This document shows, in pieces, positions 1 through 41,019 of a stretch of 41,019 nucleotides of DNA (within the stretch, counting starts at the first letter, position 1; each line of letters begins with the position of its first letter). The notes beneath the pieces were generated by a model. That model ran no database searches. It saw only the letters and a list, made by a program, of their open reading frames with translations, and was not told the origin of the DNA. Source of the DNA: an uncultured Ruminococcus sp. (GTDB lineage: Bacteria; Bacillota; Clostridia; Oscillospirales; CAG-272); contig CACYWW010000011.1 of the NCBI GenBank assembly GCA_902778145.1, positions 1 through 41,019 on the forward strand, read 5' to 3'. The translations under genes were made by a program, and so were the position numbers.

Positions 1-99
1 GCGAAGCGTCTTCATTTCTTCATTAGCCCGCTTGCGGGCGTCTTCATTTTCGGCGCGGCAAAGTTTATACAAAATACTTCCTTATCACGCCGCGCCGAA
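1..99. repeat. Hairpin-repeat array, locus 1 (cut by the window edge)
   Basis: CTTCATT occurs at 10-16, 18-24 and 42-48. Between the copies lie a GCGAAGC mini-hairpin (1-7) and a 6-bp hairpin GCCCGC/GCGGGC (26-39). Next to it is a perfect 11-base inverted repeat, 49-59 with 89-99, around a 29-base spacer. The same repeat and hairpin types recur at locus 2. The array lies just beyond the 3' end of the minus-strand lipoprotein gene and continues off the left edge. Bases 100-138 hold nothing recognisable. Confidence 0.75.
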
Positions 100-138
100 T
101 TCGTGGCAGTTCTTTTTTTGACGTTCAGCGGTCTTATA

Positions 139-2559
139 TCACCCCATATCCGCCACAACGACCTTCAATTTCGCTTCAAATCCCATATACGTCGCGGTGA
201 CCGTCGTTTCCCCGACGGACAGCGGCTTTATCACGCCTTCATTGTCTATCTCTATTATGTTCGTATCGTAACCGGAATATTTGACGGACTGCTTCCAGTA
301 CTTGAGCTCCTGTGAGCTGCCGCACGATAATTCCGTTTTCTTTCCCCAGAGGACCAGATAATCGTTCGCCGCGCTTTTCGCTATGAATCCGGGCTGCTTC
401 ACCTCGTTCTTATAGTAGAACGTCACCGTATCGGTCTCGGGATAAAACGCGACCGGTGCGTCTCGTTTTATCGAATTCGGTATGATCATCAATTCCGCGG
501 TGAGTGTACCGTACCTTGCGTAAACGCGCGTTAATTTGTCGCCTTTGAGCGTCACTGTCTGATTTTCGGCGTCCACGGTCACCTGTTCGGGATCGTACGT
601 ATATTCTATCTTATCGAGTATATCCTTGCCCGCTTCTTTTGTATCGCCGTTTTTGTCGACGTACATGACCGTAAAATCATACGCCATACCCTTGAACCGA
701 ACGGGGATATACGCGGATTTATACGGTCCGTCGAGCCGTATGCCGGAGACCTCGGGAGCGTGTTCAATGTCCTTTAAGCTTGTTTTATCAGCCGGGCGCG
801 ATATCACGTTTTCCGGCGTATCGTAGTTATCCGAGCCTATGAACTGCACCGGCGCCAGTCTCAGCCCCCAAACGCCCCAGGCGGAGCCCTCGGGACAATA
901 CGCGTAGCCGATGAAATGCTGCTTGTTGAATATGTCTATATGTCCCGAAGCGTCGCCGGTAATACCCATGTTATGTATGCCGGATTCGATGAGCGAGCCT
1001 TGCGTCGTATGTCTCAGACGCACCTCGCTGCGGTAATATATACCGTCGTAGGATACGTTCACGTGGACGTAACAGCCACCGGAAAATCTGTTGCCCGCCG
1101 CAACGGAAACAAAACATTTATAAGCGTCCACATATTTGAAATCCGCGCTGTCCTCACCGAGACCGTCGTGACGGTAGGCTATGCCGCGGAATTTCAGTGT
1201 CTCCGGCCAGTTTTCGCTCGTCGCGTCGGCGGTGTAAACTCTTGTCGAAAACGTATCGTCGCACCACGTTACGTAAAGGTACAGCGTATCTCCGACAACG
1301 ACCATCGAGCCTTCGCCTGCGCCCCATTGACCCTTCAGGCCGTCAAACGCGACGATGGGTCTCGGCTCGGAGCCCCAGCCGCCGACGCCCCATTTTTCAA
1401 TGCAGGTGCCCGCGGGATCCTTTGTTCTTGCGACGAAAAGGTTGTTGTCAACGCCGCCGGGCCACAGCACGGAGGTATACGTTATGTAATAATAATCGCC
1501 GATCTTTATCGCTCCGGGATCGCACGTCCAGTGCCAGTCCTCGCTTGCCTGAGTCGGCCTTACGGCGCCCGTGTCCGGCGTCCACGTCAGACCGCTGTCA
1601 TACGATTTTCTGTAAACTCCGACGTCCGCTTCGCCGCCGAAGCCGAGAGTACCGGCAAGCCAGCAGTCAATTGAGTCGTCGTCGTTTATTATCATGCTCG
1701 GCCCGTACCTGTATGTGCCGTTGAAAATATCCCACCCTTTGTTTGCAAGGCGGAAGACCGAGCCCTCCTCCGGCGCGTCGCCGTCGAGGTACGCGGACTT
1801 TATATCATATCCGTCCGCGCGTTTTTGTATATAAAGCTCTCCGTTCTTTTCGATGCACAGCACAAGGTCGAGCTTCAGGGTATTTGACAAAAGCTGCGCG
1901 TATTCCGAGTACGTCACATTATCGGAATTCTTTTTGCCGAGATCCATATAATCGGATACTCCCGCTTCTGCGGCTGTCTTTGCGACGCCGTTCTTATCTG
2001 CGTAATCCCTGTATCCCAAAGCGTACAAAAGCCCGCGCAGGACCTCGCCGTATGTCACGGGCAGATCCGGCCTGAACTTATCCGAGCCGGGTCTTATCAT
2101 AAAGCCCTGATTTACCGCTATCTCCGCGAATTTCATCTCCTGCGAATACGCGGTCATATCGGAATAGTCGTTTTGACATATATAATAATGCTCGCGCTGC
2201 GCAAAGCCGGAATATTTCACTATGTCGCGTGCAAACGAAGCGCGGTCGAGCAGATCGTCGGCTTTCGCGTTTTCGTTTCCGAAATACGAGCCCGATCTGA
2301 GCCTTTCAAATATCGCATCCCCGTCACCGTCGTCCTCAAGCGGCTGATCGGACGTGTTCATGCCCGTCAGATCCTCGTCCGGTATCATGTACTGTGTGCC
2401 CTCCGGCTCCGTTTCCGGAGCCCCGCTTGTTTCTGATACCGTATCCGTGTCTTTCACCTGTGCCGCCGTCGTTTCATCCGGTCCCGTGTTACAGCCGGAT
2501 AAAACCGGCAAAAGCATCAGAACCGAAATAATGATCGCCGTGATCCCTGAACGTTTCAT
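139..2559 (-). CDS. Secreted lipoprotein: SLH-like region, sialidase-type propeller, Ig-like C-terminus
   Basis: This 806-residue protein has a signal peptide ending in a lipobox (LSGC, Cys23) and should be anchored to the outer face of the membrane. Residues about 30-70 are an acidic Thr/Glu-rich linker. Residues about 70-235 resemble S-layer-homology repeats (FRPDLPVTYGEVLRGLLYAL). Residues about 265-600 look like a sialidase or arabinanase-type beta-propeller, with an Asp-box (SYDSGLTW) and repeated 'DPGAIKIGDYYYITY'-like blades. The last 80 or so residues fit a Big_2 bacterial Ig-like domain (VGETTVTATY). A role in binding or trimming glycans at the cell surface is likely, but no catalytic residue can be assigned. 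The start follows a purine-rich stretch (GAGAGGCAG) and overlaps the stop of a possible small upstream ORF by four bases (ATGA). A minus-strand promoter lies at 2767-2795. Confidence 0.8.
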   Translation of the reverse strand: MKRSGITAIIISVLMLLPVLSGCNTGPDETTAAQVKDTDTVSETSGAPETEPEGTQYMIPDEDLTGMNTSDQPLEDDGDGDAIFERLRSGSYFGNENAKADDLLDRASFARDIVKYSGFAQREHYYICQNDYSDMTAYSQEMKFAEIAVNQGFMIRPGSDKFRPDLPVTYGEVLRGLLYALGYRDYADKNGVAKTAAEAGVSDYMDLGKKNSDNVTYSEYAQLLSNTLKLDLVLCIEKNGELYIQKRADGYDIKSAYLDGDAPEEGSVFRLANKGWDIFNGTYRYGPSMIINDDDSIDCWLAGTLGFGGEADVGVYRKSYDSGLTWTPDTGAVRPTQASEDWHWTCDPGAIKIGDYYYITYTSVLWPGGVDNNLFVARTKDPAGTCIEKWGVGGWGSEPRPIVAFDGLKGQWGAGEGSMVVVGDTLYLYVTWCDDTFSTRVYTADATSENWPETLKFRGIAYRHDGLGEDSADFKYVDAYKCFVSVAAGNRFSGGCYVHVNVSYDGIYYRSEVRLRHTTQGSLIESGIHNMGITGDASGHIDIFNKQHFIGYAYCPEGSAWGVWGLRLAPVQFIGSDNYDTPENVISRPADKTSLKDIEHAPEVSGIRLDGPYKSAYIPVRFKGMAYDFTVMYVDKNGDTKEAGKDILDKIEYTYDPEQVTVDAENQTVTLKGDKLTRVYARYGTLTAELMIIPNSIKRDAPVAFYPETDTVTFYYKNEVKQPGFIAKSAANDYLVLWGKKTELSCGSSQELKYWKQSVKYSGYDTNIIEIDNEGVIKPLSVGETTVTATYMGFEAKLKVVVADMG

Positions 2560-2735
2560 TTTTTTCTGCCTCTCTTTCCGTATGATGTCTTTTGACAGCC
2601 GTACGTCCCGTCGTACGGATCGCTTTCACTGCCGCTTATCTGATCCTTTGAAATCGAACGGATCCGTTTAAATATGTATTTTTTCGGACGTGCCCTTCGG
2701 CTGTCCGCTCCCGGGCTTATTGCTTTTTTACCCAT
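2556..2735 (-). CDS. Possible 59-residue basic leader ORF
   Basis: A short, Lys/Arg/Ser-rich reading frame starts about 25 bases after the predicted transcription start of the lipoprotein transcript. It ends in an ATGA overlap with the lipoprotein start codon, the arrangement expected for translational coupling. There is no good Shine-Dalgarno sequence and no recognisable homology, so it may only be open sequence in a roughly 200-base leader. A 7-bp hairpin (CCGTACG, 2599-2605 with 2612-2618) lies inside it. Confidence 0.2.
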   Translation of the reverse strand: MGKKAISPGADSRRARPKKYIFKRIRSISKDQISGSESDPYDGTYGCQKTSYGKRGRKK

Positions 2736-2766
2736 AATAAGCCGCCCGGCCAAAACCGGTCTTTTG

Positions 2767-2795
2767 ATTATACCACGGTTTTCCGCAAAATTCAA
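2767..2795 (-). promoter_or_regulatory. Sigma-A promoter for the sialidase-like lipoprotein
   Basis: On the minus strand TTGAAT (2795-2790) and TATAAT (2772-2767) are separated by exactly 17 bases. Transcription should begin near 2760, giving a leader of about 200 bases before the lipoprotein start. It is back to back with the plus-strand promoter at 2890-2918. The rest of the 2560-2950 gap holds only the leader and a GC-rich stretch near 2835-2870. Confidence 0.7.
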
Positions 2796-2889
2796 CACCA
2801 AATCGGGATTTTGAGTGTCTTAAATAAAAAACGCGGGTATTCCCGCGGCCGCCGCACCGCCCGGGCGTGATATTTATGAGCGGATCTGC

Positions 2890-2918
2890 TTGATTTTTTA
2901 AAAAAATCGGTGTATAAT
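2890..2918 (+). promoter_or_regulatory. Sigma-A promoter for the 2951 lipoprotein gene
   Basis: TTGATT (2890-2895) and TATAAT (2913-2918) are 17 bases apart. The transcript would start near 2925 and carries GAAAGGACGG as ribosome binding site ahead of the ATG at 2951. Confidence 0.75.
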
Positions 2919-2950
2919 GGCATGTACCGATACTTGAAAGGACGGACATT

Positions 2951-4396
2951 ATGATAAAAAGAATATTGATGATCATTGCGGGACTGCTCAGCATACAGAT
3001 GTGCTGCTCATCCTGCGGAGGCAGCACTCCGGCTGAGCCGGAGACCGAAAGCATACCGACGGAAAACACGGCCAAGGAAACGGAGAGCGACACGGTCACC
3101 GAAAAACCGGAGGAGTCGCCGTATCTCATCCCGGATGCGGCGCGAGTGGATCTTTCCGCGTTCACCCCGGAGCTTTTCAAGGCGTCGTTCAAAACCGGTC
3201 AGGCGTCCGTACCGGAGCTTACGGCGGAGGGCGTGAAATTCACGGCGAACAAGCAGTCGCGCGATCCGTTCATATATTTCAAAATGAACAGTATGTATGA
3301 GGCAGCCGGATATCCCGTGCGCGATGACGGCGAAAACTTCGTACCGTTCACCGCGGACGAAAAAAAGACCGTGGTACTCAAGGTGCAGGCCGAATGGGGC
3401 GGCGCTTTTGAGATGTTCTATACCACGGGAAAAAACAAGGAAGTCAAAAGCGGACGCTCGATCATATCCGTATACGGCGGAGATTCCGAGTTCTTCGGAG
3501 ACAGGGTCACACAGTACGTCGTATTCGACGCGTCGAAGGGCGTGAAGGGCTGGTCCGGCACGTTCAACGACGGCTTCAGATTCGATTATACGAACTACGT
3601 CGAGGAGGGCGATACGTTCCTGCTCAAGGGCATAGCGTTCTGCGCGGATCCCGCGGAAGCGAAGGCTTACATAGCGGCCGACAAAGGTGCCGTGACAGAG
3701 CCGGCGGCGGTCGGAAAGGGATATTACGTCTGCCTCTATGAGGACAGGCTGCATATACCGGAGAACAACGTCAAGGGTACGGTCTATTCGTCGCTTGACG
3801 AAGCAAAGGCGGCGTGCGATAAACAGAAACGGTTCGGGTACCGCGTCGCCGATGAGAACGGAAACGTGGTATACACGCCGTACACGCTTCTGCAGTGCGA
3901 CCTTCTGAGAGAGGGCCATTACGTGACCGAATACGCGCGGAAGACGAAGTTCAGATACGGAGACTCCTGCACCAATCCCGGCATCAATCACCGCCCTCTC
4001 CGCACGAGCTGCGACAGACTCGTCGACTGGATACTCTACCGCACGGGCTTCACCGATCAGCCTCTCGTTCAGGGCTGCGTCGTTTCGAATCTCGTAACGT
4101 GGTGCGAAAAGAGCGGATTTGAAAAGATAACCCGTGTGAAAGACCTGCAGCCGGGCGATATAATATTCGTCCGCCCCGCAAAGGACGGCGGGCCGCAGCA
4201 CACGTTCATGCTCGCGTCCGCGGTCGATAATAAAGGCAATTCGCAGAGATACGACCACGGCTCCGACACGCGCATCATGTCGAAACAGCCGTCAACGGAG
4301 CTTTTTGACAAGCCCGAAGCCCCGTTCATCTGCGCATACCGCCCGGTCGTGACCGAAAAGAACAACACATCGTCCGAACGGTACCTCGGTAAATAA
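2951..4396 (+). CDS. Exported lipoprotein with a C-terminal Cys/His amidase-like (NlpC/CHAP-type) domain
   Basis: The 481-residue product starts with a hydrophobic signal and a cluster of cysteines (MCCSSC), so it is probably a lipoprotein, though the lipobox is irregular. An acidic Thr/Pro/Glu linker follows (about 25-60). Residues about 70-240 are rich in beta-strand-like segments and may be a jelly-roll binding domain. The last 130 or so residues resemble papain-like cell-wall amidases: a Cys in TSCDRLVDW (C354), the phrase DLQPGDIIFV typical of NlpC/P60 and CHAP folds, and a His in QHTFML (H417). Peptidoglycan hydrolysis or amide cleavage at the surface is inferred. It has its own promoter and ribosome binding site and ends facing a minus-strand operon across a hairpin-repeat array. 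Confidence 0.7.
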   Translation: MIKRILMIIAGLLSIQMCCSSCGGSTPAEPETESIPTENTAKETESDTVTEKPEESPYLIPDAARVDLSAFTPELFKASFKTGQASVPELTAEGVKFTANKQSRDPFIYFKMNSMYEAAGYPVRDDGENFVPFTADEKKTVVLKVQAEWGGAFEMFYTTGKNKEVKSGRSIISVYGGDSEFFGDRVTQYVVFDASKGVKGWSGTFNDGFRFDYTNYVEEGDTFLLKGIAFCADPAEAKAYIAADKGAVTEPAAVGKGYYVCLYEDRLHIPENNVKGTVYSSLDEAKAACDKQKRFGYRVADENGNVVYTPYTLLQCDLLREGHYVTEYARKTKFRYGDSCTNPGINHRPLRTSCDRLVDWILYRTGFTDQPLVQGCVVSNLVTWCEKSGFEKITRVKDLQPGDIIFVRPAKDGGPQHTFMLASAVDNKGNSQRYDHGSDTRIMSKQPSTELFDKPEAPFICAYRPVVTEKNNTSSERYLGK

Positions 4397-4480
4397 CGTC
4401 AGTTGAATAAGACCGGCTTCGCTCGTTTCAGACCTATAATTCAGAATATAAACCCACAAGCGAAACTGCGTCTCTCACCA

Positions 4481-4583
4481 ATGAAGCAAAGTCGTCCCCG
4501 TTTCTTAATTAGCGACCGCAGGGAGCGTCTTCATTTCTTCATTAGCGAAGCGTCTTCATTAGCCCCGCAAGGGGCGACTTCAT
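4481..4583. repeat. Hairpin-repeat array, locus 2
   Basis: CTTCATT occurs at 4529-4535, 4537-4543 and 4554-4560, CTTCAT at 4578-4583, and the inverse ATGAAG at 4481-4486. Between them sit an imperfect hairpin (4512-4527), the mini-hairpin GCGAAGC (4545-4551) and GCCCC-GCAA-GGGGC (4562-4575). The array lies between two convergent genes and abuts the terminator at 4586-4614. The stretch 4397-4480 holds nothing recognisable. Confidence 0.85.
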
Positions 4584-4585
4584 CG

Positions 4586-4614
4586 AAAAAGGACTTGAAA
4601 TGCAAGTCCTTTTT
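4586..4614. terminator. Rho-independent terminator, bidirectional
   Basis: A perfect 12-bp stem (AAAAAGGACTTG with CAAGTCCTTTTT) closes a 5-base loop, with A and T runs at the two ends so that it can act on either strand. It begins at the stop codon of the minus-strand PF06541 gene and also faces the end of the plus-strand lipoprotein gene. Confidence 0.85.
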
Positions 4615-5579
4615 CATGTTTCGTCAGTACAGTCCGATGATCTTCCCCTTTGAAGCCATTTCCGGCTAAGTCTGACGGTTTCGTCTTCAATTTCCTTTTT
4701 CAGCTTTTTCGCGTTTTCCGGCGCCTTGTCCTCATCATAAAGAATATCTATAAGGCTGTTCTGTTTCTCGATTATCCTGTTTTTGATCGATCCGGAGGTT
4801 TCTATGTTATACGCGATATCCGTTTTCTTCTGATCGATCTGCGTACCTATCTCTTCTAACCTTGCCTCAACGTTCTGCTTCAGCCGCTCGGTTTCTTTTC
4901 TGATCCGCTCCATTCTCGCGGCGATCTTTTCCGTTTTGTATATCACATTCGGGTATGCTTCGGCAAATCTTCTCGCAAACACCGAACGGTCACTCAGAAG
5001 AGCCCTGATCTCGCGGTTGATCTCCTCTGTGTTGTCCGCCTCGCTTTTCTCAACTCCGGTCTTTACCAGTTTCAGCACAAAATGAGAAATAATATAGTCG
5101 GCGGTGATTATTAAGGTCAGTCCCCCTGCTACAGCGATCCTTGCCGGCATTATGATATTCCCGAACAGACCGAGAAGGATCGGATTTGTCAGCTTTACAA
5201 TGATGACGCCGCCGAGTCCGAACAGAACGAGATTTCCGATCCAGACCCGTCCGTGAAGATTCATGGGCTTTGTGCTGTAATCCCACCATCTTGCGTGAAA
5301 ACGTTTTTCGAACACAAAACTCGTCAGATATTCGACAACTCCGCAAAGCACGAATGAGACGGCAAAAGCGGTTCCGTATGACATCTCGGTTACGGGTATG
5401 ATGTCGGACGCAGCTGTTATGAGGAGCGCTCCGAACCCGTATATCGGCAGCCAGGGACCGGCAAGGAATCCCCGGTTTATGAATCTGCGGTACTGTATAA
5501 GCTTAAGCGTAACTTCTATGATCCACCCGGCGAATGCATAACTGAAAAATATAAGTATGTAGTTTATGACAGTTTCCAT
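4614..5579 (-). CDS. PF06541-type membrane protein (putative ABC transporter type IV permease)
   Basis: 321 residues. The N-terminal 170 or so hold about five membrane segments and the family signature: a tryptophan/glutamate pair in the first helix (AGWIIEVTLK) followed by INRGFLAGPWLPIYGFGA. This matches Pfam PF06541, named a putative CmpB-like ABC transporter component, whose true function is unknown. The C-terminal 140 residues are charged and predicted to form a long coiled coil. The start is preceded by AGAAGG. It is the last gene of a minus-strand unit, 17 bases after the membrane-protein gene at 5597-6490, and ends at a strong terminator. Confidence 0.8.
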   Translation of the reverse strand: METVINYILIFFSYAFAGWIIEVTLKLIQYRRFINRGFLAGPWLPIYGFGALLITAASDIIPVTEMSYGTAFAVSFVLCGVVEYLTSFVFEKRFHARWWDYSTKPMNLHGRVWIGNLVLFGLGGVIIVKLTNPILLGLFGNIIMPARIAVAGGLTLIITADYIISHFVLKLVKTGVEKSEADNTEEINREIRALLSDRSVFARRFAEAYPNVIYKTEKIAARMERIRKETERLKQNVEARLEEIGTQIDQKKTDIAYNIETSGSIKNRIIEKQNSLIDILYDEDKAPENAKKLKKEIEDETVRLSRKWLQRGRSSDCTDET

Positions 5580-5596
5580 TAACGTCCGACCTTCTT

Positions 5597-6490
5597 TTAC
5601 TTGTTTATTTTCTTTGGGGACCTCTTTTTCATCTCATATTTGTCCCGTTCGATATGGACGTCAAATTCCTGTTTCTCGCCGTCCGGCGAAACAATCGTAA
5701 GAATTGTGTCGCCTGACCGTTTGAAATCCACGTGAAGCGTATAATCCCCAATGCTTTCCACATACCGTATCTCGGCGTTACCGTATTTTTCGTCCGCGAG
5801 AAATACGGTATACGTGTCATCAAACCGATATTCTTCGCCGTTTTCCGCGATCTCAGTGCTGTAAACAGGCGGATTGAGCAGGCAAATGACTGTAAGTGCA
5901 GCGATAATGGTACCGCTTATCGCCACACCTGTCACTTTGATCATCTTGTTTTCAAATATCGCTGCAGGATAGAGGATCATTGCGCAAGCACAAAACAGAA
6001 CGATCAGGATATACCGCGGCATGGAAAACTGAAAATCGGAAAAATAACCCATATATGATCGCGCAGTCAGAACGATCATCGGCAAAAGGATCAGATATCC
6101 CCACCATTTGCCCTTCTTCATCCAGTAGCCGATAAACCCCATCGGAAAACAAAGCAGCGTCCATATGAACCACGTCCTGTAATACCCGATCAGCGCCCAA
6201 CCGTGTTCGCTGAACGGCACCTGTATCAGATATACCAGCGGCTGGCTTATCAGAAAAAACACAAAACATTTCAGCGCCGAGTCCAGGTTGGATTTGCTGT
6301 TCATAATGATGAGAATTCCGAATAAGATCCACACCTCAAAGGTTACCGCGATTGTATGAAAAGAAGTATAGCGCAAATCCGGTATGAGCGCCATAACGGC
6401 GGTGAATACACCTGCTGCTATGGCCGCTATGATCAGTTTCGGCCACGTCAGATCGATACCGCCGAATACCTTTTTTATTGCCTTTTCCAT
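5597..6490 (-). CDS. Membrane protein of unknown function
   Basis: 297 residues with about seven hydrophobic segments in the first 210, then a soluble tail of about 85 residues that looks beta-rich (RFDDTYTVFLADEKYG) and probably faces outward. It resembles a recurrent uncharacterised Firmicutes family beginning MEK-IKK-FGGI-LTWPKL; no function is known to me. The start codon lies inside the flavodoxin remnant, in another frame, and GAGGGG 11 bases upstream may serve as ribosome binding site. If so, remnant sequence now supplies the translation signal. Confidence 0.65.
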   Translation of the reverse strand: MEKAIKKVFGGIDLTWPKLIIAAIAAGVFTAVMALIPDLRYTSFHTIAVTFEVWILFGILIIMNSKSNLDSALKCFVFFLISQPLVYLIQVPFSEHGWALIGYYRTWFIWTLLCFPMGFIGYWMKKGKWWGYLILLPMIVLTARSYMGYFSDFQFSMPRYILIVLFCACAMILYPAAIFENKMIKVTGVAISGTIIAALTVICLLNPPVYSTEIAENGEEYRFDDTYTVFLADEKYGNAEIRYVESIGDYTLHVDFKRSGDTILTIVSPDGEKQEFDVHIERDKYEMKKRSPKKINK

Positions 6491-6582
6491 CGTATATGCA
6501 GCCCCTCAGGATCTTTTTTGACGTCCTCCGCCGTAAAACCGTGCGCGTTCGGACTGCCGTTGATAAGTAATACCTTGCTCAT
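6475..6582 (-). pseudogene. Flavodoxin-family oxidoreductase remnant (internal deletion)
   Basis: A 35-codon frame begins MSKVLLINGSPNAHG, the FMN-binding start of NADPH-dependent FMN reductase/flavodoxin-family proteins. It jumps directly to FTAEDVKKDPEGLH, which resembles a segment near the C-terminal end of the same family (typically HG-T-EDV---EGLQTMR). The roughly 150 residues expected between the two are missing. The join falls at a His-Gly pair that occurs in both places in the family, which suggests a deletion through short homology. The frame then runs into the start of the next gene and stops. Confidence 0.65.
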
Positions 6583-6657
6583 TTGTTTTCGTCTCTGTTA
6601 CCGCCGTTTTTGTTTTTTATATATCAAACGCTATTATCCCGTCGCTTAGTCAGCTGA

Positions 6658-7095
6658 TTATTCAAAGTTCCAGAACCCGGTACCTGTTTCGGGGTCATGC
6701 CGCCTTCCGATCGTTCCGCCCCGCACAGGTCTCAGCTCGATCTCCGCCGTATAGAGGACCGTTATCGCTTTGATATGTCCTCCCGCGACGCAGTGAACTC
6801 CGTCGCCGTTCTTGTATGTGAACAAGGCGTGCGTATGGGCAAAAAGTCCATCGACGTCGGAAACAACGTTTCCGTTGAGTGAGACAAGCTCAAGCATACC
6901 CTGAACGGTCCTTGTTTCAAAATTTCCGGTTTCCGGGATAAAGGTCTGGATCTGAGCCTCACTGCAGCCGCCTATCCCGCTGAAAACGGCGGAGCATATC
7001 TTTTCCTTTTCGCAGATATCCAGTATGCCGCGGACGATCTCATCGCCCTTGTCCATGCGTACGTATACCGTGTCATTGTACCTTCTGTAATCCAT
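6658..7095 (-). CDS. PPC/DUF296-domain protein
   Basis: 145 residues, the full length of a single PPC (plant and prokaryote conserved, PF03479) domain. It begins with the family's typical start (YVRMDKGDEIVRGILDIC) and continues with SAVFSGIGGCSEA and the histidine motif LFAHTHALF, which in the family lies at a possible metal site. Plant members bind AT-rich DNA through an added AT-hook, which is absent here, so the role of this one is open. AGGAG sits 6 bases before the ATG. It lies 68 bases downstream of the isomerase-like gene in the same unit. Confidence 0.8.
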   Translation of the reverse strand: MDYRRYNDTVYVRMDKGDEIVRGILDICEKEKICSAVFSGIGGCSEAQIQTFIPETGNFETRTVQGMLELVSLNGNVVSDVDGLFAHTHALFTYKNGDGVHCVAGGHIKAITVLYTAEIELRPVRGGTIGRRHDPETGTGFWNFE

Positions 7096-7163
7096 ATCAT
7101 TCTCCTGTTTCTATATCCGGATGAAATTACCGATCCGCTCAGGTCCTGCGGTAAATACCGGTT

Positions 7164-8024
7164 TTACGCATCCGGGCTTTCCATCATCCGCCGCAGACGG
7201 CGGGCGGATCCGAGCAGTCTTGAAAGTATCGCGTCACGCTCGCTGTCCTGTGCATCAAGACTCTGATGATGAGCTTCAAGAACGCAGTCGCCCGCATAGC
7301 AGACCGCCTTGAGATTATCGACAACGCTGTTCCAGTCCACCGTCCCGTCTCCCGGGATCAGATGTTCGTCCATACCCGCGCCGTTGTTGTCCTGAATATG
7401 AAGAGATCGCGGAGCGCAGGCGCATTCGCGCAGAACGGACGGCGGAATATCGAAACAGTTTGCGTGTCCCGTATCGAAACACCAGCCGAAATACGGTGTA
7501 TTAAGCACTTTTACAAGCCCTGCGATCACACGAGGATCCTTTGACGCGCCCCACAGAAGATTTTCGGATAAAACGGCAATGTTGTGCTTTTCCGCGGCTT
7601 CGATACAGGCGCCGTACGCCTCGGCGTTTACGGCGATGAACCTTTCTGCTGCTTCGATTATCTTTCCGTTTTCCCGGAATACCGGGTGAACGACGATAAA
7701 TCCCGCGCCGAGGATCGCCGCGGTCTCTATTGCACGGATCACCGTCGGGTCATTTCCGGCTTCGCCGGGCGCGTGAGCGTGAGTATACGGGACCCCGGTC
7801 TTTTCCGCGTGTTCGCGAAGCTCGTAAGCCCATTTCCCGTATCCGTCTGACATAAAAGGCGATCCGGACTCCGTCTGGTAATCAAGCGCCATGTCAAGCC
7901 CTTCAAAGCCGATCGAAGCGAGTCTGTCGGCGGCTTTTATCGCCGGATAACCCGGCTCGAACACCGAGGTCGTTGTCACGATCCTTTTCTGTATTTGATC
8001 AACCCGGATTTGCATTACTCTCAT
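7164..8024 (-). CDS. Sugar phosphate isomerase/epimerase-like TIM barrel (AP-endonuclease-2 family)
   Basis: 286 residues in the xylose-isomerase-like TIM-barrel fold. Likely metal ligands can be read in order along the strands: Glu in VLSENLLWG, Asp and His in WCFDTGHAN, His in SLHIQDNNG, and Glu in VLEAHHQ. Members act on keto sugars, inosose or similar polyols; the substrate here cannot be told. Two starts are possible. The first ATG has GAGG only two bases away, so the second (three codons later) may be the real one. It is the first gene of the unit driven from 8246-8274. Confidence 0.8.
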   Translation of the reverse strand: MRVMQIRVDQIQKRIVTTTSVFEPGYPAIKAADRLASIGFEGLDMALDYQTESGSPFMSDGYGKWAYELREHAEKTGVPYTHAHAPGEAGNDPTVIRAIETAAILGAGFIVVHPVFRENGKIIEAAERFIAVNAEAYGACIEAAEKHNIAVLSENLLWGASKDPRVIAGLVKVLNTPYFGWCFDTGHANCFDIPPSVLRECACAPRSLHIQDNNGAGMDEHLIPGDGTVDWNSVVDNLKAVCYAGDCVLEAHHQSLDAQDSERDAILSRLLGSARRLRRMMESPDA

Positions 8025-8170
8025 GACCTCAAATCACAACTCTTTCACAGCCGATCTTGTTTTCTGAAAGGAAACGTACGGCACCCCGCCATAACGTCTT
8101 TGGGCACTGTATTCTCCGAATAAAGTCCGTTTCATTCTTCAATATTCCCATCGACAGATGATTGATCGTT

Positions 8171-8224
8171 TTCGCCTTGTTGACAGAGGCGATGAGCATC
8201 ACGCGGATCGAGACGCAGACGGCG
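8171..8224 (-). pseudogene. Fragment of a four-helix-bundle (23S IVS-type) gene, copy 1
   Basis: On the minus strand this 54-base stretch reads VCVSIRVMLIASVNKAK, matching the last helix of copy 2 at 9184-9237 with 48 of 54 bases identical. The homologous part stops abruptly on both sides. It lies in the leader of the isomerase transcript, so it is transcribed but not an intact gene. Confidence 0.7.
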
Positions 8225-8245
8225 AATATTCCTGTTTCCTGATAA

Positions 8246-8274
8246 ATGATAGCATATTTGTGTGAATAAATCAA
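8246..8274 (-). promoter_or_regulatory. Sigma-A promoter for the isomerase-PPC-membrane protein unit
   Basis: On the minus strand TTGATT (8274-8269) and TATCAT (8251-8246) are 17 bases apart. Transcription should start near 8239, giving a leader of about 215 bases that runs through the four-helix-bundle fragment. It could drive everything down to the terminator at 4586-4614. Locus 3 of the hairpin arrays begins 16 bases upstream of its -35 box. Confidence 0.6.
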
Positions 8275-8289
8275 GGGGAACGGAAAACA

Positions 8290-8402
8290 GTGAAATATAT
8301 TGCCTGACGGTAAAATGTGAAATAACGGCTTCGCCGATGTGAAATTTTGCGGTTTCACCGCAAAGTGAAATGAAATCCACCCACCCGATAGGGTGGATTT
8401 CG
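8290..8402. repeat. Hairpin-repeat array, locus 3
   Basis: GTGAAAT occurs at 8290-8296, 8317-8323, 8339-8345 and 8365-8371, with a fifth TGAAAT at 8371-8376. Every interval holds a hairpin: TTGCC/GGTAA (imperfect), CGGC-TTC-GCCG, TTTGCGGT-TTC-ACCGCAAA (perfect 8 bp), and AAATCCACCC with GGGTGGATTT (perfect 10 bp). The sequences differ between hairpins but the pairing is kept. The array passes directly into the terminator-like hairpin at 8406-8437. Confidence 0.85.
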
Positions 8403-8405
8403 TTG

Positions 8406-8437
8406 AAAAAGCCCGGCGCTTGCGCGTCGGACTTTTT
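8406..8437. terminator. Terminator-like hairpin joined to array locus 3
   Basis: A 14-bp stem with a TTGC loop, five A on one side and five T on the other; one mismatch and one wobble pair in the RNA of either strand. It could end minus-strand transcription from the 8624-9043 gene or plus-strand readthrough. The following bases to 8623 contain nothing recognisable. Confidence 0.65.
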
Positions 8438-8623
8438 CTGAGCGTGACGGTCAATTTAGATGCATTTCCGTAAAAAACCGGCTTTTCGGGCATCTTAGGA
8501 AAAGCAAACGTACATTTTAAATGCAGATTGCCGCTTTAAACGTGCAGAATAGATGCGTCTTTATTTCGACAAACCGGAATTTATCAATAACGCAATTCGT
8601 TAAGTAATTCACCAATCCTGCTT

Positions 8624-9043
8624 TTATAGGAATATATCATGTTTTCCATTTTGTGCAAAGAGCGGTTTCAAATTGACTTTTTTAAAGAGCCCGATTTTGT
8701 AGGGTTGCCCCACAACAACCGAGTAATCATCTCTGTGTTCCAAACTTAAAAGAACAGCGTCTGATTTTTCTCCGTTTTCATGCAAAATGCTTGCATTCCA
8801 ACAAATGCCGCTAGCCTTGATTTCACCTTGTTTCGCTTGCACTTTATGAACCTCAGTCAACCGGTTGATCATACCAGCCGAATCAGGGTGATCATCACCC
8901 GAATCAACTGCTGTGAAACTAATTTCGCCATCTTTATTTAATACCGCCCCAAATGGATAGAATTCACCATGTATTTTAAGCTGGTTGACTGCAAACGGTA
9001 ACAATGCATTGAGTAACTCTTCGCATTCTTCTTTTGGTGTCAT
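8624..9043 (-). CDS. Hypothetical 139-residue protein
   Basis: I do not recognise the family. The product is small, soluble and acidic, with the opening MTPKEECEELLNALLPFAVN and a block GEIKASGICWNASIL; no signal peptide or membrane segment is seen. A clean AGGAGGT lies 7 bases before the ATG, which supports a real gene. Base composition is clearly richer in A+T than in the neighbours, hinting at recent acquisition. It sits alone between two remnants of the same four-helix-bundle gene (8171-8224 and 9165-9416). Its size and setting would suit an immunity-type or other accessory protein, but that is only a guess. Confidence 0.7.
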   Translation of the reverse strand: MTPKEECEELLNALLPFAVNQLKIHGEFYPFGAVLNKDGEISFTAVDSGDDHPDSAGMINRLTEVHKVQAKQGEIKASGICWNASILHENGEKSDAVLLSLEHRDDYSVVVGQPYKIGLFKKVNLKPLFAQNGKHDIFL

Positions 9044-9142
9044 AAGATTACCTCCTGAACAGATGAGATCATTTGAAAAATATAATTGTCATTACAATAA
9101 AAAGCAATGCCGCTTCTCTTCAAATCCCGGTTTATCGAGTTC

Positions 9143-9148
9143 ATTATA
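9143..9148 (-). promoter_or_regulatory. Likely -10 box for the 8624-9043 gene
   Basis: TATAAT on the minus strand (9148-9143), about 100 bases before the start codon. The position 17 bases further up reads GGGTTA, a poor -35, so the promoter may be weak or depend on an activator. It lies right after the end of the four-helix-bundle pseudogene. Confidence 0.4.
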
Positions 9149-9164
9149 GCACAAAAATGCATTT

Positions 9165-9416
9165 TTAACCCCTGATGTTACCTTTCGCCGTGTTGATCGA
9201 GGCGATGAGCATTACGCGGATCGAGGCGCAGGCGGCGTCGAGGGTTTTGTACGTTTGCTCGTCGATATAGTTCGTTTTATAAAGCAGTTCGAGCCAATAG
9301 CCGGTTTCGTTTGCCTCTTTGAGCTCGATTTGCAGTTTTGCGATAAAATCCGGCTTGCCGTGGGCGTACTGCGCTTCACGGATGTTTGCGCCAATGGATG
9401 TGCCGGAACGTCCGGT
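9165..9416 (-). pseudogene. 5'-truncated four-helix-bundle protein gene (23S IVS type), copy 2
   Basis: The frame reads GTSIGANIREAQYAH, then FIAKLQIELKEANETGYWL, then ACASIRVMLIASINTAK to a TAA. This is the typical C-terminal two thirds of the four-helix-bundle family (TIGR02436/PF05635), first noted in proteins encoded by 23S rRNA intervening sequences. A TAA stands directly upstream of the homologous part and the expected first 40 or so residues are missing, so the gene is broken. The break lies 13 bases from the stop codon of the 9430-9957 gene, so the missing part was probably lost in a rearrangement at that edge. Confidence 0.8.
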
Positions 9417-9429
9417 TTACACCTATTTA

Positions 9430-9957
9430 TTATTCTGATTCCAAACTCGTTTCGTCAGAATAAACCGTCCAAGGCTCGTAGCGGCTGACGTCCTTTATCG
9501 TACCGTGAAACATACTGAAATGACCTTTTTCGTTCATGTGGAAAAATCCCTCGACGATAACATATTTTCCGTTATACGCCTGCGCTTCCTCATACGGCGT
9601 CGCCCTGCTCCCGAGTTCGAGCCATATATCGTTTCCAAGCCGATGCTTATAGTTTTCCATATCAAGCGACAGATAATTGCCCTCGAATTCAAGATTGCCG
9701 ACGCCTATGACACGGACTAATTTTCCGTCATACTTTTCCGGAGTCGCAATAAGCTGTATCATCGTCACGTCCTCCGCGTACAAATTTACGGGATTTACGC
9801 CGTCGCGGTAACCGGATTCTATACGCGCTTTTTCTCGGTATTTGCATACATTTATCATTATCACGCAACTGACAACGCCTGCAATCAAAAGGCTTGCCGC
9901 GATAATAACTATAAGCAGTACCGTCTTTTTTCGAGATTTCTTTTGTTCGGGATTCAT
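9430..9957 (-). CDS. Membrane-anchored protein with a possible OB-fold outer domain
   Basis: 175 residues from the ATG preceded by GAGGTGATGAT; a longer frame upstream exists but has no ribosome binding site. Residues about 10-32 form a single membrane anchor after a Lys/Arg-rich start, so the rest faces outward. The outer domain has the feel of a small beta-barrel (KYDGKLVRVIGVGNLEFEG and AYNGKYVIVEGFF), a pattern I have seen in uncharacterised exported proteins. No function can be given. It is transcribed away from the hairpin array at 9991-10153, and its 3' end borders the truncated four-helix-bundle gene. Confidence 0.65.
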   Translation of the reverse strand: MNPEQKKSRKKTVLLIVIIAASLLIAGVVSCVIMINVCKYREKARIESGYRDGVNPVNLYAEDVTMIQLIATPEKYDGKLVRVIGVGNLEFEGNYLSLDMENYKHRLGNDIWLELGSRATPYEEAQAYNGKYVIVEGFFHMNEKGHFSMFHGTIKDVSRYEPWTVYSDETSLESE

Positions 9958-9990
9958 ATCATCACCTCGGATAAATCGTTTTATAAATAC

Positions 9991-10153
9991 AGTGAAGTTT
10001 GCGCCTTTGGCGCAAGTGAAGCAGAGTGAAGTTTGCCGCACCGCGGCAAGTGAAGTTAAGTGTTCCGCCTATCGTGGCGAAGCCACACTTCACGCGCGAA
10101 GCGCACTTCACTAGGCGAAGCCGACTTCACGTTCCACGCAAGCGGAACACTTA
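9991..10153. repeat. Hairpin-repeat array, locus 4 (largest, nested)
   Basis: GTGAAG occurs at 9992-9997, 10016-10021, 10026-10031 and 10050-10055, then the inverse CTTCAC at 10088-10093, 10106-10111 and 10125-10130. Hairpins fill the intervals: TTGCGCC/GGCGCAA (9999-10014), TTGCCGC/GCGGCAA (10033-10049), and stems around GCGAAGC near 10076-10121. A perfect 11-base inverted repeat (TAAGTGTTCCG 10057-10067 with 10143-10153) encloses the second half, so hairpins are nested inside a larger one. The array lies between the tRNA terminator and the start of the 9430-9957 gene. Confidence 0.9.
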
Positions 10154-10156
10154 GTT

Positions 10157-10186
10157 GAAAACCCGATGCTTTCGCATCGGGTTTTC
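10157..10186. terminator. Rho-independent terminator of the tRNA operon
   Basis: A perfect 13-bp stem (GAAAACCCGATGC with GCATCGGGTTTTC) with a TTTC loop ends one base before the 3' CCA of tRNA-Tyr. A and T runs on both sides allow it to work in both directions. Confidence 0.85.
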
Positions 10187-10271
10187 TGGTGGGGGAAGGT
10201 GGATTCGGACCACCGAAGTCAGTGACAACAGATTTACAGTCTGCCCCCTTTGGCCGCTCGGGAATTCCCCC
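10187..10271 (-). tRNA. tRNA-Tyr (anticodon GTA)
   Basis: The minus strand folds as a class II tRNA: acceptor stem GGGGG with CCCCC, A as discriminator, encoded CCA, anticodon loop with GTA, a long variable arm (GTCACTGAC region) and a T-arm GGTCCGAATCC. The length is 85 bases including CCA. It follows tRNA-Thr in the same transcript after a 4-base gap. Confidence 0.95.
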
Positions 10272-10275
10272 ATAT

Positions 10276-10350
10276 TGGAGCTGGTGAACGGAGTCGAACC
10301 ATCAACCTGCTGATTACAAATCAGCTGCTCTGCCATTGAGCCACACCAGC
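10276..10350 (-). tRNA. tRNA-Thr (anticodon TGT)
   Basis: The minus strand gives acceptor GCTGGTG with CACCAGC, D-arm GGCTCAATGGCAGAGC, anticodon stem GCTGA/TCAGC around TTTGTAA (anticodon TGT), T-arm GGTTCGACTCC, discriminator T and encoded CCA; 75 bases. It is the first gene of the tRNA operon, with its promoter at 10394-10422. Confidence 0.95.
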
Positions 10351-10393
10351 ATTTGACGCCGCTTCAAACTCCCGTTCATCTGCGACGGATGGT

Positions 10394-10422
10394 ATTATAC
10401 CACAAGTGATCCGATTTGTCAA
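10394..10422 (-). promoter_or_regulatory. Consensus promoter of the tRNA-Thr/tRNA-Tyr operon
   Basis: On the minus strand TTGACA (10422-10417) and TATAAT (10399-10394) are 17 bases apart, matching sigma-A consensus at all twelve positions. It is divergent from the promoter at 10466-10494. Confidence 0.85.
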
Positions 10423-10465
10423 TACCTTTTTCAGATTTTTTGTACGGCTTTTTATGTCAAAACGA

Positions 10466-10494
10466 TTGACAATACGCGGGATCGATGGTAAAAT
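10466..10494 (+). promoter_or_regulatory. Promoter of the TerB/BrxD/helicase/addBA operon
   Basis: TTGACA (10466-10471) and TAAAAT (10489-10494) with a 17-base spacer. The strong ribosome binding site GGAGGAGGTG (10521-10530) follows before the ATG at 10538. No other promoter was seen between here and 22518, so addBA may depend on it. Confidence 0.8.
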
Positions 10495-10537
10495 AATATG
10501 ATACACGAAACGCGCGGACGGGAGGAGGTGTCGGCTT

Positions 10538-12130
10538 ATGACAGACGAACGCGACGATTTCTGGGATCTTCCGTCGATCACGCCGAAGAGGCGCGGACCG
10601 CTGCCGGGATCGGTTCAGAGTCCGGACACGGACGCGGCGGAGGTATCCTTCGGGACCGGTTCCGGATCGAGAAAATACGTCATCCCGCTGAGGGGCAGGG
10701 AGCCTGAAAAGCGGTCCGAGGTGATACTCCGGTACACGCCTGACAATTCACTGATCCTTGACGTGAAGATCTGCCGCTGGCCGACGGACTACTCATATTA
10801 CAACAGATTCCTGCAGGACACGGAGAAATACTACCGTGCGAAATGCGACGACGCTCCTTTTGTGCCGTTTTTCTCGTATATGCCGCAGTATAATCAGATG
10901 AACATAGACCAGCTCCGGTTTTATCTTTACTGGAGGCGGCAGGTCGGACACGGCAACTTCATCAAAACGGATTACAGCTACATTTTCCTTTATCTCTACG
11001 AGCTGATCAATCTTGAGTCGGTATCGACGCCGGAAAAGCGGCTCGCGGCGATGTGTTCTCTGCTGCTCGGCTACAGGGACTCCTTCAGGAGCCTTGACAA
11101 ATACGTCGGCGAATGGATCTGCGATTTCTGTCTCATCCACCGTCTGCCCCCGCCGGAGCTGCCCGCCGGCGTCACGGACGAGCTGATGTCCGTCGTCGCG
11201 CTGCGTGAATTCTTTGTCCGTGACAGGGAAAACATACACGACACCGCGCTGCGGGACTTCATCATCCGCAACAACACATACAAATACGAAAATTCCGCCG
11301 CGTACAACGAGACGACGAAGCCTCTGTTTGACCGCCATCTCGTCAGATCGGTCATTTATACGCTTGAAAAGACCGAGAACATAAAGGACGGCGAGCCGGA
11401 GCTTTCAAGAACGCGCGTGAGCCGCACGGCGTACAACGGCGCGCTCTGTGTTTCCGGCACCAAATGCCGGATAGACGCCGAATATCTTTCGCTCAACCGT
11501 TCCTACCGTTTCCGCGGGATGATCAGCAGTCTCGTGAAATGCGCGGAAAACAACATCCGCGCCGCCGCCGGGATCAGGAGCCGCCTGAGCGTTTCCGGGA
11601 TATCCGCCGGAGCGTCCGACGTGATGCGCGAATATTTTGACCTCAACCTTCCCGCGGTGAGAAATCACCCGGTGAAGAAAAAACAGGACGACGGCGTAAG
11701 ATACGAGCTGTACGACGCGGCGAGCACCGGCTTCGACCCGGGCGCCGCCGCAAAGCTCGAAGAATCGTCGTGGGAGCTCACGAGACGGCTTGTCGAAGAG
11801 GAAGAAGATACAGACCCGGAGCAGGTATCCGGCGCTCTGCCCGACGCTGCCGGAAGCGACGCGCCGGCGCCCGATGACGACGAAAACGGCTACGTCTCGC
11901 TCTGCCGCTCGCTTCCCGAACAGCTTCTCACGGTACTGAAGCTGACGGCGGAGGGCGACGGAGACGGCGTGCGCCTGTACTGTCTGCAAAACGGGGTCCT
12001 GCCCGACGCCGCGTATTCTGATATAAACAGCGCGGCGTATGAGCACACGGGCGACATAATAATCGAAAACGGAGCGATCATCGAAGATTACGAGCACGAC
12101 GTTTCCGACGCGTTGAATATGATACGATAA
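10538..12130 (+). CDS. TerB_N/TerB_C domain protein
   Basis: 530 residues, cytoplasmic. Residues about 55-215 match the TerB N-terminal domain (PF13208), with the aromatic-rich block QLRFYLYWRRQVGHGNF followed by IFLYLYELINL. Residues about 430-525 resemble TerB_C: QLLTVLKLTAEGDGDG, then SDINSAAYEHTGDIIIENG and an acidic end. The TerB domain that often sits between them is not evident; the middle is a variable stretch with an acidic linker near 420. In comparative studies of tellurite-resistance (Ter) systems, such proteins are associated with helicases and P-loop ATPases and proposed to act in DNA processing or phage defence; none has a settled biochemical activity. It is the first gene of the operon, 21 bases before the ATPase gene. 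Confidence 0.75.
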   Translation: MTDERDDFWDLPSITPKRRGPLPGSVQSPDTDAAEVSFGTGSGSRKYVIPLRGREPEKRSEVILRYTPDNSLILDVKICRWPTDYSYYNRFLQDTEKYYRAKCDDAPFVPFFSYMPQYNQMNIDQLRFYLYWRRQVGHGNFIKTDYSYIFLYLYELINLESVSTPEKRLAAMCSLLLGYRDSFRSLDKYVGEWICDFCLIHRLPPPELPAGVTDELMSVVALREFFVRDRENIHDTALRDFIIRNNTYKYENSAAYNETTKPLFDRHLVRSVIYTLEKTENIKDGEPELSRTRVSRTAYNGALCVSGTKCRIDAEYLSLNRSYRFRGMISSLVKCAENNIRAAAGIRSRLSVSGISAGASDVMREYFDLNLPAVRNHPVKKKQDDGVRYELYDAASTGFDPGAAAKLEESSWELTRRLVEEEEDTDPEQVSGALPDAAGSDAPAPDDDENGYVSLCRSLPEQLLTVLKLTAEGDGDGVRLYCLQNGVLPDAAYSDINSAAYEHTGDIIIENGAIIEDYEHDVSDALNMIR

Positions 12131-12151
12131 GATCAAAGAGGTACTGCGAAA

Positions 12152-13516
12152 ATGGAACATAACGATATAAAGATACCGAAAAGAGTTCTCTCGTCTCTTC
12201 TCTCCTCTCTTTCCGCGGGTGTTGTACCGAGATCCGGTGCGCCTTATATAGCGATGGGACGCCGGGACGAGGTGGGCGCCGTGCTCGACGACCTCGATAT
12301 CATAGCCGAGGGCGGCGCGGGCATGCGTTTCATAATAGGAAAATACGGCTCGGGCAAGAGCTTCCTGCTCCAGCTGATACGCGGATACGCGATGGACCGC
12401 AATTTCGTCACCGCCGACGCGGATCTTTCACCCGAGCGCAGGTTCTGCGGCGCGAAGGGGACCGGACGCGCGACGTTCTGCGAGCTCATCAAAAACCTTG
12501 CGTGCAAGTCCTCGCCGGACGGCGCGGCGCTCCCGGTGATCCTTACGAAATGGCTCTCGACCCTGCAGTCCGACGCCGCGGCGGAGGGATATCAGCCCGG
12601 TACGCCCGAATTCCGGTCCGCCGTTGAAAAAAAGCTTTTTACCGTGATCCGCTCGCTCGAATCACAGATAGGCGGCTTCGACTTCGCGCTCGTGCTTTCG
12701 CGCTATTACCGCGCGTACACCGAGGGAAACGAGCCCGGGATGAGCGCGTGTCTGCGCTGGCTGCGCGCCGAATTCACTACGAAGACCGACGCCAGGGCGC
12801 AGCTTGGTGTGGCGTCTCTGATCGACGACGACAACTGGTACGATTATATCAAGCTGTACGCCGTTTTCTTCCGCGCGATAGGCTACAAGGGCTTCGTCGT
12901 CATGATAGACGAATGCGTGAACCTCTATAAGATACCGAACAGGATCAGCCGCGAGAACAACTACGAAAAGATCCTGTCGATGTTCAACGATTCGCTGCAG
13001 AACAAGGCGGAGGGGCTTGAGCTCCTGCTCGGCGGCACTCCGCAGTTCCTTGAGGACAGCCGCAGGGGACTGTACAGCTACGAGGCGCTGAAAAGCCGTC
13101 TTTACGACAGCCGTTTCGCCGAAAGCGAATACAAGAACCTCATCGGTCCCGTCATACGTCTGCGCCGCCTCTCGGATTCGGAGCTTTACGCCCTTATAGT
13201 GAGGCTGACGAAGCTGCACTCGCAGTATTACGGCTGTGAGGCGCGGATAACGGCCGCGGAGCAGGAGGAATTCCTGAAGCTCTGTCTGTCCCGCGCGGGC
13301 GCCGATACGATGATAACCCCGCGTGAGATAATCCGCGACTATATAAGTCTTCTGAACATTCTCATGCAGAACAGTGACGCCGAGGCGTCAAAGCTGATAA
13401 ACGGCGGCGCCGTGAAGCTCGATCACGGCGGCGATCCGGACGAGCTGACCGACGCCGAAAAGACCGGATACGACAGGACGAAATACGATTTTACAAGTGA
13501 GGATATAGAGATCTGA
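12152..13516 (+). CDS. BrxD-like P-loop ATPase (DUF2791 family)
   Basis: 454 residues. Walker A is GKYGSGKS (64-70 region) after the typical opening IPKRVLSSLLSSLSAG, and Walker B is GFVVMIDE (D253, E254). The pattern MGRRDEV just before the P-loop and the overall length fit the DUF2791 ATPases (PF10923) that include BrxD of BREX phage-defence systems. ATP hydrolysis coupled to DNA or to the partner helicase is expected; no nuclease or methylase domain is attached. AAAGAGGT precedes the ATG. The stop and the next start share one base (TGATG), so translation of the helicase is coupled to this gene. No other BREX gene (PglX, PglZ, BrxC) was seen in the window. Confidence 0.8.
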   Translation: MEHNDIKIPKRVLSSLLSSLSAGVVPRSGAPYIAMGRRDEVGAVLDDLDIIAEGGAGMRFIIGKYGSGKSFLLQLIRGYAMDRNFVTADADLSPERRFCGAKGTGRATFCELIKNLACKSSPDGAALPVILTKWLSTLQSDAAAEGYQPGTPEFRSAVEKKLFTVIRSLESQIGGFDFALVLSRYYRAYTEGNEPGMSACLRWLRAEFTTKTDARAQLGVASLIDDDNWYDYIKLYAVFFRAIGYKGFVVMIDECVNLYKIPNRISRENNYEKILSMFNDSLQNKAEGLELLLGGTPQFLEDSRRGLYSYEALKSRLYDSRFAESEYKNLIGPVIRLRRLSDSELYALIVRLTKLHSQYYGCEARITAAEQEEFLKLCLSRAGADTMITPREIIRDYISLLNILMQNSDAEASKLINGGAVKLDHGGDPDELTDAEKTGYDRTKYDFTSEDIEI

Positions 13517-15825
13517 TGCAGAACGAAGACGATATTTTCTACCGCTATTCCCCATTCATCCGTGATTTCATATACCGTCACGGCTGGGAAAGCCTGCGCT
13601 CCGTCCAGCTCGACGCGGCGCGCTCGATATTCGATACGGAAAACAACCTTCTCATCACCTCCTCCACCGCTTCGGGCAAAACGGAAGCGGCGTTTTTCCC
13701 GATACTTTCGATGCTTGAGGAGGATCCGGCGCAGAGCGTCGCCGTGCTGTACATAGCTCCGCTGAAAAGTCTGATAAACGATCAGTTCATCAGGCTGGAC
13801 GAGCTGCTCGACGAATCCGGGATCCCGGTGTTCCACTGGCACGGAGACGTCGCGTTCTCACACAAAAACAAGCTTCTGAACGATCCGAAGGGGATACTGC
13901 AGATAACGCCGGAGTCGCTTGAAAGCATGCTGATGAACCGTTCCAACGACATAGTGAGGCTGTTTTCCGACCTGCGCTTCGTCATCATCGACGAGATACA
14001 CACGCTGACCGGCACGGACCGCGGCAATCAGATAATCTGCCAGCTCTGCCGCATAGCGAGGCTGATACGCAGGGACGTCCGCAGGATCGGTCTTTCCGCC
14101 ACCGTAGGCGACGTGGAGGCGGCGAAAAAATGGCTCTGCGGCGGTTCGTCACGCGGATGCGACGCGCCGAAGCCCGATGAAGGCAGGGTGAGCTGGAGAC
14201 TCGCGCTCGAGCACTTCTTCATACAGAACAGCAAGGCCGACCAGACGTCGGCGACGGACGGCACGCCCGATCCGTTCTCAGACGCGCCGCTCCCGGCGAA
14301 GGCCGAAAAGGAGCCTCCGCGCCGCGCCGTGATAGACGCGGGTTACGAGTACATATACGACTGCGTAAAGGATAAAAAGGCGCTCGTTTTCTCCAATTCC
14401 CGCGAGGAGACCGAATATATAACGGCTACGCTCAGACAGATAGCCGAGAACAGGCGGGAGCCCGATATTTTCCTGATACATCACGGAAATCTGTCCGCGT
14501 CCCTGCGTGAGGAGGCGGAGGCGAAGCTGAAGAACGATGAATACGGCAGGCTCGTGACGTGCGCCACGGTAACGCTCGAGCTCGGTATAGACATCGGCAG
14601 ACTCGAGAGGATCGTACAGATAGAGTCGCCGAATTCCGTCAGCTCGTTTTTACAGCGGCTCGGCAGGAGCGGCAGGCGCGGCGACCCGCCCGAGATGTTC
14701 ATGGTGTTCCGCGAGGAGGATCCTCTGCCGGACACCCCGCTGCCGCAGCTCATACCCTGGAACCTGATACGCGCGATAGCGATAATACAGCTTTATATAG
14801 AAGAACGGTTCATAGAGCCGCCCGCCGTGAAGAAGCTGCCGTTTTCCCTGCTGTTCCAGCAGACGCTGTCGGTCCTCGCCTCCTCGGGCGAGCTTTCGCC
14901 GAAAGCGCTTGCCGAAAGGATCCTCTCCATGCCGCCGTTTGAAAACGTGCCGAAGGAGGATTACAGGACGCTGCTCGTGAGCATGCTTCAGCAGGATTAC
15001 ATAGAGCAGACGGAGGAAAAGACGCTGATCGTCGGGCTGAAGGGCGAAAAGCTGACGAATTCCTTCAAGTTCTACGCCGTGTTCAAGGACACGGAGAACT
15101 ATTCCGTCCGCTGTGAATCTGACGAGATAGGCACGATCACGACGCCTCCGCCCGTCGGCGAGAGATTCGCGCTCGCCGGACGCGTCTGGGAGGTGACCGA
15201 GCTCGATATCGGCAGGAAGCTGATATACGTAAAGCCCGTCAGAGGCAAGATGGAGGTCTCGTGGCCCGGCGATTACGGCGAGATCCACACAAGGATACAA
15301 CAGCGGATGCGCGAGGTCCTCGAGGAGGACACCGTATATCCGTATCTGAAGCCGAATGCGAGGACAAGGCTCGCGGTGGCGCGGCACATCGCGCGCAACA
15401 CCGGGATGCTCCGTCATTCCGTCGTCTCGCTCGGCGGTATGACTTACTGCATGTTTCCCTGGCTCGGCACGCGTTCCTTCAGGACTCTGCGCAAGGTGAT
15501 GAGCAAAAACGCGGACGTGCTGAAGATCTCCAACATAGAATACGAGGGCTGCTGCTACATCACGTTCCGTTACGAGGGATCCGACACGGAGACTCTCTGC
15601 CGCACGCTGAACAGGATCTGCAGGGACGGGATCGACACGGAATCGCTCGTCTCGAAGAACGAATCCCCGATCTTCGAAAAGTATGACGATCATATCCCGG
15701 GAGAGCTGCTCCGCCGCGCTTACGCCGCCGACAGGCTCAGGACCGACGAGATGATCCCGCGCGTACTGGAAATGTACAGCGAGGAGACCGGATACAGAAA
15801 AAACAAGGAAAACGAAAATGATTGA
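13516..15825 (+). CDS. DEAD/DEAH-box superfamily 2 helicase, Lhr/BrxHI-like
   Basis: 769 residues. The helicase motifs are complete: a Q-like motif (LRSVQLDAARSIF), Walker A STASGKT (50-56), DEIH (159-162), SAT (194-196), a motif V region (TLELGIDIG) and motif VI QRLGRSGRRG (from 380). The C-terminal 350 residues have winged-helix-like segments as in Lhr-type helicases. It lacks Zn-binding cysteines of the DUF1998 type. Unwinding of DNA or of RNA-DNA hybrids is the likely activity. BREX type 2 and related systems pair such a helicase (BrxHI) with BrxD, as here. Its 3' end overlaps the addB start by 8 bases. Confidence 0.85.
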   Translation: MQNEDDIFYRYSPFIRDFIYRHGWESLRSVQLDAARSIFDTENNLLITSSTASGKTEAAFFPILSMLEEDPAQSVAVLYIAPLKSLINDQFIRLDELLDESGIPVFHWHGDVAFSHKNKLLNDPKGILQITPESLESMLMNRSNDIVRLFSDLRFVIIDEIHTLTGTDRGNQIICQLCRIARLIRRDVRRIGLSATVGDVEAAKKWLCGGSSRGCDAPKPDEGRVSWRLALEHFFIQNSKADQTSATDGTPDPFSDAPLPAKAEKEPPRRAVIDAGYEYIYDCVKDKKALVFSNSREETEYITATLRQIAENRREPDIFLIHHGNLSASLREEAEAKLKNDEYGRLVTCATVTLELGIDIGRLERIVQIESPNSVSSFLQRLGRSGRRGDPPEMFMVFREEDPLPDTPLPQLIPWNLIRAIAIIQLYIEERFIEPPAVKKLPFSLLFQQTLSVLASSGELSPKALAERILSMPPFENVPKEDYRTLLVSMLQQDYIEQTEEKTLIVGLKGEKLTNSFKFYAVFKDTENYSVRCESDEIGTITTPPPVGERFALAGRVWEVTELDIGRKLIYVKPVRGKMEVSWPGDYGEIHTRIQQRMREVLEEDTVYPYLKPNARTRLAVARHIARNTGMLRHSVVSLGGMTYCMFPWLGTRSFRTLRKVMSKNADVLKISNIEYEGCCYITFRYEGSDTETLCRTLNRICRDGIDTESLVSKNESPIFEKYDDHIPGELLRRAYAADRLRTDEMIPRVLEMYSEETGYRKNKENEND

Positions 15826-18800
15826 ATTTATATACGGCGTACCGTCGTCCGGAAAGACGACGCTGCTCTACGAAAAAATACGTGATAAGCTCGCCGCGGG
15901 CGGCGAGGCGGTCCTGATCGTTCCCGATCAGGAGGCGCTCGACGCAGAGGCCTCGCTCGCGCGGATCTGCCGCGATATCCCGACGCTCGGGCTGAGGGTC
16001 TACGGCTTTTCCCGCCTGGCGGACGACGTTTTCCGTAAATACGGCGGGATCTCATACGACCTCATAGACAGGTCGGGACAGACTCTCGCGATGTTTTTGT
16101 CCGTCGCCGCCGTATCGCGTTCGCTCAAGGTCTACGGCAGGATATCCCCGTCCGATTCTTCGCTCCTCTCAGCGCTGCTGACAACGGTGCGTGAGCTCAA
16201 GAGACAGGGTATAACCCCGGAGGAGCTCTCACGCGCGGCGGAAGGCTGCGGCTCTCAGACGCTTTCGAACAAGATCAGCGACATTTCATACATCATGCCC
16301 GCTTACGAGGCGGTGCTGAAGCGTCAGGGAGACGACCCGGACGACGTCCTCGGCAGGATGTTCACGCTGCTGTCGCGCCACGGCGGTATGCCCGGCGTCA
16401 GCGTTTACATCGATTCCTTCGTCAGCTTCACTGCCGTTCAGATGAGGATAATAGAGCTGTTCATGCGCACCTGCGACGACACGGTGATCACCTTCGGTGT
16501 TCCGGGTCCCGGCACGAGCGCGGACAGATACGGACTTCTTTCTCCGATATACGATTCCGAGCGGAAGCTCCGCGCCGCCGCCGACAGATCCGGCGGAGTC
16601 ACCGATACCGTGCTCGCGGGAAGCCACGCGTCGCCTGTCATGGCGGCGCTCGAGCGCACGCTCAGAGAAGGCAGTACGGAAAAGCTTCCGTCGGGCGGAG
16701 GCATCCGCTTCTTCTGCTCCGGCAGCGCGTTCGACAGCGCCGGGCTCGTCGCCTCGGACATACACAGAAAACTGCGCGAGGGCGCGAGATGCCGCGATAT
16801 AGCGATACTCTGCAGCGACTCCGCGTCGTGGCGCGGTATAATCGACTCCGCGCTCGAAAGATACGGGATACCGTACTTCATATCATCGCGCGACGACGCG
16901 CGGCAGAAGGCGCTTTTCAGGCTCATATTATCCGCGCTCAGCGTCTGTGAGAACGATTTCAGATGCCGTGACGTCTGCTCCTATATAAAGACCGGACTGC
17001 TCGGCGTCCCGACGGAGTCGCTCGACCTGTTCGACGATTACATAACGCGCCGGAACATAAAAGGCGCCGGGGCTTATACCGCGGAATTCACCGGCTCACC
17101 CGACGGGTACGGCCTGCCCGGATCCGCCGAGGCGGAGGAAAAGCTGAAGCTCATAAACAGCGTGCGCGAGGCGGTCATAACGCCGCTTTACGATCTGCGC
17201 GAGGAGCTGAGATCGTGCAGGGACGCCCGCGAGATCTCCGGGGCGCTGATACGTCTGCTCGACCGGATCGGGATGACGGAAACGCTTGAGGCACTGCGCA
17301 AAAACGCCGTCGCCGAGAACGATCCCGACGAGGCGGAGATGACGGGACAGCTCTGGGATGTGTTCACTCACGTGACGAAGCAGCTCTGCGCGTTCTGCGG
17401 CACGGCGGAAATAAACGTATCTCAGTACAGGAGCCTTTTCGATACCGTGCTCTCGGAGACTGACATAGGCAAGATACCGACGTCGACCGACCAGGTCACC
17501 GTCGGCGAGAGCGGCATGCTCCGCGTGCGCGGCATAAAGCACGTTTATCTGATCGGATGCAACGAGGGCGAATTCCCGGCGGCAGTCACCGAAAACGGAC
17601 TTTTCTCCGATCAGGACAGGCAGGCGCTGTCCGACGCCGGCATAGAGCTCGAGGCGGGGACGGACATGCAGAACGAGCGGATGAATTACGATTTTTACAG
17701 ATGCGCCTGCTCCGCCTCCGAGACCGCGACGTTCTGTTACTGCAAAGGCTCAACGGGACGCGGCGGCGAGAAGCACCCGTCGCATCCGGTATCGGTGATC
17801 GGCGAGGCCTTCCCGGACGCGGAGACCGTGACCGAGCCGCCGCTTGAAGACGTTGCCGGCTCCCGCGCGTCCGTACTCGAATACTACGCCTCGCACAAAA
17901 ACACGCGCGACGGCATGCTGATGCGCCGGCTGCTCGACGACAGCGGAGAGAACGCGTCCATGCTCGACATACCGCTCTCGTCCAAGAACGAAAAACTCTC
18001 CGTCGATACCGCCGCGCATCTGATGCCGGGCAATATAAAGCTCTCTCCGACGAGGCTGACGTCGTTTTCCGGCTGTCCCATGCAGCACTGCTGCGGATAT
18101 TTCCTCAGGCTGCGCGACAGCGGCAGGATAGAATTCAACACGGCGGAATTCGGCAATTTCGTACATTACGTCCTGAAGCTCCTCATCGACGACTGCATCA
18201 AAGACAGCTCCGTCATATGTCTGCGCGGCGAGGCTCTCGCCGAGAGGATAGACAGATATATGGAGATATACTGCCGCTCGGCTTTCGGATACAGCCGGGG
18301 ATCGCTCACCGGACGTATGCGCGCGATGCTGAAGAGACTGCGTAAGGCGGTGCTCGCGGCGGCTGAGGACGTGCTCAACGAGCTTGAGACCGGCAAATTC
18401 GTCCCGGCGGCGACCGAGGTGGAATTCGACTTCGGAAAGGACGTGCCTCCGCTCATGTTCGATCTGAGAAACGGAAAAAAGACGTATCTCACCGGCAAAG
18501 CCGACCGCGTGGACACGTATACGGAAAACGGCGTGACGTACGTCAAGCTTGTGGACTACAAGACGGACAAAGTCAATGTAAAGCTTGAAAAGCTCATCGA
18601 GGGCGACAAATCAATACAGCTGTTCATCTACATGCTCACGGTCTGTCATTCGAAGGGGATCGCTGAAAATCCCGTCCCCGGCGCTCTGTTTTACATGAGC
18701 GTCGTCCCCGGGACCGAAGAGTTGACCGGCACGGGAGACGTGCCGGATCAGAAGACGATGCCGCGTTCCGGAATCGCCAACAACGACCCCGCCGTGCTCG

Positions 18801-19060
18801 GCGCGCTCGAGCCGGGTCTCGACGGATCCGGCGGAGAAATATATAAAATAAAGGCAGGCTCCATGATCATGGCCGACGGCGACAAAATGGAGGCGATATT
18901 CGATCAGGTCAGGTACGCCGTGAAAGACGCCGCTGAGCGTATGACGGACGGCGACGCGTCCGTCACGGACCGAGTTGGGGACGACGCGCCGTGCAGATAC
19001 TGCGCCTACGTCTCCGTCTGCCGTTACACCGAGCGGAAGAAAAACAGGAGGGAACACTGA
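15818..19060 (+). CDS. addB: ATP-dependent helicase/nuclease subunit B
   Basis: 1080 residues, close to the usual AddB length. It starts MIEFIYGVPSSGKTTLL with the Walker A motif at 7-15. The C-terminal RecB-type nuclease domain shows GKADRVD (D896) and VDYKT (D913, K915). The four cysteines of the Fe-S cluster are present in the expected spacing: C753 (SGCPMQHCC) and C1059, C1062, C1068 (CRYCAYVSVC). With AddA it resects double-strand breaks until it meets a Chi site, loading RecA for repair and destroying unprotected linear DNA such as phage genomes. The start lies within the helicase gene, and addA follows after 2 bases, so all three are likely translated together. Confidence 0.95.
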   Translation: MIEFIYGVPSSGKTTLLYEKIRDKLAAGGEAVLIVPDQEALDAEASLARICRDIPTLGLRVYGFSRLADDVFRKYGGISYDLIDRSGQTLAMFLSVAAVSRSLKVYGRISPSDSSLLSALLTTVRELKRQGITPEELSRAAEGCGSQTLSNKISDISYIMPAYEAVLKRQGDDPDDVLGRMFTLLSRHGGMPGVSVYIDSFVSFTAVQMRIIELFMRTCDDTVITFGVPGPGTSADRYGLLSPIYDSERKLRAAADRSGGVTDTVLAGSHASPVMAALERTLREGSTEKLPSGGGIRFFCSGSAFDSAGLVASDIHRKLREGARCRDIAILCSDSASWRGIIDSALERYGIPYFISSRDDARQKALFRLILSALSVCENDFRCRDVCSYIKTGLLGVPTESLDLFDDYITRRNIKGAGAYTAEFTGSPDGYGLPGSAEAEEKLKLINSVREAVITPLYDLREELRSCRDAREISGALIRLLDRIGMTETLEALRKNAVAENDPDEAEMTGQLWDVFTHVTKQLCAFCGTAEINVSQYRSLFDTVLSETDIGKIPTSTDQVTVGESGMLRVRGIKHVYLIGCNEGEFPAAVTENGLFSDQDRQALSDAGIELEAGTDMQNERMNYDFYRCACSASETATFCYCKGSTGRGGEKHPSHPVSVIGEAFPDAETVTEPPLEDVAGSRASVLEYYASHKNTRDGMLMRRLLDDSGENASMLDIPLSSKNEKLSVDTAAHLMPGNIKLSPTRLTSFSGCPMQHCCGYFLRLRDSGRIEFNTAEFGNFVHYVLKLLIDDCIKDSSVICLRGEALAERIDRYMEIYCRSAFGYSRGSLTGRMRAMLKRLRKAVLAAAEDVLNELETGKFVPAATEVEFDFGKDVPPLMFDLRNGKKTYLTGKADRVDTYTENGVTYVKLVDYKTDKVNVKLEKLIEGDKSIQLFIYMLTVCHSKGIAENPVPGALFYMSVVPGTEELTGTGDVPDQKTMPRSGIANNDPAVLGALEPGLDGSGGEIYKIKAGSMIMADGDKMEAIFDQVRYAVKDAAERMTDGDASVTDRVGDDAPCRYCAYVSVCRYTERKKNRREH

Positions 19061-19062
19061 GT

Positions 19063-22000
19063 ATGGAATGGACAAAAGCCCAGGCGGCGGCGATAAACGT
19101 ACCGCGTCGGGACGTGCTCGTAGCGGCGGCGGCGGGCTCCGGCAAGACCGCGACCCTCACGGAGCGCGTGCTCCGCACGATCACGCGCGAAAAAGACCCG
19201 GTGGACATAAACCGCCTGCTGATCGTCACCTTCACGGACAAGGCCGCGGAGGAGCTGCGGGTCAGGATCAGAAAAAAGCTCGAGGAGAGCGCGAAAAAGG
19301 ATCCGTCCGACGCGAGGATAAAAAGACAGCTTTCACTTCTCCCCTCCGCATCCGTCAGCACGATACACTCCTTCTACGGCAGGGTCGTGCGTGAGGGCGC
19401 GGCGGAGCTCGGACTTTCCCCGAAGCTGCGTACAATGGAAGAGCAGGAATCCGCGCTCATGATACACCGGATCATGGACCGCGTCATCGACAGCTATTAC
19501 GAGGGCGACGCAGGCGACGGATGCGATATAGAGGACGCGGACGCTCTGTTCGACGTTTTCGAAAAGCTCCGCCCGGGAGAAGAGCTTTACAGGACGATGA
19601 ACAGCCTTTACCAAAAAGTCACCTCATATCCGGAATATATAGAATTTTACAGGATCTGCGCGGAAAAATACGAAAAAGCGGCAAAAGACCCGGAATCGGG
19701 CGAACAGTACGCCTACGTCACCGGGCTGTACATCGGGGAGCTGCGAGACGTTCTGTCAAGGCTCCGCCGGATGGACACGGAATATGACGACGATCCGAAA
19801 TACGTATCGAAATACCGGCCCATAGTCGGAGAGACCGCGGATTACGCGGAGCTCGCGATAAGCGCGGCGGAAAACGGCTTTGACGCGGCGGAGAGCTTTT
19901 TCAGGCACATAGTGAAGATAGATCTCCCGACAGGTCTGAAAGGCAGCTTTGCCTTCAGGGATGAATTCAAGGTGCTGCGTGAACGCGTTAAAAACGCCGC
20001 CGCCGCTCTCAGACAATTCTTCGCCTTCGACCGTGCGGAAGCGTCGATGATCTACGGGAAGACCGCGGTGCTTTGCGACGGTATATACAGATTTTTAAAG
20101 AGATTCGACCGCATGTACACCGAAGAAAAAAAGGCCGCGAGGATGATCGACTTCAATGACATGGAGAGATACGCGTACAGACTCATATGCGACGATCCGT
20201 CGTTTTGCGCGCGTATAGCCGAAAGATACGACGAGATATACGTTGACGAATATCAGGACGTGAACGGCGTACAGAACGACATATTCGCCGCGCTCGGCAA
20301 AAGCAACCGCTTCATGGTCGGCGACGTGAAGCAGTCGATCTACGCGTTCCGCGGGTCCGATCCCGGCATTTTCACGTCGTACAGGAACGGTTTCGGATCA
20401 TATAAGGAAAACTCGCCCGGACCGTCCGTCATATTTCTGTCCGAGAATTTCAGGTGCGGCAAACCGATCATAGACTTTACGAACAGGGTCTTCGGCACCG
20501 TTTTCGGATCCGGCGGCCCCGTACCGTACGAGGCGGACGACGCGCTCGTCTTCGGCAAGACCTGCAAGGTCCGCGAGGACGTGCCGGTAACGCTGCGCAT
20601 CATAACGAAGGGAAAGAAAGAGGATGAGGCGGAGTACGCGGCGGCGGAGATCGAAAGGCTCCTGAAGGAGGGCAGAAACGACGAGGGCGAGCCTTTGAAG
20701 CCGTCCGATATCGCCGTCCTCTGCCGCAACGCGGCCACATGCTCGATAGCGGAAAAAGCCCTCTCGGCGCGCGGTCTCGGATGCGTTAACACAACCGACA
20801 TAAGCTTTTTCAACTCCGCGGAGGTACTTCTCGCCGTCAGCCTGCTCTCGGCGATAGACAATCCGGTCCGCGACGTGCCGCTCGCCGCCTCCATGAAAAG
20901 TCCGGTCTTCGGCTTCACGCTCGACGAGCTCGCGCTGATCAGAGCTTACAAAAAGGACGGTTCGCTGTACGACGCGGTGCGGGCATACGCCGAAACCGAA
21001 AACGGCGGAAAATGCCGGAAATTCCTTGAAAGGCTCGATCATTTCAGATACAAGGCGCGGACGATGCAGACGGACAAATTCATCCGCCTGTTATACCGTG
21101 AGACGTCGATCCTCTCGCTTATATACAACAGCGCCGACCGCGGCGACCCGAAGAAACGCCGCGCGAACCTGTTGACGCTTTACGATCTCGCGAGAAAATA
21201 TGAATCGGATTCCTTCAAGGGGCTTTACGGCTTCGTCACGTACTGCAATGAGATGATAGACGACGAGCGTTCGTTCAAAACGCCGTCAGACACTGCCGGT
21301 CGCGTAACGATCCAGACGATCCACGGCTCAAAGGGTCTCGAATACCCGGTCTGCTTCATTCTCGGCGCCGACGCGTCGTTCAACAGCGACTATTCGAAAA
21401 GCCCGGTCGTGACGGATCACGATCTCGGTGTCGGTATCCGCGTAACGGGTGACGACGGATTCATGAGGAAGGGCCCCGCGTACAGCGCGGTCTGCATCAA
21501 AAAGGAAACGGACGCCGTGCGCGACGAGGCGTGTCTGTTCTACGTCGCGATGACGCGCGCGAAAAAATATCTTTACATCACGGCAAGTACGAAAAAAGAA
21601 CCGGAATTCAACCGCGAAGCCTCGCAGGGCGCAGTGCACCTTTGTAAAAGCTTCTTAGCCTTCCTCACGGCGTCGCTTGACGGAAACGAGGATTTCTGCC
21701 GTATCATCTGCGGCGCCCCCGAAGAATACGAGGAGGCCGCAAAGCCGCGGGAAACGGCGGAGGCGTACGCGCAGGACGACGAAAGGTACGCGCGCCTCAA
21801 GGCGATATACGATTACCGCTATCCGTACGCCGAGGCGGCGAAGCTGCCGAAAAAGGCAGCCGTCTCAAAGCTCTTCCCCGCGTATCTCGACGAGGACGAC
21901 AGCGCCGTCAGCCTGTTTGACGGGAAGGAGCCTTTGCCGATCATACTTCCGGATCTGTCGGAGGATGAGGCGAAAAAGGACGCCGCCGCCCGCGGCACCG

Positions 22001-22518
22001 CCACGCACCTTTTCATGCAGTTCTGCGATCTCGACCGCGCCGCCGCGGATATACACGGCGAGGCGGAGCGGCTCGTACGGGAGGGATACATAAAAGCGGA
22101 AACGGCGGAGCTGATAAGCTATGACGAGGCGTCGTCGTTCTTCCGCTCCGATCTTTACCGGCGTATGAAGGATGCGCGGGACAGCGGAAGGATATTCCGC
22201 CGCGAATACAGGTTCAACACGGAGCTTGACGCCGCGGATTTCACCGATGATCCTGAAAGAAAAAAAGCCCTTGAAAACGAGAGTCTTCTCGTTCAGGGCG
22301 TTATCGACTGCTTCTTTGAGGAAAAGGACGGTACGCTGACCGTAGCCGACTACAAGACGGACCGGGTATACCCGAAAGACGCCTCCGTCGCCGAATTCGC
22401 CGAGCGCCACAGAAGGCAGCTCAGCTACTATAAAACGGCGGTCGAACGGATAGCAAGGCGCCCCGTCGGCCGGTGCGAGCTTTTTTCCTTCAGCCTCGGA
22501 AGATCGGTGGTATTATAA
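19063..22518 (+). CDS. addA: ATP-dependent helicase/nuclease subunit A
   Basis: 1151 residues from the ATG at 19063, which has CAGGAGGG 9 bases upstream and gives the normal start MEWTKAQAAAIN. An ATG further upstream inside addB is ignored. UvrD-type motifs: Walker A AAAGSGKT (22-29), Walker B YVDEYQDVN, GDVKQSIYAFRGSDP, and the motif IQTIHGSKGLEYPV. The nuclease domain at the C-terminus has QGVIDCFFEE and VADYKTDRV (D1096, K1098). It is the 3'-5' translocating partner of AddB. The gene ends six bases into the convergent SLOG gene; no terminator is visible between them. Confidence 0.95.
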   Translation: MEWTKAQAAAINVPRRDVLVAAAAGSGKTATLTERVLRTITREKDPVDINRLLIVTFTDKAAEELRVRIRKKLEESAKKDPSDARIKRQLSLLPSASVSTIHSFYGRVVREGAAELGLSPKLRTMEEQESALMIHRIMDRVIDSYYEGDAGDGCDIEDADALFDVFEKLRPGEELYRTMNSLYQKVTSYPEYIEFYRICAEKYEKAAKDPESGEQYAYVTGLYIGELRDVLSRLRRMDTEYDDDPKYVSKYRPIVGETADYAELAISAAENGFDAAESFFRHIVKIDLPTGLKGSFAFRDEFKVLRERVKNAAAALRQFFAFDRAEASMIYGKTAVLCDGIYRFLKRFDRMYTEEKKAARMIDFNDMERYAYRLICDDPSFCARIAERYDEIYVDEYQDVNGVQNDIFAALGKSNRFMVGDVKQSIYAFRGSDPGIFTSYRNGFGSYKENSPGPSVIFLSENFRCGKPIIDFTNRVFGTVFGSGGPVPYEADDALVFGKTCKVREDVPVTLRIITKGKKEDEAEYAAAEIERLLKEGRNDEGEPLKPSDIAVLCRNAATCSIAEKALSARGLGCVNTTDISFFNSAEVLLAVSLLSAIDNPVRDVPLAASMKSPVFGFTLDELALIRAYKKDGSLYDAVRAYAETENGGKCRKFLERLDHFRYKARTMQTDKFIRLLYRETSILSLIYNSADRGDPKKRRANLLTLYDLARKYESDSFKGLYGFVTYCNEMIDDERSFKTPSDTAGRVTIQTIHGSKGLEYPVCFILGADASFNSDYSKSPVVTDHDLGVGIRVTGDDGFMRKGPAYSAVCIKKETDAVRDEACLFYVAMTRAKKYLYITASTKKEPEFNREASQGAVHLCKSFLAFLTASLDGNEDFCRIICGAPEEYEEAAKPRETAEAYAQDDERYARLKAIYDYRYPYAEAAKLPKKAAVSKLFPAYLDEDDSAVSLFDGKEPLPIILPDLSEDEAKKDAAARGTATHLFMQFCDLDRAAADIHGEAERLVREGYIKAETAELISYDEASSFFRSDLYRRMKDARDSGRIFRREYRFNTELDAADFTDDPERKKALENESLLVQGVIDCFFEEKDGTLTVADYKTDRVYPKDASVAEFAERHRRQLSYYKTAVERIARRPVGRCELFSFSLGRSVVL

Positions 22519-23019
22519 AACGTAGATCACATTTTTTCCGGCTTTGAGCGCCATTTCCACGGTGTTTTTCGTGCCCCCGGGCTTGATATCATGCCCGGGG
22601 CATATTGCTATCAGCCCGTCGCAGTGATCCACCATATAGCGGTTGCGTTCGTTGTACAGTCTGCCGTATTCCCCGCTGCGCACGACGCCTTTATGAAGCA
22701 CGACCACTCCGTCGGCTTGTCTTAAGACTCTGTCATAAAGAGCGAGCTCGTTTTCCGGTATCGTATTTCTGTGTCCCTCGAACGGAACGGCGCACCACAG
22801 CTCGATCCCGAGCTTTTCGCGCAGGGAAAGAACGGCGTCCGCCGCGATCAGATCCGAGCCGCGGCACATGCCGGTCATGAAGTATCTGACGCCGAGCTTT
22901 GACTGCTCAGTTATTACGGCGCCGAGCTTTTCCTTGAGTTTTCCGATGTTTTCCTCATCCGGCGCAAACGGCAGCTTTTCCGTACGGTAGCCGGTGAATG
23001 CAAGTGAAATGTATCTCAT
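22513..23019 (-). CDS. SLOG-family (DUF1273, YpsA-like) protein
   Basis: 168 residues. The opening MRYISLAFTGYRTEKL is the family's usual N-terminal strand with its TGYR motif, followed by YFMTGMCRGSDLIAAD and KPGGTKNTVEMALKAG, the nucleotide-binding features of the Rossmann-like SLOG fold. SLOG proteins bind nucleotides or NAD derivatives, and members occur in antiphage signalling, but YpsA-like ones have no defined reaction. No Shine-Dalgarno sequence is present, and the promoter -10 box lies six bases before the ATG, so the mRNA should be leaderless. It converges with addA. Confidence 0.8.
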   Translation of the reverse strand: MRYISLAFTGYRTEKLPFAPDEENIGKLKEKLGAVITEQSKLGVRYFMTGMCRGSDLIAADAVLSLREKLGIELWCAVPFEGHRNTIPENELALYDRVLRQADGVVVLHKGVVRSGEYGRLYNERNRYMVDHCDGLIAICPGHDIKPGGTKNTVEMALKAGKNVIYVL

Positions 23020-23025
23020 GCGGAT

Positions 23026-23054
23026 ATGATACCACAAACATGCCGAAAATGCAA
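23026..23054 (-). promoter_or_regulatory. Promoter predicted to give a leaderless SLOG mRNA
   Basis: On the minus strand TTGCAT (23054-23049) and TATCAT (23031-23026) are 17 bases apart. The A of the start codon is the seventh base after the -10 box, the expected transcription start. It is divergent from the rbfA promoter, 23 bases away. Confidence 0.65.
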
Positions 23055-23077
23055 TAGGCCGGGGCGCAAAAAAGAAC

Positions 23078-23106
23078 TTGACATACGCCTTTAACCGTGT
23101 TATAAT
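23078..23106 (+). promoter_or_regulatory. Consensus promoter for rbfA-mnmG
   Basis: TTGACA (23078-23083) and TATAAT (23101-23106) with a 17-base spacer, a full match to sigma-A consensus. Transcription would start near 23113, about 22 bases before rbfA. Confidence 0.85.
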
Positions 23107-23134
23107 AAATAAGATTATGGTATATGGGGGAATT

Positions 23135-23554
23135 ATGGCAAAATACAGACTGCAGAGAGTCAACGATGAGATAGTAAAGGAAATGACGCGCATACTCAGA
23201 TCGGTCAAGGATCCGCGCGTTGCCTCTCATATGACGGTCGTGACCGGGTGTGACATCTCGTCGGATTTCAAATATGCGAAAATATATTACTCGTTCCTCG
23301 ATCCCGCGGACGGCGGGACGGCGGAGCTCATACGCACGGAGATAAAGAAGGGGCTGATCTCGGCGCACGGCTTTATCAGACGCGAGCTCGCGGCGAGCCT
23401 CAATCTCCGCGTGACGCCGGAGCTGACGTTCATCGCGGACACGTCAGCCGAATACGGCAGTCACGTCGACGAGGTGCTGAAAAAGATCAAAGCCGAGGAC
23501 GAAAAGAGACCGAGGCCGCAGACGGAGCCGGAAGAAGATGGCGAGCGTGACTGA
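23135..23554 (+). CDS. rbfA: Ribosome-binding factor A
   Basis: 139 residues from the ATG after TGGGGGAATT. The single KH-like domain is recognisable by YRLQRVNDEIVKEMTRIL, SVKDPRV, DFKYAKIYYSFL and the C-terminal TPELTFIADTS(A)EYGSHVDEVL. RbfA binds the 30S subunit during late maturation near 16S helix 1. A short charged tail rich in Glu, Arg and Pro follows. In many Firmicutes rbfA sits with infB and truB; here it has its own promoter and overlaps mnmG by 17 bases. Confidence 0.9.
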   Translation: MAKYRLQRVNDEIVKEMTRILRSVKDPRVASHMTVVTGCDISSDFKYAKIYYSFLDPADGGTAELIRTEIKKGLISAHGFIRRELAASLNLRVTPELTFIADTSAEYGSHVDEVLKKIKAEDEKRPRPQTEPEEDGERD

Positions 23555-25421
23555 CGGCAGATTCCCGCTCGGCTCGTGCGACGTCGCCGTCGTCGGCGCC
23601 GGGCACGCGGGTACGGAAGCCGCGCTCGCCGCGGCGAGGCTGGGGCTTTCCGTCATCCTCTTCACAATGAACCTCGACGCGGTGGCGAACATGCCGTGCA
23701 ACCCGTCGATCGGCGGCACGGGCAAGGGCCATCTCGTTTTTGAGATCGACGCGCTCGGCGGTCAGATGGGACGCTCAGCCGACCTTGTCACGCTGCAGAA
23801 CAGGATGCTCAACTCGGGCAAGGGCCCCGCGGTCCATTCAAAACGGATACAGGCGGACCGCGCCGAATACCACAAGGTGATGAAGCACGTTCTCGAGTCC
23901 GAGCCGCGTCTTCGGCTTTATCAGGCCGAGATCACGGATATACTGACGGAGGACGGCGCCGTTTGCGGCGTCGTGACGTCGCTCGGGGCTGTCTTCGGAT
24001 GCCGCGCGGCGATCATCTGCTCCGGCACGTATCTGAACGGACGCGTAGTCGTCGGCGAATGCGCGTACAGCTCAGGTCCCGACGGGCTTCTGCCCGCAAA
24101 CAGTCTGACGGACAGCCTGAAAAAGCTCGGCGTCAGATTCATGCGGTTCAAGACCGGCACGCCGCCGAGGATCCTGCGGTCAAGCGTCGATCTTTCGGTG
24201 CTTGAGGAACAGCGCGGCGACTGCGACGTGCCGTTTTCCGCGCTGACGGACAGGGACGAGCTGGCGAAACGCCCGGACGTCCCGTGCTACATAGTTTACA
24301 CGAACGGGGAAACACACCGGATCATCAGGGAAAACCTTCACCGCTCCCCGCTTTTCAGCGGCGTGATCGAGGGTGTGGGGCCGAGATACTGTCCGAGCAT
24401 CGAGGACAAGGTCGTGAGATTCGCGGACAAGCCGCGTCACCAGCTTTTCGTCGAGCCGCTCGGCGAGGATACCGAGGAGCTTTACCTTCAGGGCTTCTCC
24501 TCCTCCCTTCCCGCCGACGTTCAGGAGAAGATGCTCCATACGCTCCCCGGCTTTGAACACGCGGTGATCATGCGCCACGCCTACGCGATAGAATACGACT
24601 GCATCGATCCCACTCAGCTTGACCACACGCTCGCCTTCAGGGATATAAAAGGGCTTTACGGCGCCGGGCAGTTCAACGGCACCTCCGGCTACGAGGAGGC
24701 GGCGGCGCAGGGGCTTATCGCCGGTATAAACGCGGCGCTTTCACTGAAGGGTGAAGAGCCGCTCGAGCTTTCACGCTCCGACGGATACATAGGCTTCCTC
24801 ATAGACGACCTCGTTACAAAGGGTACGAACGAGCCGTACCGCGTGATGACGTCGCGCAGCGAATACAGGCTGCTGCTCCGTCAGGACAATGCCGACGCAA
24901 GGCTGACACCGATGGGCAGGCGCGTCGGACTGATAGACGACGAAAGATGGGAAAAATACCTTGACAAGCAGGCGCGTATCGAACGCGAGATCGAACGTGC
25001 GGAGAATACGACGCTTCACGTCGACCCGCAGCTCAACGAAGCGCTCGTTCAGGCGGGCACCGCGCCGATTGAGGAGGGCATCAGGATCGCGGATCTGCTG
25101 CGCCGTCCGCAGGTGACGTACGCGCTTCTGAAGCCGTTCGACCCCGGACAGACCGAGGACAGGGATATAATCTCCGAGGCTCAGATCAGGATCAAATACG
25201 ACGGATACATAAAAAAACAGCTTTCCGCCGCGGAGAGGAGCCGCAGGCTCGAGGGGAAACGCATCCCCGCCGACCTTGACTACTCGAAGATCGACGGACT
25301 CAGGCTCGAGGCGAGGGCGAAGCTCTCCGCCGCGAAGCCCGGAAGCATCGGCGAGGCGTCGCGCATATCGGGCGTTTCGCCCGCGGACATATCCGTCCTT
25401 CTGATAAGATTAGGCGAATAA
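23538..25421 (+). CDS. mnmG: tRNA uridine-5-carboxymethylaminomethyl(34) synthesis protein MnmG
   Basis: 627 residues, the normal length. The FAD-binding motif GAGHAG is at 20-25, followed by the family hallmarks MPCNPSIGGTGKGHLV, FKTGTPPR and GYEEAAAQGLIAGINAAL. The C-terminal helical domain (GVSPADISVLLIRL), which contacts MnmE and tRNA, is complete. With MnmE it makes the cmnm5 modification at the wobble uridine. The start lies 17 bases inside rbfA, with GGAAGAAG as ribosome binding site. No terminator is visible after it. Confidence 0.95.
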   Translation: MASVTDGRFPLGSCDVAVVGAGHAGTEAALAAARLGLSVILFTMNLDAVANMPCNPSIGGTGKGHLVFEIDALGGQMGRSADLVTLQNRMLNSGKGPAVHSKRIQADRAEYHKVMKHVLESEPRLRLYQAEITDILTEDGAVCGVVTSLGAVFGCRAAIICSGTYLNGRVVVGECAYSSGPDGLLPANSLTDSLKKLGVRFMRFKTGTPPRILRSSVDLSVLEEQRGDCDVPFSALTDRDELAKRPDVPCYIVYTNGETHRIIRENLHRSPLFSGVIEGVGPRYCPSIEDKVVRFADKPRHQLFVEPLGEDTEELYLQGFSSSLPADVQEKMLHTLPGFEHAVIMRHAYAIEYDCIDPTQLDHTLAFRDIKGLYGAGQFNGTSGYEEAAAQGLIAGINAALSLKGEEPLELSRSDGYIGFLIDDLVTKGTNEPYRVMTSRSEYRLLLRQDNADARLTPMGRRVGLIDDERWEKYLDKQARIEREIERAENTTLHVDPQLNEALVQAGTAPIEEGIRIADLLRRPQVTYALLKPFDPGQTEDRDIISEAQIRIKYDGYIKKQLSAAERSRRLEGKRIPADLDYSKIDGLRLEARAKLSAAKPGSIGEASRISGVSPADISVLLIRLGE

Positions 25422-25456
25422 TTTACACATTTGAAACAAAACGCAAAACCTATAGG

Positions 25457-25485
25457 TTGACTTGAAACAGATTTGCGTGTATAAT
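25457..25485 (+). promoter_or_regulatory. Promoter for the transketolase operon
   Basis: TTGACT (25457-25462) and TATAAT (25480-25485) with a 17-base spacer. AAGGAG (25504-25509) precedes the ATG at 25516. Confidence 0.8.
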
Positions 25486-25515
25486 AAGACCATAACACAC
25501 ATTAAGGAGTTCATT

Positions 25516-26373
25516 ATGAATGGAATGAAGAAAAAAGCTGCTGCAAGGCTTGCCGCGAACGTCCGTATGGATATACTGACAGAGGTATATTCCGCAAATT
25601 CCGGTCATCCGGGCGGATCCCTCTCCATAGCGGACGTGCTGGCTTATCTTTATAAATACGTCCTCCGTGTGGATCCGAACCATCCGGACGATCCCGACCG
25701 CGACCGTTTCGTGCTGTCAAAGGGCCACACGGCGCCGGCGCTCTACGCGATACTCGCCGAATGCGGCTTCTTCTCGAAGGCTGAGCTGAAGGGCTTCAGG
25801 AATATCAACAGCTTCCTTCAGGGTCACCCCGATATGAAGCACACGCCCGGCTGTGACATGACGTCCGGTTCTCTCGGACTCGGTCTTTCCGCCGCCGCCG
25901 GCATGGCGCTCGGCGCAAAGCATCAGGGCAAGGATTTCAGGGTCTACGCCGTCTGCGGCGACGGTGAGCTCGACGAGGGTCAGATCTGGGAGGCGGCGAT
26001 GTTCTCCGCCCACTACAAGCTCGACAACCTCTGCGTGTTCGTAGACTGGAACGGTCTGCAGATAGACGGCAGGATCGTCGACGTCATGAATTCCACCCCG
26101 ATCGATGAGAAATTCAAAGCCTTCGGCTGGAACGTGCAGGTGATAGACGGTCACGATTTCGATCAGATCGACGACGCGGTCAACAACGCCCTCGAAACGA
26201 AGGGCAAGCCTTCCGTCATCATCATGAAGACGGTCAAGGGCAAGGGCGTGTCGTTCATGGAAAACCAGGTCAGCTGGCACGGAGCCGCTCCGAACGAGGA
26301 ACAGTACAATCAGGGCATGTCGGAGTTGCGTGAGGCGCTCGACAAAGTGCTCGATTCGACGCTTGACAGATAA
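25516..26373 (+). CDS. Transketolase, N-terminal (thiamine-diphosphate) subunit
   Basis: 285 residues from the ATG preceded by AAGGAG. NSGHPGGSLSIADVL and the thiamine-diphosphate motif GDGELDEGQIWEAAM...DWNGLQIDG (GDG to N) are clear, as is MKTVKGKGVSFMEN. It is the first half of a split transketolase, the usual form in many Clostridia and archaea; the second half starts 14 bases later. The pair moves two-carbon units between sugar phosphates in the non-oxidative pentose phosphate pathway. The ribulose-phosphate epimerase-like gene 12 kb away would feed the same pathway. Confidence 0.93.
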   Translation: MNGMKKKAAARLAANVRMDILTEVYSANSGHPGGSLSIADVLAYLYKYVLRVDPNHPDDPDRDRFVLSKGHTAPALYAILAECGFFSKAELKGFRNINSFLQGHPDMKHTPGCDMTSGSLGLGLSAAAGMALGAKHQGKDFRVYAVCGDGELDEGQIWEAAMFSAHYKLDNLCVFVDWNGLQIDGRIVDVMNSTPIDEKFKAFGWNVQVIDGHDFDQIDDAVNNALETKGKPSVIIMKTVKGKGVSFMENQVSWHGAAPNEEQYNQGMSELREALDKVLDSTLDR

Positions 26374-26387
26374 AGAGGTGAATAACA

Positions 26388-27332
26388 ATGGGTGAAAAGA
26401 AAGCAACAAGAGAAGCGTACGGCGAGGCTCTTGCCGAATTCGGCGCCGTATATGATAAGCTCGTGGTACTCGACGCGGACCTTGCCGGCGCCACAAAGAC
26501 GGCGACGTTCAAGAAGGCGTTTCCGGACAGACATTTCGACTGCGGGATAGCCGAGGGCAACATGGTATCCGTCGCGGCGGGTCTTTCCACTACCGGGCTC
26601 ATCCCGTTCGCCTCATCGTTCGCGATGTTCCTCGCGGGACGCGCGTTCGAACAGATCAGGAACTCCATCGGATATCCGCACCTCAACGTCAAGCTCGGCG
26701 CGACTCACGGCGGCATAACCGTCGGCGAGGACGGAGCGACGCATCAGTGCCTTGAGGACTTCTCCGTCATGCGTACGATCCCGGGCATGACCGTCATTTG
26801 CCCCGCGGACGCGACGGAGGCGAGAGCCGCCGTCAAGGCCGCGATAGAATACGTCGGCCCCGTTTATCTCCGTTTCGGACGCGCGGCGACACCCGTGCTT
26901 TTCGACCGCGATAAATATAAATTTGAGCTCGGCAAAGGCGTCGTGATGGCTGACGGCAGCGACGTGACGATCGTCGCGAACGGCTTCATGGTCGCGATAG
27001 CGCTCGAGGCTCGCGAGCTTCTGAAGAACGACGGCATCGACGCGGCGGTCATAAACATCCACACGATCAAGCCGCTCGACGTTGAGCTCATCCGCGGATA
27101 CGCGGCGAAGACCGGCGCGATAGTGACTGCCGAGGAGCACAACGTCATAGGCGGTCTCGGATCCGCCGTATGTGAGGCCGTCTGCGGCAAAACTCCCGTA
27201 CCGGTGCTGAGAGTGGGTGTACAGGATGAATTCGGCAGATCCGGCAAGGTCGCGCCGCTGCTCGAATACTACGGGCTCACCGCCGCGAACATAGCCGAAA
27301 ACTGCAAAGCGGCGATCGCGCTGAAAAAGTAA
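26388..27332 (+). CDS. Transketolase, C-terminal subunit
   Basis: 314 residues with the pyrimidine-binding half of transketolase: LDADLAGATKT, FDCGIAEGNMVSVAAGL (the catalytic Glu), FLAGRAFEQIRNSI, and the C-terminal domain TAEEHNVIGGLGSAVCE. AAAGAGGTG precedes the start. It forms the active enzyme with the upstream product. Confidence 0.93.
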   Translation: MGEKKATREAYGEALAEFGAVYDKLVVLDADLAGATKTATFKKAFPDRHFDCGIAEGNMVSVAAGLSTTGLIPFASSFAMFLAGRAFEQIRNSIGYPHLNVKLGATHGGITVGEDGATHQCLEDFSVMRTIPGMTVICPADATEARAAVKAAIEYVGPVYLRFGRAATPVLFDRDKYKFELGKGVVMADGSDVTIVANGFMVAIALEARELLKNDGIDAAVINIHTIKPLDVELIRGYAAKTGAIVTAEEHNVIGGLGSAVCEAVCGKTPVPVLRVGVQDEFGRSGKVAPLLEYYGLTAANIAENCKAAIALKK

Positions 27333-27333
27333 T

Positions 27334-28476
27334 ATGAAAAACAAGGCAAAGACAAAGCTCAGAGCGTCCACGGTGATCGTCAGGATCGGCGTGAGTGTTT
27401 TGACTGCGCTTTGCCTTTTGGTTTGCTTCGTTTTCGCGGGCGTGGCGGTGATCAATTACGGGCCGTCAAAGACCGCCCGCGACCTGTTCGTCGTCTCCAT
27501 GCTTGAAACGTCCGCCGCGAAATTCCTCGCGACCTGGTACTTCACGCCGGAGGCGATAGACTCGATCTTAGCCGAGAACGCCGTCATCGCCGATACCGGC
27601 ATATCAGATCCGGGCCTTATCAAAATAAAGCCGCAGACCTCCGCCGCGGAAGACGTGTATTTCCCCGGCGAAACGGAGTTCGGATACACCGACGCGGAAA
27701 TGCCGCGAGTGACAGGGGACGACAGTACCGACCCGTACGTCACCGAAACTTATCCGCAGACGACGGTAAAGCTCCCCGAGGCGGAGAACGTCGTCTACGG
27801 AGACGGTCTCGAGATACACGACGTGTCCGGCTCCACCTTCAAGGGCAAAATGATGATCGTGTACGATCCGTCGCGCATTTTCGTCGGCGTCTGCGGAGAC
27901 TACTCGGCCGGTGCGCCCGGCAAAACGATACATCAGATCGCCAAGGCGTACAACGCCACCGCGGCGCTCAACGGCGGCGGCTTTGAGGACAAGAACGGCA
28001 CGGGCGACGGCGGGATCCCGATCGGGCTCGTGATAACCGAAGGGAATTTCGTCTGGGGCGATCAGAGCAAAAAATACGACGTCATAGGCTTCAACAGCGA
28101 CAATATACTGATAGTAGGCAATATGACCGGGAAGCAGGCGCTCGACGCGGGCATACGCGACGCGCTCTCCTTCGGTCCCGTTCTCGTGATGAACGGCAAG
28201 GCTTCGTCCGTGAAGGGCTCGGGCAGCGGTCTGAACCCGCGCTCCGCGATAGGACAGCGCGCCGACGGCGCGGTGCTTCTGCTCGCGATAGACGGCAGAC
28301 GTCCCGAATCACTCGGCGCGTCGTACGCCGATCTCATCGAAATAATGCTCGAATACGGCGCCGTCAACGCCGCGAACCTTGACGGCGGAAACTCCACCGG
28401 GCTCGTATACAAGGGCTCGCTTGTCAACAGGGGGCTGTTTTACCGCGGACTCCCGACGTGTTTTATTGTGAGATGA
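27334..28476 (+). CDS. Membrane-anchored phosphodiester glycosidase (NAGPA-like)
   Basis: 380 residues. A single membrane segment lies at about 18-40. The outer domain from about 170 shows the phosphodiester glycosidase (PF09992) landmarks: ALNGGGFEDKNG, SFGPVLVMNG, NPRSAIGQRADG and NAANLDGGNSTG. Eukaryotic NAGPA removes GlcNAc from a phosphodiester; bacterial relatives are thought to act on cell-surface or exopolysaccharide phosphodiesters. The substrate here is unknown. The start is one base after the transketolase stop, with no clear ribosome binding site, so it probably depends on translational coupling. It overlaps the next gene by four bases (ATGA). Confidence 0.8.
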   Translation: MKNKAKTKLRASTVIVRIGVSVLTALCLLVCFVFAGVAVINYGPSKTARDLFVVSMLETSAAKFLATWYFTPEAIDSILAENAVIADTGISDPGLIKIKPQTSAAEDVYFPGETEFGYTDAEMPRVTGDDSTDPYVTETYPQTTVKLPEAENVVYGDGLEIHDVSGSTFKGKMMIVYDPSRIFVGVCGDYSAGAPGKTIHQIAKAYNATAALNGGGFEDKNGTGDGGIPIGLVITEGNFVWGDQSKKYDVIGFNSDNILIVGNMTGKQALDAGIRDALSFGPVLVMNGKASSVKGSGSGLNPRSAIGQRADGAVLLLAIDGRRPESLGASYADLIEIMLEYGAVNAANLDGGNSTGLVYKGSLVNRGLFYRGLPTCFIVR

Positions 28477-29699
28477 AAAAACTGCCGCTTTTCTGGAAGA
28501 TCTATATATTCGCCGTAACGGTCGTGATACTGCTGATCTGCGGCTTTTTCGTGATACTTTCGATCAATCTTCGCAAATACGAGCAGACGGCGGAGGAGGA
28601 TCGCCGTACTCATCGGCTCGAGGCCGAGGCCGCCGAGCAGAGCCGCGCGCTGTCAGAGGAGCTGAGAGAATATGAGGAGCGCGATTCCGCGGAGCTCGCG
28701 GAGGCTTCACTTCCGTCAAGGCTGGCGGAGCTTATCGGCGCCGCGTCATCGGCTCATTCCGCCGGGCGGACGTTCGTCTCGTCGTCGCTCGATTCAACGC
28801 CCGAAAAGATAATGGACGCGCTCGTATACGAGCTTGACAAAAACGGCATATCCGCTGTGCGCGGCGTGCTTTCCTATACCGTCGGAAAATATGAAAGCGA
28901 AGACTCCGTCATCTCTTACATCGACTCGATGGAAGGCCGGTACGCGTACGAGAAGACAGATGAGCTGAATTACAGGCTGAAAAAAGGCGCCTTCAGCGCC
29001 GCGGTCGAGCTTTCTTCCTCCCGCCGTGAGGACGGCAGAAAAACGTACGCACTGAAAAAGGTATCTCCGGTGCTGCCCCTGATCACGTTCAGGTTTCAGG
29101 CTCCGGAAAACGCGGTCGTCACGCTGAACGGCAAGCCCATCACCGAGACGCCGGTCATGACGCGGATTGAGACTCCGGATTTCGTCCCGGCGTCGCTTTC
29201 GGTGCCCGACTGCGCGGACTACGAGATCACGGGACTTCTCAGCCGTCCGGCGGTCACTGCGCTGATCGACGGCAGGGACTGCGTCAGAGTCAACTATCCG
29301 GACAAAACGGTATTTCTCACTCCGTCCGCGGATGAATACGGGGAGACGATACTGCCGTATCTGTCGGAGCTTTCGTTCTCTTATTCGGACTTCGTCGCCG
29401 GTGTGTTCAAATTCGCGGAGATGAAAAAGTATCTGTGGAGCAAAACGAAGCTTTACGACACGCTCGCGTCGTTTGACAACCGCTGGTATTACAACTACGA
29501 TCACATCAGAAACCTCGACGTGAAGGTAACTGATCTCACGGTCTGGAGCGAGCAGCTCGTTTCCGCGCACATCGAATACACGCAGACGCTTTACGACGAA
29601 AAAGACAAGGTGAGATTCAGGTTCCCGATAAAGCTCGACGTTTTCATAGGTCAGACCGAGGGCGAGGCGCCTCAGTGGCTGCTCGTAAACGTCGAATAA
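28473..29699 (+). CDS. Membrane-anchored protein of unknown function with coiled coil and a possible NTF2-like end
   Basis: 408 residues from the ATG that overlaps the previous stop. A short cytoplasmic start (MKKLPLFWK) is followed by one membrane segment (about 10-32), then a Glu/Ala/Arg-rich coiled coil (about 35-80). The outer part contains a segment with VVTLNGKPI, reminiscent of repeat domains in surface proteins, and a C-terminal stretch of about 110 residues that may be NTF2-like. I do not recognise the family. Coupling to the phosphodiester glycosidase suggests that both act at the cell surface. Confidence 0.6.
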   Translation: MKKLPLFWKIYIFAVTVVILLICGFFVILSINLRKYEQTAEEDRRTHRLEAEAAEQSRALSEELREYEERDSAELAEASLPSRLAELIGAASSAHSAGRTFVSSSLDSTPEKIMDALVYELDKNGISAVRGVLSYTVGKYESEDSVISYIDSMEGRYAYEKTDELNYRLKKGAFSAAVELSSSRREDGRKTYALKKVSPVLPLITFRFQAPENAVVTLNGKPITETPVMTRIETPDFVPASLSVPDCADYEITGLLSRPAVTALIDGRDCVRVNYPDKTVFLTPSADEYGETILPYLSELSFSYSDFVAGVFKFAEMKKYLWSKTKLYDTLASFDNRWYYNYDHIRNLDVKVTDLTVWSEQLVSAHIEYTQTLYDEKDKVRFRFPIKLDVFIGQTEGEAPQWLLVNVE

Positions 29700-29742
29700 C
29701 GCACTTTTACACCGCAAAAAACAAAAAAACAACAAAAAATAC

Positions 29743-29771
29743 TTGATTTTATTGTACGCCCGGCGTATAAT
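29743..29771 (+). promoter_or_regulatory. Promoter for serS
   Basis: TTGATT (29743-29748) and TATAAT (29766-29771), 17-base spacer. The leader of about 30 bases is too short for a T-box riboswitch. Confidence 0.75.
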
Positions 29772-29808
29772 TATCATAAATTTCAGATGCAGAAAGGATC
29801 CTTCCGCA

Positions 29809-31089
29809 ATGATCGACATCAAATTTTTAAGAGAAAATCCCGAAGCGGTAAAGCAGAACATAAAAAACAAGTTTCAGGATGAAAAGCTTCCCCTCGTCGA
29901 CGAGGTCATAGAGCTGGACAAGCTGAACAGATCGTATATACTCGAGGGAGACGAGCTGAGAGCCTCAAGAAACAAGCTCTCCAAGCAGATCGGCGCTCTC
30001 ATGGGTCAGGGCAAGCGTGAGGAGGCCGAGGCCGTCAAGGCGCAGGTCACCGCGAACGCGAACAGGCTCGCGGAGCTTGAAAAGCTTGAGGCGGAGTGCT
30101 CCGAAAAAATAAAGAACATCATGATGAAGATCCCGAATATCATCGATCCGTCCGTACCGATAGGCAAGGACGACTCCGAGAACGTGGAGATCACCCGCTA
30201 TGGCGAGCCGAAGGTCCCGGATTTCGAGATCCCGTATCACACCGATATACTTGAGGCGCTCGACGGAATAGACCTTGACAGCGCGCGCCGCGTCGCCGGA
30301 AACGGCTTCTACTATCTGACGGGCGACATAGCGAGGCTTCATTCCGCCGTGCTCACCTACGCGCGTGACTTCATGATCGACCGCGGCTTCACCTACTGCA
30401 TACCCCCGTTCATGATCAGATCCAACGTCGTCACCGGCGTCATGAGCTTTGCCGAGATGGACGCGATGATGTATAAGATAGAGGGCGAGGATCTGTACCT
30501 CATCGGCACGAGCGAGCACTCGATGATCGGCAGATATATAGATCAGATACTTCCCGAGGCTCAGCTCCCGCTGACGCTGACGAGCTATTCGCCGTGCTTC
30601 AGGAAAGAAAAGGGCGCCCACGGCATAGAGGAGCGCGGTATATACCGTATCCACCAGTTCGAGAAGCAGGAGATGATAGTCATCTGCCGTCCCGAGGACA
30701 GCATGATGTGGTTCGACAAGCTGTGGCAGAACACGGTAGACCTGTTCCGCACGCTCGACATACCGGTACGCACGCTCGAATGCTGCTCCGGCGACCTTGC
30801 CGATCTGAAGGTCAAGAGCCTTGACGTCGAGGCGTGGTCTCCGAGACAGAAGAAATATTTTGAGGTCGGCTCCTGCTCCAATCTCGGCGACGCTCAGGCG
30901 AGACGCCTCAGGATCAGGATAAAGGGCGAGGGCAAGACTTATCTGCCTCATACGCTGAACAACACGGTCGTTGCTCCTCCGAGAATGCTGATCGCGTTCA
31001 TTGAAAACAATCTGAATGAAGACGGCTCAGTCAACATCCCCGAGGTACTCAGACCTTATATGGGCGGCAAGACAAAAATAGAAAAATAA
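29809..31089 (+). CDS. serS: Serine-tRNA ligase
   Basis: 426 residues from the ATG at 29809 (MIDIKFLRENPEAVK, the standard opening), with AGAAAGGATCC upstream. The N-terminal coiled-coil arm that grips tRNA-Ser runs about 25-100. Class II motif 2 is FRKEKGAHGIEERGIYRIHQ; motif 3 reads NNTVVAPPRMLIAFIEN rather than the commoner GLAVGR form, a known variant in Firmicutes. Its own promoter and terminator make it a single-gene unit. Confidence 0.93.
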   Translation: MIDIKFLRENPEAVKQNIKNKFQDEKLPLVDEVIELDKLNRSYILEGDELRASRNKLSKQIGALMGQGKREEAEAVKAQVTANANRLAELEKLEAECSEKIKNIMMKIPNIIDPSVPIGKDDSENVEITRYGEPKVPDFEIPYHTDILEALDGIDLDSARRVAGNGFYYLTGDIARLHSAVLTYARDFMIDRGFTYCIPPFMIRSNVVTGVMSFAEMDAMMYKIEGEDLYLIGTSEHSMIGRYIDQILPEAQLPLTLTSYSPCFRKEKGAHGIEERGIYRIHQFEKQEMIVICRPEDSMMWFDKLWQNTVDLFRTLDIPVRTLECCSGDLADLKVKSLDVEAWSPRQKKYFEVGSCSNLGDAQARRLRIRIKGEGKTYLPHTLNNTVVAPPRMLIAFIENNLNEDGSVNIPEVLRPYMGGKTKIEK

Positions 31090-31095
31090 GAAGGC

Positions 31096-31120
31096 GCGCC
31101 CGGGATCCCCGGGCGCTTTT
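31096..31120 (+). terminator. Rho-independent terminator after serS
   Basis: A perfect 9-bp GC-only stem (GCGCCCGGG with CCCGGGCGC) with an ATC loop, followed by TTTT. It lies only 8 bases before the next start codon. Confidence 0.8.
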
Positions 31121-31127
31121 ATGTGAT

Positions 31128-32333
31128 ATGAAAAAGATCCTTTTATCCGTGACCGCGCTTCTTCTCTGCCTCGCGCTGACGTCGTGCGGCGCGGTAAAAA
31201 AAATCATTTACGTTCTGACGGGCGTCGGCGGGACAGATACGACCGCCGAGGAAACGTTCGAGACCGTGACATACGTCCCGTCTGACGAGCCCGAAGAATT
31301 CTCGCCGCGTATACCCGAGGACGGTATGCCGTATTACAATACCGTGACCCGCTACGCCTGGCAGACTCTCGACAGCACGGGGAAAGCCGATTATTATACC
31401 GTGCTTGAGGCGGCGCTCGGCTTCGCGTCGTCTGTCACGGTGCAGAGCCCGGATCCCTCGTATATCTGGGAGTGCGTGTTTTTCGACACGCCGGAGCTGT
31501 TTTATCTCGATGAGCGCGCCGACGTGAGCGCCGGTACGCTGACCTTCAGATACGCCTTCGACCGCGAAACGGCTGCCGGCATGGCGCGGGAGCTCGATCT
31601 TGCGTATTCCGATTTCATCGCGTCCGTCGGCGACCGTGCCTCGGACGTGTTCGACCGCGTCCTTTTCCTGTACGAATATATCATAAACCGCACAAGATAT
31701 AACGACCGGGCGGACGAAGACTATGAAAAAGACGTATATAACGACGCGGTATACCGCGCCATCTGCGCGGCGGGCCCGCTGATCGACGGATACTCGATCT
31801 GTATCGGCTACGCGCGGGCGACGCAGTACCTCGCGCAGAGGATCGGGATACAGACCTTCACCGTAAAGGGCAGGGGCCACTCAGGTCCGCATTACTACTG
31901 TCTCGTCAACTTTGACGGGAAATACAGCTACGTCGACACGACGTGGGGCGATCCCGTCAGCTCCGACAGGAGCAAGGATTACCTGACTTATTACTACTTT
32001 GGCATGACGACGGAGGATCTCCTTCTCTCGCACGAGATCAGGACCCGCGTCCCGCTCCCCGTCTGCACCGCGACGGAATTCAATTACTTCATCCACAACA
32101 ATCTCACGGCAGACAGCGCAAAGGAGATAGCACGGCGCGCGTTTGACAACTATCAAAAAGGCATAAATGAAACGCTTCTGCGCGTTGACAGGCAGAAAAT
32201 AGACGCGATCTATGACAGCATGTGGGACGAAATGAGGAGAGAGGCGCGCTCACGCGGGCTGACAGACGCAGGCTGCGGACTGATAAAGTCTTTCGACTCG
32301 TCCGTCATAGGCGTTGTTTTCCACAATGACTGA
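31128..32333 (+). CDS. Transglutaminase-like lipoprotein
   Basis: 401 residues. The signal peptide ends in a lipobox (LTSC, Cys20), followed by an acidic linker. The middle domain is a transglutaminase-like core with its triad in order: Cys in YSICIGYA (C225), His in GPHYYCLV (H255) and Asp in YVDTTWGDP (D270). Bacterial members of this type are probably peptidases or amidases acting outside the cell. The C-terminal 100 residues are helical and unassigned. The start lies just after the serS terminator and has no obvious ribosome binding site or promoter, so expression may depend on readthrough from serS. A strong terminator follows. Confidence 0.8.
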   Translation: MKKILLSVTALLLCLALTSCGAVKKIIYVLTGVGGTDTTAEETFETVTYVPSDEPEEFSPRIPEDGMPYYNTVTRYAWQTLDSTGKADYYTVLEAALGFASSVTVQSPDPSYIWECVFFDTPELFYLDERADVSAGTLTFRYAFDRETAAGMARELDLAYSDFIASVGDRASDVFDRVLFLYEYIINRTRYNDRADEDYEKDVYNDAVYRAICAAGPLIDGYSICIGYARATQYLAQRIGIQTFTVKGRGHSGPHYYCLVNFDGKYSYVDTTWGDPVSSDRSKDYLTYYYFGMTTEDLLLSHEIRTRVPLPVCTATEFNYFIHNNLTADSAKEIARRAFDNYQKGINETLLRVDRQKIDAIYDSMWDEMRREARSRGLTDAGCGLIKSFDSSVIGVVFHND

Positions 32334-32343
32334 TCCACACCCG

Positions 32344-32369
32344 AAAAACCCGCAAAAGCGGGTTTTTTT
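32344..32369 (+). terminator. Rho-independent terminator
   Basis: A perfect 10-bp stem (AAAAACCCGC with GCGGGTTTTT) with an AAAA loop and seven T. It ends transcription of the transglutaminase-like gene. Confidence 0.9.
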
Positions 32370-32426
32370 CTATCTCCGGACAGCCGGGTCGGGCGCCTTA
32401 ATAATACTTTATTTTTATTCTTGTGC

Positions 32427-32455
32427 TTGACAAATCATGGCGTTTGTGATAGAAT
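32427..32455 (+). promoter_or_regulatory. Promoter for the XRE-cupin-acyl-CoA synthetase gene
   Basis: TTGACA (32427-32432) and TAGAAT (32450-32455), 17-base spacer. It probably serves all genes to 40845, as no other promoter was noticed. The leader (about 32462-32507) could hold an operator for the gene's own XRE domain. Confidence 0.75.
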
Positions 32456-32507
32456 TTATACTGTATTATTATACATATCCGGATATGAAAGCGGGAACAG
32501 GAGCGAT

Positions 32508-34784
32508 ATGGAAAAAACCGATCTGAGAACACAGCTGAAGGAGGTCGCGCAAAGGATACGCACCCTCCGTGAGATCATGGGGATCTCCGTGGCTGATATG
32601 GCGGCTCTTACAGATACGACGGAGGAAGAATACGGAAAATATGAGGAAGGCACGGCTGACTTCAGCTTCACCTTCATATATAAGTGCGCGAAGCATCTGA
32701 GAGTTGATCCGACGGATCTTATCCGCGGTGAGAGCCCCACGCTTTCGAACTATTCTCTGACCCGCGCGGGAGAGGGACTTCCGATAACGCGCCGTCAGGG
32801 CTTCAAATACATAAACATGGCGCCGCTTTTCAAGCAGAAGACGGCGGAGCCGTTCTTCGTTGAGATGCCGTACTCAAAGGAGGCGGCGGAGGGCGAGATA
32901 CACACCTCCACGCACGAGGGTCAGGAATTCGACGTCATGCTTACCGGCGTTATGAAATTCCGCATAGGAAACCACACGGAGATCCTGTACCCCGGCGACA
33001 GTATTTACTATGATTCCGCCAACCCGCACGGCATGGTCGCCCTGTCGGAGGGCGGCGCGACGTTCTACGCCATAATCCTGAAAAAGAACGAGTGGACGGA
33101 GCCGGATAAATTCGATAAGATCGTCTCACAGCGCAGGGCGCGTAATTACGAATGCCCGGCGGCGGCGAAATTCATCGACGTCCATATGGACAAGGAAGGA
33201 ATACTCGACGGGATCTCCTTCAAAAACGAGGACAAATTCAACTTTGCCTTCGATATCGTCGACGCGATCGCCGACCGCACGCCCGACAAGCTCGCCATGC
33301 TTCATCTTTCGTCAGACAAGACGGAGCGCCGCTTCACGTTCTCCGATATCAAACGCCGTTCCGCGATGGCTGCGAATTACCTTGAGTCACTCGGCATAAA
33401 GCGCGGAGACAAGGTGATGCTCGTGATGAAGCGCCATTATCAGTTCTGGTTCGTCCTCACGGCGCTCCACAAGATGGGAGCGGTCGCGATACCGGCGACG
33501 AATCAGCTGATGAAGCACGATTTTGAATACCGCTTCGGTCTTGCGGACGTAAAGGCGATAGTCTGCACCGGCGACGGCGACGTTTCCGAGCAGGCGGAGC
33601 AGGCGGCGGAGGGCTTTCCCGGGATCATAAAGATAATGACGCACGGAAGCCGCCCCGGCTGGTACGACTTCGACGGCGAATACGATAAATACCCGGATGT
33701 ATATGAGCGCCGGCCCGATTCCCCCTGCGGCAAAGATCCGATGCTCATGTTCTTCACCTCGGGGACTACGGGCTATCCGAAGCTTGCGTGGCACGACTAC
33801 CGCTACGCGCTCGGCCATTACATAACCGGCAAATACTGGCACAACGTAAATCCCGACGGGCTCCACTTCACGATCTCCGATACCGGCTGGGGCAAAGCGC
33901 TCTGGGGCAAGTATTACGGTCAGTGGATGTCGGAGGCTCCGATATTCACGTACGACTTCGACCGCTTCCATGCGGACGACATACTTCCGCTGTTTGCGAA
34001 ATATCATATAACGACGTTCTGTGCGCCGCCGACGATGTTCAGGTTCTTCATAAAAGAGGATCTTTCGAAATACGATCTTTCCTCTCTCGAATATACCTGC
34101 ACGGCGGGCGAGGCGCTGAACCCGGAGGTCTTCGAGCAGTGGAAGCGCGCAACGGGACTTTCGATAATGGAGGGCTTCGGTCAGACGGAGACGACGCTTT
34201 CCGTCTGCAATCTCGCCGGCACGACTCCGAGGGTCGGCGCCATGGGCAAGCCGAGCCCGCTGTACGACGTGGACGTCGTCGACCCGGACGGCAGCAGCGT
34301 CCCGATAGGCGAGACCGGTGAGATCGTCATAAAGCTCGACCGCGGCACACCGTGCGGGCTCTTCCGCGGATACTACAAGGATCCCGAAAAGACCGCCGCG
34401 GCGTTCAGAGGCGGCGTTTACCACACGGGCGACACCGCGTGGCGCGACGAGAGCGGATATCTCTGGTACGTGGGCCGCGTTGACGACGTGATCAAATCGT
34501 CCGGCTACCGCATAGGCCCGTTCGAGATAGAGAGCGTGATAATGGAGCTTCCGTACGTGCTCGAATGCGGCGTCACCGCGGTGCCTGACGACATACGCGG
34601 ACAGATAATAAAAGCGGTCGTCGTCCTTGTCAAAGGCAAGGAAGGCACGGACGAGCTCAAAAAAGAGATACAGAAATACGTCAAGGAACACACGGCGCCT
34701 TATAAATATCCGCGCATAGTGGAGTTCCGCGATTCGCTGCCGAAGACCATCTCCGGCAAGATAATAAGAAATCAGCTTCGGTAA
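32508..34784 (+). CDS. XRE helix-turn-helix / cupin / acyl-CoA synthetase fusion
   Basis: 758 residues from the ATG after CAGGAGCG. Residues about 8-70 are an XRE-type DNA-binding domain (IRTLREIMGISVADMAAL). Residues about 125-190 form a cupin (EGEIHTSTHEGQEF and YPGDSIYYDSANPHGMV). From about 245 to the end there is a complete AMP-forming acyl-CoA synthetase: FFTSGTTGYPK (417-422 core), GFGQTETT, GRVDDVIKSSGYRIGPFE and the catalytic Lys in TISGKIIRNQ (K751). The first two domains alone look like a PuuR/SutR-type regulator. The enzyme half resembles acetyl- or medium-chain acyl-CoA synthetases; the acid is unknown. A regulator that senses its own enzyme's substrate is the simplest reading. 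Confidence 0.88.
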   Translation: MEKTDLRTQLKEVAQRIRTLREIMGISVADMAALTDTTEEEYGKYEEGTADFSFTFIYKCAKHLRVDPTDLIRGESPTLSNYSLTRAGEGLPITRRQGFKYINMAPLFKQKTAEPFFVEMPYSKEAAEGEIHTSTHEGQEFDVMLTGVMKFRIGNHTEILYPGDSIYYDSANPHGMVALSEGGATFYAIILKKNEWTEPDKFDKIVSQRRARNYECPAAAKFIDVHMDKEGILDGISFKNEDKFNFAFDIVDAIADRTPDKLAMLHLSSDKTERRFTFSDIKRRSAMAANYLESLGIKRGDKVMLVMKRHYQFWFVLTALHKMGAVAIPATNQLMKHDFEYRFGLADVKAIVCTGDGDVSEQAEQAAEGFPGIIKIMTHGSRPGWYDFDGEYDKYPDVYERRPDSPCGKDPMLMFFTSGTTGYPKLAWHDYRYALGHYITGKYWHNVNPDGLHFTISDTGWGKALWGKYYGQWMSEAPIFTYDFDRFHADDILPLFAKYHITTFCAPPTMFRFFIKEDLSKYDLSSLEYTCTAGEALNPEVFEQWKRATGLSIMEGFGQTETTLSVCNLAGTTPRVGAMGKPSPLYDVDVVDPDGSSVPIGETGEIVIKLDRGTPCGLFRGYYKDPEKTAAAFRGGVYHTGDTAWRDESGYLWYVGRVDDVIKSSGYRIGPFEIESVIMELPYVLECGVTAVPDDIRGQIIKAVVVLVKGKEGTDELKKEIQKYVKEHTAPYKYPRIVEFRDSLPKTISGKIIRNQLR

Positions 34785-34796
34785 AGAAGGTGTCAT

Positions 34797-35570
34797 ATGT
34801 CAGAAAAAAGACGTTTTGAAAACGAAAAAGAACCGGATGAAAATCTGATCTTCGGCAGGAACGCCGTGGCGGAGCTTCTCAGATCCGGCAGGACCGTGGA
34901 TAAGATCCTGATACAGCGCGGCCAGCGCGAGGGCTCCATAACAACGATAGCGGCGACGGCAAAGTCGCTCGGCGTCCCGGTCATCGACGCCGAGAAGCAA
35001 AAGCTCGACAGGCTCTGCGCGGGCGGCGTCCATCAGGGCGTCTGCGCGTACGCCTCGGCCGTTGAGTACGCGGAGCTCGACGATATATTCAAAAAAGCCG
35101 AGGATGAAGGCAAGGCGCCGTTCATCGCCGTTGCAGACGGCATAGAGGATCCGCACAATCTCGGCGCCCTGCTCCGCTGCTGCGAGTGCGCGGGCGTTCA
35201 CGGGCTTATTATACCGAAACGCCACTCGGCAACGCTCGGCTCAGTCGCGGCAAAGGCCTCCGCCGGCGCGCTTTCGTTCGTGCCGGTCGTCAAGGTACCG
35301 AACATCGCCGCGTGTCTGCGCGAGCTCAAGGAGCGCGGCGTCTGGTGCTACGCCGCCGAAGCCGACGGCGAAAGCATATATAAAGCGCCTCTTGACCGCG
35401 CGGCGGCATTCGTCTTCGGTTCGGAGGGCGACGGCGTCTCACGTATAGTCCGCGAACAGTGCGACTACACCGTAAGCATACCGATGTTCGGCAAGATAAA
35501 TTCACTCAACGTATCGTGCGCCGCCGCGGTAATACTGTCATATGCGGCAAATGTCAGAAACTCTCAATGA
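34797..35570 (+). CDS. rlmB: 23S rRNA (guanosine-2251-2'-O)-methyltransferase
   Basis: 257 residues. An N-terminal L30e-like domain (IFGRNAVAELLRSGRTVDKIL) is followed by the SpoU/SPOUT methyltransferase with its three motifs: EDPHNLGALLR (N121), VFGSEGDGVSR and SIPMFGKINSLNVSCAA. The trefoil knot binds S-adenosylmethionine. It modifies the peptidyl-transferase P-loop of 23S rRNA, although related TrmH-family enzymes cannot be fully excluded by eye. It starts 12 bases after the synthetase gene with AAGAAGG, and ends 13 bases before the next start. Confidence 0.88.
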   Translation: MSEKRRFENEKEPDENLIFGRNAVAELLRSGRTVDKILIQRGQREGSITTIAATAKSLGVPVIDAEKQKLDRLCAGGVHQGVCAYASAVEYAELDDIFKKAEDEGKAPFIAVADGIEDPHNLGALLRCCECAGVHGLIIPKRHSATLGSVAAKASAGALSFVPVVKVPNIAACLRELKERGVWCYAAEADGESIYKAPLDRAAAFVFGSEGDGVSRIVREQCDYTVSIPMFGKINSLNVSCAAAVILSYAANVRNSQ

Positions 35571-35583
35571 AAGGCAGGCTCAC

Positions 35584-38418
35584 ATGGAAAACAAGAATAA
35601 AAACGATATGTCGGTAGACGACCTCGTAAAACAGCTCAAGCTCGTGCTTGATATCGACGAGGACGATACCTCGCCTATCCCTTCCGAGGAGATAAAGCGG
35701 GAGGACGCGCCGTCCGATGACGCCGCGCCTGTCGATAACGCGGTGGAAAAGAAGCCCGCGGAAGCGTACGCCTCCGGATCCATGTCCGAAAAGGTCCGTA
35801 TGCTCGACGAGTTCTTTGACGCGGAGGAAGAAAAGAAGACCCGCAAAAAGGACCGCAAAAAACGCCGCGACAAAAAGAAAAACAGGCAAAAGGACGGCGA
35901 GCCGGACGATATCATCATCCCGGTGCAGGAAAAAAAGGGCGAGCTTACGGACGACGAGCTTTCCGAATTTGCCGAAGAGATCGGCGATATGTTCTCGGAG
36001 CCCGACGACGTAAAGGCGTCGACCGCTCCCGAGACCGAACCTGAACCCGAGCCGGAACCCGAACCGGAACCCGAGCCCGAGCCGGAACCCGAGCCCGAGC
36101 CGGAACCCGAGCCTGAACCCGAACCCGAGCCTGTTGATGACGCCAAACCCGATGAAAACGATCGGACGATCATACTTCCCGACGACGATACGGTAAAAGA
36201 AGAGACCGGAAAAACGCCGGCTGACGACGAGCTCGGCGTGATAATAACGCAAGCGACGTCGAGCCTTGACGATGCAGCGGTCGATATCACAGACATCATC
36301 CCGGAGCGGGACGAGGCGGATGACGTACCCGTTGACGACGACGGATACGACAGCCCGTTCGTCAAAAACGCGCTCGAACCTGAGCCGGAAGCGCCCGTCA
36401 CGGACGCGACAAGAAAGTTCGCACCGGCGAGGCCTTCCGAAAAGCCCGACGAAACGCCCATAGAGGATGATGCGCTTCCCGACGACATAGCCGGCTTCGA
36501 CACTCTCTTCTCCGATATGCACGGAGACGGCGAGGACGGCTACACCTCCTCCGATGAGGCGATAATGGACGCCTTCGGCGAGATGCCGGAAAAACCGGCG
36601 AAAAAGCCCGTTGCTTCATTTGCCGATATACCCGGGCTGAGCGAAAGCGAGCTTCCGGAGGACGATGCCGAGGAGGAAAAATCTGACGGAAGAGAACGGA
36701 ACTACGACGAATTCACTTCATACGACCAGAAAAGGATGTTCCTTGACGCGTATAAACGCAAATACCAGACGACAAAGGTGTCGCTCGCGCTGTCAGCCGT
36801 GTTCGCCGCGCTTGTGTTTTTGTATGAATGCTTCTCGCTTTCACCTGACAAATTCCCGTATTTCTGCTCACCCGTGAACAATCCGGCTGTCTTCATCCTC
36901 ATCGATCTTCAGCTTTTCGCGCTCTGCTCCTTGTTCGCCCTCAAATATATAATCTCCGGGCTCAAGGGCATTTTCTCCGGAAAAGCCACGCCGTCGTCGC
37001 TCGGTGCGCTGGCGGTGATCTTCACGTTCGTGTACGGTCTGATCGCGGCGTTCACGGCGCAGCCGTCGCCTCATCCCGTTATGTCGGCGTCGGCGCTCTG
37101 CGTAGTCCTCATGATCAATGCGGAGCTTCGATGCGTCAAGCGCGATACGCTCAACTTCAGGATCGTCTCGTACTCCAAAGACAAGCAGAAATTCGTGATG
37201 GAGTCTTATTCTCCACGCAAAAACTCCGTTGAGGAGAACGAATTCTACGACTATGTGCCCGAAAATCCGACGATGCTCCGCATCTCAAAGACGAATTTCA
37301 TCCGCGGCTTCATGGGCTCCAACCTGAAGAGCGGCTCGTCGAAGGGCTACGTCAATCTGATGTTCCCGATACTCGCGCTCATTTTCGCCGGAGTGCTCGC
37401 CTTAGTGCTGATATTCCGCCGCGATATAGGCTCGGCGATAAACGCGGCGTACACCGCGTCCGCCCTTTGCATGCCCGCCGCGGTCTTTGCGGCGATAACG
37501 CTGCCGTCGTACTCCTGCGCGAAGCGCACGTCGGATGACGACAGCTGCGTGATAAGCGAGGCGGCAGCCGAGGAATACGCCGACGCTTCCGTAGTCACCT
37601 TCGAGGACAGCGACGTATTCCCGCCGTCGCTTGACAAGATAACGTCCGTGCGGCTTTACAACGACAGCCGTATGGATCACATCATGTATGTGCTCACGAG
37701 CCTGTTCCGCAAGATCGGCGGGCCGCTGCTCACTATCTGTGAGAACGCCGCGCGTGAATACAAGGAATTCTCCAACAGCGTTACAATAGAAAACGCGGTG
37801 GAGGGAGGTATCGAGGCGACAGTCGACTCACAGAAGGTCTATCTCGGCTCCGCCGGATACATGGGCGGCAAGCTCGATCCGAAGTACACGGCGGACGACA
37901 GGCAGTACGACAAAAACGACAAGAGCCGCATAATGTACATGATCATAAACGACATCGTGTGCGCCAAGTTCTACATAGAATACGAGATGGATAAGGATTT
38001 CGTCTCTGTGATCAAACAGCTTTCGACGTCGACGCGCTGCGTGGCGATACGCACGCTCGACCCGAACATAGACACGGGACTCATCAAGAACAGGCTCGAC
38101 ACGGAGATATATCACTGCAGGATAGTGAGATCGCGTGAGTACGAGCGCAGGAAGGAAGTCAGCAAGAGCAGCAACGGCGCGATCGTTTCAAAGAACAGCG
38201 TGAAGGCTCTGCTCCGCACGCTCATGCTCTGCGACAAGACCGTCTATTCGTCAAAGATAAACATGGTCATCTGCTTCCTTGCGATGGTCATAGGACTGCT
38301 GTTCAGCGTCGTGCTCATCTGGACGAAGACGTACGGCTCGATCAGCGCACTGCACGTGCTTGCGTATCAGGCGCTTCTGTGCGCGGTCATCCACATCGTG
38401 ACGAAGCTCAATATCTGA
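35584..38418 (+). CDS. P1B-type ATPase-like membrane protein lacking the catalytic motifs
   Basis: 944 residues. Residues 1-395 are acidic and disordered, with a pure Glu-Pro run. Eight membrane segments follow (about 399-417, 433-457, 472-493, 498-516, 590-613, 620-645, 893-915, 920-941), six before and two after a large cytoplasmic part, as in heavy-metal P1B ATPases. The large loop aligns by eye with their P and N domains: DASVVTFEDSDVFPP (670-682) stands where VVFDKTGTLT belongs, VEGGIEATVDSQKVYLGS (739-756) matches the N-domain, and the IVCAKFYIEYEMDKDFVSVI stretch matches the segment after it. The phosphorylated Asp motif DKTGT, TGES and GDGxND are absent, so it cannot pump by the normal cycle. 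A sensory or scaffold role is inferred. The start has AAAGGCAGG upstream. Confidence 0.7.
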   Translation: MENKNKNDMSVDDLVKQLKLVLDIDEDDTSPIPSEEIKREDAPSDDAAPVDNAVEKKPAEAYASGSMSEKVRMLDEFFDAEEEKKTRKKDRKKRRDKKKNRQKDGEPDDIIIPVQEKKGELTDDELSEFAEEIGDMFSEPDDVKASTAPETEPEPEPEPEPEPEPEPEPEPEPEPEPEPEPEPVDDAKPDENDRTIILPDDDTVKEETGKTPADDELGVIITQATSSLDDAAVDITDIIPERDEADDVPVDDDGYDSPFVKNALEPEPEAPVTDATRKFAPARPSEKPDETPIEDDALPDDIAGFDTLFSDMHGDGEDGYTSSDEAIMDAFGEMPEKPAKKPVASFADIPGLSESELPEDDAEEEKSDGRERNYDEFTSYDQKRMFLDAYKRKYQTTKVSLALSAVFAALVFLYECFSLSPDKFPYFCSPVNNPAVFILIDLQLFALCSLFALKYIISGLKGIFSGKATPSSLGALAVIFTFVYGLIAAFTAQPSPHPVMSASALCVVLMINAELRCVKRDTLNFRIVSYSKDKQKFVMESYSPRKNSVEENEFYDYVPENPTMLRISKTNFIRGFMGSNLKSGSSKGYVNLMFPILALIFAGVLALVLIFRRDIGSAINAAYTASALCMPAAVFAAITLPSYSCAKRTSDDDSCVISEAAAEEYADASVVTFEDSDVFPPSLDKITSVRLYNDSRMDHIMYVLTSLFRKIGGPLLTICENAAREYKEFSNSVTIENAVEGGIEATVDSQKVYLGSAGYMGGKLDPKYTADDRQYDKNDKSRIMYMIINDIVCAKFYIEYEMDKDFVSVIKQLSTSTRCVAIRTLDPNIDTGLIKNRLDTEIYHCRIVRSREYERRKEVSKSSNGAIVSKNSVKALLRTLMLCDKTVYSSKINMVICFLAMVIGLLFSVVLIWTKTYGSISALHVLAYQALLCAVIHIVTKLNI
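36037..36132 (+). repeat. (Glu-Pro)16 coding repeat
   Basis: Sixteen GAR-CCN codon pairs in a row, written as imperfect 6- and 12-base repeats. The run encodes a stiff, negatively charged rod like the Pro-rich spacer of TonB. The near-identical DNA units make it prone to length change by slippage in steps of six bases, which keep the frame. Confidence 0.9.
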
Positions 38419-38428
38419 AGTCTTTCAT

Positions 38429-39082
38429 ATGGATAAGATATACATCTGCCCGTCGCTCATGTGCGCGGATCAGCTCCGCCTGTACGACGGTATAAAGGCA
38501 CTTGAGGAAGCCGGCGCCGATCTGCTTCACATCGACGTGATGGACGGCTGCTTCGTGCCGAACATACAGCTCGGCACGTCGCTCATAGAGGCGATAAGAG
38601 CCGAATTCGACATCCCGCTCGACTTTCATCTGATGATAGAATCGCCCGGGGATAAGCTCGGCTTCTTCCCGATAAGAGAGGGCGACTGGGTGAGCGTCCA
38701 CTACGAAACGGACCGTCACCCGGCTCGTACCGCGGCAAAGATCGCCGCGCTCGGCGCGAAGCCTCTGCTCGCGCTCGATCCGGAGACGCCGCTCTCCGTC
38801 TGCGAGGATATAATCGACTGCTTTGAAGGGCTTCTCATCATGACCGTTGACCCGGGATACGCGGGACAGAAGCTGATCCCGGCTGCCGTCGGCAAGATAA
38901 AGCGTGCGCGCGACGCGTTCGGCGGCGGGATCATCATAGAGGCGGACGGCAACGTCAGCTTTGAAAACGCCGAAAAAATGAAGGCGGCGGGCGCAAACGC
39001 GCTCGTCTGCGGATTGTCGAGCCTGTTTTCGGGAGAATACAGCCTGAAGGAGGCGGCGGAAATACTCAGGAGGACTATATGA
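38429..39082 (+). CDS. Ribulose-phosphate 3-epimerase family protein
   Basis: 217 residues, a single TIM barrel. Family residues are in place: PSLMCAD opening, HIDVMDG (H34, D36), FHLM (H67), DPGYAGQ (141-147) and the second catalytic Asp in EADGNVS (D173). The opening PSLMCAD and the GN in place of the usual GG are closer to allulose-6-phosphate 3-epimerase (AlsE) than to standard Rpe, so the substrate may be a different ketose phosphate. It shares an ATGA overlap with the GH127 gene, suggesting a role in using the sugar released there. No strong ribosome binding site precedes it. Confidence 0.8.
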   Translation: MDKIYICPSLMCADQLRLYDGIKALEEAGADLLHIDVMDGCFVPNIQLGTSLIEAIRAEFDIPLDFHLMIESPGDKLGFFPIREGDWVSVHYETDRHPARTAAKIAALGAKPLLALDPETPLSVCEDIIDCFEGLLIMTVDPGYAGQKLIPAAVGKIKRARDAFGGGIIIEADGNVSFENAEKMKAAGANALVCGLSSLFSGEYSLKEAAEILRRTI

Positions 39083-40845
39083 GCGAATACGTGTCATTTG
39101 AAAAGACGGTGATAAACCGCGGATTCTGGGCTGAAAAGCAAAAGCTCGTACGTTCCGTGACGCTTGACAGCGTTTACGACAGATTCAGCGAGACCGGGCG
39201 TATCGGGGCGTTCGAAATGGACTACAAGCCGGGCGATCCGGATCAGCCTCACTATTTCTGGGATTCCGACGTTGCGAAATGGATCGAATCCGTCGCGTAT
39301 CTGACGGAAAAGGAGCGGATGCCGGAGGAAGAGGCGCGCGTGGATCATCTCGTCGACTGCATAGAGCGCGGCAGGATCAAGGATGGGCCGTACAAGGGCT
39401 ACTTCAACATATATTTTCAGCAGATAGCGCCGGATAAGATCTTCACCGACCGTGACTGTCACGAGCTTTACTGCGCGGGCCACCTGCTCGAGGCGGCGAT
39501 AGCGTATGAAAAAGCGACCGGAAAGGGCAAATTCCTGTCGCTCATGAAGGACTATATGGAGCTTGTAAAGCGCGTTTTCATGGATGAGCAGAGCGCGTCG
39601 TTCAGCTCACCAGGGCACGAGGAGATAGAGCTTGCGCTCGTGAAGCTTTACGATCACACGGGTGAGGAGAAATGGCTCAATCTCGCACAGTTCTTCGTCA
39701 ACAAACGCGCCACGGGCGGCAAGCCCGGCAAGGACAGCCTGCACAGCAACTACAGTCAGGATCATCTGCCTGCCCGCGAACAGCTCACGGCGTGGGGCCA
39801 CTGCGTCCGCGCCTGCTACTTCTACTGCGCGATGGCGGACGTTGCGAAGCGCAGAGGCGACAGGGCGCTTGCCCGCGCCTGCAAGAGCATTTTTGACAAC
39901 ATAGCAAAGAAGAAAATGTATATAACCGGCGCGATAGGCTCGCAGTCTTACGGCGAGCGATTCGAGGAGGACTACAAGCTCCCGAACGATACGGCGTACG
40001 CCGAAACGTGCGCGGCGCTCTCGCTCGCTTTGTTCGCGCACCGCATGGCGTGTCTTGACAGCGACTCGAAATACGCGGACGTCGCCGAGCGCGTCATATA
40101 CAACGGTTTTCTCTCCGGTCTCTCGCTCGACGGCACGTCGTTCTTCTACGAGAACGCGCAGGAGATAGATCTGAAAAAACGGCTGACGCGTCCGGGCGTA
40201 CACTTCCCGATAACGCAGCGCGTGAAGGTCTTCAGCTGCTCCTGCTGTCCTCCCAACGTCACGAGGTTCATCCCGTCGATCGGCGATTTTCTGTACAGAT
40301 ACGACAAAAACGGTATATACGTCGAGCAGTTTATGGATTCCGACGCCGACGTGAACGGCGTGAAGGTCTGTCAGCGGACGGATTATCCGTTCGACGGCAG
40401 AGTCGACATCACCGTATCCGCCGATACGGAGCTTAACGTCAGAGTTCCCGGCTGGTGCCGTGAATATTCGCTTGAAAAGAACGGCAGGGCGGTAAACGAA
40501 GCGCCCGTAAACGGGTATCTGAAAATAAAAGCCTCACCCGAAGACAAGATCACCCTCAGACTGATCATCGAGCCGGAGCTCAGATCCGCCGACAGACGCG
40601 TCAACGCCGACAAGGGTCTTTGCGCCGTGACGTACGGCCCGTTTGTGATGTGCGCGGAAGGCGTCGACAACAAGGATCTTGATGAAGCCGTGATCACTGA
40701 CGGCGAAATGAACGTCGTCAAAGGGCCCTTCGGTCTTCCGGCTGTCACCGTGCCCGCGTCCCCCTCTCCGCTTTTCATGATCCCGTACCACGCCTTCGCC
40801 AACCGGGGCGAGGCGGATATGAAGATCTGGATAAAAAAAGCGTGA
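39079..40845 (+). CDS. GH127-type beta-L-arabinofuranosidase (DUF1680)
   Basis: 588 residues, cytoplasmic (no signal peptide). It aligns with HypBA1-type GH127 enzymes: an (alpha/alpha)6 barrel followed by beta-sandwich parts. The zinc and catalytic residues can be placed by spacing: E293 in GERFEEDY (acid/base), E309 and C311 in AETCAAL, and C389 and C390 in CSCCPPN (nucleophile Cys and zinc ligand). Release of L-arabinofuranose or a related sugar from imported oligosaccharides is likely. The ATG overlaps the epimerase-like stop. It is the last gene of the plus-strand run. Confidence 0.88.
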   Translation: MSEYVSFEKTVINRGFWAEKQKLVRSVTLDSVYDRFSETGRIGAFEMDYKPGDPDQPHYFWDSDVAKWIESVAYLTEKERMPEEEARVDHLVDCIERGRIKDGPYKGYFNIYFQQIAPDKIFTDRDCHELYCAGHLLEAAIAYEKATGKGKFLSLMKDYMELVKRVFMDEQSASFSSPGHEEIELALVKLYDHTGEEKWLNLAQFFVNKRATGGKPGKDSLHSNYSQDHLPAREQLTAWGHCVRACYFYCAMADVAKRRGDRALARACKSIFDNIAKKKMYITGAIGSQSYGERFEEDYKLPNDTAYAETCAALSLALFAHRMACLDSDSKYADVAERVIYNGFLSGLSLDGTSFFYENAQEIDLKKRLTRPGVHFPITQRVKVFSCSCCPPNVTRFIPSIGDFLYRYDKNGIYVEQFMDSDADVNGVKVCQRTDYPFDGRVDITVSADTELNVRVPGWCREYSLEKNGRAVNEAPVNGYLKIKASPEDKITLRLIIEPELRSADRRVNADKGLCAVTYGPFVMCAEGVDNKDLDEAVITDGEMNVVKGPFGLPAVTVPASPSPLFMIPYHAFANRGEADMKIWIKKA

Positions 40846-40862
40846 TCACGCCGCAATACAAA

Positions 40863-40888
40863 AGAGCACCGCGAAGGCAAGGTGCTCT
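40863..40888 (-). terminator. Minus-strand terminator, now without its gene
   Basis: An 8-bp stem AGAGCACC/GGTGCTCT. A run of T follows only on the minus strand (TTTTG), so it would end a transcript coming from the right. No minus-strand gene is seen there because the insertion sequence begins 34 bases further on. Confidence 0.55.
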
Positions 40889-40946
40889 GAAGGACAGTAA
40901 ATAAAAACCGGCTGAGGTAAGTGAACAGAACCGTTAAAAACGGACA

Positions 40947-40975
40947 TTGAAAAAAAGAACCTCCTATGGTATAAT
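40947..40975 (+). promoter_or_regulatory. Insertion-sequence promoter
   Basis: TTGAAA (40947-40952) and TATAAT (40970-40975), 17-base spacer, directly after the terminal repeat. The transcript would begin near 40982. Confidence 0.75.
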
Positions 40976-40997
40976 GAAGAAAAAATACCGTAGGAGG
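40960..40997 (+). promoter_or_regulatory. Inverted repeat that can hide the transposase ribosome binding site
   Basis: CCTCCTATGGTAT (40960-40972) pairs with ATACCGTAGGAGG (40985-40997) at 12 of 13 positions, the exception being a wobble pair in RNA. The right arm contains the ribosome binding site TAGGAGG. RNA from the element's own promoter lacks the left arm; RNA read through from outside contains both and would be blocked. Confidence 0.75.
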
Positions 40998-41004
40998 TTT
41001 TGAT

Positions 41005-41019
41005 ATGGCCAGAAGTTAT
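41005..41019 (+). CDS. Transposase OrfA, first five codons only
   Basis: ATG at 41005 lies 7 bases after TAGGAGG and reads MARSY before the window ends. The opening resembles IS3-family OrfA proteins, but the visible part is too short for proof; the call rests on the terminal repeat and the layout. Confidence 0.55.

Follow-up and report, generated by a model that had tools for sequence, protein, structure and literature searches.

Hairpin arrays behind tRNA genes of gut Clostridia as probable front ends of small gene cassettes

Arrays and neighbouring genes in the window

The window, a stretch of 41,019 nucleotides from an uncultured Ruminococcus sp., carries four arrays in which short words separate small hairpins, at 1-99, 4481-4583, 8290-8402 and 9991-10153, where the sequence-only reading had placed them. 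All four share a single orientation, and a terminator-like hairpin, here called T1, stands at one end of loci 2, 3 and 4 (Table 1). The row is anchored by a tRNA-Tyr gene that lies next to a tRNA-Thr gene (Rfam tRNA scores of 48.8 and 67.9 bits for the two), and the layout of the T1 hairpin that begins behind the tRNA-Tyr CCA recurs beside other tRNAs in relatives. We scanned the window in 250-bp tiles for units in which one 6-mer joins hairpins, with dinucleotide-shuffled tiles as the control. Two to four units were found only in tiles within 4351-4750, 8101-8550 and 9851-10300, and 0 of 492 shuffled tiles reached two or more. Three arrays are therefore clearly above chance, locus 2 by a weak pass with 2 units that rely on the 6-mer ATTAGC rather than on CTTCATT, while locus 1 is a stub, truncated by the contig end to one complete hairpin between words, and fails the scan. 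No tile beyond 9851-10300 was positive, in agreement with the earlier statement that the arrays are confined to the first 10.2 kb; their lack in the other 31 kb would be explained by all four pointing away from the tRNA-Thr/tRNA-Tyr pair (10187-10350). The earlier notion of one fixed word per locus holds in part: GTGAAG is present at locus 4, but about half of the words there are the inverse complement CTTCAC, the two kinds being arranged around a long closing stem, and locus 2 is likewise mixed, with both ATGAAG and CTTCAT.

Table 1 Features of the array-bearing part of the window
Feature	Coordinates	Strand	Basis or remark
Locus 1 array (ATGAAG/CTTCATT class), cut by contig end	1..99	-	sequence
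Locus 2 array: ATGAAG words and hairpins, then CTTCAT	4481..4584	-	sequence
T1 hairpin of locus 2 unit	4585..4615	-	sequence
Xylose-isomerase-like TIM-barrel gene, possibly cargo	7167..8024	-	PF01261, 79.3 bits
Probable PF05635 C-terminal remnant SIRVMLIASVNKAK, just past array 3	8161..8217	-	tblastn
Locus 3 array: GTGAAAT/ATTTCAC words and hairpins, one half collapsed	8288..8402	-	best Gut-1 match
T1 hairpin of locus 3 unit	8405..8438	-	sequence
Junction sequence GCATCTAAATTGACCGTCACGCTCA, abutting next T1	8439..8463	-	putative right cassette end
139-aa ORF past the PF05635 remnant, possibly cargo	8627..9043	-	ORF list
Four-helix-bundle gene remnant (PF05635/TIGR02436), N-terminal third gone	9176..9413	-	hmmsearch
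175-aa ORF, starting shortly past locus 4 array	9433..9957	-	cargo or native neighbour
Locus 4 array: GTGAAG words and hairpins, long closing stem, CTTCAC words and hairpins	9991..10156	-	
T1 (GAAAA-stem-TTTTC), beginning right behind tRNA CCA	10157..10186	-	sequence
tRNA-Tyr with encoded CCA (10187-10189)	10187..10271	-	Rfam tRNA; anchor of row
tRNA-Thr, next to tRNA-Tyr	10279-10350		Rfam tRNA

The larger gene remnant matches its family model with an hmmsearch E-value of 2.6e-37 over model positions 43-121 of 123 (TIGR02436, 70.9 bits, cut-off 24; PF05635, 61.2 bits, cut-off 33.8). The remnant past array 3 is weaker, with 44.7% identity over 38 aa by tblastn (E 5e-5, alignment 8161-8274). Intact relatives accompany two of the array classes: in a congener, G251, the locus 4 class stands at the same tRNA and is followed by an intact 115-aa PF05635-type gene, and the locus 2 class has a relative with an intact PF05635 gene adjoining tRNA-Val elsewhere in the window's own genome (G000:C5). 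In G254, a relative of the 175-aa ORF is separated from the tRNA by ~4 kb and has no array directly in front, and a Pfam search with the 139-aa ORF gave no match; the cargo status of the window genes is unproven. Among distinct junctions of the GCATCTAAATTGACCGTCACGCTCA type, 10 of 13 lead straight into GAAAA, and this right-end sequence was found only in the window's genus, G053 and G076.

The layout had been thought to fit no named class, but part of the motif is already named: Rfam RF01706, Gut-1, covers it in part. The Gut-1 consensus, three hairpins joined by GUGAAAU, corresponds to one half of a GTGAAAT-class array; Rfam classes it as an sRNA, whereas in the present genomes it amounts to a single word class within a larger unit. 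Matches in the window lie at 8288-8376 (46.5 bits), 10082-10157 (33.8 bits) and 8339-8405 (29 bits), the best of them below the gathering cut-off of 50 bits, and loci 1 and 2 gave no Rfam Gut-1 match. Apart from this sub-threshold similarity, the window's arrays matched no known repeat. Gut-1 scores over the cut-off at 13 other places in the same genome and occurs in 107 of the 245 genomes examined from the order, so such arrays are not absent from relatives.

Linkage to PF05635 genes and tRNA genes in related genomes

The arrays had been taken for the entire element, but in relatives they make up the non-coding front of a unit that also carries a four-helix-bundle gene and mostly lies at the 3' end of a tRNA. 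The unit starts with a terminator-like hairpin just behind the tRNA CCA and continues with three to four copies of a short word between hairpins, then with the inverse-complement word between hairpins. At its rear lies a gene of the PF05635/TIGR02436 family ('23S rRNA intervening-sequence protein') and, in several units, a small unrelated gene, cargo having been surveyed on the same strand as the array. The PF05635 lead arose from clustering of neighbouring ORFs, in which it formed a small cluster of 4 loci among many such clusters, and the genomes surveyed were mostly fragmented. Over the 245 genomes, Gut-1 and PF05635 occurred together in 91, PF05635 only in 25, Gut-1 only in 16 and neither in 113, an odds ratio of 25.7 (p 5e-27, phylogeny not corrected). 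At least two hairpin units were present within 600 bp upstream of 41 of 90 PF05635 genes, compared with 0 of 900 composition shuffles, and 49 of the 90 had no hairpin array upstream. These 90 consisted of the 30 best-scoring genes, the 58 next in the list and 2 hand-picked ones, one of which had already been located near Gut-1; with the hand-picked pair left out, the count is 39 of 88. Seen from the arrays, a PF05635 ORF lay downstream of only 4 of 108 Gut-1-type arrays with enough flank, a count that short remnants would escape, and upstream of 2 of 104.

A same-strand tRNA gene was found upstream within 450 bp at 32 of 47 array-bearing PF05635 loci, and an opposite-strand one at none; PF05635 loci without a word label had a tRNA upstream in 12 of 50 cases. 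By reading, T1 begins 0-3 nt past the tRNA end in 31 of the 32. At 15 of the 47 loci, including all four of the GCTAAAT class, no tRNA was called within 450 bp. When the seven word classes are placed on a protein tree of the 47 loci, they require 6 changes, the minimum possible, while shuffled classes required 29.6 on average and reached 6 in 0 of 200 trials. TGATAT, GTGAAG and TGATGT do not form single clades on this tree, and for TGATAT 32 of 500 shuffles were as low. Such a match between word and protein would arise from linkage alone.

The last word precedes the ATG by a median of 54 nt, and a promoter-like site falls between them in 27 of 42 loci, compared with 22% of shuffles; at the other 15 of 42 none was found. 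Words set just ahead of a promoter-like site, in classes that track the protein tree, would also suit a cis-acting operator through which PF05635 regulates itself, joined to a tRNA terminator and inherited with the gene, with no role in movement. We judge this explanation quite improbable, as 104 of 108 arrays examined lack the gene, some front other genes, and congeners can carry different array classes at the same site (see below).

Exchange and stacking at tRNA sites

In the window's genus, the tRNA-Tyr site could be read in 7 of 12 genomes, and its types were GTGAAG (two genomes), ATGAAG (two), TGAAAT, a half ATTTCAC array and a TATGTAATCA type. The array class at one tRNA site therefore differs between congeners, in support of turnover between related species. 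Exchange is also seen at a tRNA-Leu site of genus g18, where genes are given by their Pfam names. G003 has an array followed by PF05635, GNAT and methyltransferase genes and then an AMP-binding gene; G047 has the same order minus the PF05635 ORF, the site being split over two contigs inside the array; and G065 has another array class and a MazG-like gene ahead of the same AMP-binding gene. A single GNAT gene, its copies 93-97% identical in DNA over 843-1035 bp, occurs at three sites, each time following a PF05635 gene or remnant: beside tRNA-Tyr in G254, beside tRNA-Val in G000 and, in G249, with the third array of a stack of four. Three of the four stacked arrays of G249 have a gene behind them, and G254 has two stacked arrays.

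A survey of 61 tRNA-Tyr sites gave 15 with at least three words and, after removal of L283 and L330, which were judged by eye not to be hairpin arrays, at least 13 arrays; this is a lower bound, the anchor being doubtful in L300, L308, L312 and L333 and five sites being cut short. By eye, L300, L281 and L282 are array-like. No clean empty site with both flanks conserved was found among the sites examined. G028 was considered as one and rejected: it has no array behind tRNA-Leu, but the site is rearranged, with the pfkA-like gene situated on the opposite side of the tRNA. Conserved tails were set aside as element ends, as they mark subfamilies. The (C)CA that precedes T1 may belong to the target or may have arisen by duplication. 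Movement of an element was not seen in the genomes compared.

Ordinary homologous recombination, with T1 hairpins, arrays and tRNA genes as the recombining sequences, might also have spread the units without any dedicated machinery. Three cases are consistent with such passive turnover: a mosaic in G076 joins GTGAAG-class and TGAAAT-class units behind a T1 that is also found in G130, the PF05635 gene of G254 looks chimeric by eye, and a short repeat seems to mark the end of the G047 deletion. Sharp boundaries, with (C)CA followed by GAAAA or similar, at many different tRNAs and the conservation of the associated protein argue against it, and we regard it as unlikely.

Proposed mechanism and relation to known systems

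We put at about two in three the probability of the following explanation, in which each array opens a small gene cassette and the cassettes form a co-oriented row at a tRNA 3' end. A complete cassette begins with T1, which directly follows either the tRNA CCA or a conserved cassette end of the form '...CA' and may there protect transcription of the tRNA. The hairpin array comes next, with a short word W 3-4 times and its inverse complement about as often, then the PF05635 (23S-rRNA-intervening-sequence/S23 family) gene, mostly with its own promoter-like site, in several cases a small unrelated cargo gene, and finally the end. Most copies, including those of the window, are shortened to the array alone or the array and a scrap of PF05635. 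The PF05635 protein would recognise the folded, single-stranded DNA form of its array and, together with a putative recombination enzyme, would enable cassettes and the cargo travelling with them to enter behind (C)CA at tRNA ends, to be exchanged there and to form stacks. The anatomy, the linkage among array, gene and tRNA, unit exchange among congeners at a single site and stacking were observed; binding of the array by the protein, the DNA nature of the folded strand, the joint travel of cargo and unit, and movement itself are inferred. No enzyme for recombination or movement was found in this analysis.

The composition of the hairpins bears on whether the array acts as DNA or RNA. Among 530 distinct array hairpins, G.T pairs numbered 64 and A.C pairs 47 (p 0.13), G.A 143 and T.C 17, and loops were cGNAg in 184 and cGNNAg in 104 cases compared with cTNCg in 6, counts that depend on a simple hairpin finder. 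As a control, T1 gave 22 G.T and 8 A.C, a difference from the arrays in the expected direction that is not significant (Fisher p 0.14). The earlier view of one family with one design and signs of structural selection is borne out, the structure being judged from these hairpin counts. The 2010 paper enters Gut-1 among non-coding RNAs and gives human gut as its only source; such arrays occur in many MAGs of ruminants and other animals, beyond the human gut. An array that is a transcribed structured RNA could sit beside PF05635 genes because the protein binds RNA, as kin of Avd might, and the Gut-1 label, the tandem G.A pairs, part of the loops and the 15 loci without a promoter-like site between array and gene would all suit this. 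We nevertheless consider it rather unlikely: a terminator-like hairpin precedes the array and, at 27 of 42 loci, a promoter-like site follows it, the G.U excess (64 vs 47) is not significant, the GNNA loops are not limited to GNRA, and each array is inverted, its halves favouring opposite strands. From these sequence patterns we read the array as acting mainly as DNA; Gut-1-type arrays are probably DNA rather than RNA, and strand counts and position lean against Gut-1 as an expressed RNA.

Integron cassettes are small, tandem, co-oriented units whose attC hairpins are conserved in structure but variable in sequence. The units described here resemble them in these respects, in turnover between close relatives and in small cargo genes (GNAT, MazG, nucleotidyltransferase and others), and tandem co-oriented cassettes with cargo are present in G249 and G254. 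They differ in that the structured part is at the 5' front, is long and has repeated words, and in the tRNA CCA anchor and the PF05635 gene. None of the 245 genomes, that of the window among them, had a match to the integron integrase model TIGR02249 over its cut-off; weaker matches were present in 239. We read the system as integron-cassette-like, with no integron integrase found.

REP elements, including the REP/BIME type spread by RAYT (Y1) transposases, are, like the arrays, dispersed intergenic hairpins in both orientations. A RAYT-like gene is present in G000, its NF047646 score of 48.4 bits falling short of the curated cut-off of 80, and Gut-1 co-occurs weakly with RAYT-type genes, in 32 of 54 such genomes compared with 75 of 191 others (p 0.0125). 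However, 75 of 107 Gut-1 genomes have no RAYT-type match under a 41-bit rule, RAYT linkage was not found among the flanks listed, where only L244 has such an array, ~250 bp away, and variable hairpins with a constant word are the reverse of REP. After the family search, flank reading and co-occurrence analysis, we rejected RAYT/REP as the driver, an explanation that we find barely credible. CRISPR arrays have identical repeats of ~24-47 nt and unrelated spacers, and were ruled out by the 6-8 nt repeats and self-complementary spacers of the window.

The 23S rRNA intervening sequences (IVS) of Leptospira and Coxiella share the S23/IVP protein family (PF05635) and ORF decay with the units described here. 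As far as the accessible text of one study goes, the Coxiella IVS has inverted repeats and short tandem repeats near its ORF, with heptamers before the ORF, and the function and means of spread of the S23/IVP four-helix-bundle family are unknown (PMC4990558). Unlike IVS, the present units lie behind tRNA or tmRNA genes, those of the window following tRNA-Tyr, rather than inside rRNA, and have hairpins between words, cargo genes and stacked copies. PF05635 resembles Avd of diversity-generating retroelements in sequence and structure, according to an excerpt of another source (PMC10053308). The TAACTGA heptamers of Beggiatoaceae are also short direct intergenic repeats at many loci, but the available portion of that report describes no predicted structure and one inverted set only (PMC4679880). 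More tentatively, and at somewhat below even odds, Avd/S23-type four-helix-bundle proteins may read word-specific hairpin arrays in single-stranded DNA across many gut Clostridia and, without a known integrase, use the mature 3' ends of tRNA and tmRNA genes as sites for loading, exchanging and stacking cargo, rRNA intervening sequences being relatives that settled in rRNA.

A description of such cassettes was not found in the open-licence PubMed Central literature. Several array or Gut-1 matches sit at contig ends, and the units may account for the frequency with which contigs of these genomes break off in repeats of this kind. The word classes provide a simple handle for finding the units in genomes. 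The proposed cassette would join two orphans in one element, Gut-1, which has carried the label of an RNA since 2010, and the S23/IVP family of four-helix-bundle proteins, and would give both a testable setting of co-oriented units behind tRNA genes with swappable word/protein pairs. It points to a way in which animal-gut Clostridia may exchange genes independently of integrons and RAYTs.

Hairpin-repeat arrays in the window and their relatives

The four loci described in the sequence-only reading are present, and their layout of a fixed repeat word between small hairpins stands, although that description overlooked an inverse half of locus 4 and a shorter one of locus 2. A terminator-like hairpin, likewise overlooked, lies at one end of loci 2-4. 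A word-agnostic scan, in which any one 6-mer may join the hairpins, recovered loci 2, 3 and 4, locus 2 weakly, and missed locus 1; with the same scan, 0 of 492 shuffled tiles contained two units. Tiles beyond 10.3 kb held no arrays, in agreement with the earlier statement that arrays are confined to the first ~10.2 kb. All four loci have the same orientation, a further point overlooked before, pointing away from a tRNA-Thr/tRNA-Tyr pair, and anchoring at this pair would explain why the arrays end at 10.2 kb.

Table. Features of the window
Feature	Position	Detail
Locus 1	1-99	stub at contig end
PF05635 remnant, weaker	near 8161-8217	
Locus 2	4481-4583	inverse half CTTCAT vs ATGAAG
Locus 3	8290-8402	
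Unit junction	8439-8463	...ATCTAAA.TG..CG...CA
PF05635 remnant	9176-9413	
Locus 4	9991-10153	inverse half CTTCAC vs GTGAAG
tRNA-Thr/tRNA-Tyr pair	10187-10350	
Short-period repeat	36028-36133	units of 12, 18 or 30 bp, CCGAAC-rich

A complete array consists, in order, of a terminator-like hairpin (T1), a stem-closing stretch, the repeat word with hairpins, a closing long stem, and the inverse-complement word with hairpins. The word classes observed were GTGAAAT, GTGAAG, ATGAAG, TGATAT, TGATGT, GTTATA and GCTAAAT, with others such as TATGTAATCA. Within one array the word is usually constant while the hairpins vary, an exception being a mosaic array at a tRNA-Tyr (L306, genome G076) that switches from the GTGAAG to the TGAAAT class.

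The earlier remark that no named class with this layout was known needs correcting in part: Rfam Gut-1 (RF01706) matches loci 3 and 4, at 46.5 and 33.8 bits, below the gathering threshold of 50. Weinberg et al, 2010 (PMC2864571) place Gut-1 among non-coding RNAs and mark it 'human gut only'. With 150 of 295 candidates scored, the whole genome of the window (2.42 Mb, 84 contigs) has matches in at least 64 places at E up to 10 and in at least 13 above cut-off; 107 of 245 genomes of the order have a match, 87 of them over the cut-off. The array-centre pattern was found in at least 116 stretches of GTDB contigs, 90 of which contain arrays according to our own finder. The 80 listed stretches are mostly from Clostridia or Oscillospiraceae MAGs, many of ruminant origin, and those listed from other phyla contain no arrays and probably match by chance. 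One of seven viral contigs carries an array; an array lies at 5024-5176 of the viral-classed contig IMGVR_UViG_3300031867_000663 (L184). In the window's genome, the hairpin head of one GTGAAAT-array subfamily (L009-L014, L016, L017) is of the GCCGACTGTCC type and its tail is GACGTTTGGCACACAAACGTC; the fetched flanks contain no tRNA, and the subfamily seems to be positioned behind protein genes.

A partner gene and probable tRNA-anchored cassettes

Open reading frames beside arrays, when read, pointed to a four-helix-bundle protein, PF05635/TIGR02436, for which 2rld is the only solved chain matched. PF05635 occurs in 116 of the 245 genomes: 91 have both it and Gut-1, 25 and 16 have one alone, and 113 have neither (odds ratio 25.7, counting genomes irrespective of phylogeny). 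The association with RAYT is weak (odds ratio 2.25). An array lies upstream in 41 of 90 PF05635 loci (39 of 88 once two hand-picked loci are left out) and in 0 of 900 composition shuffles, and at least two units lie downstream in 10 of the 90. Starting from Gut-1-type arrays, a PF05635 gene is found downstream on the same strand in 4 of 108, on the other strand in none, and upstream in 2 of 104, so that complete units are a minority. Genomes G003 and G047 share the same array with flanks 96-99% identical, and G047 is without almost the entire PF05635 frame, a likely case of gene loss; the G047 site is divided between two contigs, with the break inside the array. The genes of a second PF05635 group (L336-L344, L346, L347, L351, L363) are flanked by short tandem repeats in inverse arrangement, of CATAATG or CAATTGT types among others, that have no hairpins; several of these genes are directly upstream of a tRNA-Leu.

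A same-strand tRNA is located upstream in 32 of 47 array-bearing PF05635 loci, and none on the other strand, compared with 12 of 50 unlabelled PF05635 loci. In 31 of the 32, by our own reading, T1 starts 0-3 nt past the tRNA end. Ends of tmRNA are also occupied (L047, L048). At least 13 of 61 tRNA-Tyr sites have arrays, in five word classes, and the tRNA-Thr/tRNA-Tyr site of the window's genus, readable in 7 of 12 genomes, shows five array kinds with differing next genes. At a tRNA-Leu in genus g18, the units of G003, G047 and G065 differ, as do the small genes with them (GNAT plus methyltransferase vs MazG-like), ahead of a common 763-residue AMP-binding protein (96-99% identical). In G028 the array is absent behind this tRNA-Leu, but the site is rearranged: the pfkA-like gene that G003 has upstream of the tRNA, in divergent orientation, is 33 nt downstream of it in G028. 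The site is therefore not a clean empty one, and none was found among the tRNA sites compared. Inverted partial copies of tRNA 3' ends occur downstream of tRNA-Tyr at L275, L276, L280, L287 and L290, most without arrays.

Putative cargo was listed as same-strand frames starting ≤260 bp from the PF05635 stop at 20 loci with longer flanks; some look spurious, and a 4-nt overlap with the stop occurs in six. Pfam names for nine candidate cargo proteins were GNAT (twice), MazG, nucleotidyltransferase, histidine phosphatase and transglutaminase-like, three of the nine giving no match; GNAT, methyltransferase and MazG were named beyond these nine. One GNAT gene (DNA 93-97% identical over 843-1035 bp) occurs behind PF05635 sequence in three settings: at the tRNA-Tyr of G254, at a tRNA-Val of the window's genome, and within a stacked unit of G249. 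In G249 four arrays are stacked, three of them followed by a gene. Of the 13 distinct copies of the junction motif listed in the table, 10 lead directly into GAAAA, the start of T1. Some of the window's genes may be cargo; for the one after array 4, G254 has a relative that stands with no array directly in front.

Seven word classes were mapped onto a tree built from 47 PF05635 proteins, comprising 41 of the 90 and six further loci selected for having both array and gene, with hosts in many families. Six changes, the minimum, suffice, against a shuffle mean of 29.6, on a tree with some long branches and unsettled bootstrap. TGAAAT, ATGAAG and GCTAAAT each form a single group, while GTGAAG and TGATGT need two changes and TGATAT three. 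That word classes track the protein tree shows that array and gene have long stayed together. The natural reading would be that the PF05635 protein binds its array, though linkage alone would yield the same pattern. In L474 (G254, tRNA-Tyr), the N- and C-terminal parts of the PF05635 gene resemble different clades by eye.

Folding, mechanism and relation to known systems

Among 530 distinct array hairpins, read on the inverse-word strand, G.A mismatches outnumber T.C (143 vs 17), and loops are cGNAg in 184, cGNNAg in 104, cTNCg in 6 and of other kinds in 236. These asymmetries suggest that a single strand of each unit folds. Between G.T (64) and A.C (47) there is no significant difference (p 0.13), a pattern expected of DNA; cGNAg loops form very stable DNA mini-hairpins. 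T1 hairpins have G.T 22 vs A.C 8 (p 0.016) and should act as RNA, with the contrast between T1 and array hairpins itself not significant (p 0.14). The array lies behind T1. A promoter-like site follows it in 27 of 42 loci, against 22% of shuffles, and 25 of these sites have a spacing of 16-17 bp; in the other 15 loci no such site was found after the array. There is moderately strong reason to think that the array functions as DNA.

In the favoured mechanism, the PF05635 protein would recognise the folded array word-specifically, a separate recombination enzyme would insert the unit behind (C)CA, and T1 would preserve the tRNA transcript. Alternatively, the unit could be ligated to CCA as RNA and then reverse transcribed. 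That units adjoin mature tRNA and tmRNA 3' ends would fit such an RNA-level step too, and the kinship of PF05635 with Avd (PMC10053308) makes it conceivable. The stacked arrangement with a shared junction is like that of integron cassettes, but no integron integrase exceeded the cut-off in the 245 genomes. For integrons, REP/RAYT, CRISPR and rRNA intervening sequences alike, at least one defining feature was tested and found lacking, so we file the units under none of them. A RAYT-like gene at L244 lies near GTAGGG-type repeats resembling ordinary REPs. The separate pieces were already known; for their combination, for cassettes at tRNA genes and for the pairing of word and protein, no description was found in the open-licence literature.
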